64,000 nucleotides of DNA from the NCBI GenBank assembly GCA_002938205.1, contig PTKZ01000001.1, positions 1-64,000 of the forward strand, in the 5' to 3' direction. The translations under genes and the position numbers were made by a program. The stretch's first letter is position 1. Every line of letters starts with the position of its first letter. Origin of the DNA: Alphaproteobacteria bacterium MarineAlpha5_Bin5 (lineage in GTDB: Bacteria > Pseudomonadota > Alphaproteobacteria > HIMB59 > GCA-002718135). A model generated the notes under the pieces. It had not been told where the DNA came from and did no database searches. It worked only from the letters and a program-made list of their open reading frames with translations. Positions 1 to 64,000 of this stretch are shown one piece after another.

Positions 1-90
1 TTAAAAGATATTAAAGTAGCACAAGATGATTTTTTAAGTAAAAAATATACAGGTAAACTTGTGCTTATTCCTCCAAATGTAATTCAATAA
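1..90 (+). CDS. C-terminal end of a probable quinone/zinc-type oxidoreductase (partial)
   Basis: An open frame enters from the left edge and stops at TAA 88-90, giving 29 residues ending GKLVLIPPNVIQ. The GKLVL/I-P ending after a K-x-x-x-G stretch resembles the last strand of medium-chain NAD(P)H:quinone or alcohol dehydrogenases, but the fragment is too short for a firm family call. It lies just left of the tRNA-Ser remnant, so it probably belongs to the flank or to a neighbouring insertion rather than to the pilus block. Confidence 0.45.
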   Translation, partial: LKDIKVAQDDFLSKKYTGKLVLIPPNVIQ

Positions 91-180
91 TTATTTGGAC
101 ACATATTGGCCACACTTACTAACCCGATAATTAAAAATTAAGATTAAATAATCCTTATAATCTCTTAACTCTTTCCTAAT

Positions 181-244
181 CGTAACGCTTGGAAAGCGTG
201 TATAGTGGCAATACTACCGAGGGTTCGAATCCCTCTCTCCGCCA
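181..244 (+). pseudogene. tRNA-Ser(GGA) 3' remnant, att-like island boundary
   Basis: The 3' part of a class II tRNA is readable: anticodon stem-loop with TTGGAAA (anticodon GGA), a long variable arm with a TAGT/ACTA stem, a T arm GAGGG-TTCGAAT-CCCTC, and an end CTCTCCGCCA. The 5' half (acceptor strand and D arm) is absent upstream. The 3' acceptor strand is two bases short compared with usual tRNA-Ser. Starting at the anticodon and running to CCA is the typical extent of an integrase attachment core. Similar 3' ends recur near 33.2 and 33.4 kb in the same orientation. Confidence 0.75.
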
Positions 245-317
245 TAAATTAGAATGAATAATAATCTGTATTTATTGATAGTTTACTAGAGAAAGTGGAA
301 TTATAAAATATACTGAA

Positions 318-3300
318 TTAAAATGTTTTTCTAAAATTTATACTTAAAGTATTCATGAACATATTTTCAGATGCATCATAACGATCATATGTAAGATTGA
401 TTTTTTTATTATTTTTAAGTTTCGCTTCGAATCCCAATGTTAATTGCGTATGCTTTTTACCTTGATCACTTATTGCATGCGTGTAAATGTTAGATGAATC
501 AGTTAAATAGTACGCCTCTGATAAAGAATTATTTGTTACATCTCCTCCAAATTCAAATTGCATAAATGGATTTACAATGGTTTTATTTATTTTTGTTTCT
601 CCAGAAATATTAAAACCTATAGATAGAGATCCATTACTAATATGTTGTTTATTATAATAAACTGCTGTCGAGGAATTACCACTTTCAGAATAATCATCTA
701 ATGCAGTATAACCTAGATCCAATCGTGAATAATAATTTATATTTTTTGATGAAGAAATTTCATACGGCTCTAATAAATATTTTATACTTCCAAAAATTTG
801 CCTCCCTTTTCGATTACCAGTATTTTTCTTACCAGCATTTTCTCCTGCGGTTACTTTACGTAATAAATCTATATTCATTTCTCCGTACCCAAGAACAGTA
901 TCTAAAAACTTTCTTTCATTGATATTAAAACTACCATAAGAAATAAAAGTAAGAGAATCAGTATCAATAGAAGCAACATTATTACCTACTTCTGTAGCTT
1001 GCCAAACACGATTAAAAGCAATACCTAATAATTTATTATTTTTAAATTTTTTATCTACTCCAATAGTAATGCCATCACTATGAATATTCTGTCCCAGATT
1101 ATCATTAGTTTCACCTACTCTTCCGTATGCGATGTTTCCTTCTGTCCAAATAGCCCAATTTTCAAATAAATTACCACTTCCTTCTAAAATATTGGGATAA
1201 AGAGTTTGCATCACTTCATTTGTATACTGATTTTGAAAATCCATTGCTATTTCAATACCTTGAGAAGATATATTTGTAGATCTAGGTCTAATATAATTCA
1301 TACGACTACTAGTACTATTTAGAGAATGCGTTATAACCTGTACTGAATTACTTACTTGATTTTTAATTATTGTCTTAATTCTTTCGGTAAACACATTACC
1401 TTTTTTTGTTGTAAAACTTAAAGTTGTTGTATTCGATATACCAGCATAGGAATTACCAGTACTATCATCAAAAGAAGTGGCATCGATTAATATATAATAT
1501 TCAGTATCATTATCCAAATCTTTAGCAGGATTAATAGTAATCTCAGTTCCACCACTTCCAGTTACATATTGGCCTGTTACATCAATGATTGCTACTGTAC
1601 TATCATCTTTGGTTTTCTTTATAGTAATATTTCCACTTTCAGCATCAACAGCTTCACTAAATGTTAAAACTATATTTGTTCCAATTTTAACATCACTTGC
1701 ATTATCTGTTGGACTAGAAGATGAAAGTGTGGGATTTGTTTCATCGCCTGTTGTAAAGCTTAAAGCGGTGGCACTAGATATACCAGCATACGAATTACTC
1801 GAAGCATCATCAAAAGCTGTAGCATCAATTAAAACATAATATTCTGTTTGTTCTGACCAATCCGTTCCCGGATTAATAGTAATTTGTGTTCCTCCACTTC
1901 CACTAACTTTAGCCCCAGTAACATCTATTGTTTCAATAGTACTATCATCTGATGTTTTTTTAATAGTAATATTACCACTTTCAGCATCAACAGCTTCATC
2001 AAATGTTAAAACAATATTACTATTGGTGGCTACACCAGTTGCATTATCAGCCGGGCTAGAAGACGATAAAGTTGGATTGGTACTATCGACTGTTGTAAAA
2101 CTAAGAGCGGTTGTACTTGATATGCCTGCATAAGAATTACTGTTACCATCATCAAAAGCTGTTGCATCTATTAAGACATAATATTCTGTTTTTTCATCCC
2201 AGTTGGTTCCCGGATTAATAGTAATTTGTGTTCCTCCACTTCCACTAACTTTAGCCCCAGTAACATCTATTGTTTCAATAGTACTATCATCTGATGTTTT
2301 TTTAATAGTAATATTACCACTTTCAGCATCAACAGCTTCACTAAAGTTCAGAACTATATTTGCATTAACTGCAATTCCTGTTGCATTATCGGCAGGAGTT
2401 GAGGATGATAGAGTTGGAGCTGTTGTATCGCCATTAACTATAACAAGATCCCAAGTGTTATCGCTATTAGCATCACTGAATGTCCAATCAAATACACCAT
2501 TTGAAGCAGTGACCGTACCAGTGGTGCCCGCTGCTATACGAGCTGAAGTAAAATTTGTAAATACTCCAGTATATGTATTTTCTGCTAATGTTGATGCGGT
2601 ATCAATGCTTAAAGTTGTTGTTCCGGTTAAATAAGAAGTGTGATCAGATAATAACTTTCCATAGTCGCTGGTAGAATTTACCATAATTTTGTAGTTTGTT
2701 GGTAATTTGCCTCTATAATTTAAGCCATCATTGCCGCCTTGGTCATTTGTTAAGGTTGTTATTGTAATTGATGGAACATAAAAATCATAAGTTCCCCCAT
2801 TAATAGTTCCTTTATTTACAAAGGTAACACCTGATGCACTTCCTCCAATTCCATAACGACTTGCGCTTATTGTTCCTGTGTTGGTAATAGTTGCATTGTC
2901 TTGTAAAGTTAATCCATCATTATATCCGCCACCTGTTTGACTAATAGTTCCCGAATTTGTAATAGTTACAGTACCTGTGGACGACTGCATATTAATAGGA
3001 TCTCTAGCTGCAGTAATAGTTCCAGAATTAGTAATGGTAATATCATCAGCGTTACGAAGATAAATAGCATAGATGTCGCCTGCAGAAATTGTTCCTGAAT
3101 TGGTTATAGTTAAACCATCGGCACCATCTGCTTGAATACCCCAGTCATCTTCAGCTGAAATTGTACCTGCATTAATTATCGTAACATCTTCAGCACCTTC
3201 AATAGCAATACCATCATCTCCTTCACTACTAATCGTAGCTCCTGAATTATTAGTTATAGTCATACCTGTTGAATCATCTCCATCAATTGCTTCATAATCA

Positions 3301-3728
3301 TTGGCTTCTAAAATTGTAATATCTCCATTGTTTGTAATTGTAGCATTCACGGAATTGTTTGCATAAATTGTTCTACTACTAGTTTTTCCATTTATAGTTC
3401 CATTATTAATTAAAGTCGGATTTGTTGAACTTCTAATATCAATTACGCAACAGCTTCCTTCAATTGTTCCGTTGTTAGTTATAGTGGTTGATCCTTCAGG
3501 AAAAGTTCTATTATCAGCATCAACAGCAGGCCAGGTGTAATCAATTTCACCTCCACTATCTACTGTTAATGTATCATTATTAGTTAGAGTGACTCTTGAG
3601 GTTTGAGTCGTTCCATTACTTATCGTATAATCTGTAGCATGGACATAGTGTGATATAAAAACACAGCTAATAAACAAAATAAAACATAATTGTTTAATAA
3701 AAATCCTAATTATTCCAATGATTTGCAT
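318..3728 (-). CDS. Autotransporter adhesin with Ig-like repeats
   Basis: A 1136-residue surface protein. Residues 1-31 form a signal peptide ending HYVHA. Residues about 35-430 are a passenger with many TITNSGTI-type repeats, as in beta-helical adhesins. Residues about 433-775 are three Ig-like (Big_5/SbsA type) domains of about 114 residues, each starting near P-T-L-S-S-S and ending in a SFTT strand. Residues about 870-1136 read as an autotransporter beta-barrel (WAIWTEGNIAYGR, alternating strands) ending in Phe, as outer-membrane barrels do. Two Ig units share a perfect 135-bp DNA repeat, so recent duplication is likely. It probably mediates attachment next to the pilus genes. Whether the passenger is cleaved cannot be seen. 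Confidence 0.8.
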   Translation of the reverse strand: MQIIGIIRIFIKQLCFILFISCVFISHYVHATDYTISNGTTQTSRVTLTNNDTLTVDSGGEIDYTWPAVDADNRTFPEGSTTITNNGTIEGSCCVIDIRSSTNPTLINNGTINGKTSSRTIYANNSVNATITNNGDITILEANDYEAIDGDDSTGMTITNNSGATISSEGDDGIAIEGAEDVTIINAGTISAEDDWGIQADGADGLTITNSGTISAGDIYAIYLRNADDITITNSGTITAARDPINMQSSTGTVTITNSGTISQTGGGYNDGLTLQDNATITNTGTISASRYGIGGSASGVTFVNKGTINGGTYDFYVPSITITTLTNDQGGNDGLNYRGKLPTNYKIMVNSTSDYGKLLSDHTSYLTGTTTLSIDTASTLAENTYTGVFTNFTSARIAAGTTGTVTASNGVFDWTFSDANSDNTWDLVIVNGDTTAPTLSSSTPADNATGIAVNANIVLNFSEAVDAESGNITIKKTSDDSTIETIDVTGAKVSGSGGTQITINPGTNWDEKTEYYVLIDATAFDDGNSNSYAGISSTTALSFTTVDSTNPTLSSSSPADNATGVATNSNIVLTFDEAVDAESGNITIKKTSDDSTIETIDVTGAKVSGSGGTQITINPGTDWSEQTEYYVLIDATAFDDASSNSYAGISSATALSFTTGDETNPTLSSSSPTDNASDVKIGTNIVLTFSEAVDAESGNITIKKTKDDSTVAIIDVTGQYVTGSGGTEITINPAKDLDNDTEYYILIDATSFDDSTGNSYAGISNTTTLSFTTKKGNVFTERIKTIIKNQVSNSVQVITHSLNSTSSRMNYIRPRSTNISSQGIEIAMDFQNQYTNEVMQTLYPNILEGSGNLFENWAIWTEGNIAYGRVGETNDNLGQNIHSDGITIGVDKKFKNNKLLGIAFNRVWQATEVGNNVASIDTDSLTFISYGSFNINERKFLDTVLGYGEMNIDLLRKVTAGENAGKKNTGNRKGRQIFGSIKYLLEPYEISSSKNINYYSRLDLGYTALDDYSESGNSSTAVYYNKQHISNGSLSIGFNISGETKINKTIVNPFMQFEFGGDVTNNSLSEAYYLTDSSNIYTHAISDQGKKHTQLTLGFEAKLKNNKKINLTYDRYDASENMFMNTLSINFRKTF
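1864..1998. repeat. 135-bp direct repeat, copy 1 (in autotransporter Ig-like domain)
   Basis: This segment appears identical by eye to 2206-2340, in the same orientation and offset by 342 bp (114 codons, one Ig-like unit). It encodes the end of one strand and the GAKVSGSGGTQITINPGT region. Confidence 0.85.
2206..2340. repeat. 135-bp direct repeat, copy 2 (in autotransporter Ig-like domain)
   Basis: Second copy of the 135-bp repeat at 1864-1998. The third Ig-like unit (about 1500-1660) is related in protein sequence but has diverged in DNA, so the exact pair points to a recent duplication or gene conversion. Confidence 0.85.
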
Positions 3729-3843
3729 TTATAAATTGACCTATATCAAATTAAAAAAATAAGGCTTTAATTGATTTAAATAACCTTAGAAACTTTGATT
3801 ATTTTGAAATTTTAAATCACGTATTGTTATTTTTTTATGTTTT

Positions 3844-4244
3844 TTAATTAAGTTTCAATAAAATTCTCTCTCGAGAAATATTATATAAATGTGATCCTGA
3901 AATAAAAGTACTTTGTATTTCAGAATTTGATATTGGAAGTAGTGTATTCACATTAATTTGTATAAGTGAAGCTTGTTTTCCGTATGTTATTATAAATGAT
4001 TTTCCATCTGTACTTAGTACTACTCCTCTTATATGATGTAAAACATTTAAAGATATTTGTTTAATTAAATAATTTTGTAAATCAACATACCCTAGTAAAA
4101 ATTTAATATTATTAGTATCAAGATTTTTATACATCTTCACAAATGATAATATCACGTAAGGTGCTTGTGCTTGACCTGGTAAAAAAATAATGGGGAACTA
4201 ATTACGATAGCTATAGAAGTTTGTAAAAATTTACGTCTATGCAT
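3844..4244 (-). pseudogene. Frameshifted, truncated Tat-exported DUF1513-like protein
   Basis: The ORF track shows only a 103-residue piece with a GTG start at 4155. Reading upstream from an ATG at 4244 gives MHRRKFLQTS, a Tat-like leader. Its frame leaves at a run of seven A (plus strand, about 4182-4188). Adding one base to that run joins the leader (ending LPGQAQA) in frame to the downstream ORF. The body has HHIRGVVLSTDGKSF, which resembles the H-G-x-x-x-x-P-D-G-R repeat of DUF1513 beta-propeller proteins, but it stops after one or two blades, about 250 residues short. It is a decayed gene, or less likely a sequencing error plus truncation. The family call is tentative. Confidence 0.55.
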
Positions 4245-4260
4245 TTATATTTTGACAGTA

Positions 4261-5517
4261 TTAACCCCCGACAACAGATCCAGCATTAAAGATCGGCATA
4301 TACATCGCAAGTAATAGAAATCCAATCAGTGCTCCAATAATAACAATCATCAAAGGCTCAATAGCAGTCGATAAAGTTTTCACAGCTGAATCAAATTCTT
4401 CCTGATAATAATTCGCTATACTTGTAAACATTTCTTCTAAATTTCCTGTCTTTTCTCCGACAGCAATTAATTGACCAAATTGTGAGGGGAATACAGATTC
4501 TTTTAAGAATAATTTAGATAAATCCATTCCAGAAAAAACCCCTCGCTTTACATTTTCAATTGCATCGCGTACTACTAAATTATTATTAGTTTCTTTCACT
4601 ATCTCTAAAGTTTCAATAACACTAACACCAGCTGCAACTAGGTTAGCCATTACTAAAGCAACCCTTGCGTATATAGATTGAGCAATCAAGTTGCCAAATA
4701 TAGGGAGTTTAAAACTTAATTTATCGACTCGTCTTTTAAAATCAGGTATTTTATTATTTAATACCTTAAATAAGTAATAAAATGCTCCAAGCATAATAAA
4801 TGTAATTAAACCTGCCATTGATTGAACAAAATTACTTGCTGAAATGATTAGTTTTGTTAATCCTGGCAATGGAACGCCCATACCACCATACATTTCTTCA
4901 AAAATTGGAACAACTTTTATCAGCATAAATACAGTTATACCTCCTGCAACAAAAAAAAGTATTTTTGGATAAAAACTTGCACTTTTTATTTTACGTCGAA
5001 TATCTTCTCTACGCTCAAGTATTTCTGTTAATTTTACTAAAAAGATATCTAATTTACCACTAGCTTCACCAGCCTTAATCATATTAACAAAAATTTTATC
5101 AAATACATCTGGATTTCTAGCAAAACATTTGCTTAAGGCTGTTCCAGCCTCAAGATCTTTTGCGATTTGGTTAATAATTAATTTAAGTCTTTTACTATCA
5201 GTTTGCTCTTCTACCATTTTAATACTATCTAATATTGGTAGGCCTGCTCTTACCATTGTAGATATTTTTTTTGCAAATAAAGTTAAATCTTTTGTTTTTA
5301 CTTTTCCTAAAAATAAATTTCCAAAAAGACCTCCTCCTTTTGCTTCTTTTTTCTTTTTTACTTTTTGACCTTTGACAATGTTGATTGAAGTAATAATAAC
5401 TTTTTTTTCTCGAAGTTTAAAAGAGGCTTCATCTTTATCTAAAGCTTCTATGATACCTTCTGTATATTTACCTTCTGCTATTCCTTTATATTCAAAACTA
5501 ACTGCTGCAGTATTCAT
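4261..5517 (-). CDS. mshG: Type IV pilus inner-membrane platform protein (PilC/MshG/GspF)
   Basis: A 418-residue GspF-family protein, the usual length. It has two homologous cytoplasmic helical domains (first around FAKKISTMVRAGLPILDS, second around YARVALVMANLVAAGVSV), each followed by membrane helices (about 183-205, 232-252, and a C-terminal one ending LLLAMYMPIF). Platform proteins couple the cytoplasmic ATPases to pilin insertion. The gene follows the MshE-type ATPase by 3 bp and is last in the leftward pilus operon, matching the mshE-mshG order. The first 60 residues form a small basic N-terminal extension seen in MSHA-type platforms. Confidence 0.93.
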   Translation of the reverse strand: MNTAAVSFEYKGIAEGKYTEGIIEALDKDEASFKLREKKVIITSINIVKGQKVKKKKEAKGGGLFGNLFLGKVKTKDLTLFAKKISTMVRAGLPILDSIKMVEEQTDSKRLKLIINQIAKDLEAGTALSKCFARNPDVFDKIFVNMIKAGEASGKLDIFLVKLTEILERREDIRRKIKSASFYPKILFFVAGGITVFMLIKVVPIFEEMYGGMGVPLPGLTKLIISASNFVQSMAGLITFIMLGAFYYLFKVLNNKIPDFKRRVDKLSFKLPIFGNLIAQSIYARVALVMANLVAAGVSVIETLEIVKETNNNLVVRDAIENVKRGVFSGMDLSKLFLKESVFPSQFGQLIAVGEKTGNLEEMFTSIANYYQEEFDSAVKTLSTAIEPLMIVIIGALIGFLLLAMYMPIFNAGSVVGG

Positions 5518-5520
5518 ACA

Positions 5521-7290
5521 CTATACACTTAATACTCTTTCAAATTCTTCATACGAAATAATACCCTCAACAAGAAAATTCCTTCCCATTTCTTGCATAG
5601 TAATGAAATTTTCTTTTGCTGCTAATACTCTTATGTCAGTAGTTGTTTTATTTTGTAAAATGGCATTTTCTATACTGTCTGTGATTTCTAGCACTTCATA
5701 AATACCTTGTCTTCCTTTGTAGCCCGTTTTTTTACATTTAGCACAGCCTTTTCCTCTATATATTTTTGTGCGTGTTGCTTGTTCTGCTGAAAAGCCAATA
5801 GTGGTTAACAAATCTGCATTAACTTTAGGATCTTCTTCTTTACAATCATCACATATTTTACGAGCAAGCCTCTGTGCAATGATAAGACTTAAAGCTGCAG
5901 CTATAAGATAATTAGGAACCCCCATATTTACTAACCTTGAAATAGTATCTATTGCACTATTTGTATGTAAAGTACTTAAAACTAAGTGACCAGTTAATGC
6001 AGCTTTTATAGCAATTTCAGAGGTTTCTTTATCTCGAATTTCTCCAACTAAAACCACATCCGGATCTTGTCGTAAAAAAGAACGCAGTGCTGCTGCAAAA
6101 TCTAAACCTATAGAATCTTTCATTTGGGTTTGACCTATTCCTTGTAATTCATATTCTACAGGATCTTCAGCAGTTAATATATTTATATCCGGTTCATTTA
6201 TTTCACTTAAAGCTGAATAAAGAGTTGTTGTTTTTCCACTTCCTGTTGGTCCAGTAACTAATATCAAACCTTGAGGAGATGAAACGCCATCCATTAATAA
6301 TTTTAGTTCACGTGGAGGAAATCCTAATTTTTTCATATCAATATTAATTGAATCTTTTCGAAGTAAACGCATTACACATCTTTCTCCACGAACATTAGGT
6401 AGTATTGATAGTCTTATATCTACATCAATATTTTCACCTTCATTAATAAAACTTATTGCCCCATCTTGTGGAAGTCGATGTTCAGCGATATTTAATTCGG
6501 ACATGATTTTTAAACGTGTAATGACAGCAGGATAATTTGACTCTAAAAATTCTGTAAATTCTTTTTGTACTGTTAACACGCCGTCTTCTCTAAATCTAAC
6601 TTGCGCTAAGTCTCGAAATTTTTCTAAATGAATATCACTAGTACCAGAATGAAAAGATTTTATAATAATGTCATCTACAAAATCCTCAACATCAGATGAT
6701 ATTTCTTCATCTTCTTCAAGGGCAAAACCTTCATTTTGATCTCTTTTATACTGTGTTGTACTTGTTTTTTCTGAATCCCATTTTCTTGTTTTCTTTTTCT
6801 TTTTTGCTTCCTTATCAATTTGAGAAGTTGCTGGTTGTTTTGCGGCAAACCCAGACCATGCAAAAGCTTGAGACAAATTGCTAAAAGTTGTTACTGTGAA
6901 ATCAACTTGTAATTTAGTAAGTAGTTTTAAGTTAGCAGCAAGTGATATTGCTGCAGGGTCTATAATAGCTATACTTGCAAATCCTTTGTTAACTGCGTAT
7001 GGGAGCACTCTATTAGTTTTAATAAAATTTTCTGGAAGCAATTTTATTTGTTCTTGGTCAATAGTATCTTCAGTTAAATTAACTAAAGGAAGACCATAAT
7101 TATCAGCAATTACTTGTGCTATCTGTTCTTCATTTACTGAATTATTATCAAACAAAATATTCATGATATTTTTTCCTGAATTTGCACTACTTTTTTTTGC
7201 TTGTTCAAAAGTTTCTTGGTTAATTATATTTTTAGTAATTAGCAAATCACAAATACTAGTAGCGCTATTATTCGAAATCGTCAGACTCAT
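5521..7290 (-). CDS. mshE: Pilus assembly ATPase (PilB/MshE/GspE)
   Basis: A 589-residue hexameric secretion-ATPase family member that would drive pilus extension. The N-terminal part (about 10-125) matches an MshEN-type domain, which in relatives binds cyclic di-GMP. A charged linker rich in K/E/T follows (about 150-190). The motor has a Walker A GPTGSGKTT (about 343-351), an Asp box ending in DPVEYE, a Walker B DPDVVLVGEIRD and a His box TLHTN. Four cysteines (CDDC and CAKC, about 475-515) form the zinc site typical of GspE/PilB and absent from PilT. It sits between the secretin and platform genes. Whether the c-di-GMP-binding residues are all kept was not checked. Confidence 0.93.
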   Translation of the reverse strand: MSLTISNNSATSICDLLITKNIINQETFEQAKKSSANSGKNIMNILFDNNSVNEEQIAQVIADNYGLPLVNLTEDTIDQEQIKLLPENFIKTNRVLPYAVNKGFASIAIIDPAAISLAANLKLLTKLQVDFTVTTFSNLSQAFAWSGFAAKQPATSQIDKEAKKKKKTRKWDSEKTSTTQYKRDQNEGFALEEDEEISSDVEDFVDDIIIKSFHSGTSDIHLEKFRDLAQVRFREDGVLTVQKEFTEFLESNYPAVITRLKIMSELNIAEHRLPQDGAISFINEGENIDVDIRLSILPNVRGERCVMRLLRKDSINIDMKKLGFPPRELKLLMDGVSSPQGLILVTGPTGSGKTTTLYSALSEINEPDINILTAEDPVEYELQGIGQTQMKDSIGLDFAAALRSFLRQDPDVVLVGEIRDKETSEIAIKAALTGHLVLSTLHTNSAIDTISRLVNMGVPNYLIAAALSLIIAQRLARKICDDCKEEDPKVNADLLTTIGFSAEQATRTKIYRGKGCAKCKKTGYKGRQGIYEVLEITDSIENAILQNKTTTDIRVLAAKENFITMQEMGRNFLVEGIISYEEFERVLSV

Positions 7291-7309
7291 ATTATTTTAG
7301 TGTTTAATA

Positions 7310-8974
7310 CTATACAGTTTTAGGAGCAATAAAAATCAGCACCTGTTCTTGATTGTCGACTTTCGCATCAGAGCGGAATAACCTACCTATAACAGGAATA
7401 TCTCCCAGAATTGGTACTTTGCTCTCTGATTGAGATTCTGTATTAGAGAAAACTCCACCAATTACAACAACATCACCATCTCTTACAATTAAGTTCGTAT
7501 CAATTTCTAAAGTCGAAATAGGCGGATTTGCACCTGAGCCAGAAGGACTATTATTACTTACAGCAAGATTGATTTTAATATTACCATCACCAACAATTTG
7601 AGGTGTAACAGTAAGTTCAAGTGCTGCATCAACTAATTCAACACTAGCATCTTCACCTGCTCCTGTATATGCGATTTGTGTACCGCTCGTAATTTTTGCT
7701 TCTTGATTATCTAAAACAAATACTTTTGGATTATCAATTGTTTTTGTTAACCCTTCTGATTGCATTGTATAAATTTCTCCCTTTAATTGAGCAAATCCAA
7801 TATCTGCAATTATTCCTAATCCTAAAGTTGGATTAGCTATTGCAAAATCTGTTATTCTATCCTGATTATAAGAATCAGTATCCGCAGTAGTTGCAAACGA
7901 TTGAGTTTCTGCTAAACCTGAATTTGCTTGTCCAGGACCAGCTTGTGTTCCTCTTATATCACGAATTTTTTCATCACCATCAATTAAAGGAATATTTGCT
8001 GCCCCTCCTAATCTTGCTCCTAATTCCTCTTGAAAAGTATCAGTTGCTTTTACAATGATAGCTTCAATTAATACTTGTTCAACAGGTTGATCAACTTCAT
8101 TAATAATTTTTTCAACAAATGTTAAATCTTCCATCGTACCATTTGCTATAATAGTATTTTGACTTGGTTCAGACATTAACTTTAAAGAAGCAGAAGAAGA
8201 AGCGCCAACTTCACCTTCACCTGTTTGCACACCCATTAAAGCATCATTCAAACGTTTTAACATAGTTTCAGAATCTATATAATAGAGTTGAAATACAGCT
8301 GTTGATTTTGGTACAAGATTTGCTTGATAATCTAACTGCTCATTTAATGATTTTAATCGTTCTTCATCATAAGTTATTTGCTCTCTCAAAACATCTTTGC
8401 TATGAATTCTTATTATTCCTGTTTTATTATCAATTGCCCAAGTTAAGCCTTCAATATCTAAAATTGATTTTAAAGCAATTTTCCAAGGTATGTCTCTTAA
8501 TTCAATACTTAAGGTAGACTTAACTTCTTTACCTACTAAAATATTTCTATTTGTTATTTCTGAAAAAACCTGCATTACTTCTCTTATGTCAGTATTATTA
8601 AAACTTAAGGTTATAGGAAAACTATCATATAAATCAGTATTTAAACTAGCTAACATAGGTGAGCTTGGATCAGTAGTATTTATAATTTTTTTTCTATTTA
8701 GATTTAAGTTTTCTAGCGTTTCTTTACGCGTCGGACCAAATTGTGATAAATTTTTAACTTTTTCTTTTTGCTCATTAACTAATTGAGTGATCTGTTCGTT
8801 TGCTTGAATATTTTTTTCCTTTTCTATGCTTTCTTCAAATATAACTCGTGTATCTTTATCCCCTTCTTCTTTTTTTGGAACAGAATAAGGACCTGTACAA
8901 GATGCCAGTACTATTATTAATGCTAAAAAAATCATTAATAATTTAAATGTATTTATATTCAGATAAGCATACAT
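7310..8974 (-). CDS. mshL: Outer-membrane secretin lipoprotein (MshL/PilQ type)
   Basis: A 554-residue secretin forming the outer-membrane pore for the pilus. It has a lipoprotein signal with lipobox LASC (Cys26), N-domains (STN-like about 110-190, then a secretin-N domain with ANGTMEDLTFVEKIINEVDQ), and the C-terminal secretin core with EAIIVKATD and the hallmark VPILGDIPVIGRLFR near the end. The lipidated N terminus and short N region favour MshL over PilQ. It lies 6 bp downstream of the PilP-like gene and 19 bp upstream of the ATPase, so it is part of one operon. Confidence 0.92.
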   Translation of the reverse strand: MYAYLNINTFKLLMIFLALIIVLASCTGPYSVPKKEEGDKDTRVIFEESIEKEKNIQANEQITQLVNEQKEKVKNLSQFGPTRKETLENLNLNRKKIINTTDPSSPMLASLNTDLYDSFPITLSFNNTDIREVMQVFSEITNRNILVGKEVKSTLSIELRDIPWKIALKSILDIEGLTWAIDNKTGIIRIHSKDVLREQITYDEERLKSLNEQLDYQANLVPKSTAVFQLYYIDSETMLKRLNDALMGVQTGEGEVGASSSASLKLMSEPSQNTIIANGTMEDLTFVEKIINEVDQPVEQVLIEAIIVKATDTFQEELGARLGGAANIPLIDGDEKIRDIRGTQAGPGQANSGLAETQSFATTADTDSYNQDRITDFAIANPTLGLGIIADIGFAQLKGEIYTMQSEGLTKTIDNPKVFVLDNQEAKITSGTQIAYTGAGEDASVELVDAALELTVTPQIVGDGNIKINLAVSNNSPSGSGANPPISTLEIDTNLIVRDGDVVVIGGVFSNTESQSESKVPILGDIPVIGRLFRSDAKVDNQEQVLIFIAPKTV

Positions 8975-8980
8975 TTGATT

Positions 8981-10480
8981 TTAATCTTTCTCCTTCAACA
9001 TAGGTGTATAAATATAGCCTATTTCACCATCATCTAGACTTACTTTATACCAACCTTGGACATTATCTAACACTGAAACTTCAGCGTTTTGAAGCAAAAC
9101 TCCTATAATACTTGAATGCGGGCTAGGCTTTTCCCTAATATTAACATCTTCTTTTGCAATCATTATATTATCAGAATTTGTTTCGCCCACATTTGAATCA
9201 CTAGTTGTGGCATCGTCATTTTCAGTTACAGAAACAACGCCCTGTTCTTCAGTTGACTCTTCAGCAACATCATCATTATTATTTTCTGATTCTAATACAT
9301 TTGAATCACTAGTTGTGGCATCGTCATTTTCAGTTACAGAAACAACGCCCTGTTCTTCAGTTGACTCTTCAGCAACATCATCATTATTATTTTCTGATTC
9401 TAATACATTTGAATTTTGATCAATTAAATCATTTAATTTATTTTCTAAAACTTCAATTTGATTAACTTGTGAAGAAATTTTTTGAGCAGATTCTTTTAAA
9501 AGATTATTTTTTCTAGCTATTTCTTCATTTAAATTATTAATTATATTTTGAAGATTATCTAAATCTGCATCATTGTTATTTGTTGAAGTATCTGCGCTTG
9601 GCGACATATTGTGTAATTCTGAATCTACTAATTCTGTATTTAATCTATTAATTTCATCATCTTTTTCTTTTATTTTTTGTTCAAGATTAATAATATTTTT
9701 TTCTGCTTCTTGGAGCTTTGATGCATCATTATTGTTTGAAGAAATATTTTGTAATTCTTCTTGCAACTGATTAATATTTTCTTCCAATTGAGTTATATGC
9801 TGCTCTTGAACTTCTATTGTGTCTTGATAAGCTTCGCTTGAATTAGTTAAAAACTCTACTGTAACTAAAAGATTGAGATTTTCTTTTTTTAATTCCTCTA
9901 TCTTTGTTTCAGCAACATTCAGTTCGGAAACCGTTTCATCACTTGTACTTTCAATTTCTACCTCTCCTGAATCATTATCAGCAATTATCTCTTCCCCAGC
10001 TTCTTCAATCTCATCTGTAATTTTTTGTTCCACAATGTAAGGAACATAGCCAACTTGAAAGCGATAGATACCCTCATCATCTTCAAAAGTAATGACTCCT
10101 CTCTTATCAATGTCAGTCACATAAGCACAATTTAAACCTAAACAATCTTTAACAGACAATAAAAATTTTGTGTTTTCTTCAGATGAGACAAACATCATTC
10201 GAGTTTGATTCATAGATTTAATAACACCTTGTAAAGAATAACGAGTGATTGGGTAACGTGTATTAATTGGCTGATCTAATGCTACCTCTCCATTTGCAGA
10301 TGAGGAAGCTGAGTTTTGACTAAGAATAGGTTGATCTAATTGATCCGTTGTTGGAATGTCGTTATCAAAAGTAAAAATTGTATTATCAAAAGGATCAGCA
10401 GCCATTACTGACTTTGCTGTTAACAAAAAAAATAATAAAATAATTATTTTATGTTGGCTCATTTTATAAAATTCTATCAT
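8981..10480 (-). CDS. PilP/MshK-like pilus protein with coiled coil and C-terminal SH3 domain
   Basis: A 499-residue protein read as signal peptide (1-27, ending SVMAA), a PilP-like beta domain (about 65-150, with RYSLQGVIKSM), a long coiled coil (about 190-350, rich in E/K/N/L heptads), an acidic tandem repeat of two exact 36-residue units (about 359-430), and a bacterial SH3 domain (about 440-499, with DVNIREKPS and GWYKVS). PilP-type proteins link the inner-membrane PilN/PilO complex to the secretin, and its place between the PilO-like and secretin genes fits. Normal PilP is about 180 residues, so the coiled coil and peptidoglycan-type SH3 end are unusual. It overlaps the upstream gene by 4 bp. 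Confidence 0.7.
   Translation of the reverse strand: MIEFYKMSQHKIIILLFFLLTAKSVMAADPFDNTIFTFDNDIPTTDQLDQPILSQNSASSSANGEVALDQPINTRYPITRYSLQGVIKSMNQTRMMFVSSEENTKFLLSVKDCLGLNCAYVTDIDKRGVITFEDDEGIYRFQVGYVPYIVEQKITDEIEEAGEEIIADNDSGEVEIESTSDETVSELNVAETKIEELKKENLNLLVTVEFLTNSSEAYQDTIEVQEQHITQLEENINQLQEELQNISSNNNDASKLQEAEKNIINLEQKIKEKDDEINRLNTELVDSELHNMSPSADTSTNNNDADLDNLQNIINNLNEEIARKNNLLKESAQKISSQVNQIEVLENKLNDLIDQNSNVLESENNNDDVAEESTEEQGVVSVTENDDATTSDSNVLESENNNDDVAEESTEEQGVVSVTENDDATTSDSNVGETNSDNIMIAKEDVNIREKPSPHSSIIGVLLQNAEVSVLDNVQGWYKVSLDDGEIGYIYTPMLKEKD
9189..9404. repeat. 108-bp perfect tandem duplication inside the PilP-like gene
   Basis: Two adjacent 108-bp units (starting at the acatttgaat words near 9189 and 9297, with a third partial start near 9405) appear identical by eye. 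They encode two copies of a 36-residue acidic unit, so the copy number can change without breaking the frame. Confidence 0.88.
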
Positions 10481-11094
10481 CGTGTAGGCATTCTGACTAG
10501 AGATATTTTTACACTTGCAACTACAGTTCTTGATTCAGTAGTGCTTACCTCTTCTTTTTCAAATACAATTAATTTATCAAGTTCAGCTATTTCAGATTTT
10601 AGCTTCAAATAATCAGGAAATCTTCCTTCTATATCATATTCAACATAAATTTTATAATAGTCTACTGGAATACCTGAAACATCGCCACTAGAATCAGCAC
10701 TTTCTCTAATCGCTTCTTCTTCTCCACGAATTAATCTGTTTACTTTTAAGTTATTGCGAAGTGCAGAAAGACTTATGAGTTGATATAATTCTTCTACTTC
10801 TTTTTCTGATACAAATAATTTAAATTTTTCTTCACGTTCTAATTCTAATTCTTCAACTTTTGTAATCAAACTACTTATTTGATTATTCATACTTTCTATT
10901 TCTTGCAGTTTGTAATATTTATCTTGAATTAAAACTTCTTGCTCCTTGAAAGTTGGTCGAATTAAAAAGAAATAAATTATTAAAAAAATGAGAATTAAAC
11001 ATAGCGTTACAATCAAACCTAAATAATCTTTTATTGTCTTTGGCTCTGCGTTAGCATCTGCATTTTTTTTAGAAAATAAATTTTTTAGATCCAT
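10477..11094 (-). CDS. PilO/MshJ-like pilus alignment-complex protein
   Basis: A 205-residue bitopic inner-membrane protein: short cytoplasmic N terminus, one membrane helix (about 29-50, LIVTLCLILIFLIIYFFLI), a coiled coil (about 55-95), and an alpha/beta periplasmic domain. This is the PilO/GspM/MshJ layout and length. It would pair with the PilN-like half of the upstream fusion protein and the PilP-like protein downstream. It lies 5 bp after the fusion gene and overlaps the next by 4 bp. The call rests on topology and gene order more than on sequence motifs. Confidence 0.75.
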   Translation of the reverse strand: MDLKNLFSKKNADANAEPKTIKDYLGLIVTLCLILIFLIIYFFLIRPTFKEQEVLIQDKYYKLQEIESMNNQISSLITKVEELELEREEKFKLFVSEKEVEELYQLISLSALRNNLKVNRLIRGEEEAIRESADSSGDVSGIPVDYYKIYVEYDIEGRFPDYLKLKSEIAELDKLIVFEKEEVSTTESRTVVASVKISLVRMPTR

Positions 11095-11099
11095 CTTTA

Positions 11100-12866
11100 T
11101 TACTCTTCTGTTTCTTCAGGTATAATTTCATTAGCAATGACTGACACTTCGAATGATTTAACCTCAATAGTACTTTCCCCTTTAGTTAATTCAGTTACAT
11201 TCATATTAACTAAAGAAGCTTTCTCTACAGTGTCACGGGAATTTAAAGAATCTATCAATTCGATTATTGGACGATCATCCATTGACTGACCTTCTACAAC
11301 CAATGTGTTATAATCTTGTTCTGAGGTTTTAATGCTAACCAAAAGAACTTTTTTTGGAACAGCTTGAGTTATTTCTTTAAACATTAAATAACTACTTTTT
11401 GAATTTGATTTCAATTGTTGACCCTTCGATAGGTCATTTTCTAAATCTTTTTTTGCAGAAATAAGTTTTTGGAATTCAGCATTTGATTGTTCAAACTGTT
11501 GATTAACTATATCATAGTCTGCTAATTCTCTTTTGTTTTCAGAATATTTGCTAAATGCAAAAACTCCATAGACAACAATAATCAAAGAAATTAAGCCAGC
11601 TGCACCTATGTAAACAAATTTAGAATACATATCTGAACGCTTTTTCTTTTTTAAATTATCTCTATTAGGTAGTAGGTTGATGTTACGTACTCCAGTGACA
11701 AACTTAAAATAACCAAAAACATCTAGTCTTCTTGTTGCCAATCCAATAACAGCAGTAAACATTGACGGATTTTCCTCTGTGGTAACTTTTTCTTTAAGCT
11801 GTTCTGGAATTGTTAAAGTGTCAAAAGGAGAATGAATAGACATTTGGATATTTTCAAAACCCTTTTGTAATTCCTGCACAACGCCACTAATTGCAGGTAA
11901 AGGGGAGACAACACTTAGGCTGGTAATAGGTTCTGTTTTATACTGGTTTTCAAAACCTGCTAAAGCTTGCTTAATTTGAACAGTGAAGCGGTTTAAAACT
12001 TCTACAAGAAGTTGATCCATGTAACCTCCACCCATTGCAGCTGACATTGTTGCAAGTATTTCTTTGTCCTGAGGACGAATAAATATATCAACAACATAAG
12101 GAGTTTCTTCTTGAAGAATTAAAATAAAATTTTCTGATTCACTAATCTCTAGAATAGCTACAGGGCCTTTCTTTGCACCAAATGTTGGTTGACTTAAAAC
12201 TTGTGTTTCAAAAGCATTTCGTAAAGCAAAACAACGAACATCTACAATAACTGGTGATAAACCAGCCTGTCTAATGATATCTGCATAAAGATTTACATCA
12301 TCAATTTTAGAGGCAACAAATAGTACATCCATTATGTTGCTTTCTGTGTGTCTTTTAATTACTTGATGGAAGATTGAGTAATTTTCTAATGCATCAGGTA
12401 ACTGAGTTAAATTTTCCCACAGTGAATCAGTTGCAATTGCATTTTCTATTTCTTCATCCGTCATGACTGGCATCTGCAATACCCGAATGATAGCACTTGA
12501 GACTGGAAGGGCTATTGCTGCATTACTTGTATCTACTTTTGCGATTTGTAAAGCTGTTTGAATTTGTTCAACATAGATTTCTGGATTTGAGCGCAGCAGT
12601 TCTTCACTACCATTTTCAACATTGCGATAACTAAATTTTGTTAAGGTCCAACGGTCATTCTGCTCTTTAAGCTGTGAAACTTTAACTGAAGTAGGAGTCA
12701 CTTCTATCCCAACAACCTCTTCTTGTGAAGCACTATATTTACTTATAATATTGAAGAAAAAACGACTAATAGGAGAAAACAAACCGCCTCCACTTTTTTT
12801 TCCTCGTGTTGGAGCCTTTATTGTTTTCTTTTGCTTATCTTTTTTTTTGCCTAGTCCAAAAACCAT
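11100..12866 (-). CDS. PilM-PilN fusion (GspL-like) pilus alignment protein
   Basis: A 588-residue protein with a basic, Gly/Lys-rich N terminus, an actin-like PilM domain (about 50-380, starting VVGIEVTPTSVKVSQL), one membrane helix (about 415-437), then a coiled coil and a small periplasmic alpha/beta domain of PilN type (about 440-580, with IELIDSLNSRDTV). In classical type IVa pili PilM and PilN are separate; here they are one chain, as in GspL of type II secretion. It is the first gene of the leftward pilus operon, divergent from the PilT-like gene. It should link the cytoplasmic ATPase to the periplasmic complex. Confidence 0.82.
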   Translation of the reverse strand: MVFGLGKKKDKQKKTIKAPTRGKKSGGGLFSPISRFFFNIISKYSASQEEVVGIEVTPTSVKVSQLKEQNDRWTLTKFSYRNVENGSEELLRSNPEIYVEQIQTALQIAKVDTSNAAIALPVSSAIIRVLQMPVMTDEEIENAIATDSLWENLTQLPDALENYSIFHQVIKRHTESNIMDVLFVASKIDDVNLYADIIRQAGLSPVIVDVRCFALRNAFETQVLSQPTFGAKKGPVAILEISESENFILILQEETPYVVDIFIRPQDKEILATMSAAMGGGYMDQLLVEVLNRFTVQIKQALAGFENQYKTEPITSLSVVSPLPAISGVVQELQKGFENIQMSIHSPFDTLTIPEQLKEKVTTEENPSMFTAVIGLATRRLDVFGYFKFVTGVRNINLLPNRDNLKKKKRSDMYSKFVYIGAAGLISLIIVVYGVFAFSKYSENKRELADYDIVNQQFEQSNAEFQKLISAKKDLENDLSKGQQLKSNSKSSYLMFKEITQAVPKKVLLVSIKTSEQDYNTLVVEGQSMDDRPIIELIDSLNSRDTVEKASLVNMNVTELTKGESTIEVKSFEVSVIANEIIPEETEE

Positions 12867-13053
12867 AAATTAATACTTGCCTTCTAGCTAAATTTTGCTC
12901 AAATTACCTCAAAATAATTGAAAATGAACAATTTTATTTTATTGGTAAAAAATTCATCCTCTACTTAATCTACTTTTATGTATTATTTGCTACCTAAACA
13001 GCTAATTACTTATATAAGTTATCAGTAAAATTGAATAATTATTGGGGGATTAA
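12867..13053. promoter_or_regulatory. Divergent promoter region between the two pilus operons
   Basis: A 187-bp AT-rich gap separates the divergent start codons of the PilM-PilN fusion and the PilT-like gene. Both operons must start here or nearby. A clear purine-rich ribosome binding site (gggggatt) precedes the PilT-like ATG. I do not see a convincing pair of -35/-10 boxes or a sigma-54 site by eye. Confidence 0.45.
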
Positions 13054-14064
13054 ATGCCAGAAAACAAGGATATATTAATAGATCAATTAATAGAAAAATA
13101 TACTGAAAATCATAATTTGTCTGATCTGCATATTAGAAGTGATCAGCCTATGGCTATTCGTGAAAATGGAGAAATTATTACTTTTCCTGATGAAATTGTT
13201 TCAGGACACGATGTAAATAAATTTATTAAATCTCACCTTGATACTTATCACACTGAAAAATTAGAAAATGACATGCAACTAGATACAGCTATTGTTGTAA
13301 AGGGAGTTCGTTATAGAGCTAATATATATCATTCCTTAAATGGAAATTGTATTGTTTTGCGTAAAATTGAAACAATTATCCCAGTTGTTGAAGAATTAAA
13401 TATCCCACCTGCCGTTCTTGGTGCATGCGAATATAAAAATGGATTAATTTTAATTACAGGACCCACAGGATCAGGAAAATCTACCACCTCAGCTGCAATC
13501 CTAAATAGAATAAATTTAACCAGACAAGAAAATATTATTACCATAGAAGATCCAATTGAATTTATTCATATGAATCAAATGTGTATTGTTTCGCAAAGAG
13601 AAATTGGAAAACATGTTACAAGTTTTGGTAATGGATTACGGGCAGCATTAAGAGAAGATCCTGATATTATTTTACTTGGAGAAATGCGTGACTATGAAAC
13701 GGTTTCTGCAGCGCTAACGGCAGCAGAGACAGGACATTTAGTTTTGGGCACTTTGCATACCAATGGAGCACCAAATACTATTAATCGTTTAATAGATGTT
13801 TTTCCAGCTGCCCAACAGCCTCAAGCTCGTTCGATGCTTTCTCAATCTCTTCGTTTGGTTGTCACACAACAATTACATAAGAAAAAAGATGGCACTGGTA
13901 GAGTAGGAGCATATGAAGTTATGGTATGTAACAATGCCATTCAAAATTTAATTCGAGAAGATAAAGTTTTTCAAATACCTAGCATAATGCAAACTGCAAT
14001 GGCTGAAGGAATGATTACCATGGAAAAATCTGTAGAAAATTTAAGAGCTATGGGGCAAATTTAA
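13054..14064 (+). CDS. pilT: PilT/PilU-like pilus retraction ATPase
   Basis: A 336-residue secretion ATPase without the MshEN domain or zinc cysteines of the extension motor, which is the PilT/PilU pattern. Motifs are ASDLHIR-like SDLHIRSDQP near residue 20, Walker A GPTGSGKST (about 136-144), Asp box ITIEDPIEF, Walker B DPDIILLGEMRD and the His box TLHTNGA. It would depolymerise pili for twitching or DNA uptake. A good ribosome binding site precedes it, and it starts the rightward operon with the minor pseudopilins 11 bp downstream. PilT and PilU cannot be separated by reading alone. Confidence 0.9.
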   Translation: MPENKDILIDQLIEKYTENHNLSDLHIRSDQPMAIRENGEIITFPDEIVSGHDVNKFIKSHLDTYHTEKLENDMQLDTAIVVKGVRYRANIYHSLNGNCIVLRKIETIIPVVEELNIPPAVLGACEYKNGLILITGPTGSGKSTTSAAILNRINLTRQENIITIEDPIEFIHMNQMCIVSQREIGKHVTSFGNGLRAALREDPDIILLGEMRDYETVSAALTAAETGHLVLGTLHTNGAPNTINRLIDVFPAAQQPQARSMLSQSLRLVVTQQLHKKKDGTGRVGAYEVMVCNNAIQNLIREDKVFQIPSIMQTAMAEGMITMEKSVENLRAMGQI

Positions 14065-14075
14065 TTTAAGAATAA

Positions 14076-14699
14076 ATGAAAAACAAAAAAGGGTTTTCAT
14101 TAATTGAATTTTTAGTTGTTGTTGCTTTAATTGGGGTATTATCGATGTTTTTTTATACTCCAAAAACAACAAGGTGGAATAATGAAGTTGCAAGTGCGCA
14201 ATCTAAAATTGTAAGTTTGTTAAAATATTATCAAAAAAAATCAATGCGTGATGGTTATAAATATTATGTGAATCTTAAACTTAACACCGCACAAGAAACA
14301 TTTTCTATGGCAGCCTTTGTTGATAAAAATATCACGTCGCGGCAATCAGTTTGCACATCTAGTACAGATTCAAATTTTTCAGAAAGACGACTTTTTGATA
14401 CACTAAAAAACATTCGCGTGTTAGGATGTAAAAGCGGCGGCAAATCATGTAGAAATACAAGCTCTAATAATATGGGTATTTGTTTTTTTCCTAATGGATC
14501 ATCAGCAGCCGTAGATGATAGGAAAGAATGGTATATATTTCACTCTGCGGGAGATAATACAACTCATGCGAGGAATGCATATAAATTTGTAGTATGGAAA
14601 ACGACATCATTTATAGAAACTTCCACGTGTAGAGGAAATGCAACTTATGCTAATATATCTTCCAGAGCACTTAGTTGTTCAAAATGGATAGAAGAATGA
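14076..14699 (+). CDS. Minor pseudopilin, FimT/GspH-like
   Basis: A 207-residue type IV prepilin. The leader MKNKKG is followed by FSLIEFLVVVALIGVL: cleavage after Gly6, N-methyl Phe+1 and Glu+5, the full prepilin peptidase signature. The globular part has several cysteines (about 88-125 and near the C terminus). First in a run of four minor pilins ahead of PilY1, in the FimT/FimU-PilV-PilW-PilX order, it fits GspH/FimT. It would help prime assembly and carry the tip adhesin. Confidence 0.85.
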   Translation: MKNKKGFSLIEFLVVVALIGVLSMFFYTPKTTRWNNEVASAQSKIVSLLKYYQKKSMRDGYKYYVNLKLNTAQETFSMAAFVDKNITSRQSVCTSSTDSNFSERRLFDTLKNIRVLGCKSGGKSCRNTSSNNMGICFFPNGSSAAVDDRKEWYIFHSAGDNTTHARNAYKFVVWKTTSFIETSTCRGNATYANISSRALSCSKWIEE

Positions 14700-15220
14700 G
14701 AAAAAAAAATACTTTATATTCTAAAGGGGTATCTATTATTGAGGCTTTATTAGCTGCTGTGATTGTAGGGATTGGATTTATTTCTGTCTATACAATGACG
14801 ACAACGGCAACAAGAATGATCTATAGTGCATCACAAAGAGATAATGATACATTATCAACTGCTATGATCATGGATGATATGGCCCTGGATAATTTTTCTG
14901 TTGCTGATACTGCCTATCATGAATCAATTTCTTCAAGTAAGTACAACAATCTTGACTTAACAAAAGGATGTGGTGCTGCTCCTACTGGGTCACCAAAACA
15001 AAAAGATAGACAAAAAGTTCGATGGTGTAATTTTTTAAAACTTAAAAAAGGTGGAATGGGTGATGTAGGCACTGGTGATGTAAGGAAAATGTATGTACGA
15101 AAAATTACTATTACTGCAAATGGATATGCCCAAACATATAAAGTGATGGGACTTAGGGTTGAGCATAAATCAAAAAATAGAAATCAAAAAAAATATTATA
15201 GAAAAATTATTCATGAATAA
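14696..15220 (+). CDS. pilV: Minor pseudopilin, PilV-like
   Basis: About 174 residues from the ATG at 14696, which overlaps the previous stop as ATGA; the ORF track extends to 14675 but that adds only seven unlikely residues. The leader MRKKNTLYSKG is followed by VSIIEALLAAVIVGIGFI, with Glu+5 and a Val at +1 rather than Phe. The AxxxVGIGF helix and its position second in the minor-pilin run are typical of PilV/GspI. Translational coupling to its neighbour is likely. Confidence 0.82.
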   Translation: MRKKNTLYSKGVSIIEALLAAVIVGIGFISVYTMTTTATRMIYSASQRDNDTLSTAMIMDDMALDNFSVADTAYHESISSSKYNNLDLTKGCGAAPTGSPKQKDRQKVRWCNFLKLKKGGMGDVGTGDVRKMYVRKITITANGYAQTYKVMGLRVEHKSKNRNQKKYYRKIIHE

Positions 15221-16076
15221 AAATAATTTAAATAAAGGCTTCACACTGCCAGAAATTTTGGTTTCAACTGCAATTGGAGCTATCATCCTCGCTGCCCTCT
15301 TTGTCTCTTTTATTATGTTTCAACGATCCTATGAACTCCAAAGAGAAATGACACGTAATCAAGAAAATGGACGAATGACGCTTGATTTTATGGTGGAAGA
15401 AATTCGTAATGCTGGATACAGACATTTTAATAAAGGTAGCCCTGTACCAATTAATCAAGCAGTAATATTAGAATCACCTACGACCAATTCAAATCCTAGT
15501 GGGACACTTCCTCAAGATTGCGGTGAGAAAATTTCAGTCATGTATGACATTGTTCCAAATCAAAAAGATATGGGTACTTATAATTTCATAAGACGTATTG
15601 TAAAATACTATGGAGAACAATATTCCCCAGGAGGAGTGACGGCTTTATCTCGTTGTCGTTTAAAGCGTCATCAATGTCATTACGGATATGATAGTTCCAC
15701 AGGAAAATTTGCTCAAATTTCTACAGCTAAAGCTAAAGATTATCCGTGTGAAGAGGAAACAATTTTAGATTATTTATATGAACTAAGCTTCTCTTTTTCA
15801 GATTATAAATATGATCATTTTGCAGGACGACTTAATCCTCTCACAAGAGGAGCGAAATCTTCGTACAATTATGCAAATTCAGGGTGCATAAATGATTTCA
15901 AGAAAAACGTTGCTTGCGGACAATATTCTCCTCGAGCGCGTGCAATAGATATGCATTTAAGTATTGTATCAGGTAATGAAATTAGTAGCGTTCCCGATGA
16001 TCCCACCGATAATCCTGATAAGGGCAAACGTTTTTTAACTTATTATAATGCAACTATGGTGTTGCGTAACATATGA
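15213..16076 (+). CDS. pilW: Minor pseudopilin, PilW-like
   Basis: The preferred start is ATG 15213, which gives the short leader MNKNNLNKG before FTLPEILVSTAIGAII; the longer ORF from 15159 would add 18 residues ahead of it. The overlap with the previous gene is then 8 bp (ATGAATAA). The mature protein is about 280 residues, with a cysteine-containing C-terminal domain, the size of PilW/GspJ. It is the third minor pilin ahead of PilY1. Confidence 0.82.
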   Translation: MNKNNLNKGFTLPEILVSTAIGAIILAALFVSFIMFQRSYELQREMTRNQENGRMTLDFMVEEIRNAGYRHFNKGSPVPINQAVILESPTTNSNPSGTLPQDCGEKISVMYDIVPNQKDMGTYNFIRRIVKYYGEQYSPGGVTALSRCRLKRHQCHYGYDSSTGKFAQISTAKAKDYPCEEETILDYLYELSFSFSDYKYDHFAGRLNPLTRGAKSSYNYANSGCINDFKKNVACGQYSPRARAIDMHLSIVSGNEISSVPDDPTDNPDKGKRFLTYYNATMVLRNI

Positions 16077-16816
16077 TACATATGAATAAAACACAAAGAG
16101 GCTTTGCTCTTGTTATTTCTTTATTATTATTATTAATGATGACGGTGATGGGTATCACCATGATTGCTCGATCGAATTTAAACACCAACATGTCCGTTGA
16201 ATATGATAAGTCAGAACATATTTTTATTGCTGCTGAGGCAGGCATAGAGCATGCAAGACGGTATTTAGAAAATATGTCTTCAAAGAACCAATATCCTGGC
16301 AATAACAAAGGTCCTTTAACTGCAACACCTGCAAATAGATGTTTAGCAGATTATAAAGATGGACAAGGATCGCCCTATGATACACTAGGGAAAGATAGTG
16401 GAAAATATGCGTATACGTTTCCAGCCCAGCAAACAAATGGAGTAGTCTTAAATACTCAAATGTCATGTAAAAATTTAAATTCTGGACAAAATGATAAAAA
16501 TTTTAGACGTATGGATTGTGAGTTTGATTTAGATAATGATGCAACCTCTAATCAAAATGAAAGAAACTTTTTTAAAACATTTGGATTTAGTTACTATATT
16601 TTTTATGAAGGAGAATCGAGTACTGCAGGAGGGTCTGGTTCCTCAGGTGTGGGAACAGTTGGGACATCAAGTCAATATGCAGCAAGCAAACAAGATTCAG
16701 CATATTATTATCAAGTGATATCCTGCGGGGCTTCATTTGCTTGGGATGGGAAAAGTCAAAATGCCACTCTAAAACAAATTCAATCTCTGGAAGCAAGAAT
16801 AAAGCTAGAGAAATAG
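16073..16816 (+). CDS. pilX: Minor pseudopilin, PilX-like
   Basis: A 247-residue protein with N terminus MNKTQRG followed by FALVISLLLLLMMTVMGITM. It lacks the usual Glu+5, having a hydrophobic residue there, as PilX and GspK do. The helix continues into AAEAGIEHARRYL, the common PilX pattern. The start overlaps the previous stop as ATGA (16073), with an alternative ATG at 16082 giving a tighter leader. It is the fourth minor pilin; PilX-type subunits sit near the tip and bind PilY1. Confidence 0.82.
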   Translation: MIHMNKTQRGFALVISLLLLLMMTVMGITMIARSNLNTNMSVEYDKSEHIFIAAEAGIEHARRYLENMSSKNQYPGNNKGPLTATPANRCLADYKDGQGSPYDTLGKDSGKYAYTFPAQQTNGVVLNTQMSCKNLNSGQNDKNFRRMDCEFDLDNDATSNQNERNFFKTFGFSYYIFYEGESSTAGGSGSSGVGTVGTSSQYAASKQDSAYYYQVISCGASFAWDGKSQNATLKQIQSLEARIKLEK

Positions 16817-16900
16817 TTAATGTGTAATATTTATTATGATCAACATAGTTTTTTTAAAGTGTTAGTATATTGTTATTTTTATATGGTAGAATGTTAGCTT

Positions 16901-17467
16901 ATGAAGTGGTGTATCCTTATATTTATCATCATATTTACAAACCCGCTTTTAGCAAAGTGCAAAATTGACACGCATGCATTTGGCACTTCTGCTAAAACAA
17001 TTCAACAATCGTTAAAAGATACATGGATTACTTCTGAGCCCATTCCTGGTGTTAATAAAACAGTTGGAACTAGTTTAGAATTAATATGCCCAGAGCTTAA
17101 AGGCTCTTCATTAGGAATGGAGACAATGTTTATCTATAATTTTATTAAAGATAAATTAGTTGCCATTGAACTAGTGTTACAAACAACGGATAAGCTTGAG
17201 TTGTTTGAATGGGGAAGACAATATTTTGGTATTATGGAAGAGCGTGATTTAGCTAAAGCGGAACAAGTTATACGCGTAGAAGATGGTAACCGCATTATCC
17301 AGTTATTTGTTGGTGTATTGCCTGATGTGACGTTTCAAAATGTTGTATTAATTTCAACAAAACATGATGATCTTTTTGAGTATCAATTTCAACAAGAAGA
17401 TAATATGAACTGGGATACAAATGAAATATCTCCATTAGAACCAATTACTCTTGGAGAGGAGAACTAA
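16901..17467 (+). CDS. Exported protein of unknown family between pilX and pilY1
   Basis: A 188-residue protein with a signal peptide (1-18, ending NPLLA) followed by a Cys-containing mature domain of mixed strands and helices (GTSLELICPELKGSS, LQTTDKLELFEWGRQYFG). No prepilin motif is present, so it is not the missing PilE-type pilin. It starts 84 bp after pilX and its stop overlaps the pilY1 start (TAATG), implying coupled translation. By position it may be a periplasmic partner or chaperone of PilY1; I do not recognise the family. Confidence 0.75.
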   Translation: MKWCILIFIIIFTNPLLAKCKIDTHAFGTSAKTIQQSLKDTWITSEPIPGVNKTVGTSLELICPELKGSSLGMETMFIYNFIKDKLVAIELVLQTTDKLELFEWGRQYFGIMEERDLAKAEQVIRVEDGNRIIQLFVGVLPDVTFQNVVLISTKHDDLFEYQFQQEDNMNWDTNEISPLEPITLGEEN

Positions 17468-20400
17468 TGCGCTCTATTCTCATCCCTCTCATAACTGGAG
17501 TACTACTCTCTTTTCCTATTTTGGCTAAAGGACCCCCTCCTGGAACAGGAGTAGGAGATGTAAAGGCCAACATCATGATTATGCTGGATGATTCAGGGAG
17601 TATGAGTGCCAGAGATCCTGCGCCAGGAATGTCTCATTGCACTTATGCTGTGGATGTTGCTAATAATGGTGACATATTTACAGCAGACCCTTGCTATCAC
17701 AAAGTTACCCGCCTTGATTCTGCTTATAAAGTTAAATCAACATTCGGTGGATCATATAATTGGTATAGCAATGTAAATGGTATCGCAGCCTATTACCAAC
17801 CTTGGTCCCTTGCATTGGATCAAGCGGACAGTACCGATGAGTATGTTTTCGTAGGCCGCTATCATGCAAGAGGAGCTGGAAGTTTTGGATCAAGCTCAAG
17901 ATATAGCACAATCCTTAAAGTGTGCACAGGTATCACCACAACAGCTGCCTGTCCGAAAGCTGGAACACTTGTCGCCGTTAACGACAAACAAAACAATCAA
18001 TACTATTCTATGGGTTTGGCCGTCCAAGGAAACTATGTTTACAGCCTATCCCATCCACATATGCATATTCAAAAATACAATAAATCTGATTTAAGTTTTG
18101 TTACAAGTAGAACTAACATAAGGCAACAGGATTTTAATAACCGTTTTAACTACAGATATGATGCCATTGCAGCTGTAGGGGACTATGTTTATGTTTCAAA
18201 TTATAGAATTAGAAAAATTTGCCGCTATAATGCGTCTAATTTAAGCAATGCTAATTTTTCAAATGGACAACATTGCATTACTTCGCCTAATTATCAATGG
18301 AGAGGGCTAGCTGCTTCAGGGAAAACAACCACATCAACGGCTGATGATTTTTTATATACATGGACTCATAGAAATTCTCAAGGAACGATCCATAAATTTA
18401 ATGCAAATTCCGGTGCCTTTGTTACGCGTTTTGCTCGAAGAGGTACCTCCACTGGACAAACCTATCATATCTATAGAGGAATAGGGGTTGATCCAAGTGG
18501 CAATGTATATGTTCCTGAGGCGGGATACTCTAACAGAACATGGGTCTCTAAATTTACTAGTGCAGGTACATATGTATCACGGGGACCCAAATCAGCAAAT
18601 CAAGGCAACAGGATGAAAATAGCTCATACGGCTATTCGTGCTATCTTAAAGGACCCTGATTTAACGGCGGGGGCCAATTTTGGCATTATGTCTTGGGGAT
18701 CAAAGTTTGTCATTCGCACTAAAATTTCTCCAAAAGGAGCAAATCAAATCTTAAATAAAACGCTACGGAAAATTTATCCAAGGGGCGGTACATATTTAGG
18801 AAGAGCAATTCAGCATGTGCGAACACGATATTGGCATAAATCAGGTGAAACACCAATAGATCTTGGGGCAAAATGTCAGGGCAATTTTAATTTAGTCATT
18901 AGTGATGGGGCATACTGGGGAAGCCCGACGCCTGAACAGGAAATACCTAAATTAAGCAAACACTCCACAATGCCGGTTAAAACATTTATTGTTGGTCTTG
19001 GAAATTCTATTTATGGATATTCAAAATATACCACACTTGCTTCTTCAAAGTACGGGGATACAACTCCACCAGGCCCTCTATTTGCTAATAATGTTACAAC
19101 ATTAACCCAGCAATTACGCTCTGCTATTTTAGCAGCCATTAACGGTAATTTGACATTTACATCGCCAAAGGTTGATTTTAGCTCGACGCCAAATGGGTAT
19201 ATATGTCAACCGTCCTTTAAATATAAAGAGGCTGATCAATGGCAAGGACTGCTTACACGTTATGAAATTAAACAGGATGGTAGTATTGATGATCCAACAG
19301 GACAAGATCCTAATAAAACAATTCGTTTCCATAAAAAACTGGATGGTCGTTCCTCTTTAGTCACTAACTCAAACGGGCGAAAAGTATGGACTGTTGATCA
19401 GGATATTGAAAACCCAACATCAGGTGTTTATAAAAATAATAATTTTGATCCCGAGTATTCTACGGGCAGTCAAAATTTAGTAGATGCAAGCACGTATAAT
19501 CTCATGACGGGTGGGGATACTTTACTAGGAAAACGTGATGTTGCGCGTATCATGCGGTTTATGCGCGGACAAGATATGTTTGATCAAGATTCAGATTGTA
19601 AAAATATTAAAGCGATAAACTTTAATAATAAATGTTATACAGAAGATAAAGGCAGTACTGATGCGCCTTTACTTTATAAACTCCATGATTTGTATAACTC
19701 CGTTCCAGCCTATGTGGGTCCTCCTACAGCTCTAGCTTCTCCGGATATCAAAAATACGGAGAACGAATATCGATATCAAAATAATTATGCAGCTTTTAAA
19801 AACAAACATAAAAATAGAAAGAATGCTTTAATCATAGGATCCAATGGAGGCATGATTCATGCTTTTGATAATGGATGCAAAACAGCAAATGCTACCTGTA
19901 CAACCGCATCTAATCCAGGTTCTGAGTTATGGGCTTTTGTACCGCCTTCTATTATCCAAAACTTTAAATATATTGTTACCCCTCAAAAATACACAAAGCT
20001 TGATGCAGATGTAGGTACTAGTGATACAACTCTTACTGTTAATAGTACTTCAAATTTCTCTAGCTCGGGGGAAATACGTATTAACAATGAGTTCATGCGC
20101 TATACAGGTAAAACATCTACAACCTTTACCGGTGTCACAAGAGGATATGATTGTTCAAGCAACGCACCATTCTGTGATGATGCAACTGCACATTCATCAG
20201 ATGATATTGTCTATAATGAAACAACGGTCAGAAAACCTGAATATTCTGTATTTGGTGTAGATGGTCCTATTGTGGCAAAAGATATTTATACAGATGGAAA
20301 CTGGAAAACAATTGCAATCGCAGGCTATGGTAAGGGAGGACGCGGTTTAACTGCTCTTAATATTACTAATCCTGATAATCCTGTTCATATGTTTAGCATT

Positions 20401-21990
20401 CTTAATGAAATTCAGGGACCTGGTTTATCTAGAGCCATTAAACTTTGGCAAACGACGTACAATACAAGTTCAAAAGTGTATGAAACAAAACTAACTGATT
20501 ATAGCTATAGTATGAACGTTGAGACAACAACTCTAGCAGCAGCTGTTAGTGCCACTGAAACAGCAACAATACCCGTTAGTGATGCAAGTAAATTTGCAAG
20601 TGCCGGATATATAACGGTGACTAACAGCGATGGAAATAATGAAGTTATTTATTACGGGAGTAAAAGCGGAAATAATCTTAAAAGTTTAATCCGCTCCGAA
20701 GATACCAGCGGTAATTCTAATGCTATTGCTCTTGAATCAGGAGCAGCCGTATCACAAGATTCTTCATGCACCGTTGCTGCAACAAATGTACCAGCTGAAT
20801 ACGATTATACCCGTTTAGGATTAACCACGTCGATGCCACAAATTCTTAATTTGAAAATTAGTGGTAAGAAAAAATGGGTAGCTGTTTTTGGTGCTGGTCA
20901 AAATTATGGTAAAGATTGTACTACAGGTAATGCTGTCTATGTAATGGATTTAGAAGATAGTCCGGGAGAGATTATAAAACAAATCGTTATTCCAGATGAT
21001 CCAAATAACTCTATATATAATACTGTTAATGCTAATGTTGCTATAGTGCAAAGAGACGGTACCACAAAAGCTGATTATTACGGAGCTATTGCCTACGTAG
21101 CGGATTTGGAAAATAAATTATGGAAGATTGATTTAACAGATAAAGCAGGCTCGCAATTTGGTCGTAAAGTGAAATTATTTGAAGATGTTGCAACCGATGA
21201 TAATGGTCGCCGCAATTACCAAGAAATTTTACCAGTTCTCGATTCAAGCCAAAATGTTCAGATGGGTGGCTCTAAGATTGAGAGTAATATTTTACGGTTA
21301 TACTGGGGAACTGGTGATATGGATAATTTGGCAGACCGATCTAATAAAATAGTTAATCGTCTCTATGGTATCTCTGACCTAACATTTACAAATTTTGGTA
21401 TAACGTGGCAGCCAGCGGATGATGTAAGTAATAAAAGTGCTCTATATCGATTAGCGGATTGTTATAATTCTACATCTCTAGCTTCTGCAACATGTCCTGT
21501 GCTCTCCAATGTGGGAACAAAAAATATTGGATGGTATATTACTTTACCTAAGCAACGCAAAACAACAGGAAGAAGACCGCTATATGATAAAGAGCAAGTT
21601 TATTTTGTTGTGTATGAACCAACAACGAAATTGTGTAGCCCTGGGGATGCTATTTTAGGAACGTATGGCTATATGTGTCCTAATTATAAAAGATTAGTGG
21701 TGGCATTAGGGGCAGGTGTTGCAACCGGTGCGACTACACAGGGTAGTCAAATATATATTGGTGTCTCCAATGCTGGCACGACAGGAACATATAAAAGAGG
21801 AGATATACTGGAGCAAAAAGGATCAGGATTTGGCGTTTCAGGTTCAGCTGCTGCTATTGCGAAAGATGTGAAAGATAATACTAAAGGAACAGATAGCATT
21901 ATTGTTCTATCGCCAGTAGGCACAGCATCCACAGGTAAGAGTTCAATTGATGCATGGCGTCATTATACTGGTGAAAATTACTTTGATTAA
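17467..21990 (+). CDS. pilY1: PilY1-like pilus tip adhesin with split VWA domain
   Basis: A 1507-residue exported protein with a signal peptide (1-20). A von Willebrand A domain opens with the MIDAS motif DDSGSMS (about 41-47), but some 330 residues of propeller-like repeats (GIGVDPSGNVYVPEAGY, NGDIFTADPC) follow before the VWA resumes at RMKIAHTAIRAILKDP (about 381) and FGIMSWGS. The C-terminal half has the PilY1 beta-propeller (ALIIGSNGGMIHAFDNG, LWAFVPPSII, VYVMDLEDS). Two similar small domains sit in propeller loops (about 840-890 and 1018-1085). Many cysteines suggest oxidative folding. PilY1 proteins act as tip adhesins, mechanosensors and assembly primers. The gene is the last of the minor-pilin operon. 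Confidence 0.9.
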   Translation: MRSILIPLITGVLLSFPILAKGPPPGTGVGDVKANIMIMLDDSGSMSARDPAPGMSHCTYAVDVANNGDIFTADPCYHKVTRLDSAYKVKSTFGGSYNWYSNVNGIAAYYQPWSLALDQADSTDEYVFVGRYHARGAGSFGSSSRYSTILKVCTGITTTAACPKAGTLVAVNDKQNNQYYSMGLAVQGNYVYSLSHPHMHIQKYNKSDLSFVTSRTNIRQQDFNNRFNYRYDAIAAVGDYVYVSNYRIRKICRYNASNLSNANFSNGQHCITSPNYQWRGLAASGKTTTSTADDFLYTWTHRNSQGTIHKFNANSGAFVTRFARRGTSTGQTYHIYRGIGVDPSGNVYVPEAGYSNRTWVSKFTSAGTYVSRGPKSANQGNRMKIAHTAIRAILKDPDLTAGANFGIMSWGSKFVIRTKISPKGANQILNKTLRKIYPRGGTYLGRAIQHVRTRYWHKSGETPIDLGAKCQGNFNLVISDGAYWGSPTPEQEIPKLSKHSTMPVKTFIVGLGNSIYGYSKYTTLASSKYGDTTPPGPLFANNVTTLTQQLRSAILAAINGNLTFTSPKVDFSSTPNGYICQPSFKYKEADQWQGLLTRYEIKQDGSIDDPTGQDPNKTIRFHKKLDGRSSLVTNSNGRKVWTVDQDIENPTSGVYKNNNFDPEYSTGSQNLVDASTYNLMTGGDTLLGKRDVARIMRFMRGQDMFDQDSDCKNIKAINFNNKCYTEDKGSTDAPLLYKLHDLYNSVPAYVGPPTALASPDIKNTENEYRYQNNYAAFKNKHKNRKNALIIGSNGGMIHAFDNGCKTANATCTTASNPGSELWAFVPPSIIQNFKYIVTPQKYTKLDADVGTSDTTLTVNSTSNFSSSGEIRINNEFMRYTGKTSTTFTGVTRGYDCSSNAPFCDDATAHSSDDIVYNETTVRKPEYSVFGVDGPIVAKDIYTDGNWKTIAIAGYGKGGRGLTALNITNPDNPVHMFSILNEIQGPGLSRAIKLWQTTYNTSSKVYETKLTDYSYSMNVETTTLAAAVSATETATIPVSDASKFASAGYITVTNSDGNNEVIYYGSKSGNNLKSLIRSEDTSGNSNAIALESGAAVSQDSSCTVAATNVPAEYDYTRLGLTTSMPQILNLKISGKKKWVAVFGAGQNYGKDCTTGNAVYVMDLEDSPGEIIKQIVIPDDPNNSIYNTVNANVAIVQRDGTTKADYYGAIAYVADLENKLWKIDLTDKAGSQFGRKVKLFEDVATDDNGRRNYQEILPVLDSSQNVQMGGSKIESNILRLYWGTGDMDNLADRSNKIVNRLYGISDLTFTNFGITWQPADDVSNKSALYRLADCYNSTSLASATCPVLSNVGTKNIGWYITLPKQRKTTGRRPLYDKEQVYFVVYEPTTKLCSPGDAILGTYGYMCPNYKRLVVALGAGVATGATTQGSQIYIGVSNAGTTGTYKRGDILEQKGSGFGVSGSAAAIAKDVKDNTKGTDSIIVLSPVGTASTGKSSIDAWRHYTGENYFD

Positions 21991-22030
21991 TAATCAAGAC
22001 TAAATGATTTAAATATAGTTATTGAACGAA

Positions 22031-22408
22031 CTAAATTTGTTTAAGTACACCGATAATCTTGGCACCATTATTACTTATAGATTTGTAAAAAATTTTACCT
22101 TTTACAACTGCATTGTGCTCTAAATATAATGCTTCTTTTACAGTTAACTCACCCTCAAACTTACCTGCAATTGTAGCATTATTAACTTCAAAATTTCCAA
22201 TTAAAGATGCATTTGATTTAATATAAAGACGTTCTAATTTAAAAGATTTTTTTTTATTAATATCAATTTTTGCTAATTCTTCAACATTACCTTCAACAAT
22301 AACACCTGCAGAAATTTCCTTTGTTTCACTATTAAGTTTATTAACTGCTCTTCTTCGAAGTTTTGCTTTTCGCTCAAACTCTTCTTTAATTATATTATCT
22401 TGATTCAT
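22031..22408 (-). CDS. Bactofilin-like protein (short)
   Basis: A 125-residue protein with a basic N-terminal tail and a run of short beta repeats (LYIKSNASLIGNFEVNNATIAGKFEGEL) in the hexad-like G-x-[hydrophobic] spacing of bactofilins (DUF583). Bactofilins polymerise without nucleotide and act as membrane-bound scaffolds. It is 17 bp downstream of the prepilin peptidase gene and probably co-transcribed. A second bactofilin is at 25.5 kb. In Myxococcus a bactofilin helps place pilus ATPases, which suggests, but does not prove, a positioning role here. Confidence 0.72.
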   Translation of the reverse strand: MNQDNIIKEEFERKAKLRRRAVNKLNSETKEISAGVIVEGNVEELAKIDINKKKSFKLERLYIKSNASLIGNFEVNNATIAGKFEGELTVKEALYLEHNAVVKGKIFYKSISNNGAKIIGVLKQI

Positions 22409-22425
22409 TGTTTATCTTCATAATA

Positions 22426-23235
22426 TTATGTCAAATATATAGACTGTAAATAGTGTATTAGTATTTTTTCGGTATAATTAATTAATGGTAATCCTAGAAA
22501 TATATAAATTAAAGTTGCTATAATTATATAAGGTCCAAAGGGTAATTGTGACTGAAAGTTTTTATTTTTACTAATTAAAATTATACTACCTATTATTACC
22601 CCGCTTAATGATGATACAATTAAAATAAACATAATGCCTTTAATCCCAAATAAAAAACCAAGAACGACGAATAGTTTTAAATCACCTAATCCCATACCTT
22701 CTATTTTTCTCACATATTGGTAAAAAACAATTAAGCCTCCTATGAACAGAAAGGCTATAAGGGCACCAAGTGCAGAAGGATATAAGGATGCAAAAATACT
22801 ATCTAGATTAGGTAGAAATAATTTTCCTAAAGCTAAAATACCAATAAGTAGAACTAGTGAATCAGGAATAATTAAATGTTTTAGATCAATAAAAAAGATT
22901 ACTATAAATACAGGAATAAGAATTAAAAAGTAAACTAGATTTATACTTAAGCCATATTTCCATCCAAAAAATAAAAAAAATAAAGCAGTCGATAATTCTA
23001 CAATAAAATATCGTATTGTTATTTTATTTTGACAAAAAACACATTGGCCTCTTAAATATAAATAAGAAAATAAAGGAATATTATAATAAAAAGGAATAGG
23101 GGTTTTACAACTTGGACAATGTGATTTAGGTAAAATAATACTCTGCTGAATCGGGAGACGATATATGCAGACATTGGAAAAACTTCCTACCGCTAATCCC
23201 AACAAAAAATACACCGTTAGTTCAAATATTTGCAT
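22426..23235 (-). CDS. pilD: Prepilin peptidase / N-methyltransferase (PilD)
   Basis: A 269-residue polytopic membrane protein. The N-terminal methyltransferase part starts with GLAVGSFSNVCIYRLP and holds two CxxC pairs (CPSCKTP and CVFCQNK). The two aspartates of the A24 peptidase site lie in FIDLKHLIIPDS and GMGLGDLKLF (GxGD). About eight hydrophobic segments follow the family topology. It would cut and methylate all six prepilins in this window. Downstream is the short bactofilin gene. Confidence 0.95.
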   Translation of the reverse strand: MQIFELTVYFLLGLAVGSFSNVCIYRLPIQQSIILPKSHCPSCKTPIPFYYNIPLFSYLYLRGQCVFCQNKITIRYFIVELSTALFFLFFGWKYGLSINLVYFLILIPVFIVIFFIDLKHLIIPDSLVLLIGILALGKLFLPNLDSIFASLYPSALGALIAFLFIGGLIVFYQYVRKIEGMGLGDLKLFVVLGFLFGIKGIMFILIVSSLSGVIIGSIILISKNKNFQSQLPFGPYIIIATLIYIFLGLPLINYTEKILIHYLQSIYLT

Positions 23236-23258
23236 AAATTATCAATAAAAAAATACTT

Positions 23259-25355
23259 TTACCCAATAACAAGTAAAGTTAAATCATCAGTCAGTTTTTC
23301 AGTAGTTTGTTGTATTGTTAATACAGTTTTTTCTACTTCTCTTTTAGGGGAAAGACCTTTATTTTTTTCTAATATTTGTTTTATTCCTTCTACGCCTAAT
23401 TCTTCCCCTTTATTATTTATAGCTTCCGTAATTCCATCAGTAAAAATAAACAGCCGCTTATCTTTTAATGATATCGTTGTAGATATAAAAATATCAGATG
23501 ATTCTTGTTTCATTACTCCTACAGGAATGCCTGCATCTGAATATTCTATAAACTCCCCTTTGCTATCTCTTATTAATGGTGGTTGATGTCCAGCATTAGC
23601 CCAGGTAATTGTTTGATTTGTTAAATCATAAATACCAACAATCATTGTGATAAACATTCCTTGTACGGAAGTTTCTGCTAATTCATTATTTGTTTCAAAC
23701 AAAATTTCTTGGGGAGACATTTCATTTTTAGAAAAAACTTTAAATAATGTTGATGCTTTTGCCATAACGATCCCAGCATTTACTCCTTTGCCTGATACGT
23801 CGCCTAGAGTAAAATAAAGTTTATTATTTATAGGAATATAATCAAAAAAATCGCCAGAAATTTCCCCTAAAGGTATATTAATTCCTGCTATTGGATATTG
23901 CTCTAAACTTACTGTTGGCAGAAGACTTTGTTGAACTTCGGCAGCTAAATTGATTTCACTTAAGATACGCTTTCTCCATCTATCTAATTCAATCTTACTT
24001 TCTTCTAACTCTTGCATAATTCTATTATAATAAAACCCTATTTGTCCTGCATCGGTAAAAGGGTCCTGTGGCCCACGTAAAGACAGATCTTTAGTTTCCA
24101 TTTGTTTTTTTAATATTTTTAATAGTTCGTAATTATCAGTGGACGCGTTATGCTCTACTATATTCAGACCTAATTCTTCTTGTACACGACTAACTCTCAG
24201 AGGAATTAAAAGATTAATGATAAAAATCAAAATATATGAAATACAAAAACTATAAGCCCCAATAGATACAATTCCAATTACTTGAACCTTTAACTGGTTC
24301 CAGGTGTTCAGGTCAGTTCCTAACAAATTAGAATCACCAAATAACGCAACAGCAAGAGTACCCCAAATACCAGCAAATAAATGAACAGGTATTGCCCCAA
24401 CAACATCATCAACTTTTAATTTCTCTAAAAAGCTGTTACCATAACTTGCAATAATACCTCCTATAATACCTATGACAATGGCACTAAGTTGATCAACAGC
24501 ATGGCAAGCAGCTGTAATAGAGACTAATCCTGCTAACGGACCATTAATAATATAATGAGATTCAACTTTTTTTAATACAACATATCCAAAAACTAAACTG
24601 GCTATTAGACCAGCAGCAGCAGATAAAAAAGTATTTACCAATATTAAGGGAACTGTATCATCTAAAGTTCCGTTACTTCCTCCGTTAAAACCAAACCAAC
24701 CAAACCATAAAATTAACGTTCCAAGAGCTGCTAAGGGAAGATTGCTTCCATTAAATTTTTGTACGGAATTATTTTTTTTAAAGCGACCAAAGCGAGGACC
24801 AATAATAATTGCTGCACTAAAAGCTATCCACCCACCTATACTATGAACAATTGTACTACCGGCAAAATCAACAAATCCAATTTTACCTAACCATCCCATA
24901 GAATTTGTAAGGGCTATGGCAGGATCGCGATTTAAATCGGCCCAAGCCCAATGACCAGCAACAGGATAAATTAATAACGCTGTTATAAACGTTATATATA
25001 AATAACCAAAAAATTTTAATCGCTCTGCTACTACACCTGAAATAATTGAGGCTGCTGTTGCAACAAACATTGCCTGAAAAACAAAAAAACTTTGATTTAG
25101 AGCATTATCGGAAACAAAAAAAAAGCTATCCGTTCCAAAAAATCCGCCCATGGATGAGCCAAACATAATCCCAAACCCAATTGCCCAAAAAACACTTACT
25201 GAGACACCAAAGTCAGCAATATTTTTTAAAGCAACATTAATATTATTTTTTTTTCTTGATAAGCCCGCTTCTAAGCACATAAAGCCAGCTTGCATTATAA
25301 ATACAAGAATAGCACTTATAAGTACCCATAAAGTATCTATTTGTTGTTCGATCAT
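23259..25355 (-). CDS. Ammonium transporter fused to SpoIIE-type PP2C phosphatase
   Basis: A 698-residue fusion. Residues 1 to about 390 form a complete Amt/Rh channel domain with eleven hydrophobic segments, CLEAGL, FAGSTIVHSIGG and VHLFAGIWG; the twin pore histidines are present (His171 and His325). Residues about 390-465 are a helical linker (ELGLNIVEH ... GQIGFYYNRIMQEL) of the kind found where Amt domains join signalling outputs. Residues about 465-698 are a SpoIIE phosphatase with metal aspartates in SGDFFDY, GDVSGKG, FTDGITE and DDLTLL. It likely senses ammonium, or transport state, and dephosphorylates a STAS protein such as the one at 29.2 kb. It is transcribed away from the longer bactofilin gene. 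Confidence 0.93.
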   Translation of the reverse strand: MIEQQIDTLWVLISAILVFIMQAGFMCLEAGLSRKKNNINVALKNIADFGVSVSVFWAIGFGIMFGSSMGGFFGTDSFFFVSDNALNQSFFVFQAMFVATAASIISGVVAERLKFFGYLYITFITALLIYPVAGHWAWADLNRDPAIALTNSMGWLGKIGFVDFAGSTIVHSIGGWIAFSAAIIIGPRFGRFKKNNSVQKFNGSNLPLAALGTLILWFGWFGFNGGSNGTLDDTVPLILVNTFLSAAAGLIASLVFGYVVLKKVESHYIINGPLAGLVSITAACHAVDQLSAIVIGIIGGIIASYGNSFLEKLKVDDVVGAIPVHLFAGIWGTLAVALFGDSNLLGTDLNTWNQLKVQVIGIVSIGAYSFCISYILIFIINLLIPLRVSRVQEELGLNIVEHNASTDNYELLKILKKQMETKDLSLRGPQDPFTDAGQIGFYYNRIMQELEESKIELDRWRKRILSEINLAAEVQQSLLPTVSLEQYPIAGINIPLGEISGDFFDYIPINNKLYFTLGDVSGKGVNAGIVMAKASTLFKVFSKNEMSPQEILFETNNELAETSVQGMFITMIVGIYDLTNQTITWANAGHQPPLIRDSKGEFIEYSDAGIPVGVMKQESSDIFISTTISLKDKRLFIFTDGITEAINNKGEELGVEGIKQILEKNKGLSPKREVEKTVLTIQQTTEKLTDDLTLLVIG

Positions 25356-25522
25356 TATTTGTAATTACTGAGTTGCCACATTACATCAATTATTGATATT
25401 TGGGGTTAATACAATATTTTTTTCACAAAATTCGCCAAAATACCTAGAGATAAAAATTTTGATTATTTTTCATATTGAGGTATTGCAATCAACGTTATTT
25501 GGTAGTACGGGTTAGAAAAGAT
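25356..25522. promoter_or_regulatory. Divergent region between Amt-phosphatase and bactofilin genes
   Basis: An AT-rich gap of about 167 bp (if the bactofilin starts at 25523) separates two divergent genes and must carry at least one promoter. No clear operator or box pair is recognisable by eye. Confidence 0.35.
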
Positions 25523-26092
25523 ATGGTTGAAGAAGCAAAATTAGAAACTTTACCAAAGAGCACTGTTGATCAAGGTAAACAGGTTTTTTTAAGTAAACAT
25601 GATCGTGTTGGAGATAATCCTAATAAAATGGTTATTGGTAGTGGAACATCTTTTAAAGGTTCTGATATTAAAACTGACTATATTGAAATATACGGGAAAG
25701 TGGAGACAAGTATTCACTCAAAAATTATTTTCGTTGGCTCTTCTGCAGAAATTATTGGACCAGTTACATGTGAGCAAATTGAAATACATGGATCAGTAAG
25801 CGGAGGCATCCAAGTCAATGGGAAAGCAACAATAAAAAAAACTGCTACAGTAGTTGGCACCTTGAGGTATCAAGTAATATCTGTTGAAGAGGGGGCAAGT
25901 GTTTATTCAGATTTACATTGTACAAATGCTGATCAAAAATTAGTTGATAAGATCTCACATCTAAGAAAAACAATGAACCAGGGTGGATTAAATACTACCA
26001 CAAAACTGGTTGTCGAAAATAAAGAGACTGCAATAGAGGAAGCCGCAAAAAACGAAAAAGAGAAAAAAAAGAAGCGTTCGTTTTTTTCATAA
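25523..26092 (+). CDS. Bactofilin
   Basis: The ORF track starts at a TTG (25475); ATG 25523 (MVEEAKLETL) is the more natural start and gives about 189 residues. The centre (about 45-135) is a bactofilin beta-helix: MVIGSGTSFKGSDI, IEIYGKVE, AEIIGPVTCEQIEIHGSVSG, TVVGTLRYQ. A flexible N terminus and a lysine-rich C-terminal tail (KEKKKKRSFFS) flank it. It is the second scaffold protein in the pilus island and is divergent from the Amt-phosphatase fusion. Confidence 0.88.
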   Translation: MVEEAKLETLPKSTVDQGKQVFLSKHDRVGDNPNKMVIGSGTSFKGSDIKTDYIEIYGKVETSIHSKIIFVGSSAEIIGPVTCEQIEIHGSVSGGIQVNGKATIKKTATVVGTLRYQVISVEEGASVYSDLHCTNADQKLVDKISHLRKTMNQGGLNTTTKLVVENKETAIEEAAKNEKEKKKKRSFFS

Positions 26093-26209
26093 AATTTTCT
26101 TATTAACATTTTTTTTTAATTACTTCTAAAATATTGCTTTTTGTGTTTAACATACTCGTTCAAATCAGCTACAATCTTAAAAATAAAATAATTAATCGGA
26201 GGCATGCTT

Positions 26210-26584
26210 ATGATTAAATATATTGGAATTATTCTAGCAATAATTTTTTTGAATTTTTCTCAAGCTTACGGTGATGATGTTTCTGCCGAAATGAAAATAA
26301 AACTTCAAGATTTAATGAATAAATTTATTGAAGAAATATCTATTGATGGAAAAATGATTTATATTGATACAAAATCAGATAAACTTAATGGATTATATTT
26401 TTCATCAGCTCATCCAATGTATGTTCCACATGGAAGTAATTTTTTCTTGTGTACTTCAGGGATAGATGATGAGGGAAATGAACATTTGGTTGATTTTTAT
26501 GCTCAAGAAACTAATGGTGAGTTTAAAATTGTTGATGTTTCTGTAGATAATAGAGAAACAACAAAAAAAATTTTAGGTATGTAA
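26210..26584 (+). CDS. Small exported protein of unknown function
   Basis: About 124 residues. The ribosome binding site cggagg (26197-26202) suits ATG 26210 (MIKYIGIILAII) better than ATG 26204. A signal peptide ends near SQAYG; the mature part is mostly helix then strands (GKMIYIDTKSDKL, HPMYVPHGSNFFLC) with one cysteine. It lies 33 bp upstream of the membrane phosphatase gene, in the same direction. It may supply a periplasmic ligand-binding partner for that phosphatase, but this is only positional; the family is not recognised. Confidence 0.72.
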   Translation: MIKYIGIILAIIFLNFSQAYGDDVSAEMKIKLQDLMNKFIEEISIDGKMIYIDTKSDKLNGLYFSSAHPMYVPHGSNFFLCTSGIDDEGNEHLVDFYAQETNGEFKIVDVSVDNRETTKKILGM

Positions 26585-26616
26585 GTTGAAATTTATAGCT
26601 TAAATATACAGCTATA

Positions 26617-28059
26617 ATGGGTTTTTTTAAAAAATTTATATTAGTAAGATATACAATATTACTAGTGGCATTTTTGTTGCCACTGGTAATGTTTGTCGCA
26701 TATTCTTATTATCAGTATCGATTAAATTCTATTACTGATGAATTAGTATTCAGAATAACATCCATAAATGACAACACAGATAATCGATATTCAGAAGAGT
26801 GGCGATGGAGACATATGAATGCTGAAAAAGATAGAAAGAAATTAGCATCTGATCTACGAAATGAATTAAAATACTTATCAGCTATTCCATTCATTATTTG
26901 TGCAGAATTTGAAGAACCAATTTCAAAAAGAATATTTGGAGCATGGCCTGTTCCCCAATGTTCAATTATAAAGAAAGAAAGCACAAAAGTTTCAAGTAAG
27001 TTAAAAAATAATTCAGTTTTTAACTTATACTATGATCATTTCTATCCATCAAAAATTGTCAATGAAGAAATAGTTACTATTGCTTTTATAATTTCAAGCA
27101 TTTTTTTATTTTTATTGTCAATTCTCATTCTTGCTAATTACTTGATAATTAGTCGACCAGTTAAAATGATTATTAATGCAATAAATGATTATAATAAAAA
27201 TCATTCTGATTTTAATATTAAAACCAAAGATATGTTAGGTAAAACACACAATAAGGAAGATGAATTTGGTCGCATAGCACAATCGATGACTAGTCATGTT
27301 TCTGCTTCAGAAAAATATTTAAAAGAAATTAAATCACAACGAGCTCAAATGGTACGAGATCTTGATGATGCAAGAAAATTACAAGATCATATTTTACCTA
27401 AAGTAAAAGATTCTTCCTTTCCTTTAGGTGTAATGAATAAAGCTGCAAAAGGATTGTCAGGTGACTTTTATGATTTTATTCATTCTGATGAAGGAGATTG
27501 TTTTTTTATTTTAGCAGATGTTTCAGGAAAAGGAGTGCAGGCATCAGTTGTAATGGTTTATGCTTTATCAATTTTTCGTCAAGAGGTGATGAATTCAAAA
27601 GATCTTAAAGAAATAGTAAAAAAAATTAATTACGGTATAGCAACCAATTTCCAAGGATTATTTATTACTGCCATTGTTGGGAGTTTTAATACAGTTTCAA
27701 AAAAAGTTGATTTTTTCAATGTTGGTCATAATCCTCCAATTTATCTTTCTGAGAAAGGTGATGTAGAACTTTTTTCTGCTTCAAGTGTGCCTATTGGTAT
27801 AATGGAAGAATTAGATAGTAACTTAACCAAAGAAGAAAAAGATCTATCTAACGGAAGAATTTTCTTTTACACGGATGGTTTTCCTGAAACAATTGTTAAT
27901 GGAAAAGAAATAGGGGAAGAAGGTTTAATCAAGAAAATCAAGAATTCTATAACTAGCTCAGCACAAGAAACGACAAATAATGTAATGAAACAAGAAATAT
28001 TTAATCCAGAAAAATTAGCAGATGATATGACTTTTATGACTTTAGGTCCTCTAAAATAG
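26617..28059 (+). CDS. Membrane-bound SpoIIE/RsbU-type PP2C phosphatase with HAMP-like linker
   Basis: A 480-residue sensor phosphatase with membrane helices at about 9-33 and 150-177, a periplasmic sensor of about 115 residues between them, a HAMP-like segment after ISRPV, a short coiled coil, and a SpoIIE domain (about 250-480). Metal-binding motifs are SGDFYDF, ADVSGKG, YTDGFPE and DDMTFM. By family it removes phosphate from a STAS anti-sigma antagonist. It is the second phosphatase of the island's switch and shares the output domain of the Amt fusion. The pilin operon follows. Confidence 0.9.
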   Translation: MGFFKKFILVRYTILLVAFLLPLVMFVAYSYYQYRLNSITDELVFRITSINDNTDNRYSEEWRWRHMNAEKDRKKLASDLRNELKYLSAIPFIICAEFEEPISKRIFGAWPVPQCSIIKKESTKVSSKLKNNSVFNLYYDHFYPSKIVNEEIVTIAFIISSIFLFLLSILILANYLIISRPVKMIINAINDYNKNHSDFNIKTKDMLGKTHNKEDEFGRIAQSMTSHVSASEKYLKEIKSQRAQMVRDLDDARKLQDHILPKVKDSSFPLGVMNKAAKGLSGDFYDFIHSDEGDCFFILADVSGKGVQASVVMVYALSIFRQEVMNSKDLKEIVKKINYGIATNFQGLFITAIVGSFNTVSKKVDFFNVGHNPPIYLSEKGDVELFSASSVPIGIMEELDSNLTKEEKDLSNGRIFFYTDGFPETIVNGKEIGEEGLIKKIKNSITSSAQETTNNVMKQEIFNPEKLADDMTFMTLGPLK

Positions 28060-28194
28060 GGGATTTTTTATATGTTTTTAAATAATTTTACTTAAACTGT
28101 TAATTTAATGGTCACATTAATGTCTTTTTAATGTAATAAATAAGGATAAATTAGGATTGTAGATATTAACAAAAAATTAACAGTAATACTAAAT

Positions 28195-28221
28195 TATAAT
28201 AACAAGTTTAAGGAGAACGCA
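28195..28221 (+). promoter_or_regulatory. Probable -10 box and ribosome binding site of the pilin genes
   Basis: A perfect TATAAT lies at 28195-28200, and aaggag at 28210-28215 stands 6 nt before the pilin ATG. If the box is used the leader would be only about 15 nt. No good -35 box lies 16-18 bp upstream, so the promoter assignment is weak; the ribosome binding site is clear. Confidence 0.4.
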
Positions 28222-28734
28222 ATGAACAAGTTTAAAAAGAGAGAAAAAGGTTTCAGTTTGATTGAGCTATTGGTTGTTGTTGCAATTATAGGTATTCTTG
28301 CAGCAGTGGGTATCGTAGCTTATTCAGGTTATACCGCTTCTGCTAAAGTGAATGCAACTAAATCATCGCATGCAACTATAGTGAAATTTATTAATGCAGA
28401 AAAAACAAAATGTGATACAGGTGCTAGCGAAAATATGGGTGTGGTCGCAAAGAATGGATCAAGTGCAAATGCAAAATGTAGTGATAATATAGGTGCTGGT
28501 AAAGCAACAACAGCTGCAAATACATTTAATGCCCATTTCGAAGGAAAAAAATTTAAAAATCCATATTCCTCTAGTAAAATGGCAACGGAGAGTTGTACAA
28601 TAAATGATACAAATGTTGGTTGCACGCTTATTGAAAAAGATGGAAATGATAGTTTAAAAATATCTACTTGCTATGAAACAGCTTGCACTGCAACAGGCAC
28701 AACTACATTAGTTGATATTATAAGTCTTAAATAA
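28222..28734 (+). CDS. pilA: Major type IV pilin (PilA/MshA-like)
   Basis: A 170-residue type IVa prepilin with leader MNKFKKREKG and a classical FSLIELLVVVAIIGILAAVG helix (Phe+1, Glu+5). The globular domain is rich in Ala/Ser/Thr/Asn, with six cysteines; the C-terminal ones (CYETAC) could form the disulphide-bounded D-region. It has the best ribosome binding site in the island (aaggag), as expected for an abundant subunit. The second pilin gene starts 6 bp downstream. Confidence 0.92.
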   Translation: MNKFKKREKGFSLIELLVVVAIIGILAAVGIVAYSGYTASAKVNATKSSHATIVKFINAEKTKCDTGASENMGVVAKNGSSANAKCSDNIGAGKATTAANTFNAHFEGKKFKNPYSSSKMATESCTINDTNVGCTLIEKDGNDSLKISTCYETACTATGTTTLVDIISLK

Positions 28735-28740
28735 ATATAA

Positions 28741-29175
28741 TTGAATAAGCGTTCTTTATATAACAAGGGGTTCTCTTTGATAGAACTCCTTGTTGTCGTT
28801 GGTATTATCGGTATTTTGGCTGCAGTGGGCATTGTATCCTATGTAGGTTACGTTGCAGGGGCTCAAAAGACTGATGCTCAAAATAATATGCAAGCAATGT
28901 ATATGGTTCAAGAAGAATATAAAGCAAGTAATGCTTTAAACACTTATTACACAACAAGTACTGGAAATACATGCACACCTAATTCTAGCAACCACAACAA
29001 CATTAATACAAATTTATTTGGCGGCAAGGAGCAAATTGATATTTCTGATCCTAAATTTGTTTTCTGTATTGCTGGTGGTTCTGGTAGCGATGGAGGTTTT
29101 AAAATTTTTTCTCAAAGACCTGATGGTTCTGATCAAATGACTCTTAATGCTAATAATGCAAAAAGCGGTTGGTAA
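28741..29175 (+). CDS. Second type IV pilin with TTG start
   Basis: A 144-residue prepilin, leader MNKRSLYNKG then FSLIELLVVVGIIGILAAVG, very close to the preceding pilin in the helix but unrelated in its shorter head domain (two cysteines, Gly/Ser-rich end GGSGSDGG). The start codon is TTG, 6 bp after the previous stop, with no clear ribosome binding site; it is therefore probably made at a lower level through coupling. It may be an accessory or alternative subunit. Confidence 0.87.
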   Translation: MNKRSLYNKGFSLIELLVVVGIIGILAAVGIVSYVGYVAGAQKTDAQNNMQAMYMVQEEYKASNALNTYYTTSTGNTCTPNSSNHNNINTNLFGGKEQIDISDPKFVFCIAGGSGSDGGFKIFSQRPDGSDQMTLNANNAKSGW

Positions 29176-29179
29176 AAAA

Positions 29180-29521
29180 TTATTCCTGAATTGTATCTAC
29201 AATTTTAAAAATACTATCAAGTCTAGCCAATTTAATTACTTTTAACACACCAGGACTTGTTTTAAATAAATAAAAATTTACTCCAGCTTTTACTGCTTGT
29301 TGATGAGAATGAATTAAACTCGCTATACCTGAAGAATCTATATAACTAACCTCTGATAAATCAGCATAAACAGATTTCGCTATTGTAAAATTATGTTCTT
29401 TCTTATTGATCTCTATTTGTGCTAAGATTTTTTCTTTAACTTCTGGAGATACGCTTAGATCAACTTCTCCTGATATACGCACCATTGATCCATTATTTAT
29501 ATTCTCTACAGTAATAGCCAT
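29180..29521 (-). CDS. STAS-domain anti-sigma factor antagonist (RsbV/SpoIIAA-like)
   Basis: A 113-residue single-domain protein with the STAS fold: an early VRISGEVDLS strand, ADLSEVSYIDSSGIASLI with the phosphorylatable serine after Asp (Ser63 in YIDSSG), and a C-terminal amphipathic helix. In its family the kinase partner phosphorylates this serine and SpoIIE phosphatases remove the phosphate. The genes for both partner types are adjacent (kinase at 29.66 kb, divergent) or nearby (two phosphatases). It converges on the pilin operon, with a 4-bp gap. Confidence 0.9.
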   Translation of the reverse strand: MAITVENINNGSMVRISGEVDLSVSPEVKEKILAQIEINKKEHNFTIAKSVYADLSEVSYIDSSGIASLIHSHQQAVKAGVNFYLFKTSPGVLKVIKLARLDSIFKIVDTIQE

Positions 29522-29657
29522 AATTCAAAAAAATAATCTCCATACATATTATGATTTATTATTATATCAAGAATTATATTGAGACATTAATTTATATTTT
29601 ATTAATACAAAACTTCTTCTGGAAAATTTATTTTAATTTGTTAAAAGTTTACTATTA

Positions 29658-30062
29658 ATGGAAGACACAAGGCTTGATATTGCTGCAACAGCAGAAAATT
29701 TAAAAGAAATAAGACAATTTGTAAGGAATTACATTGATAAATGTGGGGGGCTTGATCAATATAAAGATGAGTTGGTTTTAGCAATTGATGAAGCATGTCA
29801 GAATGTAGTGCGTCATGCCTACAAAGATATAAAGGGGGAAATAGCGCTTAAATTAAGTTTCAAAAATAATGAGTTTATTGTTACAGTAGAAGATGATGGA
29901 ACGCCTGCTATACCAGAAAAAATTAAACCAAGAAATCTTGATGATGTAAAACCAGGAGGACTCGGAACATTTTTTATTAATCAAATTATGGATAGCGTTT
30001 CTTTTCAATTATCTTCTCCCCATTGGACTAATTGTCTTATAATGAAAAAAAAAATAAAATAA
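29658..30062 (+). CDS. RsbW/SpoIIAB-like serine kinase (anti-sigma factor family)
   Basis: A 134-residue GHKL ATPase of the HATPase_c_2 type. The N box is AIDEACQNVVRHAY, the G1 box VEDDGTP, and the lid/G2 region PGGLGTFFINQIMDSV. Such kinases phosphorylate a STAS antagonist and, when free of it, bind a sigma factor or another target. It is divergent from the STAS gene with 136 bp between them. No sigma factor is encoded in the window, so its target is unknown. Confidence 0.9.
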   Translation: MEDTRLDIAATAENLKEIRQFVRNYIDKCGGLDQYKDELVLAIDEACQNVVRHAYKDIKGEIALKLSFKNNEFIVTVEDDGTPAIPEKIKPRNLDDVKPGGLGTFFINQIMDSVSFQLSSPHWTNCLIMKKKIK

Positions 30063-30066
30063 AAAT

Positions 30067-30285
30067 GTGAATATTTTTCTATTTACTACAATAGCAGTAA
30101 CAGCATTGACAATATTTGTTTTAATATATTCTTATTCTTTGCAATTTTTTAGTTTATCAAAAAAAGGAAAAGAATGGAGAGAACGAATTAAACAAGATAC
30201 TTTAGTAGGTCTTGCTATTATTTTTTTAACTTTAATAAGTTGTTTTTTATGGGTGATTTTTATTTATTTTAGAATCTTTGTATAA
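30067..30285 (+). CDS. Small two-helix membrane protein
   Basis: A 72-residue protein with two strongly hydrophobic helices (about 4-28 and 46-70) joined by a basic loop (KKGKEWRERIKQD). It starts with GTG 4 bp after the kinase stop and is probably co-transcribed. I recognise no family. By position it could anchor or modulate the kinase-STAS pair. Confidence 0.65.
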   Translation: MNIFLFTTIAVTALTIFVLIYSYSLQFFSLSKKGKEWRERIKQDTLVGLAIIFLTLISCFLWVIFIYFRIFV

Positions 30286-30287
30286 AA

Positions 30288-30737
30288 TTAGAGCTTATTT
30301 TTTGCAGTATTGTTTTGTAGGATTGATTCAAGAGCCTTGTTAATATCTTTTGGTCCATTCTCTATTTTACACTGACCTATACTCACATGGGTTGAGTTTT
30401 TTAATTCAAGTGTTTTCCTATTAATATAATGTTTGTTTTCATTAAATTTAGGTCTGTAGTATATTTTATTGATATTAAAAATTAATCTTTTTGGTGAATA
30501 TTTAATTCTCCCATCTTTTTTTGTTATAATAGTATATTGTAACATTTTAGAACAACCGAAATAAAATCCAATTGATTCAAGAGGTCTTTGCTCATTGTAA
30601 CATGTAAGAGCTATTGCTGTTAAATCATTTGTTTTTGTACACGTTTCTGAAAAGTTAGTTGTTGGAGTTATTGCAAAGGCATGATGTGAAGTGAAGAATA
30701 ATGGCAATATAAAAATAAAAACTAAAATTTTTTTCAT
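30288..30737 (-). CDS. Small exported protein of unknown function
   Basis: The ORF runs from 30770, but ATG 30737 (MKKILVFIFILPLFF) gives a clean signal peptide ending HHAFA and avoids overlapping the upstream gene. The mature part, about 127 residues, has four cysteines (CTKT, LTCYN, FGCSK, GQCKI) and a basic strand-rich middle (KRLIFNINKIYYRPKF). It is 1 bp downstream of the next small gene, so the two form a pair. The family is not recognised. Confidence 0.6.
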   Translation of the reverse strand: MKKILVFIFILPLFFTSHHAFAITPTTNFSETCTKTNDLTAIALTCYNEQRPLESIGFYFGCSKMLQYTIITKKDGRIKYSPKRLIFNINKIYYRPKFNENKHYINRKTLELKNSTHVSIGQCKIENGPKDINKALESILQNNTAKNKL

Positions 30738-30738
30738 A

Positions 30739-30999
30739 CTATTTATCAGTACAATCAAATTTATAATCATGTAAACTCTTTACTATCCTATAATCACGAC
30801 TTTCTTGTTTATTAAGTTTATGTATTTTTCCTTTTTCATCACAAAAACTTTTTGCATATAAATTTGCTTTGTCAAAATTTTTCTCAAAAGCTTGAATTTT
30901 TATTGCGTTTTCTTGAGTATCTATAATTTTAAATGGAGCTGTTGTAGGCATGACAACTACTGTAACTAAAACAGCTGCAAGAGCTAAAAATCCTATCAT
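30739..30999 (-). CDS. Small membrane-anchored protein of unknown function
   Basis: An 86-residue protein with one N-terminal hydrophobic segment (FLALAAVLVTVVVM) and a charged soluble part with two cysteines (SFCDEKG, FDCTDK). It is probably anchored in the inner membrane with the soluble part outside. It is paired with the downstream exported protein. No family recognised. Confidence 0.6.
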   Translation of the reverse strand: MIGFLALAAVLVTVVVMPTTAPFKIIDTQENAIKIQAFEKNFDKANLYAKSFCDEKGKIHKLNKQESRDYRIVKSLHDYKFDCTDK

Positions 31000-31073
31000 A
31001 ATATTTTATTCATATATGATTTATAGATTGTGTCAAATATTTGAAGAATATTAATATTAAGAAATTAGTATAA

Positions 31074-31886
31074 CTAATAGATTTTTTTCTTTTCTAAAAA
31101 ATCTAGTATTTTTTTTACAACATCAAATTCAAATAAATTATTATGATTTGCATTAGGAATAAATAATGATTTTTTAGGTTCCTTTGCGGCTGCAAATACT
31201 TTTTTACCAAAGCTAATGTCAATCACATTATCTTTTTCGCCGTGTAAAATTAGAAGAGGGGATCTGATTTTGTTAATAATATCAATAATATTATATTGAT
31301 CAAAGATTAACCATTTTGCAGGAAGATACCAATAATGTTTTTGAGCAACATCGGCTATCGATGTATAAGGAGCTTCTAAAACTGTAGCTGCGAATTCTGC
31401 TTCAGATGATAACTTCACTGCTATTCCACAACCTAAGGATTCACCATAAAGAATTATTTTTTCAGATTTGATTTTGTTTTTTGATAAAAATTCAATTGCT
31501 GCTAAAGCATCATAAAGCAAACCTTTTTCAGAAGGTTTGCCTGGATTATCTGCATAACCTCTATATTCTAGAAAAAATAAACCATAACCAGCATCAATAA
31601 AGGGTTTAAATTTATTTACTCTATGACCGACATGACCCCCATTGCCATGAAAAATTAAAATTGTATGTTCATCTTGAGATGTTGGTTTTTTTATCCAAGA
31701 TTTTAAAACTAATCCATCTTTAGTCTTGAGGGAGATTTCTTCTAATCCTGTGTTTAGAAAATAAACACTATCCACTTTTTCTTTATCTGGGAAATAAAGG
31801 AAGGATCTTTGAAAAATAAATAATGAAATAATTAAAATTAGATATCCAATGCAGACATAAAACAGAATAAGTAACATTTTTTTCAT
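31074..31886 (-). CDS. Membrane-anchored alpha/beta hydrolase (BEM46/ABHD17-like)
   Basis: A 270-residue serine hydrolase with an N-terminal membrane helix (about 5-27) followed by the alpha/beta hydrolase core: oxyanion HGNGGHVGHR, nucleophile elbow YGESLGCG, acid HGEKDNVID and base NANHNNL. The family includes BEM46/YfhR-type proteins of unclear substrate. It is the last intact leftward gene before the scar region, and whether it belongs to the island or to the host is not clear. Confidence 0.85.
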   Translation of the reverse strand: MKKMLLILFYVCIGYLILIISLFIFQRSFLYFPDKEKVDSVYFLNTGLEEISLKTKDGLVLKSWIKKPTSQDEHTILIFHGNGGHVGHRVNKFKPFIDAGYGLFFLEYRGYADNPGKPSEKGLLYDALAAIEFLSKNKIKSEKIILYGESLGCGIAVKLSSEAEFAATVLEAPYTSIADVAQKHYWYLPAKWLIFDQYNIIDIINKIRSPLLILHGEKDNVIDISFGKKVFAAAKEPKKSLFIPNANHNNLFEFDVVKKILDFLEKKKIY

Positions 31887-31978
31887 TTAAAAATTAAATT
31901 ATTTTAAGACAATACTATATTAGTATTTTTTAATAAATTTAATTTAGAAATAAAAAAAATGATTTTGTAGTGTCATAA

Positions 31979-32170
31979 ATTTGCACCACACCCAAATAAT
32001 ATAAATTATGCTTACATGTGATGCTTTTGGAGTTCTTCCTCCTATTAGTAAACTTTCATTAGTCAAGCAATCTTTCATTTTATATCTGGATATACAGCCA
32101 ATATACCTGGTACTGAATCTGATATTATTGAATCAGTTGCTACTTTTTTCACCATGTTTTATAGATTATT
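31979..32170 (+). pseudogene. pckA: Remnant of ATP-dependent phosphoenolpyruvate carboxykinase (pckA)
   Basis: In this 348-bp gap, three frames read in order give APHPNNI, then MLTCDAFGVLPPISKLS, then SGYTANIPGTESDIIESVAT. These match the consecutive conserved stretch of bacterial ATP-PEPCK (TCDAFGVLPPISKL ... SGYTAKVAGTE). At least two frameshifts separate the pieces, and the rest of the roughly 530-residue enzyme is missing. It is a decayed internal fragment and cannot be functional. Confidence 0.8.
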
Positions 32171-32234
32171 TCAAAAAAATTTATTAAATTTGTCAAAATA
32201 ATATAATATTTAATAAGCTATAAAGGAGAAAAAA

Positions 32235-32528
32235 ATGATTTATGTAATCGCTAAGCTACCATGTCATGAAGAAGGAGCCTCGAAACTTATTGATTGGGCA
32301 AAAAGTGACGATGGATTTTCAGTGACAAGAACATATAAGGGATTCAAGCACATTGAACTTTTAGTTGAAGAGAATAATAAAACAATTTGGTTATATGAAC
32401 AATGGGAAACAAAAGAGGATCATCAAGCATATTTGAATTTTAGAATAGAGAATGGATTTGAAAACTTTTTAAAAGAAATATTAGAAGATGAATTTTCACT
32501 TTCATATTCAACTAATGCCGATATTTGA
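32235..32528 (+). CDS. Antibiotic biosynthesis monooxygenase (ABM)-like dimeric alpha-beta protein
   Basis: A 97-residue ferredoxin-like protein: MIYVIAKLPCHEEG strand-helix start, a central GFKHIELLVEENN hairpin, and WLYEQWETKEDHQAYLNFR, the W-E-x-W...F/H-pattern of ABM/YgiN-type quinol monooxygenases. A good ribosome binding site (aaaggag) precedes it. It stands alone in the scar region. Catalysis is uncertain, as many ABM proteins have no known reaction. Confidence 0.7.
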   Translation: MIYVIAKLPCHEEGASKLIDWAKSDDGFSVTRTYKGFKHIELLVEENNKTIWLYEQWETKEDHQAYLNFRIENGFENFLKEILEDEFSLSYSTNADI

Positions 32529-32627
32529 TCTGAGAAATTAATTATTTTCATTTAGAAGCTTCAGATTTAGATTCTCAAATCAGGCCATTGTGCACTATGG
32601 GCTAATTAAAATTTATTTATATTAAAA

Positions 32628-32999
32628 ATGATTAACGTAGTTGCTGCTATTATAAAAAAAGATAATCATTTTTTAATTGTGCAAAGAAATAGAAAAAAAC
32701 ATATGGGTTTAAAGTGGGAATTTCCCGGAGGAAAAGTTGAGAAAAATGAAACTTTTGAAGAAGCATTATTAAGGGAAATAAAAGAAGAACTGAATATCAA
32801 AATTGTTTTGCAAGATAAAATTGCTGAAGAAAAATATAAAGATGAAAAAATAGATATAGTTTTACATTACTATTTATGCATTCAGGAAAGTGGCACTATT
32901 ATACTTAACGAACATGAAAATCTAGCTTGGATTGAAAAAAAAGATTTTGAAAAATATGACTTTGCAGAAGGTGATGGAAATATACTTTCATCATTGTAA
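32628..32999 (+). CDS. Nudix hydrolase, MutT-like
   Basis: A 123-residue Nudix protein with the full Nudix box G-x5-E-x7-REUxEE read as GGKVEKNETFEEALLREIKE, and a MutT-like start (VVAAIIKKDNHFLIVQR, KWEFPGGK). MutT enzymes hydrolyse 8-oxo-dGTP, but specificity cannot be read from sequence alone. It lies between decayed genes, and its frame is intact. Confidence 0.88.
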   Translation: MINVVAAIIKKDNHFLIVQRNRKKHMGLKWEFPGGKVEKNETFEEALLREIKEELNIKIVLQDKIAEEKYKDEKIDIVLHYYLCIQESGTIILNEHENLAWIEKKDFEKYDFAEGDGNILSSL

Positions 33000-33005
33000 T
33001 TTACT

Positions 33006-33116
33006 ATGAATATAAATTTTTTTAAAAAAACAAAGATTTTAGATGGAGGAATGGAGCAAGAATTACTTGCAAGGGGATTAAAAGCTAAAGGTTCTTTAGC
33101 TAATTTAAAATTTTAA
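33006..33116 (+). pseudogene. Truncated 5' end of a homocysteine S-methyltransferase gene
   Basis: ATG 33006 begins a 36-residue frame containing ILDGGMEQELLARGLKAKGS, the N-terminal signature of homocysteine S-methyltransferases (ILDGGMG-x-ELxxRG), then stops. The remaining roughly 260 residues, including the zinc-site cysteines, are absent downstream, where tRNA-Ser-like debris begins. It is probably a gene cut by an insertion or deletion at the island boundary. Confidence 0.72.
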
Positions 33117-33184
33117 CTATTCAATTAAATTAAAATTAATTTTCTATGCTAGAAATTATTAATTTATTATATTTTTTATGGCTA

Positions 33185-33205
33185 CGAATCCCTGTCTCTC
33201 CGCCA
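33185..33205 (+). pseudogene. tRNA-Ser 3'-end remnant (second copy)
   Basis: A short segment reads as the 3' half of a T arm, the acceptor strand TCTCTCC, discriminator G and CCA. It shares the word ctctccgcca and the preceding cgaatccct with the remnant at 181-244, in the same orientation, differing by a 2-base indel. It is the likely right end of the island or of a nested element. Confidence 0.65.
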
Positions 33206-33269
33206 AAAATTTAAAATATGTAATAAATTTATTAATTTATTTTATAAGGTATTAAAAAAAGGAGAAATT

Positions 33270-33338
33270 ATGAATAAGTGGACTTGGATAATTGCTGCTG
33301 TAGTGGTGATTGTAATTATATACTTTGTTTTTGCATAA
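33270..33338 (+). CDS. 22-residue single-helix membrane peptide
   Basis: Too short for the ORF track. ATG 33270 follows a strong ribosome binding site (aaaaaggag, 6-7 nt spacing). The product MNKWTWIIAAVVVIVIIYFV plus FA is a single membrane helix with an N-terminal Lys/Trp cap. A T-arm-like hairpin lies about 60 bp downstream. The good ribosome binding site and clean helix support a real small-protein gene. Function unknown. Confidence 0.55.
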   Translation: MNKWTWIIAAVVVIVIIYFVFA

Positions 33339-33383
33339 TTTTATAAATATAATTATTTTAAGTAATAATTAAAAAGTGTTTAT

Positions 33384-33425
33384 GGAGGTAATGAATCGAG
33401 GGTTTAAATCCCTCGTTTTCCTCCA
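33384..33425 (+). pseudogene. tRNA-Ser-like 3' remnant (third copy)
   Basis: The segment holds a T arm GAGGG-TTTAAAT-CCCTC and a 7-base acceptor strand, a discriminator and CCA at correct spacing. The invariant C56 of the T loop is T. Upstream, ggaggtaat resembles the variable-arm region of the left remnant. No anticodon or D arm is present, so it is not a functional tRNA. It could also fold as a short hairpin. Confidence 0.55.
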
Positions 33426-33505
33426 ATAAAATTCCCAATTAATACGTAGGTAGTTGATTTCTAATAATTACAATTTTATTATTTTTTTAGCAATATAAAT
33501 AAATA

Positions 33506-34960
33506 TTAAGAAATAATCTTATTAGAATGCTTTTCAGTATCTTCTAAAATGTGTTGAATTGTTTTTTTTGGTTTTAAGATCATAAAAATTTGATAGGAAA
33601 ACATCGATTTGTAAATCTTAATTAATATTTTATTAATTTTTAATAGAAATGTTGAAAAAAAATTATTACTTATAGAAAGAGGGTAGGGCGGGGGCAAGCC
33701 TTTAATAAATTTAATTTCAAATTGTGAAGCAAATAATTTTTTAAATGATTGAAAAGTAAATAATCTAGTATGAGTTGAATCTAAAATTCCTCTTTTACCA
33801 TAATTAAAGTAACCAAATAATAACATTATTCTTATAATTATAAATCCAATATTTCCAGTAGACGCAATAATTATTTGATTTGGATTTAAAGATTCATGTA
33901 ATCTCTCTATAAAATTTTCTGGATTATGTAAATGCTCAATAATATCTAATAATAAAACATAATCATATGATTTTATATCTTTAGGTAAATCAGTATTTAA
34001 ATTTATTATTTCAAATTCATGATCGCATTCTCTTCTCTCACGATCCACACATTTTATTTTGCAATTTTTAATTTGTTTTAATTTTTTTAAATATTGTCCA
34101 GTGTGTGAACCCAAATCAATAATTGATGAATCTTTTATTATATTATCAAATAATATTGAATGCGTTGATTCAAAATCCATTTTATTTTCATATTTATCTT
34201 TTATTTCAACAAATCTATACTTGCTATCATAAAAAATACCTTTTTGTTGTAGGCTAAAAATTAATGTTTGTTTTAATATATTGTATGCATATTTGAATCC
34301 ATTCACGTATGAAATTTCATCTCCGTAATATGTAGGAATTGAAAATTCATTAATTTGATATTTCATACCAACAAATTGTAAAATAATTTCAGTATCAAAA
34401 TGAAAATCATCTGAATTTAAGTTAAATTTTATTTCCTTCAAATGTTTAACAGAATAAATTCTGTACCCAGTGTGAAATTCACTTAAAGTTGTATTAAGTA
34501 ATGTATTTTGTAATTTTGTAAGAATAATATTACCTACAAATTTATATAAAGGCATTTTTCCTTTAAGTGCATTTTTTTTAATTAACATTCTTGAACCTAG
34601 AGTTAAAGCTGATCTGTTAATTAAGTGATAATTTAAAAAATCATTTATAATTTCAGGAGCATATTGACCATCACCATGTAAAAGAGTTAAAGTATCAAAA
34701 TTATTTTTAATTGCATATTGGATTCCTATTTTTTGATTTCCTCCATAGCCATAGTTTTTAGAATTTTTTAAGATTTTTATATTTATATGTTTATTTTGTT
34801 TTTTCCACTCTTGGGCAATTTTAAATGTTTTATCTTCTGATGCATCATCAGCTACGAGTATTTCATAATTTTCTTTCTTTATTGAATCTGGTAATCTGTC
34901 TAAAACCTGATTAATAAATTTTTCATGATTATATGCTACAATGAATATTAGATGTTCCAT
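33506..34960 (-). CDS. Glycosyltransferase family 2 fused to a SAM-dependent methyltransferase
   Basis: A 484-residue two-domain protein. Residues 1 to about 235 form a GT2 (DPM1/undecaprenyl-phosphate type) domain: FIVAYNHEKFI, ILVADDASEDKT, LLHGDGQYAPE. Residues about 265-460 form a class I methyltransferase: SIIDLGSHTGQYLKKL (motif I), YDYVLLLDIIEHLHNPENF (motif IV and post-motif). It probably adds a sugar to a lipid carrier or surface glycan and methylates a related product. It stands alone next to the yej operon, with an 18-bp gap to it. Confidence 0.85.
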   Translation of the reverse strand: MEHLIFIVAYNHEKFINQVLDRLPDSIKKENYEILVADDASEDKTFKIAQEWKKQNKHINIKILKNSKNYGYGGNQKIGIQYAIKNNFDTLTLLHGDGQYAPEIINDFLNYHLINRSALTLGSRMLIKKNALKGKMPLYKFVGNIILTKLQNTLLNTTLSEFHTGYRIYSVKHLKEIKFNLNSDDFHFDTEIILQFVGMKYQINEFSIPTYYGDEISYVNGFKYAYNILKQTLIFSLQQKGIFYDSKYRFVEIKDKYENKMDFESTHSILFDNIIKDSSIIDLGSHTGQYLKKLKQIKNCKIKCVDRERRECDHEFEIINLNTDLPKDIKSYDYVLLLDIIEHLHNPENFIERLHESLNPNQIIIASTGNIGFIIIRIMLLFGYFNYGKRGILDSTHTRLFTFQSFKKLFASQFEIKFIKGLPPPYPLSISNNFFSTFLLKINKILIKIYKSMFSYQIFMILKPKKTIQHILEDTEKHSNKIIS

Positions 34961-34977
34961 TGAATTTTATTAATAAT

Positions 34978-36555
34978 TTATATCACTGATTGAATCAAAT
35001 TCTTTGTATATTCATTTTTAGGATTATTAAATATTTGATTAGCTTTATTTGTTTCAATTAATTCACCATTTTTTAATACTAATATTTTGTCTGATACTGC
35101 CCGTATTACCTTCATATCATGGCTAATAAAAATAAAACTAAGGGAATATTTTTCTTGTAAGTTATTAAGAAGTTCAATAATTTGATTTTGTATTGTAACA
35201 TCTAATGCAGAGGTAGGTTCATCAAGTATTAAAATTTTAGGATTAAGTATTAATGCTCTTGCAATAGCTATTCTTTGTCTCTGCCCTCCAGAAAATTCAT
35301 GAGGGTATCGATTATAATTTTCACTATAATTTAATCCAACTTCATGTAAAATTACTTTAACTTTATTTTTTTTTTCAATTATGGGTATATTAGGAAAATG
35401 AATTCGTAATCCTTCAGATATTATTTCCTCAACCGTCATTCTTGGACTTAGTGATGAGTAAGGATCCTGAAATATTATTTGAATATTTTTTCTAAATTTT
35501 TTTATGTTACTTCTTTTTATTTCTTCAATATTTTTTCCGTTTATTTTTATTTTTCCATTTGAATTAATTAATTTAAGAATTGCTAAAACAAGTGATGTTT
35601 TGCCTGAACCAGATTCTCCAACAATACCTAAAGTTTCCTTTTCTTTAAGATTAAAACTTAAATTTTGAATTGCTTTAACGTAATTAACTGTTCTTCTTAG
35701 TAATCCTTTTTTTATTGGATACCATACTTTAAGATTCTCTACTTCTATTATATTTTTTGAGTTAAAATTTTTTTTATTTCTAATTTGATTTTGAAAACTA
35801 ATCAGTTCTTTAGTGTACTTATGTTTAGGGTAATCAAAAATTTGTTTTTTATTATTGTTTTCAATGATTTTACCTGATTTCATTACATAAACAAAATCTG
35901 CCATTTTTTTTACTACAGCAAGATCGTGACTGATAAAAAGCATAGACATACCAAGTTTTGTTTGAATATTTTTTAATAATTTTAATATTTGCATTTGAAC
36001 TGTTACATCTAGAGCAGTAGTGGGTTCATCAGCTATTAGAAGATCAGGATTATTTGCAATACTCATTGCAATCATTACTCTTTGTCTTTGACCTCCAGAT
36101 AACTCATAAGAGTATAGTTTAGGCCTATTAGATATACTTTCAAGACCAACTTCTCTTAAGAGTGAGATAGTTTTTCTTTTAGCTTCATTTTTAGAAATTT
36201 TTTGATGCGTTAATAATATTTCTTCCATTTGTTTATTTATTGTATGCAGAGGGTTTAGACTTGTCATTGGTTCTTGAAAAATAGTTGAAATTTTATTACC
36301 TCTAATATTTTCAATTTCTTTTGAAGAACATTCTAAAATATTTTTTTGATTATAAATAATTTCACCACTTTCTAATTTTGCTCCACTAGGCAGTAGTTTT
36401 AGTATACTAAGCGCCGTAAGTGTTTTGCCAGAACCCGATTCTCCAACTATAGCAACAGTTTTGCCTTTTGGAATATTTATATTAACCGAGCTGACTACTC
36501 TTTCATTTTTTTTAAAATATATACTAAGATTGTTTATTGAGATTAAATTTTTCAT
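34978..36555 (-). CDS. yejF: Oligopeptide-type ABC transporter, tandem ATPase (YejF-like)
   Basis: A 525-residue protein with two complete ABC ATPase halves. Each has a Walker A GESGSGKT, a signature (LSGGQRQRV and FSGGQRQRI) and a Walker B with D-E-P-T-[T/S]-ALDV. Tandem ATPases of this length are the YejF/GsiA pattern. It powers import by the YejB and YejE permeases encoded upstream and is last in the operon, 1 bp after yejE. Confidence 0.92.
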   Translation of the reverse strand: MKNLISINNLSIYFKKNERVVSSVNINIPKGKTVAIVGESGSGKTLTALSILKLLPSGAKLESGEIIYNQKNILECSSKEIENIRGNKISTIFQEPMTSLNPLHTINKQMEEILLTHQKISKNEAKRKTISLLREVGLESISNRPKLYSYELSGGQRQRVMIAMSIANNPDLLIADEPTTALDVTVQMQILKLLKNIQTKLGMSMLFISHDLAVVKKMADFVYVMKSGKIIENNNKKQIFDYPKHKYTKELISFQNQIRNKKNFNSKNIIEVENLKVWYPIKKGLLRRTVNYVKAIQNLSFNLKEKETLGIVGESGSGKTSLVLAILKLINSNGKIKINGKNIEEIKRSNIKKFRKNIQIIFQDPYSSLSPRMTVEEIISEGLRIHFPNIPIIEKKNKVKVILHEVGLNYSENYNRYPHEFSGGQRQRIAIARALILNPKILILDEPTSALDVTIQNQIIELLNNLQEKYSLSFIFISHDMKVIRAVSDKILVLKNGELIETNKANQIFNNPKNEYTKNLIQSVI

Positions 36556-36556
36556 T

Positions 36557-37585
36557 TTATAAAAATGTTTTCCTCGGATCTAAAGCATCTCTGATCGCTT
36601 CACCGACAAAAACAAGCAATCCCAACATTAATCCGAGTGTAAAAAAACTTGTTAAACCAAGCCAAGGAGCTTGTAGATTGTTTCTTCCTTGATTAACCAT
36701 TTCACCAAGTGATGCAGAGCCAGGAGGTAATCCAAATCCTAAAAAATCTAAACCAGATAGTGTAGTTACTGAGGCGCTAAGACTAAATGGAAGAAAAGTG
36801 ATTGTTGCAACAGTTGCATTTGGGAGCATATGTCTAAAAATAATTGTTATGTTAGAGACCCCTAAAGCCTTTGCTGCTCTTATATAATCAAAATTTCTAG
36901 CTCTTAAAAATTCCGCTCTAACCACACCAACATATCCCATCCAGCTAAATAAAAGCAATATCAGCAAAAGCCACCAAAAATTAGGCTGAATAACACTCGC
37001 TAAAATAATTAGAACATAAAGAGTTGGAATTGCAGACCATATTTCCATAAAACGTTGAAAAAATAAATCAGTTTTACCTCCAAAATATCCTTGAATTGCT
37101 CCTGCGCTTACTCCAATAATCATTGAAAAAAAAGTTAAAGCAAAACCAAATAAGATTGATATTCTAAAACCGTATATCAGTCTTGCTAAAACATCTCTTG
37201 CTTGATCGTCGGTTCCTAGTAAGTTTTTTTTGCTCGGGGGTGATGGTGCAGGAACATCAATATTTCTTATAATAGTATTATATGAGTAAGGAATAATTGG
37301 CATAATCATCCACCCTGAATTATTAATTAAATTTATTACGTAAGGATCTCTGTAATCAGCTTCTGTTTCAAAATCGCCACCAAAAATTGTTTCTGGATAT
37401 GATTGTAGAACAGGAAAGTAATATTCAGAATTATATTTTACTAATAAAGGTTTATCATTTGAAATAAAATTCGCAAAAAGAGAAATAATAAATAATGCTG
37501 TAAATATACAAAATGAATATAGTCCACGTTTATTAGATACGAAGTTTTTAATACGTCTTCTATTTAGAGGGGAAAATTTAATCAT
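36557..37585 (-). CDS. yejE: ABC transporter permease (YejE-like)
   Basis: A 342-residue DppC/OppC-type permease. It has an N-terminal membrane helix, the long periplasmic loop with LLGTDDQARDVLARLIYGFR, five further helices and the EAA loop RAAKALGVSNITIIFRHMLP. The family imports peptides (microcin C in E. coli). It overlaps yejB by 4 bp. Confidence 0.92.
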   Translation of the reverse strand: MIKFSPLNRRRIKNFVSNKRGLYSFCIFTALFIISLFANFISNDKPLLVKYNSEYYFPVLQSYPETIFGGDFETEADYRDPYVINLINNSGWMIMPIIPYSYNTIIRNIDVPAPSPPSKKNLLGTDDQARDVLARLIYGFRISILFGFALTFFSMIIGVSAGAIQGYFGGKTDLFFQRFMEIWSAIPTLYVLIILASVIQPNFWWLLLILLLFSWMGYVGVVRAEFLRARNFDYIRAAKALGVSNITIIFRHMLPNATVATITFLPFSLSASVTTLSGLDFLGFGLPPGSASLGEMVNQGRNNLQAPWLGLTSFFTLGLMLGLLVFVGEAIRDALDPRKTFL

Positions 37586-38685
37586 TCTCTGGACTCAAAA
37601 TCTATACGAGGATCAATAACAGAATACATAAAATCACCAATAATACCCATAACAAGTCCTAATAAAGAAAAAAAATATAGTGTTGCAAAAATTACAGGAT
37701 AATCCCTTGTTAAAGCAGCTTCATAACCAAGCAGACCTAAACCATCCAAAGAAAATATAACTTCAATAAACAACGAACTTGAAAATAATATTCCTATAAA
37801 AGCTGAAGGGAATCCAGCAATTACAATTAACATGGCGTTACGAAATATATGCCCATATAAGACTTTTTTTTCTGTTAATCCTTTAGCTCTAGCTGTCATT
37901 ACATATTGTTGATTAATTTGATCTAAAAAAGAATTTTTTGTTAAAAAGGTTAATCCAGCAAATCCACTTACAATCATTGCTATGAGTGGAAGTGTTAAAT
38001 GCCAAAAATAATCTTTAACTTGTGCTATAAAACTTAATTCAGAAAAGTTTTCTGAAAATAAACCACGTAATGGGAAAATATCATAAAAGCGCCCTCCTGC
38101 AAAAAATACTATCAATATTACAGCAAATAAAAAATTTGGAATAGCATAACCTATAGTTACAATTGTACTAGAAACAATATCGAATTGTGAACCATCCTTT
38201 ACAGCTTTTCTTATTCCAAGTGGTATTGATATTAAATATACTAATAATGTAGTCCAGAGACCCAGAGATATTGAAACTGGCATTTTATCTAAAACTAATG
38301 AAGTTACTTTTTGATCTCTAAAGAAACTTTCTCCAAAATTGAAAGTTAGATAATCTTTCAACATTTTGATAAAACGTTCACTAGCTGGCTTATCCATTCC
38401 ATACATAATTTCAATCTCTTTAATTATGTCTGGATCAAGTCCTTGAGCTCCACGATATTTTGATTCATTATTTGAAAAACTATCAGTTTCGAAACTAGCA
38501 GATAATTCTCCTTCATCGCCTCCAGAAAATCTTGCAGTAGACTCAACAGCAGTACCAGTCATTTCTGCAATCATTTGTTCAACAGGTCCTCCTGGCACTA
38601 TTTGTATAATAGCAAAATTTATAAGCATAATTCCAAAAAGTGTAGGAATGATTAAAAGCATTCGTCTTAAAAGATAGGTCCCCAT
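37582..38685 (-). CDS. yejB: ABC transporter permease (YejB-like)
   Basis: A 367-residue DppB/OppB-type permease. It starts LLRRMLLIIPTLFGIMLINF, has a YejB-specific periplasmic insert of about 60 residues after the first helix, and carries the EAA loop MTARAKGLTEKKVLYGHIFR. It is the partner of YejE, with start and stop overlapping. Confidence 0.92.
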   Translation of the reverse strand: MGTYLLRRMLLIIPTLFGIMLINFAIIQIVPGGPVEQMIAEMTGTAVESTARFSGGDEGELSASFETDSFSNNESKYRGAQGLDPDIIKEIEIMYGMDKPASERFIKMLKDYLTFNFGESFFRDQKVTSLVLDKMPVSISLGLWTTLLVYLISIPLGIRKAVKDGSQFDIVSSTIVTIGYAIPNFLFAVILIVFFAGGRFYDIFPLRGLFSENFSELSFIAQVKDYFWHLTLPLIAMIVSGFAGLTFLTKNSFLDQINQQYVMTARAKGLTEKKVLYGHIFRNAMLIVIAGFPSAFIGILFSSSLFIEVIFSLDGLGLLGYEAALTRDYPVIFATLYFFSLLGLVMGIIGDFMYSVIDPRIDFESRE

Positions 38686-38725
38686 TAATTTATATTATAG
38701 TATTTATTATAAAAGTTCTAACGGA

Positions 38726-40558
38726 TTAGTTAGTAGTTCTTTGGGATTGTATAAAATTATATTTTTTTTGATTTATCCACCAAGTATCAAATCCAAGAGA
38801 ATATTTTGGTCTAACTGATGGTTGATCAAAAAAATCCCAGTACAGAGTTCTATAAGCCGAAATATGCCATTGAGGTATTACATAATAATTCCATAATAAG
38901 ACTCTGTCTAAAGCTTTAGTAGCCGTAATAAGCTCTTCTCTATCTTTAGCATTAATAATTTTTTCAATTAAACCATCAATAGCATAATTTTTTATTCCAA
39001 TAATATTTCTCGATCCTTTTGTATCAGCTGCATCTGACCCCCAAAAATTTCTTTGTTCATTTCCTGGCGAAAGAGATTGTGAAAAGGTAGATACAACCAT
39101 ATCAAAATCAAAGTTTTCTATTCTTTCTTGATATTGTGAGCTATCAATAGTTCTAACAGTTACCATGATACCAAGCTTTTCTAGATTATCTTTGAATGGA
39201 AGAACAATTCTTTCAAAAGCTGGAGATACTAAAAGTATTTCAAATTCAAATTTTTGTTTTGAGGATTTATTTTGAAGCTTTCCTTCATTTAAAACCCAAC
39301 CTGAATCTTTTAATAATTTGGTAGCTTCTTGTAATTGTGTTCTAATAAATCCTGAACCATCCGTAATTGGATTATTAAATTCAGAAGTAAAAACTTCTTT
39401 TGGCAAAATATCAATATAAGGATTTAGATATTTCAATTCTTTTTCAGTTGGTAAGCCAGTGGAAGCTAATTCAGAATTTTCAAAAAAACTATCTGTTCTT
39501 TTATATGCTCCATAGAACAAGTTTTTATTAGTCCATTCAAAATCAAAAGCATAAGATAGGGCTTTTCTTACACGTTTGTCTTTAAACAATTCTTTTCTAG
39601 TATTAAAAGCAAAAGCTTGCATACCTTGAGGATTTTCATGACTTATTAATTTCTTTTTTATTAAACCATTTTTAACAGCATTAATTTCATATGATGTAGC
39701 CCATTCTTTAGAAGAATTTTCAGAGAAAAAATCTATTTCTCCTGACTTAAATGCTTCTCTCTCAATACCTCTGTCTTTATAGTAATCGTATCTGATAGTA
39801 TTAAAATTATTTTTACCTACTTTTATCGGAACATTATTATTTTTGAAGCCCCAATAGTTACTATCCAGTTCATAAGTAATTGAGCGACCAGTATCAAAAT
39901 TTTTAATTTTGTATGGACCGCTTCCAACAGGTATTTCAAGAGTTGTTTCTTCAAAATTTTTATCCTTCCAATAATGTTTTGGCAATACAGGTAATTGTCC
40001 TACAATTAGTGGTAATTCTCTATTTGTGTTTGTAATAAAATTAAATCTTACTTTTAGATCATTTTCTTTTATAACTTCTTTTACATCTCCATAATAATAT
40101 CCGTAAAATGGATGTCCTTTTTCCATTAAAGTATTAAAAGTCCACACTACATCATCGGCTGTTATTTTTTTACCATCGCTCCAATAAGCTTCTTTTCTTA
40201 TTGTAAAAGATACCCAGGATCTATCATCTGGCCATTCTATTATCTCAGCTATTAAACCATATTCAGTGAATGCTTCATCACTAGAGCTAGTAGTTAAAGA
40301 TTCATAGATTCCACCTATTCCAGCAGCAGCTGTACCCTTTAATGTAAAGGGATTAAAAGAATCAAAACTTCCGATTGCGCTTCTTACAATGTTACCACCT
40401 TTTAAAGCACTTTTGCTAATATATTCTACATTTAGAAAATCTTGATTATATTTTGGTTCTCCATGCATAGCAATTGCATGCGAGCGATTAGTTTCGGCTT
40501 TAACTGATAGTGATAACAATAAAAAGAAAATAATAAAACCAAGCTTCATAAAATTCAT
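38726..40558 (-). CDS. yejA: Peptide ABC transporter substrate-binding protein (YejA-like)
   Basis: A 610-residue family 5 solute-binding protein with a signal peptide (1-22, ending SVKA). SBP_bac_5 features include AIAMHGEPKYNQDF, ADDVVWTFNTLMEKGHPF and GSGPYKI. Length and the H-G-x-P-K-Y start match YejA. It is the first gene of the yejABEF operon, 40 bp ahead of yejB. It supplies oligopeptides to the permeases. Confidence 0.92.
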   Translation of the reverse strand: MNFMKLGFIIFFLLLSLSVKAETNRSHAIAMHGEPKYNQDFLNVEYISKSALKGGNIVRSAIGSFDSFNPFTLKGTAAAGIGGIYESLTTSSSDEAFTEYGLIAEIIEWPDDRSWVSFTIRKEAYWSDGKKITADDVVWTFNTLMEKGHPFYGYYYGDVKEVIKENDLKVRFNFITNTNRELPLIVGQLPVLPKHYWKDKNFEETTLEIPVGSGPYKIKNFDTGRSITYELDSNYWGFKNNNVPIKVGKNNFNTIRYDYYKDRGIEREAFKSGEIDFFSENSSKEWATSYEINAVKNGLIKKKLISHENPQGMQAFAFNTRKELFKDKRVRKALSYAFDFEWTNKNLFYGAYKRTDSFFENSELASTGLPTEKELKYLNPYIDILPKEVFTSEFNNPITDGSGFIRTQLQEATKLLKDSGWVLNEGKLQNKSSKQKFEFEILLVSPAFERIVLPFKDNLEKLGIMVTVRTIDSSQYQERIENFDFDMVVSTFSQSLSPGNEQRNFWGSDAADTKGSRNIIGIKNYAIDGLIEKIINAKDREELITATKALDRVLLWNYYVIPQWHISAYRTLYWDFFDQPSVRPKYSLGFDTWWINQKKYNFIQSQRTTN

Positions 40559-40589
40559 TTTTTAAATATAATTCAAAAATTTAAAAATG

Positions 40590-41366
40590 CTAATTATTAA
40601 TGATATTAATTATTTGATTATGTAAAGATTTATTTGCAGAAGCTACAATACTTCCTTCGGAGTTAATGGTTACAGGATTTCCATATTTATCTGTAACTAC
40701 TCCACCGGCTCCTTCAATTACGGGAATTAAAGCCATATAATCATGAGTTTTTAGAGTATCTTCTAATACAATTTCAATTAATCCTGAAGCAACCATACCA
40801 TACATATAGCAGTCCCCACCTAATCTATAGTATTTAGTTTTATTTATTATTTTATCACAACTTTTTTTAAAGTGCTCATCTTCCAAATATAAACCTGAGG
40901 TACAAAAATGACTTTCATTGATTAAAGAGGTATTAGATGTTTTAACAACATTGTTATTCATTGTAGTTTCTTTATTAATTATTCCCACCCACCTTTCTTG
41001 GTGAGCAGGACAATTAATTATGCCTAAAATAGGATTATTATTTTGTGTAAGAGCAATCAAGTTTCCAAAATCTTTATGTCCCGCAATGAAACTTCTTGTT
41101 CCATCTATAGGGTCTATTACCCAAACAAATTCTGAATCTGGTTTTATGGCTTCAAATTCTTCACCCAATATTCCATGGTTAGGATATTTATTATTAATCA
41201 TTTCACGAATTTTTATTTCAGTATTTTGATCAGCTATAGTAACGGGACTCATATCATTTTTTTGATCAATAGATAATTTTGTTCTAAAATACTGCATTGA
41301 GATTTTTGATGCTTCGTCAGCTAACTTATTTGCAAATTCTACATACTCTTGGTATGAATTATTCAT
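40590..41366 (-). CDS. hisN: Inositol monophosphatase-family phosphatase, HisN-like
   Basis: A 258-residue Mg-dependent phosphatase. Metal-site motifs are GEEFE (about 70), WVIDPIDGTRSFIAGHKDFG (about 88-107) and a C-terminal THDYMALIPVIEGAGG, where the usual W-D becomes H-D. The RSFIAG version of the signature is typical of alphaproteobacterial histidinol-phosphatase HisN rather than SuhB. It would complete histidine synthesis. It is 8 bp downstream of the cytochrome c gene in the same direction. Confidence 0.82.
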   Translation of the reverse strand: MNNSYQEYVEFANKLADEASKISMQYFRTKLSIDQKNDMSPVTIADQNTEIKIREMINNKYPNHGILGEEFEAIKPDSEFVWVIDPIDGTRSFIAGHKDFGNLIALTQNNNPILGIINCPAHQERWVGIINKETTMNNNVVKTSNTSLINESHFCTSGLYLEDEHFKKSCDKIINKTKYYRLGGDCYMYGMVASGLIEIVLEDTLKTHDYMALIPVIEGAGGVVTDKYGNPVTINSEGSIVASANKSLHNQIINIINN

Positions 41367-41374
41367 TAAGTTAC

Positions 41375-41920
41375 TTATGGAAGTTCTGCAGGATTATCTG
41401 ATTGTTCGCGCAAAAAAAGAACTAAATCCGCTCTATCTTGTACTTTTTTTAGACCAGCAAAATTCATTTTAGTTCCTTCCATAAAATCTTTAGGCTTATA
41501 CAAAAATGCAGCAAGTTCTTCATAATTCCACACTCCTCCAAATTCTGCAAGTGCTTTTGAATAGTTATATCCAGCTATATCTGCTTTTGGTCTATTAATT
41601 ATATTCCATAAACTTGGACCAACTTTATCCATTCCATTTTTTTCATAATTATGACAAGAGCCACATTTTTTATAAATTTTTTGACCTTTTGCAGAAGAAG
41701 CACTTAATAAAAGTGATGATATAGGTTCAATGTTTATGTCATTATTAAGTGTTGCACCTAAGATTTCTTGATTTTCTTCAATTTCAATTTTGTAGGCAGT
41801 TTCTGTTAAATTATCATTATCAACATCAATTAAAATATCTCCAAGATGGCTAATTATAACAACTACTAGTATTGCTATTATAATTGATGCCAAAATTTTA
41901 TTAACTTCAAGAGCAGACAT
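41375..41920 (-). CDS. Membrane-anchored cytochrome c (CycM/c552-like)
   Basis: A 181-residue class I cytochrome c. An uncleaved N-terminal membrane helix (about 10-28) is followed by a linker and one haem c domain with CGSCH and the axial Met in GTKMNFAGLKK. The GPSLWNIINRP and KDFMEGTKM spacing matches the anchored cytochromes of alphaproteobacteria that donate electrons to cytochrome oxidase. It is divergent from kdsB-pheA, a neighbourhood common in alphaproteobacteria. Confidence 0.88.
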   Translation of the reverse strand: MSALEVNKILASIIIAILVVVIISHLGDILIDVDNDNLTETAYKIEIEENQEILGATLNNDINIEPISSLLLSASSAKGQKIYKKCGSCHNYEKNGMDKVGPSLWNIINRPKADIAGYNYSKALAEFGGVWNYEELAAFLYKPKDFMEGTKMNFAGLKKVQDRADLVLFLREQSDNPAELP

Positions 41921-42010
41921 GTGTAGAACACATATATAGATTTTTTAGAAAATGAATAGAATTGAAAACAATCAAAAAATATATTTTATAGCCTAATTGT
42001 CGCATAAATT

Positions 42011-42748
42011 ATGAAAACAATAGTTATTATACCAGCAAGAATGGCTTCAGAGCGTTTCCCCAATAAGCCATTAGCTAAAATAAACGGAATACCAATGATT
42101 GAAAGGGTTTGGAGACAGGCTATTAAATCTAATGTAGGCAAGGTATATGTTGCATGCAGTGAAAAAGAGGTATTCGAATTAATAGGAAATATTGGTGGAA
42201 TGGCAATAATGACTGATCCCAATCTACCTTCAGGAACTGATCGGATCCATTCTGCTATTAGTAAAATTCAGGAAATTGATAAAATAGAGAGTATCATAAA
42301 TTTACAAGGTGATATGCCATTGATTAGCCCAAAGGATATTTTAAAAGTTAATGAACCAATACAAAATGGATATTCTATGGGGACTTTAGCTACAAATTTA
42401 TCCGATAAAGAAGAAAAAAATCATAATATTACAAAAGTTAAAATTAAATGGAGAGAAGAAAAACACAAAGGAGATGCAATTGATTTTTATAAAAAGCCAA
42501 AAGGTATATTAAAAAATATTTATCATCATGTTGGAATTTATAGCTTTAAACCATCAACTCTAAATAAGTTTGTAAATCTACCTCCATCAACTAATGAAAA
42601 AAATCTGAAATTGGAACAGTGGAGAGCTCTTGATGGAGGTATTAAAATTGGCATAACTTTTGTTGAAAATGTACCTGTAAGCATAGATACAAAAGAAGAT
42701 TTAATTAAAATTGAAAATATTATAAAGAATACTAATGATAAAAATTAA
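42011..42748 (+). CDS. kdsB: 3-deoxy-manno-octulosonate cytidylyltransferase
   Basis: A 245-residue nucleotidyltransferase with IIPARMASERFPNKPLAKI near the N terminus, MTDPNLPSGTDRIHSA, INLQGDMPLISP and HHVGIYSFK, all KdsB signatures. It makes CMP-Kdo for lipopolysaccharide core. Its 3' end overlaps pheA by 14 bp. Confidence 0.94.
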   Translation: MKTIVIIPARMASERFPNKPLAKINGIPMIERVWRQAIKSNVGKVYVACSEKEVFELIGNIGGMAIMTDPNLPSGTDRIHSAISKIQEIDKIESIINLQGDMPLISPKDILKVNEPIQNGYSMGTLATNLSDKEEKNHNITKVKIKWREEKHKGDAIDFYKKPKGILKNIYHHVGIYSFKPSTLNKFVNLPPSTNEKNLKLEQWRALDGGIKIGITFVENVPVSIDTKEDLIKIENIIKNTNDKN

Positions 42749-43577
42749 TAAATTTGCATTTCAAGGAATTAATGGCGCATATAGTGAACTTGCAGGGAAA
42801 AATATTTATTCTGAAGCAAAGAGCTTAGCCTGTTCTACTTTTGAAGAAATGTTTCAGAAAGTAAGAGATGGAAATGCTGATGTTGCAATGGTTCCAATTG
42901 AAAACTCACAGGCTGGAAGAGTAGCTGATACCCAAAGACTGATTCCTGAATCTGAATTAAAAATTATTGGAGAATATTTTTTAGAAGTAAAGCATAATCT
43001 ACTTGTCATTCCTGGGACTAAATTAATAGATATTAAAAGAATTCATAGTCATGAACAGGGTATAGCTCAATGTAGAAATAAAATTATTAATTTAAATAAA
43101 GAAATGATAGTTGCTACAGATACAGCAGGTGCAGCAAAAAAAATTGAAGAACTAAACAGCAAAGAAGATGCGGCAATAGCTTCAGAATTATCATCTAAAA
43201 TATATAATTTAGAAATTTTAGAAGAAAATTTCCAAGATTCAAAAAATAATGTAACACGATTTCTTATAATGGCTGAGAAAATGCAAAATTTTAATTCAGA
43301 TGAAACAAATTTAATAACTACACTTGTTTTTGTTGTAAGAAGTATCCCTGCTTCTCTTTATAAATGTTTAGGAGGATTTGCTAGCAATGGGGTTAATATT
43401 ACTAAATTGGAAAGTTATGTTCATCCTCAGGGATTTGATGTAGCTCAATTTTATATCGATTTTGAAGGTCATCCTGAAAATGAATCTGTTAAACTAGCTC
43501 TAGAGGAAATGAAATTTTTTTGCAAACAAATGAATATTTTAGGGGTTTATAAGAAATCTTTTTTTCGTAAAAAATAA
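42735..43577 (+). CDS. pheA: Prephenate dehydratase
   Basis: A 280-residue monofunctional enzyme. The dehydratase domain has FAFQGINGAYSELAG, VPIENSQAGRVADT and the catalytic TDTAGAAKKI, with NNVTRFLIM. The C-terminal ACT domain (about 195-275) has the phenylalanine-binding type motif SLYKCLGGFASNGVNITKLES. It converts prephenate to phenylpyruvate and is probably feedback controlled by phenylalanine. Confidence 0.94.
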   Translation: MIKINKFAFQGINGAYSELAGKNIYSEAKSLACSTFEEMFQKVRDGNADVAMVPIENSQAGRVADTQRLIPESELKIIGEYFLEVKHNLLVIPGTKLIDIKRIHSHEQGIAQCRNKIINLNKEMIVATDTAGAAKKIEELNSKEDAAIASELSSKIYNLEILEENFQDSKNNVTRFLIMAEKMQNFNSDETNLITTLVFVVRSIPASLYKCLGGFASNGVNITKLESYVHPQGFDVAQFYIDFEGHPENESVKLALEEMKFFCKQMNILGVYKKSFFRKK

Positions 43578-43628
43578 GATTTTTTGCACTCAAGGTATGT
43601 TTTTTTTTCATTAATGTTATATTGTATT

Positions 43629-43719
43629 GGGAAGGTTTAAGGGCAAATAAATTGTTAATCCAGTCAGGTCTGAAAAGAAGCAGCTGTACCAATCTTATTT
43701 GGGTCTTATAACCTTCCTT
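43629..43719 (+). ncRNA. ffs: 4.5S signal recognition particle RNA (small bacterial type)
   Basis: The gap between pheA and dnaX folds as one long hairpin: 5' gggaaggtt pairs with 3' aaccttcct, and the arms continue through agggcaaataa / ttatttgggtctt. The apical part reads tcaggtctgaaaagaagcag, close to the universal SRP domain IV core (GGUCCGGAAGGAAGCAG). A TATATT box lies 6-11 nt upstream. A place just ahead of dnaX is common in alphaproteobacteria. It pairs with Ffh to target membrane proteins. Confidence 0.87.
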
Positions 43720-43726
43720 TTAAAAG

Positions 43727-45415
43727 ATGTTAGATAATCAAGAATATAAAGTTTTAGCAAGAAAATATAGGCCGCAAACTTTTGCTGAATTAATCGGTCA
43801 AAATACTCTTGTTCAAATTTTAACTAATTCAATTAGTAGCAATAGAATTGCACATGCATATTTATTAACAGGTGTAAGAGGTGTTGGAAAAACAACTACA
43901 GCTAGATTAATTGCAATGAGTTTAAATTGCCAAAATAAAAAAACAGAAACTCCAGAACCTTGTAGCAAATGTGAATCTTGTACTTCAATCAAATCTGATC
44001 ACAACTTAGATGTAATCGAAATGGATGCAGCAAGCAAAACAGGTGTTGATGATGTTAGAGAAATTATAGATAATGTTAAATATAAACCTGTAAATAATAC
44101 TTATAAAATTTTTATTATTGATGAAGTACATATGCTTTCTAAAAATGCATTTAATGCCTTGTTAAAAACTCTTGAAGAACCTCCTGATCATGTAAAATTT
44201 ATTTTTGCTACTACAGAAGTTAAGAAAATTCCAATTACAATATTGTCCAGGTGTCAGAGATTCGATTTACATCGTATCAATAATGTAGAATTAACGGATT
44301 ATTTAGAAAAAGTTTGCAAATTAGAAAAAGTAAAAATTAATTCAGATGCATTAGCTCTTATTGTAAGAGCTGCTGATGGATCAGTTAGAGATTCACTTAG
44401 TTTACTTGATCAAGCCATAGCTAATCATCAAGAAGTTATAACTTCAAAAACAGTTATAGAAATGTTGGGTATAGCTGATAAAGGAAAAATTTTTGAACTT
44501 TTAGAGTATATTTTTGAAGGTAACGCCATTGAATCTTTAAAGATTTATAACAATCTTCACAAATCAGGTGCTGATATAATAATGATTTTTGATGAGCTAC
44601 TTAATGCAGTTCATTTTATTACACAGATAAAGTTAGCACCAAGTTTGGAGAATGATATTTCAATACCAGAGCTAGAAAGAACAAAGGGGCGTGCTATAGC
44701 ATCAAAATTATCAATGCGTTCACTTGGTATTGTTTGGCAGGTCTTATTTAAAGGTTATAAAGAATTGCAAGCTGGTTTTCATTTGTATCAACATGGTGAA
44801 ATGATAATATTACGTCTAATTTTCTTGTATGATGGCCCTAGTCCTGAAGATTTATTAAAAAAAATAGAAAATACCGATGAAAGTACGCCAATTAAAAATA
44901 AAGTAGATATTTCAGAAAATTTATCAAAAAAAGTTAACGAAAATAAAACTGTAAATTTTGACATTGATAAAAACAACAATAAGAAAAACGATGAATATAT
45001 GCAAATTGCATCCTATAGAAAATTTGTTGATCTCTTTTATCAAAAAAAAGAAGGAATGCTGCATAGTTATTTATATAACAATGCAAAATTAATAAGTTTC
45101 AAAGAGGGTAAATTAATTTTAAATACAACTTTGATTAAAGATCCTCATTTTAATCGTACTATAGCAAAGTTGGTTTCAAAATGGACAGGACGTATATGGC
45201 AGATTGAGTCATCTACAAGTAACATTGGCAAATCATTAAATGAAGAAGATATTATTAATCAACAAAAAGAAATTGAGAAAATGAAAGGTCACCCTGATAT
45301 AAAAAAAATATTTGCAGCCTTTCCTGGAATTAAAATTCATTCTATTACCGAAATTGGAGAAACTTCAGATGATATAATAGAAGAAACTATAAATAATAAA
45401 GAAAAGGAGAATTAA
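43727..45415 (+). CDS. dnaX: DNA polymerase III subunits tau/gamma
   Basis: A 562-residue clamp-loader ATPase. It begins YKVLARKYRPQTFAELIGQ, with Walker A GVRGVGKTTTAR, a four-Cys zinc module (CQNK ... CSKCESC), Walker B IDEVHMLS and sensor TTEVKKIPITILSRCQRFD. The C-terminal part is low in complexity and then carries a tau-type domain. A-rich runs exist near codon 370-400, but a programmed frameshift to gamma cannot be shown. The stop overlaps the ybaB start (TAATG). Confidence 0.95.
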   Translation: MLDNQEYKVLARKYRPQTFAELIGQNTLVQILTNSISSNRIAHAYLLTGVRGVGKTTTARLIAMSLNCQNKKTETPEPCSKCESCTSIKSDHNLDVIEMDAASKTGVDDVREIIDNVKYKPVNNTYKIFIIDEVHMLSKNAFNALLKTLEEPPDHVKFIFATTEVKKIPITILSRCQRFDLHRINNVELTDYLEKVCKLEKVKINSDALALIVRAADGSVRDSLSLLDQAIANHQEVITSKTVIEMLGIADKGKIFELLEYIFEGNAIESLKIYNNLHKSGADIIMIFDELLNAVHFITQIKLAPSLENDISIPELERTKGRAIASKLSMRSLGIVWQVLFKGYKELQAGFHLYQHGEMIILRLIFLYDGPSPEDLLKKIENTDESTPIKNKVDISENLSKKVNENKTVNFDIDKNNNKKNDEYMQIASYRKFVDLFYQKKEGMLHSYLYNNAKLISFKEGKLILNTTLIKDPHFNRTIAKLVSKWTGRIWQIESSTSNIGKSLNEEDIINQQKEIEKMKGHPDIKKIFAAFPGIKIHSITEIGETSDDIIEETINNKEKEN

Positions 45416-45738
45416 TGGTAAATCTAGGAAACATGATGAAGCAGGCACAGCAACTACAAAAAAAAATTGCTGATGCTCAAGAGAAACTTAATTCAATTGA
45501 GGTTGAAGGAGTTTCAGGAGGAGGTGTTGTTAAAGTTATAGCAACGGCAAAAGGTGAAGTGAAGAGAATAGTCATAGATGAAAGTTTATTAAAACCTGAA
45601 GATAAAGAAATCGCAGAAGACTTAATTGTCGCAGCAGTAAATGATGCAAGGCAAAAAGGAGAAAGTGCTGCTCAGACAGAAATGAAATCAGTAACTGGAG
45701 GCATGCCACTACCTCCTGGTATGAAGTTACCATTTTAA
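45415..45738 (+). CDS. ybaB: Nucleoid-associated protein YbaB/EbfC
   Basis: A 107-residue protein with NLGNMMKQAQQLQKKIADAQ, GVSGGGVVKVIATAKGEVKRI and the closing GGMPLPPGMKLPF, the typical YbaB/EbfC pattern. It binds DNA as a dimer. It lies in the conserved dnaX-ybaB-recR order with coupling at both ends. Confidence 0.95.
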   Translation: MVNLGNMMKQAQQLQKKIADAQEKLNSIEVEGVSGGGVVKVIATAKGEVKRIVIDESLLKPEDKEIAEDLIVAAVNDARQKGESAAQTEMKSVTGGMPLPPGMKLPF

Positions 45739-45741
45739 TAT

Positions 45742-46341
45742 ATGGAAGGATCAGCTATTGAAAAATTAATTTCTGATATTTCAAAGCTTCCTGGTTTAGG
45801 TAGACGATCTGCTCAGAGAATAGCTTTATATCTTTTAAAAAATAAAAATAGATCTTTATTACCTTTAATTCAGACACTTCAAGAATCACATAACAAAATT
45901 AGTGAATGTTTGTCATGTGGTAATGTAGATATGATTAATCCATGTAATATTTGTTCTAATCAAAAAAGAGATCAAAGTTCAATATGTATAGTTGAAGATA
46001 TTTCAGATTTATGGACTTTTGAGAGAGTAGGTTTTTATCGAGGATTATATCATGTATTAGGAGGATCTCTTTCAGCGATTAATGGAATTGGAACAGAAGA
46101 TTTAACAATAAAAAAACTATTTAGCAGAATAGACATTGGAAAGGTTAAAGAAGTTATTTTAGCCTTAAGCACTACTATGGAAGGACAAACAACAAGTCAT
46201 GTTATTATAGATAAGCTTGAAGTATACAAAAATCTAACAGTTACTCGTTTAGCTCAAGGAATTCCGATAGGAGGAGAAGTTCACTATCTTGATGAAAATA
46301 CTTTAAATGCTGCTTTTCATTCACGAAAAAAAATCATTTAA
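45742..46341 (+). CDS. recR: Recombination protein RecR
   Basis: A 199-residue protein with a helix-hairpin-helix (LPGLGRRSAQRIALYLL), a C4 zinc site (CLSCGN ... CNIC) and a Toprim domain (ICIVEDISDLWTFER, YHVLGG). It ends with LAQGIPIGGEVHYLDENTL, a RecR hallmark. It acts with RecO/RecF in gap repair. It starts 3 bp after ybaB. Confidence 0.95.
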   Translation: MEGSAIEKLISDISKLPGLGRRSAQRIALYLLKNKNRSLLPLIQTLQESHNKISECLSCGNVDMINPCNICSNQKRDQSSICIVEDISDLWTFERVGFYRGLYHVLGGSLSAINGIGTEDLTIKKLFSRIDIGKVKEVILALSTTMEGQTTSHVIIDKLEVYKNLTVTRLAQGIPIGGEVHYLDENTLNAAFHSRKKII

Positions 46342-46351
46342 TTTTATTTAA

Positions 46352-46864
46352 ATGAAAATTTTGTATGTTCCTAATCCAATTTTAAGACAAAAAGCTTTAA
46401 GAATAAAATCTGTAAAAGATGAAGATTTAAAGGTAGCAAAGCAAATGATGGATACTATGATATATGCTGCTGGTGCGGGACTAGCAGCAAACCAAGTAGG
46501 CATTCTCAAACAAATAGTGACAGTAAATATTATAGATAAGGAGAAAAAATTAATAAAAAAATATGCCTTATTTAATCCGAAAATATTATCTTATTCCAAA
46601 AATACAGTATTAATGGAAGAAGGTTGCTTGTCTTTGCCTGAACAATTTGCAGAAATTGAAAGACCTGAAGGAATAAAAATTGAATATATAAATGAAAAAA
46701 ACAAATTAATAAGCAAAAACATTAGTGGATATGAAGCCAGAGTACTACAACATGAGATTGATCATTTATCTGGAAAATTGTTTGTTGATTATTTGTCTTC
46801 TTTAAAAAGAAATTTTCTCATAAAAAAAGTAAAAAAGGTTATAAAAAATAGAGAAAATAAATGA
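46352..46864 (+). CDS. def: Peptide deformylase
   Basis: A 170-residue metalloenzyme with the three deformylase motifs GAGLAANQVGI, EEGCLSLPE and HEIDHLSG (HExxH metal site). It removes the formyl group from new proteins. Its stop overlaps the fmt start (ATGA), giving the classical def-fmt pair. Confidence 0.95.
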   Translation: MKILYVPNPILRQKALRIKSVKDEDLKVAKQMMDTMIYAAGAGLAANQVGILKQIVTVNIIDKEKKLIKKYALFNPKILSYSKNTVLMEEGCLSLPEQFAEIERPEGIKIEYINEKNKLISKNISGYEARVLQHEIDHLSGKLFVDYLSSLKRNFLIKKVKKVIKNRENK

Positions 46865-47784
46865 ATAATAAAAAAATAATTTTTATGGGAACTCCATTAA
46901 TAGCTGCTCAACATTTAAAAATTCTTTTTGATAACAATTACCAGATTGAAGCAGTTTTTACACAACCACCTCGTAAAAAAAATAGAGGTATGAAAATTGA
47001 AAAATCAGCTGTGCACCAATTTGCTTTAAATAATAATATGAAAGTTTTTTTCCCAGATAAATTAGACGATTCATCTTTTTATCAATTAAAAAAAATGAAA
47101 CCTGATCTTATAATAGTAGTGGCTTACGGACTGATTTTACCAAAAAGGTTTATAGATTTACCTAAACTTGGATCAATAAATGTTCATGTGTCCCTTTTAC
47201 CAAGATGGAGAGGAGCTGCTCCAATTGAATATGCATTATTAAATGGAGATATCGAGACGGGTATAAGCATAATAAAACTTGAAAGCAAACTTGATGCTGG
47301 GCCAATTCTTTTTCAAAAAAAAATTAAAATATCTAATGCAATTATTAAAGATGACCTTTTTGATAAATTAATTAAAGTAGGGACTAAAAACTTAATAGAA
47401 TTTTTGCCAAAATTTTTTGCAGGAAGTGTAAATTCAATAAAACAAGATGAAAGTTTAGCTACTTATGCAAATAAAATTAATACAGGTATAAGAAAACTAG
47501 ATTTTAATGATTTAACTTTAAATGTTTTTAACAAGATACGTGCATACAGTAAGAATCCAGGTGCATGGTTTTTATTAAATGGACAGAGAATTAAAATAAT
47601 TCGTGCAAAAATAAGCACAAAGAAGGGGAAACCATCTACTATTTTAAATAATCAGTTTGAAATTGGTTGTAAGGATGGAAGCATTATCCCTTTATTTTTA
47701 CAAAGAGAAGGAAAAAAAGCTGTATCTCTTGAAGAATTTATAAAAGGTTTTAATTTTTCAATAGGAGATGAAATAAATGCCTAA
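46861..47784 (+). CDS. fmt: Methionyl-tRNA formyltransferase
   Basis: A 307-residue enzyme with FMGTPLIAAQHLKIL near the start, the folate-site SINVHVSLLPRWRGAAPI and ETGISIIKLESKLDAGPI. The C-terminal anticodon/acceptor-binding OB-like domain follows (about 205-300). It provides initiator fMet-tRNA. It overlaps truA by 8 bp. Confidence 0.95.
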   Translation: MNNKKIIFMGTPLIAAQHLKILFDNNYQIEAVFTQPPRKKNRGMKIEKSAVHQFALNNNMKVFFPDKLDDSSFYQLKKMKPDLIIVVAYGLILPKRFIDLPKLGSINVHVSLLPRWRGAAPIEYALLNGDIETGISIIKLESKLDAGPILFQKKIKISNAIIKDDLFDKLIKVGTKNLIEFLPKFFAGSVNSIKQDESLATYANKINTGIRKLDFNDLTLNVFNKIRAYSKNPGAWFLLNGQRIKIIRAKISTKKGKPSTILNNQFEIGCKDGSIIPLFLQREGKKAVSLEEFIKGFNFSIGDEINA

Positions 47785-48511
47785 TTATAAAGTAAAAATT
47801 GAATATGATGGTACGGATTATGTAGGTTGGCAGAGGCAAGATAATGGGAAATCAATTCAAGGATTAATTGAATTAGCAGTTAAAAAATTAACTTCAGAAG
47901 TAGCTAATGTTTTTGGAGCAGGTAGGACAGATGCTGGAGTACACGCAATTGGACAAGTCGCAAATTTTATGCTTGAAAAAAATATTCCAACTGATGTTAT
48001 TAGAGACGGACTTAATCAACATTTAAGACCACATCCAATTTCTATAATTTCTGCAGAAATTGTCGACATAGATTTTAATTCTAGATTTTCTGCAAAATTA
48101 AGATGGTATGAGTATAAAATAGTTAATCGCAGATCTCCACTTACTTTGGCAAACAATAAAGCATGGTGTGTTTACAAAAAATTAAATTTTGAAAAAATGT
48201 TAATCGAATCATCCTCTTTTATAGGAAAACATCAATTAGATGCTTTCCGATCTTCTCATTGTCAATCTAAATCCACAGAAAAAACTATAACAAGTTTTGA
48301 TATAGAAAAAAATTTAGAAATTATTACATTTACAGTTTCCGCAAAATCATTCTTGCATTCTCAAGTGAGAATTATGGTTGGGACCTTGGTAGATATTGGA
48401 AAAGGCTTGTTATCAAAATCAATTGATGAAATAATTAAATCTAAAAAACGTGCTTTAGCTGGTCAAACTGCACCTGCATGCGGATTATATTTAAAGAAAA
48501 TTGAATATTAA
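47777..48511 (+). CDS. truA: tRNA pseudouridine synthase A
   Basis: A 244-residue pseudouridine synthase with VKIEYDGTDYVGWQRQ and the catalytic Asp in GAGRTDAGVHAIGQVANF. Later come RWYEYKI and SFLHSQVRIMVGTL. It modifies positions 38-40 of the anticodon arm. Its 3' end overlaps the convergent CIA30-like gene by 4 bp. Confidence 0.95.
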   Translation: MPNYKVKIEYDGTDYVGWQRQDNGKSIQGLIELAVKKLTSEVANVFGAGRTDAGVHAIGQVANFMLEKNIPTDVIRDGLNQHLRPHPISIISAEIVDIDFNSRFSAKLRWYEYKIVNRRSPLTLANNKAWCVYKKLNFEKMLIESSSFIGKHQLDAFRSSHCQSKSTEKTITSFDIEKNLEIITFTVSAKSFLHSQVRIMVGTLVDIGKGLLSKSIDEIIKSKKRALAGQTAPACGLYLKKIEY

Positions 48512-49074
48512 TAAAAACCAATTTCTGAAAGACATATATCTGCAATAAAATTACTAAATCCAGCAACTAAACCAATTGATTTAATCTGTTGATTTGAAAG
48601 TTTTTTCAATTTATAAAAATTTGATCTTTTAAAATCTTTAAATGGAGCTTTGATTTCAATCCATTGATTTTGTGCATTAAAACTATATGAATAATATTGC
48701 CAAGGAGCTGACGTTAAGGGTGTACGTATATGTATGGAATATTTATTATTGTTTCCAAATATTTTTAAATAAATTCCTTTAAATTCATCGGCATTAATTA
48801 AAGGGTTAATAGGAGTTCTTATTTGTATAAATCCCCCATTATTTTCTGTTGTCACATTACCAGTCATTTTATAGCAAGGAATATTTTCTATTGAACTTAT
48901 AATTGCTTTCCCTTCAGATAATCCACCCATAACTCCATCTGTAAAAAATGACCATCTTTCACCTTGTATTGTTTTTCCTGGATCACCTAATTCATCAAGT
49001 ATCAGTTTTTTTGCTTCTGATATATTTATTTTAACACTTAAAGGCAGAAAAAATAAAAAAAATAGAAATCTCAA
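48508..49074 (-). CDS. Exported CIA30/NDUFAF1-like protein
   Basis: A 188-residue protein with a short hydrophobic N terminus (signal or anchor) and a CIA30-type carbohydrate-binding-like beta domain: WSFFTDGVMGGLSEG, GGFIQIRTPI, IRTPLTSAPWQYYSYSF and the closing GLVAGFSNFIADICLSEI. The mitochondrial relative helps assemble complex I; bacterial members have no proven role. It overlaps the DUF1289 gene upstream by 4 bp. Confidence 0.8.
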   Translation of the reverse strand: MRFLFFLFFLPLSVKINISEAKKLILDELGDPGKTIQGERWSFFTDGVMGGLSEGKAIISSIENIPCYKMTGNVTTENNGGFIQIRTPINPLINADEFKGIYLKIFGNNNKYSIHIRTPLTSAPWQYYSYSFNAQNQWIEIKAPFKDFKRSNFYKLKKLSNQQIKSIGLVAGFSNFIADICLSEIGFY

Positions 49075-49343
49075 GATTTTTTAGAATCCATTAATTTTTT
49101 TTTAATCAAAGATAGGCCATTATCTTTTTTTGACCTATATGATTCTTTAAAAGCATGCAGTTGCCACCCATCCAATCTTTTCATTAACTCATTTAAATTG
49201 TTATGCTTCCAAGTATTTGATGTTTTTTCATCTTTCCAAATTGCTTTTTCCTCATTTGTTCTGCCACATCCATAACAAAAACCCGTTATAGGATCTGTTT
49301 TACAAACACTAATACAAGGTGAAATAAGATTATTTTCATTCAT
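49071..49343 (-). CDS. DUF1289 small cysteine-rich protein
   Basis: A 90-residue protein with SPCISVCKTDPITGFCYGCG, the four-Cys DUF1289 signature (likely a metal or Fe-S site), and a conserved W-K-D start to the next helix. The C-terminal 40 residues are a basic extension. Function unknown in the family. It is co-transcribed with the CIA30-like gene. Confidence 0.85.
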   Translation of the reverse strand: MNENNLISPCISVCKTDPITGFCYGCGRTNEEKAIWKDEKTSNTWKHNNLNELMKRLDGWQLHAFKESYRSKKDNGLSLIKKKLMDSKKS

Positions 49344-49411
49344 AGCTATTAAATATATTTTTTTTGTAATATTTCCAATAAAATGATTGAGTAAATTAAT
49401 TTTTTGTGTTT

Positions 49412-50377
49412 ATGGAAAATTTTAACTATACTCAAATTGAAGAGGCTTATAATAATATTAAAAATACAGTAATTAAAACCCCATTTGTTTCTAGTGATTA
49501 TATTAATAAACTTTTAGGCTCAAAAGTTTTTTTTAAACTTGAAAATTTACAAATAACAGGATCTTTTAAATTTCGTGGTGCTTCTAATAAAATTGCTAAA
49601 CTTTCCAATGTTCAAAAAAATCAAGGAGTAGTTGCATATTCCTCAGGTAATCATGCGCAAGCAGTAGCTTATGCCTCTTTTAGAAATAACATAAATTCTA
49701 AAATTATAATGCCTAACAATGCTCCTAAAATTAAAATAAATAATACAAAAAAATATAAAGCTCATGTAATTCTATATGATCCGTTAACAGAAAATAGAGA
49801 AACAATTGGAGAAGAAATAGCTCGCAATGAAAACAGAACCATAATACGTCCATATGATGATTTTGATATCATTGCAGGTCAAGGAACAGCAGGTATTGAA
49901 ATTGCAGAAGAATTAAGTTCTCTTTCTATAAATCCTGATATTTATTTATGTTGTTGTGGTGGAGGAGGATTAATAGCAGGTACATCAACTTATTTAAAAT
50001 ATAAATTTCCTAAAATAAAATGTTACTCTGTTGAGCCAGAAAAATTTGATGATACTAAGATTTCATTAGAAAGTGGAACAATAAAAAAAAATATTTACAA
50101 ACATAATTCTATTTGTGACGCACTTCTCGCCCCTCAACCAGGCAAATTAACCTTTCCTATTAACACCAATAATTTAACAGGCGGTCTTGCTGTGTCAGAT
50201 AATGAAGTAAAAAGCATTATTCCTTTTTTAGCTGAACATTTAAAAACAATTGTTGAACCAGGAGGAGCTGTTGCTGCAACAGCTCTTTTGACAAATAAAG
50301 TTGATATAAAAAATAAGAACATTGTAGTAATGATTTCGGGAGGGAATATTGACTTAGATTTTTTCACTATTTTATGA
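49412..50377 (+). CDS. Threonine/serine dehydratase-like PLP enzyme
   Basis: The ORF begins at GTG 49406, but ATG 49412 (MENFNYTQIEEAY) is the likelier start, giving 321 residues. The fold-type II PLP lysine lies in GSFKFRGASNKI, the substrate loop in SSGNHAQAVAYA, and the phosphate loop in CCCGGGGLIAG. There is no ACT domain, so it resembles catabolic threonine dehydratase, serine racemase or hydroxyaspartate dehydratase; these cannot be told apart here. The stop overlaps the next start (ATGA). Confidence 0.85.
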   Translation: MENFNYTQIEEAYNNIKNTVIKTPFVSSDYINKLLGSKVFFKLENLQITGSFKFRGASNKIAKLSNVQKNQGVVAYSSGNHAQAVAYASFRNNINSKIIMPNNAPKIKINNTKKYKAHVILYDPLTENRETIGEEIARNENRTIIRPYDDFDIIAGQGTAGIEIAEELSSLSINPDIYLCCCGGGGLIAGTSTYLKYKFPKIKCYSVEPEKFDDTKISLESGTIKKNIYKHNSICDALLAPQPGKLTFPINTNNLTGGLAVSDNEVKSIIPFLAEHLKTIVEPGGAVAATALLTNKVDIKNKNIVVMISGGNIDLDFFTIL

Positions 50378-52137
50378 ATAAAACTTCCAAATTATATTTA
50401 TTGCAAGAAAATTTAAGAAATAATGATATTGATTTTTTTGTAATTAATAGGACTGATGAATTTTTGAATGAGTATATAGCTCCTTATGCTGAAAGACTTC
50501 AATGGTTAACAAATTTTTCTGGATCTGCGGGTAAAGCAATTATTGCTCAAAAAAAAGCAATTTTATTCGTTGATGGACGATATACTTCTCAAGCCAAAGC
50601 ACAGATTAATGCTGATGAAATCACATTAAATCATAATAATAATTTTTGGAAAGTATTAAAGAACTGTTGTAGATCTGGTAAATTAATTGGCCTAGACCCA
50701 AAACTTCATTCAATTGATGAAATAACAAAATTTCATGAATACGTAAATGATAGTAATGCAAAATTAATTTTTTTAAATATTAATCCTATTGATTTTGTAT
50801 GGAAGGATCAACCAGCTAAAAAATATGCTAAAATATTTGATCATCCACTTAATTTTGCAGGTTTAGACAGAAGTATCAAAATTAAAAGTTTTCAAAACTC
50901 ATTAAAAGAACAAAAATTAGATTATTATTTTCTAACCAGTCTTGATTCAATTGCTTGGTTATTAAATATTAGAGGAGATGATATAAAGTTTACACCTATT
51001 GCTTTTTTGTACTTAATTATTTCTAAAAATGAAAAACCTATATTGTATGTTTCTATGGATAGCTTGAATCAAAAACTTAAAAAAAATTTAATAAAAATTA
51101 TTGAATTAAAAAGTATAAATAAAATTGATTTTGTTTTTAAAAAATTTTTGCAAAATAAAATTATCGGAATGGATTTTAAAAATACTGCCTTTTATTTTTA
51201 TCAATTGGCAGTTGTCGCAGGTTTAAAAATAAAAAATGTAAACAATCCTTGCCTTTTACCCAAGGCAATTAAAAATCCTACAGAAATAGAAGGTGCTCGC
51301 AATGCATTTATTAGAGATGGAGTAAGTTTAACTAAATTTCTGTATTGGTTAAAAAATACGAATGATTTTTCTTCATTATCAGAAAAATCTTTAGCTGAAA
51401 AACTTTTTTCATTTAGAAAAGCTAACGATTTTTTTCATTCACTTTCTTTTGAATCTATTTCTGCTATTGGAAAAAATGCGGCATTACCTCATTATAAAGT
51501 TAGTCAAGATAGTAATTCTTTATTATTAAAAAATTCTATATATTTAATTGACTCTGGTGCACAATATTTGGATGGTACAACTGATATAACTAGAACAATA
51601 ATTATAGGTATTCCCACTGAAGAACAAAAGGATCGTTTTACAAGAGTTTTAAAAGGTCATATTCGTTTATCATCTCATGTTTTTAAAAAAGGCACAAAAG
51701 GAACAGATATTGATTATTTAGCTAGAGAAAGCTTAAATGAAATTGGATATGATTATGACCATGGAACTGGTCACGGTATTGGAAGTTTTTTGAATGTACA
51801 TGAAGGTCCACAGCGTATTGGTAAAAAAAATCAATTTGACAGCATTAAGTTGGCTCCAGGTATGATTTTATCCAATGAACCAGGATATTACAAGGAAGGT
51901 GAATATGGAATTCGTATAGAAAATATTTTGGTTATTAAAGAAAAAGATAATGCAACTTTAGAATTCGAGAATATTTCTTGGACACCAATTGATAAAAATT
52001 TAATTATAAAAAAAATGTTGAATGATTTCGAAATCAAATGGGTTAATAATTATCATAATAAAGTATACAAATTTTTAGTAAATTTTTTAAATCAAGAGGA
52101 AAGAAAATGGTTAAAGTATGTTACCACTCCTCTTTAA
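50374..52137 (+). CDS. pepP: Xaa-Pro aminopeptidase (aminopeptidase P, M24B)
   Basis: A 587-residue three-domain enzyme like eukaryotic and alphaproteobacterial aminopeptidase P. Two creatinase-N-like domains (1-160 and 160-310) precede the pita-bread catalytic domain. Metal ligands lie in IDSGAQYLDGTTDITRTI, GTGHGIGSFLNVHEGPQ, SNEPGYY and IRIENILVI. It cleaves N-terminal residues ahead of proline. It is coupled to the dehydratase gene. Confidence 0.92.
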   Translation: MNKTSKLYLLQENLRNNDIDFFVINRTDEFLNEYIAPYAERLQWLTNFSGSAGKAIIAQKKAILFVDGRYTSQAKAQINADEITLNHNNNFWKVLKNCCRSGKLIGLDPKLHSIDEITKFHEYVNDSNAKLIFLNINPIDFVWKDQPAKKYAKIFDHPLNFAGLDRSIKIKSFQNSLKEQKLDYYFLTSLDSIAWLLNIRGDDIKFTPIAFLYLIISKNEKPILYVSMDSLNQKLKKNLIKIIELKSINKIDFVFKKFLQNKIIGMDFKNTAFYFYQLAVVAGLKIKNVNNPCLLPKAIKNPTEIEGARNAFIRDGVSLTKFLYWLKNTNDFSSLSEKSLAEKLFSFRKANDFFHSLSFESISAIGKNAALPHYKVSQDSNSLLLKNSIYLIDSGAQYLDGTTDITRTIIIGIPTEEQKDRFTRVLKGHIRLSSHVFKKGTKGTDIDYLARESLNEIGYDYDHGTGHGIGSFLNVHEGPQRIGKKNQFDSIKLAPGMILSNEPGYYKEGEYGIRIENILVIKEKDNATLEFENISWTPIDKNLIIKKMLNDFEIKWVNNYHNKVYKFLVNFLNQEERKWLKYVTTPL

Positions 52138-52145
52138 TTAATAAA

Positions 52146-52307
52146 TTAATTATACAAATTATTATATATTCCACTTCGTTCTAAATCTCTTATTCTTTCT
52201 TCAAGATCATATATATTTGAAGATTTAGATAAGTATTTTTCTATTATTTCAATTTTGGAATCAGAACGTAAAGATTTATTTAAATAATTAAGCAGCTTTT
52301 TTATCAT
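52146..52307 (-). CDS. DUF3563-like small protein, overlapping gene
   Basis: A 53-residue frame missing from the ORF track. ATG at 52305-52307 lies inside the end of the upstream 60-residue ORF in another frame, overlapping by 20 bp. The product contains IEKYLSKSSNIYDLEERIRD, which matches the Y-L-x-x-[S/A]-x-[D/N]-I-Y-D-L-E-x-R-[I/M]-R pattern of DUF3563 proteins common in alphaproteobacteria. Function unknown. The motif makes a real gene likely despite the small size. Confidence 0.65.
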   Translation of the reverse strand: MIKKLLNYLNKSLRSDSKIEIIEKYLSKSSNIYDLEERIRDLERSGIYNNLYN

Positions 52308-52470
52308 TTTTTACTTTTGTCTTATTTAAGTATTCAGTTAATGCTGATTTCCAATCTTTACCGAACTCATTTCTAAAATAACGTACTAAATTTGGATCAA
52401 CATTATCAAAATCAAATTCATTTAAAGACTTGTAAGTATTACTTACTATGTTTAAAATGTTTCTAATCAT
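52288..52470 (-). CDS. Small protein of unknown function (60 aa)
   Basis: A 60-residue, mostly helical protein with RYFRNEFGKDWKSALTEYL and a lysine-rich tail. An aaaggaaaat ribosome binding site precedes it. It overlaps the DUF3563-like gene, and the two appear to form a small operon. The F-x-x-E-[F/Y]-G-x-D-W motif looks conserved-type, but I cannot name the family. Confidence 0.65.
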   Translation of the reverse strand: MIRNILNIVSNTYKSLNEFDFDNVDPNLVRYFRNEFGKDWKSALTEYLNKTKVKNDKKAA

Positions 52471-52663
52471 ATTTTCCTTTCAAATTATTATATAATTTAT
52501 TTAATATGCATTAAAAGCAATAATAATTCATGTTTAATATGCAAAAAATGCATATATATTTTCTCAAAATTTTAAGTTAATTAAACTTGGATGAAGATTA
52601 ATATAAATTATTTAAATTAATAATACACTTCTCATCTTAGAAAAGTTAATTATACATCTTAAT
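52471..52663. other. AT-rich intergenic gap, nothing recognised
   Basis: Between the small-protein pair and the decayed glycosyltransferase there is about 190 bp of very AT-rich DNA. It must carry the promoter of the leftward small genes. The word atgcaaaaaatgcatata near 52540 is a short imperfect palindrome. I see no RNA gene or conserved box. Confidence 0.3.
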
Positions 52664-52917
52664 ATGATTATAATTCTTACACAATGTTTTCATTCTAGGG
52701 TAGGAGGTATCGAAGATTTAATTAGTAATTTAGCTTTAAGTTTAAGTACTCAAGAAAAAATCATTTATAGTTGTAGCAGTAATTAAAAATAATAATAAAT
52801 ATTTCATATTTTAAAGAAATAGAAAAAAAAAATTTTGATAAATATTATTTCGTTGAAGGTGACTTTAATATTCTAACATTACTTTTGTTTGATGCAATAT
52901 ACAAAATCATAGAAAGA
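52664..52917 (+). pseudogene. Decayed GT4 glycosyltransferase, paralogue of the gene at 62.4 kb
   Basis: ATG 52664 opens a 40-residue frame (MIIILTQCFHSRVGGIEDLI) that closely matches the start of the intact glycosyltransferase at 62449 (MIIVLTQCFPPRIGGIENLV) in protein and largely in DNA. After QEK the frame shifts, and later pieces (IVVAVIKNNNKYF, then FDKYYFVEGDFN) read in other frames until the convergent RraA-like gene begins. It is a truncated, frameshifted copy. Confidence 0.75.
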
Positions 52918-53577
52918 TTAAAGTATACCATGTTTAGTGAATACATCTTTAAGTGATTGACCTTCATTAAGCTCTTTACGAACCGTATTCTCTTTTGTAA
53001 CTTTTTGGTATGATTTTTCAACAACATCATTAATTAATTTAGATGGTATTGATACTAATCCATCTTGATCACCAAATATTAAATCTCCAGAATTTATTAA
53101 TACACCTCCTACTTGAGCAGGAACATCTGACATTATCATTTTTCCTCTAAATTTTGTGTCTACAGGATTTGTTCCATTTGAAAAAATTGGAAATTTCATT
53201 TTTTTTATTGCACTGGAGTCCCTTATACATCCATCAGTAAGACATCCTTCAGCTTTTAAGTATTTAGCTCTTGTAGTTAAAAGCTCTCCCCAAGGAGCTA
53301 TATTTGTATTATTGTTACAAGATAAAACACAAACTTCTCCTTCTAACAAACTATCAATTAATTCAATTTCATATTCATATACATTTGTATTTTCATCGTC
53401 ATGATAAATTGGCATGTAAATACCTGTTCTAGCAAATCCACATAGTATAATTTCTGAGTCTAAAGAGTGAATTGTAGTACTAACAGCTTGTTTATGATAA
53501 CCAAAAAAATCCAAGGTATCTGCTATTACAGCTGAATAAAGATTATTTTTGCATTTTTCTATAATATTTTTTTTCAT
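52918..53577 (-). CDS. RraA-family protein (aldolase/demethylmenaquinone methyltransferase-like)
   Basis: A 219-residue RraA-fold protein with APWGELLTTRAKYLKAEG, the Mg-binding TDGCIRDSS and GDLIFGDQDGLVSIP. Members include 4-hydroxy-4-methyl-2-oxoglutarate/oxaloacetate aldolases and the RNase E inhibitor RraA. The catalytic Arg-Asp of aldolase members appears present in GCIRD. Divergent from the M81 gene and next to a catabolic cassette, an aldolase role is more likely than RNase control. Confidence 0.83.
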   Translation of the reverse strand: MKKNIIEKCKNNLYSAVIADTLDFFGYHKQAVSTTIHSLDSEIILCGFARTGIYMPIYHDDENTNVYEYEIELIDSLLEGEVCVLSCNNNTNIAPWGELLTTRAKYLKAEGCLTDGCIRDSSAIKKMKFPIFSNGTNPVDTKFRGKMIMSDVPAQVGGVLINSGDLIFGDQDGLVSIPSKLINDVVEKSYQKVTKENTVRKELNEGQSLKDVFTKHGIL

Positions 53578-53632
53578 TAATTGATATTACTATCTTATTA
53601 ATTTAAAATAAATACGTATTTTGGAAAATGTT

Positions 53633-55114
53633 ATGAAAAATATATTATTCATTGGTATTTTTCATGAAACTAACTGTTTTATAAAACAAAAAACTCTACT
53701 TAAGGATTTTGAAATTTTAAAAAAAAAAGAAATATTAAATTTAACAAATGATTTTTCTCAAATATCAGGTTTTTTAAATTTTTGTAAAAATAAAAATTTG
53801 AATGTTTTCCCAACAGTAAGTTTTACTGCAACTCCATCCGGCATTGTTGAAAATAAAGTTTTTGAAATATTTTGGAAAAAATTCATTAAGATTTTTAATA
53901 AAATTAAACAAAATAAATTTGATGCAATTTATTTATCTTTACACGGAGCAATGGTAACGGAAAAAATTTTTGATGTTGAGGGAGAACTACTTAAAAGATT
54001 AAAAAAAATCAAAACTTTAAAAAATATACCTGTATTTGGAGTTTTTGATCTTCATGCTAACTTTACTAAAAAAATGGCGAAACTTTCTAACGCTTTAATT
54101 TGTTATCAAAAGAATCCTCATACTGATTCTTACAAAATAGCCTATAGAGCTGCTAAAATTATGTATGACTCATTAAATAAAAAATTAATTCCAAAAACGT
54201 ATTATATGAATGCTAAAATTTTATGGCCACCCTCAGGAACAAGTACATTAAAAAATCCAATGCGCAAACTAGAAAGTGAAGCAAGAAAATATGAAAAAGA
54301 AAATAAAAATATTTTAGCAATAAATGTAATTGCAGGTTTTGCATATTCAGATGTTCCAGAAAATGGAGTTGCCTTTTCTGTGATAGCAACAAATTATAAG
54401 AATGTAAGCATTATTATTAAAAAATTGGTTCTTCTTGCTAATAAATTGAAATTGAAAGGTTTGGTGAAAGAGTATGATCTTAAAAAAATAATTACTATGA
54501 TTAGTTCAAAAAAATTTAATCAACCAGTTCTTTTAATTGAATCTGCAGATAATATTGGTGGTGGCTCTCCTGGAAACACCACGGATGTAATGAGATCATT
54601 AATAAGTAATAATATAAAAAATTCAGGTGTAATTATAAATGATCCTCTTAATGTAAAAAAATTAAAAAATGTAAAAGTTGGCGATTTTTGTAAATTAATT
54701 ATTGGAGATATGCAAAATTACAAAAAACAAAATCAAATGATACTAAAAGTTAAATTAATAAATAAGACTAATGGAAGATTTACTTTAGAGGATAAGCAAA
54801 GTCATTTAGCTGCTTCAAGAGGTGAAAAAATTAACATGGGTAATTGTGCTTTAGTTCAATGTTCAGGAGTCTATATATTACTTACTTCAATTAAAACTCC
54901 GCCATTTGATTTAGGTCAATGGAAAAGTCAAGGACTTGATCCTGCAAAATTAACAGCTATTGGAGTAAAAGCTGCGGCAGCATATCGTCAAGCTTATGAC
55001 AAGATATCCAGAATATCCTATAATGTAAAAACCTCTGGACCTTGCCAAAGTGACTTAAATAAAATCAAATATAAAAATGTAATTAAAAAGTCATTTTTTC
55101 CTCTAAATAGTTGA
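53633..55114 (+). CDS. M81-family metallopeptidase-like protein (MlrC/microcystinase C family)
   Basis: ATG 53633 (MKNILFIGIFHETNCF) is preferred over the TTG at 53621 and gives about 493 residues. Motifs of the family are FHETNCF, YLSLHGAMV, FGVFDLHANFT, YQKNPHTDSY and ESADNIGGGSPGNTTDV in the C-terminal DUF1485 half. MlrC hydrolyses linearised microcystin fragments, but most family members act on unknown small substrates. It is the first rightward gene of the cassette. Confidence 0.85.
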   Translation: MKNILFIGIFHETNCFIKQKTLLKDFEILKKKEILNLTNDFSQISGFLNFCKNKNLNVFPTVSFTATPSGIVENKVFEIFWKKFIKIFNKIKQNKFDAIYLSLHGAMVTEKIFDVEGELLKRLKKIKTLKNIPVFGVFDLHANFTKKMAKLSNALICYQKNPHTDSYKIAYRAAKIMYDSLNKKLIPKTYYMNAKILWPPSGTSTLKNPMRKLESEARKYEKENKNILAINVIAGFAYSDVPENGVAFSVIATNYKNVSIIIKKLVLLANKLKLKGLVKEYDLKKIITMISSKKFNQPVLLIESADNIGGGSPGNTTDVMRSLISNNIKNSGVIINDPLNVKKLKNVKVGDFCKLIIGDMQNYKKQNQMILKVKLINKTNGRFTLEDKQSHLAASRGEKINMGNCALVQCSGVYILLTSIKTPPFDLGQWKSQGLDPAKLTAIGVKAAAAYRQAYDKISRISYNVKTSGPCQSDLNKIKYKNVIKKSFFPLNS

Positions 55115-55160
55115 TTTTTAAATAATATCAAATTTTTTTTAAAAGTAATTTCAATCTATA

Positions 55161-55217
55161 TTGACATTATATTTTAAATAAGTTTCAATATTCTAAAATA
55201 ATCATTTTTCTAGGAGG
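55161..55217 (+). promoter_or_regulatory. Probable promoter and strong ribosome binding site of the sugar ABC operon
   Basis: A perfect -35 box TTGACA lies at 55161-55166, with AT-rich -10-like candidates (TTCAAT or CAATAT) at 17-19 bp. A strong ribosome binding site, taggagg (55211-55217), stands 5 nt ahead of the binding-protein ATG. High expression fits a solute-binding protein. Confidence 0.5.
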
Positions 55218-55222
55218 TAAAA

Positions 55223-56518
55223 ATGAAAAAGAAAATTTCTAGAAGGAATTTTATAAACAAAACAAGTTCTTTAGCTTTGGCCGGTGCCCTGGTCTCTCAA
55301 GTTGGATTTAAGTATGCACTAGCAGCTAATAAAGATCCTGTAAGTTTGTTGCTAGGTTCTCATATGGACTATCTTCAAGCTCTTGCTCCAAACTATGCAG
55401 AAATGTATGGAGTTACACCAACAATAGAAACGGTAACAACACCTGATTTATCTGTAAAGTTAAACTCTGCTTATATTGCAAGAAAAAGTGTTGGAGATGC
55501 GATATTTGTAACAGCTTCAGAAATAGCTGGGTTAGCAGATAAGGGATGGCTACAAGATATGACAGGCTTTGTTAATAATACTCTAAAACCAAATGGTGTT
55601 ATGGAAAACAGTCTTACTGCAGCAACTTATAAAGGAAAAATTTATGCTGCTCCTATATCTATAGGTTGTCCAGTTTTACATTGGAACAAAAATTTACTTA
55701 AATCTGCAGGTTTGGATATTGAAGCACCTAATAACTGGCATTCAACAAAAAATTCTTGGAATGAACTTATTAGATTCGCAAAAGAAATAAATGATCCTGA
55801 TAATGATATTTATGGAATTGTTGATGCTTGGGCTGGTACACATAGTTTTTGGACATTTGGAGCTCTTCTTCAAGCAAACGGTGGAAGCTTTTTAGATAGT
55901 AACCTTGATCCAGTAATGAACAGTGATGCAGGAGTTGAAGCATTGAATATGATGGTTGATTTGCTTCATAAGGATAAAATTATTGATCCTGCTACTCCAA
56001 CTTACACTTGGGTTTTTGATGCATCGCCAAGTTATATGGCTGGTAAAAGAGGTTTCTTCTTAACTTGGCCATTTATTAGTGGGATTGCAAATTTCTCAGA
56101 AGATTCTGCAGTACAAGGAATGAGTGGAATAGCACCTCTTCCTGCTTTAGAAACTTCAGCATCAGTAGATGGTTCAGAATTTTTAGCTATACCAAAATAC
56201 TCTGATAATCCAGAAGCGGGTATGCAGTTTATTGAAATGGCGTTAAGTCCTGAACTTCAAATTTTGCAAGGATCTACTTCACCTTGGGCACCTTCACTTG
56301 AACCTGCATTAAATCATCCTGATGTTGTAAAAAATATATCATTTGCAGGAGTGATAAGAGACTCATATCTTTACCCTGTTGATGCTGGGTTTTCAGCGGA
56401 TAGAAATCAATGGGTTGAATTGATGTCGAATGAGGTATCTCTAGCTATTACTCAAAAAAAGAGTGCAAAAGATGCTTTAAATGATGCTGTTAAGCAAATT
56501 AATGCGAGCAGGTCTTAA
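55223..56518 (+). CDS. Sugar-type ABC transporter substrate-binding protein
   Basis: A 431-residue family 1 solute-binding protein with a Tat-like leader (RRNFINKTSSLALAGALVS ... ALA). The body has IFVTASEIAGLADKGWLQDM, KGKIYAAPISIGCPVLHWNK and a late WVELMSNEVSLAITQ, the usual extracellular sugar-binding pattern. It heads an operon with enzymes and two MalF/MalG-type permeases; the ligand is unknown. Confidence 0.9.
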   Translation: MKKKISRRNFINKTSSLALAGALVSQVGFKYALAANKDPVSLLLGSHMDYLQALAPNYAEMYGVTPTIETVTTPDLSVKLNSAYIARKSVGDAIFVTASEIAGLADKGWLQDMTGFVNNTLKPNGVMENSLTAATYKGKIYAAPISIGCPVLHWNKNLLKSAGLDIEAPNNWHSTKNSWNELIRFAKEINDPDNDIYGIVDAWAGTHSFWTFGALLQANGGSFLDSNLDPVMNSDAGVEALNMMVDLLHKDKIIDPATPTYTWVFDASPSYMAGKRGFFLTWPFISGIANFSEDSAVQGMSGIAPLPALETSASVDGSEFLAIPKYSDNPEAGMQFIEMALSPELQILQGSTSPWAPSLEPALNHPDVVKNISFAGVIRDSYLYPVDAGFSADRNQWVELMSNEVSLAITQKKSAKDALNDAVKQINASRS

Positions 56519-56538
56519 ATATAAAATTTATTCAAATT

Positions 56539-57336
56539 ATGAAAATTAATTTGAATGATTATACCTGGGAGGAAGCTAAAGATTTAGCAGACTTAGATCC
56601 TGTAATCTTGCTTCCTCTTGGTGCATTTGAACAACACGGCAAACATCTTCCTCTTAAAGTAGATGAATTTATGGTTAACAAAATAGCCATTGAGTCAGCA
56701 AATAAATCTCTTGTTAAAAATGTTAAGACAGTTGTCGCTCCAGTCATCTGGACTGGTTATTCTCCACACCATATGGATTTTGCAGGCACCATATCTATTA
56801 AAGATGAAACATTAACAAACTTGATTATTGATATTGTAGAAAGTTTAGTAAAAAATAAATTAGAGAGAATACTAATTATTAATGGCCACGGAGGCAATAT
56901 AGCAATTCTAAAGAACGTAGGCCAAAAATTAAAATATGATAAAAATATTTACATAGCAACATCATCTTATTGGGATTTTGCTATGAAAGAAATTAATGAT
57001 TGGAGAAAATCTGAACTCGGAGGTATTAATCATGCCTGTGAAATGGAAACGTCATTAATGCTTCATATAGAAGAAAATATTGTAAAAAAAAATAAAATTG
57101 AAGATAATCCTTTAAAGAGATCACCTTATACTGGTGTTGATCTATTATTAGGCGGACCTGTTGGAGTAAGTGCAAGCTTTAAGGAATTATCCCCTCACGG
57201 AGTTATTGGCTCTCCAAGTTTAGCAACAAAAGAGAGAGGATCTCAATTATTTGATGTTATTACAGATAAAATATCTAATTTTATCTGTGATTTTTCAACT
57301 TGGAAAAAACCTTTAAATGGTAAAAATGATAAATAA
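56539..57336 (+). CDS. Creatininase-family amidohydrolase
   Basis: A 265-residue metalloenzyme with LPLGAFEQHGKHLPLKVDE (E and H-x-x-x-D metal ligands), HHMDFAGTISI, IINGHGGN and a late MLHIEEN. The family includes creatininase, 3-dehydro-scyllo-inosose hydrolase and peptide-processing enzymes such as MftE. With a Gfo/Idh dehydrogenase and sugar transporter nearby, hydrolysis of an oxidised cyclic polyol or an amide is plausible. It lies 20 bp after the binding-protein gene. Confidence 0.85.
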   Translation: MKINLNDYTWEEAKDLADLDPVILLPLGAFEQHGKHLPLKVDEFMVNKIAIESANKSLVKNVKTVVAPVIWTGYSPHHMDFAGTISIKDETLTNLIIDIVESLVKNKLERILIINGHGGNIAILKNVGQKLKYDKNIYIATSSYWDFAMKEINDWRKSELGGINHACEMETSLMLHIEENIVKKNKIEDNPLKRSPYTGVDLLLGGPVGVSASFKELSPHGVIGSPSLATKERGSQLFDVITDKISNFICDFSTWKKPLNGKNDK

Positions 57337-58537
57337 ACATCTAGCATTATTTTGTTATCCTTGGGATGTAATTGATGAAGGATATGATGCGATAATTGAT
57401 GCTGTGAAACGCAGTGGACTTAATTCTATTTATATTACTGTAAACTATCACTCAGGTATGTTTTTTTTACCTCACAGTTTAAAAAGAAAAATCTATTTTC
57501 CAGAGCCTGGAGCATTATATATTGATCCAGGTAAGTGGCATGCACAACATAATTTTAAATCACCAGTAAGCAAACTTACAAATAATTGGAGTACTTTTTG
57601 GGACACTTTATCTAAAAAGTGTAAACAAAATAATATTAAATTATGTGCCTGGATGCTTGGCACACACAATTCTGGAATTGGAAATAATTATCCTGAAATG
57701 TCTGTACATAATGCTTGGGGTGATCCAATAACACATTCTCTTTGTCCTTTTAATCCTGAAGTAGTTGATCACTTTGTTAACTTATCAAGGGATATTGTGA
57801 ATTTAGGAGTATTTGATAAAATTTTAATTGAATCTCTTGAGTATCTTCCACTTAGACATGGTCATCATCATGAAGTAATTGGAGTAGATTTTTCTGCTGA
57901 TATTGATTTTATAATGTCTCTAAATTTTAGTAAAAAATGTTTAGAAGCTTTAAAGCAAAAAAACGTTGATGGTGAAATGATAAAAAATTGGGTCAAGGAA
58001 ACCACAAATGATTATTTTAATAAAAATATAAAGAAAGAAATTATGAATTGGTCTGATTTTGAAAATGCAATTGATGGTCAGTTCTGGAAATATTATCAAA
58101 TTAGAGAGGAAAGTATAACCAATATAAATAAAGTTGTGATAAATGAATTAAGACAAGATAAAAATTTAAAGATCGGTTTAGTAGATTTTGGACCATTATA
58201 TCCACTTGGTCCAAATAAGCAGAGATGGCAAAATGGCGTTAATTTAACATCTTTATTGCCATTAATTGATGAAATTCATCCAACTTTCTATTTTGCAGAT
58301 TTAGAAATTTTTAAACAAAAATATTATATATATAAAAATGTTTTAGAAAACAAAGTTGATATGATCCCAGCAATTAGAACAATACTTCCACAAATCGCTA
58401 ATCAAACGGATTTAAATAATCAACTTAAAGTATTTAATCAAGAATCAGCTGGATTTAGTTTTTACAATTATTCATTCATGAATTATGAAAATTTAGATTG
58501 GATTAATAATTCACTTAATATTTTAAAGAATAATTAA
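57317..58537 (+). CDS. Unrecognised barrel-like protein in the catabolic operon
   Basis: A 406-residue soluble protein without signal peptide, overlapping the creatininase gene by 20 bp (alternative ATG at 57326). Its pattern looks like a TIM barrel: SGLNSIYITVNYHSGMFF, NNIKLCAWMLGTHNS, FDKILIESLEYLPLRHGHHH, IGLVDFGPLYPLGP, EIHPTFYFADLE. An RHGHHHE cluster and acidic strand ends could form an active site as in glycoside hydrolases. I do not recognise a named family. Tight coupling suggests a step in the same pathway. Confidence 0.75.
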   Translation: MVKMINKHLALFCYPWDVIDEGYDAIIDAVKRSGLNSIYITVNYHSGMFFLPHSLKRKIYFPEPGALYIDPGKWHAQHNFKSPVSKLTNNWSTFWDTLSKKCKQNNIKLCAWMLGTHNSGIGNNYPEMSVHNAWGDPITHSLCPFNPEVVDHFVNLSRDIVNLGVFDKILIESLEYLPLRHGHHHEVIGVDFSADIDFIMSLNFSKKCLEALKQKNVDGEMIKNWVKETTNDYFNKNIKKEIMNWSDFENAIDGQFWKYYQIREESITNINKVVINELRQDKNLKIGLVDFGPLYPLGPNKQRWQNGVNLTSLLPLIDEIHPTFYFADLEIFKQKYYIYKNVLENKVDMIPAIRTILPQIANQTDLNNQLKVFNQESAGFSFYNYSFMNYENLDWINNSLNILKNN

Positions 58538-58539
58538 AT

Positions 58540-59292
58540 ATGAGCACTTCAGTAGATATTTTAATAAATCCTGTAACTTTAAGATTTAGTTATCATAACA
58601 ATGAATTAATTTATATGTTTGCTTCACATCCTACACAACAACTTGATGAAATGGAAAAATTAATGGGCGTAAGTACCAAAGAAGGACCTATTTTTGATAC
58701 TAATGTTGGTTTCCTTCCTGTTGCAACTACTACTTTAATACGAGGAGAAAAAAATGTACTTGTTGATCCTGGTAATTATCACATTGGATTTTATTCAATT
58801 TTAAAAAGAGCTTTAGCATCAAGAAATTTAACTTATGATGATATTGATATTATTGCTACTACTCATACTCATGCAGATCATGCAGCTTCAATAGTCCATT
58901 TCAGAAATAAACCTTGGGTAATTGGAATGAAAGAGTTTCATGACATGGAAGCTATTGAAGGTAATGAGATAGTTAATGCAAAAAAATCAATGATGGGAGA
59001 AATCATAGAAATTTCAGATAACAATGAAACAAAGATTATGGAAAATATGTATGCAATTACAACTCCAGGTCATACTAGTGGTCATATATCATTTGTAGTT
59101 AAAAACGATGAAAGCACTGTTTTGATAGCTGGGGATCAAACAATGACTAAAGAAGAATATTGTGACAGAAAATTTTCTAGATGGTATCCAAAAGAAAACT
59201 TAAAACAACTAAATGAGTCATTAGATAAAGCTCAAAGTTATAAACCAGACTTAGTTATTCCGGGGCATGATCGAGCATTCAAACCTAATTGA
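58540..59292 (+). CDS. Metallo-beta-lactamase-fold hydrolase
   Basis: A 250-residue MBL protein with the full metal set THTHADHAAS (HxHxDH), TTPGHTSGH, AGDQTM and IPGHDRAF. The layout resembles lactonase-type and glyoxalase II-type members. In this operon a lactone or thioester hydrolase is likely. It starts 2 bp after the barrel-like gene and overlaps the first permease by 26 bp. Confidence 0.87.
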   Translation: MSTSVDILINPVTLRFSYHNNELIYMFASHPTQQLDEMEKLMGVSTKEGPIFDTNVGFLPVATTTLIRGEKNVLVDPGNYHIGFYSILKRALASRNLTYDDIDIIATTHTHADHAASIVHFRNKPWVIGMKEFHDMEAIEGNEIVNAKKSMMGEIIEISDNNETKIMENMYAITTPGHTSGHISFVVKNDESTVLIAGDQTMTKEEYCDRKFSRWYPKENLKQLNESLDKAQSYKPDLVIPGHDRAFKPN

Positions 59293-60196
59293 TAAATCAA
59301 GATTAAAATTTAGTAAGGAAAAGATACTTGCTACAAGCTTAATTTTACCATCTTTAATTTTAGTTTTTGTTACATATCTATATCCTGCTATTTTTACTTT
59401 CGTAATTAGTTTTGCTGAATATGATATTATAAGACTTAATATTAAAAAATTTGTTCAATTTAAAAATTTTCATTACTTAATAAACAATTCTTTTTTTAAT
59501 AGTGCTGTTTTAAGAACAGTTTATTTTGGTCTTGTAATTTGTTTATTTACAACTATTTTTTCTTTCTTAATAGCTATTTTACTCAACGAAAAATTTGTTG
59601 GTAAAGCGCTTTTAAGAGTAATGATTGTTTTACCTTGGGCCGTACCTTCAGTTGTTTCTGGAGTTTTATGGGGACAAATGTTTCATGCAGATACTGGTTT
59701 TTTGAATGCATTATTATACCAATCAGGACTAATTTCAGAATATAAGATTTGGTTGGCAGATCCTTTAATTGCTTTACACATAATAGCAGTTGCAGAAATT
59801 TGGAAGGCAATACCATTTATGACTTTATTTTTTTTATCAGGTCTTCAAAGTTTACCTTCAGAATCTTTTGAAGCAGCATCAGTTGATGGAGCTAATGTAT
59901 TTCAAAGATTTTTTTATATTTTATTTCCATTGATGTTTCCAATAGTAATACCGCTATTTTTGATTCAATTCGTTCTAGCAATGAAATCTTTCGATACAAT
60001 ATTTGTTTTAACCAGAGGTGGACCCGGAGGAGGTACAACAACTTTAAACTATTTTATATATCAAGAAGCTTTTGAAACTTTTAATCTTGGACGAGCGTCT
60101 GCTGCCGCATATGTATTACTAATTATTACTCTTGCTGTTGTACTTATTCCATCAATTTCAAAAAAAATACTTAATTTTTTCTGGGGGAATAAATGA
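59267..60196 (+). CDS. Sugar ABC transporter permease, MalF/UgpA-like
   Basis: A 309-residue binding-protein-dependent permease with six helices. The EAA loop ESFEAASVDGANVFQRFFYI is followed by LPL-type segments, and GGPGGGTTTLNYFIYQEAF is the MalF/UgpA signature. It overlaps both neighbours. The transporter's ATPase gene is not in the window. Confidence 0.9.
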   Translation: MIEHSNLIDKSRLKFSKEKILATSLILPSLILVFVTYLYPAIFTFVISFAEYDIIRLNIKKFVQFKNFHYLINNSFFNSAVLRTVYFGLVICLFTTIFSFLIAILLNEKFVGKALLRVMIVLPWAVPSVVSGVLWGQMFHADTGFLNALLYQSGLISEYKIWLADPLIALHIIAVAEIWKAIPFMTLFFLSGLQSLPSESFEAASVDGANVFQRFFYILFPLMFPIVIPLFLIQFVLAMKSFDTIFVLTRGGPGGGTTTLNYFIYQEAFETFNLGRASAAAYVLLIITLAVVLIPSISKKILNFFWGNK

Positions 60197-61026
60197 AGAA
60201 TAGGTTAGTTCTAAAAAAAATTTTTACTTATTTTTTTGCTTTTATTGTTTTTTTAATAATGTTTTTTCCTTTGTATGGATTAATATTAACAAGTATTCAG
60301 CCAGAAAATATAATTAGATCACGTAATTTATCTTTCTTTCCAACGAACATTATTTTTACTCATTTTGTTGAAGTATTAAAACCAAATCATATTTCAAATA
60401 TATATGAAGGAATAAAAAACAGTCTAATTGTTTCATCACTAACAGCTTTTTTATGCTTAATATTGGGTTTTCCTGCTTCTTATTCTTTATCAAGATTAAA
60501 TATGCCGGCTAAAAACCTAATTCTTGGTGCATTAATTTCCGTTTATTTTCTACCAACCATTCTTTTTGTTATTCCTTTATTTGTAATTCTTGTTTCATAT
60601 CAATTAGATGATACAATTTTAAGTTTAGTTGTGCCTTATACAGCTTTTACTTTACCGTTTATAATATGGATTTTAAAAACTTTTATTGATAAATTACCCA
60701 TAGAGGTCGAGGAAGCTGCAAAAATTGATGGATGTTCAGTTTTTCAACTTTTATCTTTCATAATATTTCCATTATTGAGGCCTGGACTTATTGCTGCCTT
60801 TATTTTTGCATTTATACTAGCATGGGTAGAATTCTTGACACCATTAATATTTACAAATAATTTAAAAATTTCGACAGTAGCTCTTGGCTTATTTCGTAGC
60901 ACAATTGATATAAAAATCGGCCAACAAGCTGCAGCTGCTATAATGACATTGATCCCTGTAGCTATTTTGATGATTTTTTTTCAACAATATATTACAAAAG
61001 TAGTATTCTCAGGTAGTAATAAATAA
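60193..61026 (+). CDS. Sugar ABC transporter permease, MalG/UgpE-like
   Basis: A 277-residue permease with the MalG-type EAA loop PIEVEEAAKIDGCSVFQLLS and a closing VALGLFRSTIDIKIGQQAAAA. It overlaps the first permease by 4 bp and the dehydrogenase gene by 1 bp (TAATG). It is the second half of the transmembrane channel. Confidence 0.9.
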   Translation: MKNRLVLKKIFTYFFAFIVFLIMFFPLYGLILTSIQPENIIRSRNLSFFPTNIIFTHFVEVLKPNHISNIYEGIKNSLIVSSLTAFLCLILGFPASYSLSRLNMPAKNLILGALISVYFLPTILFVIPLFVILVSYQLDDTILSLVVPYTAFTLPFIIWILKTFIDKLPIEVEEAAKIDGCSVFQLLSFIIFPLLRPGLIAAFIFAFILAWVEFLTPLIFTNNLKISTVALGLFRSTIDIKIGQQAAAAIMTLIPVAILMIFFQQYITKVVFSGSNK

Positions 61027-62024
61027 TGAATAAATTAAAAATTGCGGTTATTGGAACGGGGTTGGTAGGCTCTTTTCATGCAGAAACTTTTTTCAGAAAT
61101 CCGAATAGTGAATTAATTGCAGTATGCGACATTGATAAAGAAAAGGTAAAAAAAATTGCAAATAAATTTAAATGTAAAGCATATAATGAATTTGAGAGTC
61201 TTATTAATACGGAAAAATTAGATGCTATAAGTATTGCTACTCCAGAGCAAATTCGCATTGCACCAGCTTTATTAGCTATTGAAAGGGGATTAAAAATTTT
61301 ATTAGAAAAACCTCTGGGAAGAAATTTAGAAGATATTGAAAATCTTGTAAATAAAATAAAGAATCATAATAAATTAATTTCTGTAAACTTTATTTTACAT
61401 GAAGATCCAAGATACAAATTAATGAAAGAAAAAATAAAAAATAACGAAATTGGAGAAATAGTTTCTTGCTATGCTAGAAGAAGAGGGAACAGATTTGGAA
61501 TTGAGATTTATGCACCTTGGACCGATCTAATTTCTTCAACTTTAATTCATGATATTCAAATGGTAATGTCAATTAATAATTCAAAACCAGAAAGAATATA
61601 TGCAGAAGCAGTCATAAGAGAGTGCGCTAAATTTAATTCCCATGATGCTGTTATGTCTATTATTAAATTTACTGATGGTAGCATTGCATCATTTGAAACA
61701 TCTTGGGTTTTACCTAAAAATCAACCAGAATTTCTAGATCCAGCTTTTCATGTGGTAGGTGATAAAGGATCTATAATTATAGAGGGGTCCTCAATGGGAT
61801 TACAAATTCAAACTGATAAATCTTATATGAAACCTGATCTATCTAATTGGCCAATTATAGATTCAAAAGTTGAAGGATGTCTTAAAAGAAATTTAGACAA
61901 ATTTATCGAAGATTGTGTTTATGATAATCAACCCGATGTTGATTTAATAAAAGCATACGAGGTTGAAAAAATTGTATTTGCTATGAAAAAATCAATTGAT
62001 GAAAATAGGCTAATTAATTTATAA
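61026..62024 (+). CDS. Gfo/Idh/MocA-family NAD(P)-dependent oxidoreductase
   Basis: A 332-residue dehydrogenase with a Rossmann start KIAVIGTGLVGSFHAETF, AVCDIDKEK, SIATPEQI and the catalytic ILLEKPLGRN. A late HDIQMVMSI supplies the usual His-Asp. Family members oxidise sugars or inositols. It follows the sugar permeases directly and is likely the first catabolic enzyme. Confidence 0.9.
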   Translation: MNKLKIAVIGTGLVGSFHAETFFRNPNSELIAVCDIDKEKVKKIANKFKCKAYNEFESLINTEKLDAISIATPEQIRIAPALLAIERGLKILLEKPLGRNLEDIENLVNKIKNHNKLISVNFILHEDPRYKLMKEKIKNNEIGEIVSCYARRRGNRFGIEIYAPWTDLISSTLIHDIQMVMSINNSKPERIYAEAVIRECAKFNSHDAVMSIIKFTDGSIASFETSWVLPKNQPEFLDPAFHVVGDKGSIIIEGSSMGLQIQTDKSYMKPDLSNWPIIDSKVEGCLKRNLDKFIEDCVYDNQPDVDLIKAYEVEKIVFAMKKSIDENRLINL

Positions 62025-62045
62025 TTTTCATAAATTAAATATTAT

Positions 62046-62447
62046 ATGCTAAAAATTATAAATAAGGGTGCAAAATCGGATTTGCCTTTTAGTCCTGCTA
62101 TTCAAGTAGGAGATTTGGTTTATATTTCAGGTCAAGCATCTGTAGATCATAATACTGGTAAAATAATTAGTGGCACAATAGAAGAGGAGATTTATAAAAC
62201 TTTAGATAATGTAAAAAAAATATTAAATTCAATAAATTTAACACCTGATAATATAATTAATGTTAAAGCCTATGTTTCCAAACAAGAAGATATTAAAATT
62301 TATAATCAAATATACAAAGATTTTTTTGTTGCTCCCTATCCTACTAGAACAACTATTGTAAATGCTCTTCCAAGTTTTTTGAAATTTGAAATTGATTGTA
62401 TAGCATATGCTAAAGAAACACGAAAACAAGCAGTTATTGAATCATAA
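62046..62447 (+). CDS. RidA/YjgF-family protein
   Basis: A 133-residue trimeric YjgF-type protein with FSPAIQVGDLVYISGQASVD, VKAYVSKQED and PYPTRTTIVNALPSF. The arginine of PTRTT that binds carboxylates in imine deaminases is present. It would deaminate enamines/imines or assist the cassette, whose chemistry is unknown. Confidence 0.88.
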   Translation: MLKIINKGAKSDLPFSPAIQVGDLVYISGQASVDHNTGKIISGTIEEEIYKTLDNVKKILNSINLTPDNIINVKAYVSKQEDIKIYNQIYKDFFVAPYPTRTTIVNALPSFLKFEIDCIAYAKETRKQAVIES

Positions 62448-62448
62448 T

Positions 62449-63564
62449 ATGATTATAGTTTTAACACAATGCTTCCCTCCCAGGATAGGTGGTATTGAAA
62501 ATTTAGTTAGCAATTTAGTTTTAAATTTATCAGAACAAGAAAAAATTATAGTTTTTGCAGATCAGTACCATATTTTTAATGATAAAATTTATGATTTATC
62601 TGTAAAAGATAAATTTCATGTAAGAAGAATAAGCGGTCTAAAATTTTTCAGAAGAAGAAAAAAAGTAAGAGAACTTGAACCTATTTTAATGTCAAGAGAA
62701 GTAAAATGTGTGATTGGAGACACTTGGAAAAGTTTTGAACTTAGTATAGATTTAATTAATAAACAAAACATCCCAACAATTTGTTTAGCTCATGGTAATG
62801 AAATTATTTACAAAGATAATAAACATTTTTTAAGAATTAAGGAAACGCTAAATAAATTAAGTGCTATAGTTTGTAATTCTGAATATACTAAAAAATTAAT
62901 TAATGATTATCATTTAAACAAACCAATTTTAAAGACAATTTATCCTGGTGCTTGTAATTATTTAAATATTAAAGAAACTCCCGTTCCTAGTGTTGATGGG
63001 GATCCAATACTATTAACTTTAGCTAGATTAGAAAAAAGAAAAGGTCACAAGGAAATAATTTATTCAATAGGTGAATTGATAGATGATTTTCCTAATATCA
63101 AATATATTATAGCGGGTAGTGGACGAGAATTAAAAAATTTAAAAAAGTTAGTTAATGATTTAAATTTAAATAATAATGTTATTTTTGTTGATAATGTTAA
63201 TGACGCTCAAAAAAAATATTTATTTAAAAAAGCAAAGTTAATGATAATGCCAACCTTGGATGACACTTCAAATAGATCTATTGAGGGCTTTGGTATTTCC
63301 TATTTAGAAGCATCTTTTTTTAGGATACCATCTATTGCATCTAATGTTGGAGGAACACCTGAGGCTGTAATAAATAATAAAACAGGAATCATTATTGATG
63401 ATATAAAATTATTACATTCTGCAATAGAGCAGTTATTAATTGATGAGCAAAAAATAAATAAACTAGGTATCAATGCAGAAAAAAGAGCTGTGTCTGATTT
63501 TCTATGGGAAAATGTTGTAAAAAAATACACTTCTCTTATTTATGAATTAAATCATGCTAGGTAA
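62449..63564 (+). CDS. Glycosyltransferase family 4
   Basis: The ORF opens at 62407, but ATG 62449 (MIIVLTQCFPPRIGG), just after the RidA stop, is the better start and gives about 371 residues. It has a GT-B fold: PPRIGGIENLVSNL near the start, ILLTLARLEKRKGHKEII opening the C-terminal half, and EGFGISYLEASFFRIPSIAS with GGTPEAVI, the GT4 donor site. It may build a surface glycan. A decayed relative lies at 52.7 kb. Confidence 0.88.
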   Translation: MIIVLTQCFPPRIGGIENLVSNLVLNLSEQEKIIVFADQYHIFNDKIYDLSVKDKFHVRRISGLKFFRRRKKVRELEPILMSREVKCVIGDTWKSFELSIDLINKQNIPTICLAHGNEIIYKDNKHFLRIKETLNKLSAIVCNSEYTKKLINDYHLNKPILKTIYPGACNYLNIKETPVPSVDGDPILLTLARLEKRKGHKEIIYSIGELIDDFPNIKYIIAGSGRELKNLKKLVNDLNLNNNVIFVDNVNDAQKKYLFKKAKLMIMPTLDDTSNRSIEGFGISYLEASFFRIPSIASNVGGTPEAVINNKTGIIIDDIKLLHSAIEQLLIDEQKINKLGINAEKRAVSDFLWENVVKKYTSLIYELNHAR

Positions 63565-63573
63565 TAATTCATT

Positions 63574-64000
63574 ATGAATATTTTATTTTATACTACTTTT
63601 GCAAATCAGCGAGAGCTTCTCAAATTTATAAAAAAAAAATTTAAAGGTGTTAAAGTATTTACTATTAAAGACAAAGTAAATCTAAAAAAAATTGAGATAG
63701 CTATGGTGTTTAACTTACCTAATAGTTATTTTAAAAAATTGGTAAATTTAAAACTGATATTTTCATTAGGTGCAGGGGTTGATCATATATTAAATTCTCC
63801 AAATTATAATAATAAAATACCGATTATAAGAATGAAAGATCCGAATATGAGAAAAAGAATGTTTAATCACACACTGTCACAAATTTTATATTATCAACTT
63901 AAACTTCAAGTATATCAGGAGTCTCAAAGAAAAAAAGTATGGCTTAAAGAGCAAGATACATTATTAAATAATCAATTAACTATAGGAATATTAGGAGTTG
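63574..64000 (+). CDS. D-2-hydroxyacid dehydrogenase, GhrA-like (partial)
   Basis: The frame opens at ATG 63574 and runs off the right edge after about 142 residues. LKLIFSLGAGVDHILNSPN and the approach to a Rossmann GxxGxG (LTIGILGV at the edge) match glyoxylate/hydroxypyruvate reductase A-type enzymes. It may reduce an acid from the catabolic cassette. Confidence 0.82.
   Translation, partial: MNILFYTTFANQRELLKFIKKKFKGVKVFTIKDKVNLKKIEIAMVFNLPNSYFKKLVNLKLIFSLGAGVDHILNSPNYNNKIPIIRMKDPNMRKRMFNHTLSQILYYQLKLQVYQESQRKKVWLKEQDTLLNNQLTIGILGV

Follow-up and report, generated by a model that had tools for sequence, protein, structure and literature searches.

Analysis of the window, the whole 64,000-nucleotide stretch of DNA examined here, indicated that the product of the pilY1 gene has its VWA domain split between strand 1, which bears the MIDAS motif, and helix 1, and that the intervening residues are predicted to form a six-bladed beta-propeller of the NHL type. 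According to the models, this PilY1 would carry two propellers, the usual C-terminal one and a second on the MIDAS side of the VWA domain. The propeller insert is general in SAR11-type PilY1 proteins and is not unique to the window. Insertions in PilY1 VWA domains are themselves already known; the new part is the NHL propeller at this site and its generality in SAR11-type pili.

The pilY1 gene and its pilus cluster

The listed reading frame 17467-21990 (+ strand, 1507 aa) runs without a stop from a signal-peptide-like N-terminus through the C-terminal PilY1 part, and its product consists of a signal peptide, the split VWA domain with the NHL-type propeller insert, a linker, and the C-terminal PilY1 propeller. 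In a phmmer search, residues 929-1147 matched the C-terminal domain of Pseudomonas aeruginosa PilY1 (PDB 3hx6) with an E value of 4.5e-7; the PF05567 match was sub-threshold, with 20.8 bits only against a cut-off of 28.1. The structure model of a relative, L035, also matched 3hx6 in Foldseek (E 8.3e-14).

The gene closes a row of minor pilin genes, with type IV pilus machinery genes identified nearby by Pfam. Upstream on the + strand are a PilX-like minor pilin gene (16073-16816; PilX_N, E 1.7e-6), minor pilin genes (14076-16076) with N-methylation motifs at 14076-14699 and 15159-16076 (Pfam N_methyl), and a retraction ATPase gene (13054-14064; T2SSE, E 3.3e-48), for which the name PilT/PilU was inferred from length and sequence. 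The region 4261-12866 (- strand) comprises pilC, pilB, the secretin gene pilQ, two genes named pilP and pilO from position only, and a pilM-pilN fusion (Pfam T2SSF, T2SSE with MshEN, Secretin, and PilM_2 with PilN), and the prepilin peptidase gene pilD lies at 22426-23235 (- strand; A24_N_bact and Peptidase_A24). The 3hx6 match and this context indicate that the product is a PilY1 encoded within a complete type IV pilus cluster, as the first-pass annotation had named it.

Immediately upstream of pilY1, 16901-17467 encodes a 188-aa protein with a signal peptide, which gave no Pfam match and is kept in genome G034; it is a possible candidate for a PilY1 partner. An autotransporter of 1136 aa, which combines bacterial Ig-like repeats with a beta-barrel domain, is encoded at 318-3728 (- strand) and adjoins the pilus cluster. 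In a SAR11 study of 2025, an autotransporter adhesin gene was described as always adjoining type IV pilus and/or type II secretion genes (PMC12636525).

The VWA domain is split after the MIDAS strand

In the uncut protein, Pfam alone marked VWA_2 only at residues 379-459, as might be seen if the first DxSGS motif were coincidental and a normal continuous VWA domain lay downstream. However, this match corresponds to profile positions 17-93, and because it begins at position 17, residues 379-459 lack both the first strand and the MIDAS loop. When residues 28-47 were joined in silico to residue 379 onward, VWA_2 was matched over positions 1-93 with 47.5 bits (E 3.1e-12), and PF00092 was also matched, over positions 1-142. 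The second half alone gave 27.4 bits, with VWA_2 starting from position 19 and no PF00092 match; rejoining the halves restored profile positions 1-16 and added 20 bits. Joined halves of the relatives L035 and L017 likewise gave VWA matches from position 1. In a further SAR11-family protein, L161, the two halves were reported by Pfam separately, VWA_2 positions 1-18 at residues 40-57 and VWA positions 62-169 at residues 482-597.

Strand 1 and the MIDAS loop occupy residues 34-47 (17566-17607, +), with DDSGS at 41-45, and a strand was placed there by AF2. The VWA remainder, delimited by the Pfam match, helix and strand order and residue invariance, occupies residues 381-562 (18607-19152, +) and contains the MIDAS residues T442 (18790-18792) and D480 (18904-18906). 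The complete pentad, D41, S43, S45, T442, and D480, was invariant in 30/30 aligned relatives. Among 40 further SAR11-family proteins, DxSxS was retained in 39, the remaining one having D-x-T-x-S (DRTYS). By DSSP, the order of strands and helices was VWA-like (Rossmann-like fold) in two AF2 models, those of the window protein and L035.

The joined-halves match, the separate halves of L161, and the invariance of the MIDAS residues together indicate that the VWA domain is interrupted between strand 1 and helix 1. By analogy to known PilY1s, the MIDAS would be expected to bind a divalent metal. A continuous downstream VWA domain with a MIDAS of its own was looked for and was absent; no second strand-1/DxSxS motif was found directly ahead of residue 381, and the split reading stands because no such motif starts the downstream part. 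Together with the restored first strand and the invariant DxSGS, this leaves a coincidental motif so improbable that it can be set aside.

The insert is predicted to be an NHL-type propeller

The insert comprises residues 48-380 (17608-18606, +). An AF2 model was produced for window residues 22-606 from 30 aligned sequences, and it displayed a strand at 34-41, approximately 23 strands over 61-373, helix 1 at 382-394, and then the remaining VWA elements. The model was moderately confident (pLDDT 71), with blade 2 poorly predicted (about 45-55). Foldseek searching with the window insert returned NHL propellers (Thin, TRIM71, and Brat), the best with an E value of 2.9e-12 and a probability of 1.00. 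In the full-length model of L035 (pLDDT 82.4), the insert had 24 strands forming six blades of four, and NHL propellers were matched with an E value of 1.8e-15.

Pfam NHL (PF01436) was detected in 28 of the 30 alignment members. The window protein itself had no Pfam NHL match and gave SBBP only (E 0.067); an insert HMM built without this protein and its sister found the window insert with an E value of 1e-8. The window insert is a divergent member of the NHL-insert group. The first-pass annotation had described a VWA domain split right after the MIDAS strand by an NHL-like insert at residues 48-378, with the VWA fold resuming near residue 381; the profile matches and models bear this out, and the boundaries are correct within a few residues.

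Linker and C-terminal propeller

The VWA domain is followed by a linker, residues 563-785 (19153-19821, +), with its boundary taken from the alignments and the L035 model, and by the C-terminal PilY1 propeller, residues about 786-1507 (19822-21987, +), assigned from the alignment and the 3hx6 matches of the window protein and the L035 model. In known PilY1s, the C-terminal propeller belongs to the pilus-priming part and governs extension and retraction. In the lineage of the window, this propeller contains two small beta-rich insertions (20008-20235 and 20554-20781), which are missing in G094/L005. They look similar by eye; BLASTP gave no match between them, and homology of the two was rejected.

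Comparison with other PilY1s

For comparison, 398 Pseudomonadota genomes were surveyed, 116 of which had PF05567, and 80 PilY1s were taken. In 34 of them, positions could be assigned to the MIDAS strand as well as to helix 1, by a simple pattern and HMM placement on which the lengths rest; the gap between the two was 133-368 residues in 28 and 5-21 residues in the other 6. Because 28 of the 34 have 133-368 residues there, the strand 1-helix 1 site is a usual insertion place in PilY1. Of the earlier interpretation, the PilY1 assignment, the split VWA domain, and the NHL-like insert stood, and what failed was the claimed contrast with PilY1 VWA domains that are normally continuous. Work on Acinetobacter ComC had already concluded in general that the VWA domains of PilY1 proteins have lineage-specific insertions (PMC10374093).

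The insert HMM matched none of the 80 other Pseudomonadota PilY1s, and Pfam NHL was found in none of 33 N-terminal parts of other PilY1s; the possibility that the insert is an ordinary part of the PilY1 VWA domain was therefore rejected. Two deltaproteobacterial PilY1-like proteins (L049 and L050) have a different insert at the same site, beta-sandwich-like by eye. In a tree built on the shared part (676 columns, insert columns excluded), all 64 insert-bearing rows fell on one side of a branch with SH-aLRT 100, a distribution that a single gain could explain.

In other PilY1 lineages, this site holds unrelated inserts of 133-368 aa, which suggests that bulk may outweigh identity. Such inserts would suit a structural spacer or stabiliser, an insert that gives the tip more bulk and lets PilY1 plug the secretin or clear the envelope, with its sequence drifting because little is demanded of it. 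Maintenance of the six-blade fold across very divergent proteins argues against such a spacer, and the pattern of variation described below also bears on it.

A myxobacterial PilY1 survey of 2026 does not mention NHL or insertions (PMC13190605). In the open-access literature, we came across no description of an entire NHL propeller in the VWA domain of a pilus-tip adhesin and none on PilY1 architecture in SAR11.

Distribution in SAR11-type bacteria

SAR11 bacteria are the most abundant bacteria in the ocean. A single-pass contig scan with two short peptide patterns yielded 36 loci, most of them titled Pelagibacteraceae or Pelagibacter; the patterns came from the alignment of insert-bearing members, and the family-wide search described below is less biased. 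Of these loci, 31 were readable at the A[ND]FG[LI]M[ES]W motif as well as at the MIDAS strand, and all 31 close relatives had a large insert (265-361 aa) at the same site, after the MIDAS strand. One locus (L022) is titled Dehalococcoidia, yet its nearest sequences are marine alphaproteobacterial and it may have been misbinned; besides the PilY1 fragment, its MAG (G847) encodes numerous NHL-like proteins of about 340 aa. Another (L029, from G094) shares 75% identity with L035, and its contig may belong to another organism in that bin.

Prevalence was drawn from the SAR11 family of genome G842, because the order of G123 holds only six genomes in the set used. The PilY1 alignment was matched in 69 of 297 genomes of this family, a few of the matches being weak, and with incomplete genomes these prevalence figures are lower bounds. 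The MIDAS strand was present in 40/40 further proteins of the family, and an insert of 267-469 aa was present in 30/30 of those in which helix 1 could be placed by pattern. With E below 1e-3, the insert HMM recognized 29 of the 40; the other 11 have diverged too far for assignment, and most of them belong to the longest class (about 1600 aa). By length, the PilY1s of this family (L160-L162, L168-L187) group at about 1250-1310, 1370-1410, and 1470-1710 aa, and the propeller-like inserts become more divergent across these classes. In one genome (G893), pilY1 is present twice.

In the genus of the window, PilY1 was found in 2 genomes only, the window genome and one other. A clear secretin match was found in 1 of 61 genomes of the genus, the window genome, many of the 61 being incomplete and some 80-90% complete. 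The pilus system in this genus may be an island that was gained or has been widely lost.

Sequence variation of the insert

Among 26 proteins, the insert had a mean pairwise identity of 0.33, compared with 0.55 each in the VWA remainder and the C-terminal propeller and 0.56 in the linker. Between L035 and L030, the VWA remainder and C-terminal propeller were 0.93 and 0.92 identical, and the insert 0.57. The insert is the fastest-evolving large domain of PilY1 here. Within the blades, mean entropy was highest in the B-C loops (2.28) and D-A loops (2.20), the outer strand was also among the most variable elements, and the A-B turns varied least (1.10). This concentration in the B-C and D-A loops, not the A-B turns, also goes against a passive spacer, for which we consider the evidence on both sides to leave a low probability; since the NHL consensus lies in the A-B turn, part of this pattern would be seen in any NHL domain.

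A recent exchange of entire heads among lineages was considered and rejected for want of a clear sign, because identities of insert and core correlate (0.83-0.84). Faster evolution of the insert fits recognition, as a part in contact with the surroundings would be expected to change quickly; alternatively, it can reflect relaxed constraint. The sensing of a surface or ligand by the insert, as suggested in the first-pass annotation, would be plausible, and the faster evolution does not in itself imply signalling.

Proposed role of the inserted propeller

On balance, the inserted propeller is probably a variable head that meets the outside, either binding directly or capping the MIDAS, with the VWA domain and C-terminal part as the anchor. 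This proposal is based on the architecture, the intact MIDAS residues, the pilus gene context, the one-sided tree distribution, and the faster evolution of the insert. The variable propeller would project from the metal-site loop, and the conserved parts presumably hold the protein in the pilus. The propeller could bind a particle, polymer or cell surface directly and be tethered to the retractable pilus by the conserved VWA domain and C-terminal part; alternatively, it could cap the MIDAS and set what reaches the metal site. Location at the pilus tip and ligand binding are carried over by analogy from known PilY1s.

Besides the spacer, the main rival of a recognition head is a regulatory lid, in which the insert would block the MIDAS at rest and swing off under pulling force or ligand, leaving the VWA domain as the adhesive surface. 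The insert leaves from the MIDAS-forming loop itself and the pentad is invariant, as a lid would have it, and the VWA domain of P. aeruginosa PilY1 has been linked to mechanosensing (PMC8806160, PMC11891296). For a lid alone, however, faster evolution than in the domain beneath it would not be required, and we regard this explanation as unlikely, if by a hair less so than the spacer.

The protein has partial parallels in known systems. P. aeruginosa PilY1 shares the C-terminal propeller, a VWA domain with DxSxS...T...D, and the minor-pilin neighbourhood, but an NHL propeller in its VWA domain has not been described. Acinetobacter ComC, of the PilY1 family, also has a lineage-specific module within the VWA domain of a pilus-tip adhesin, and deletion of this finger-like insertion affected adhesion, twitching, and DNA uptake (PMC10374093); this Tyr-rich beta finger comes from another lineage and has about 90 residues (166-256 deleted), unlike the 300-residue propeller found here. 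Thin, TRIM71, Brat, and the sensor domain of Mycobacterium tuberculosis PknD share the six-bladed fold and gave the best Foldseek and profile matches; these NHL propellers are separate domains, whereas that of the window is inserted in a VWA domain. Integrin alpha subunits with an inserted I (VWA) domain also combine a VWA domain and a beta-propeller by insertion in an adhesive head, in mirror image, the VWA domain being set into the propeller, and no homology is claimed. In Streptococcus sanguinis PilB, an adhesive VWA module is grafted onto a type IV pilus part (PMC8179133), but this protein is a modular pilin rather than a PilY1 and is without a propeller insert.

For SAR11-type bacteria as a whole, we suggest tentatively, and with some doubt, that the fast-evolving NHL propeller, attached at the metal-site loop of the VWA domain of PilY1, may provide a retractable pilus with a recognition head at its tip. 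If so, these planktonic cells would gain a means of selectively capturing particles, polymers, DNA or neighbours, and with a defined, fast-evolving tip module, the ligands of these pili would become directly testable.
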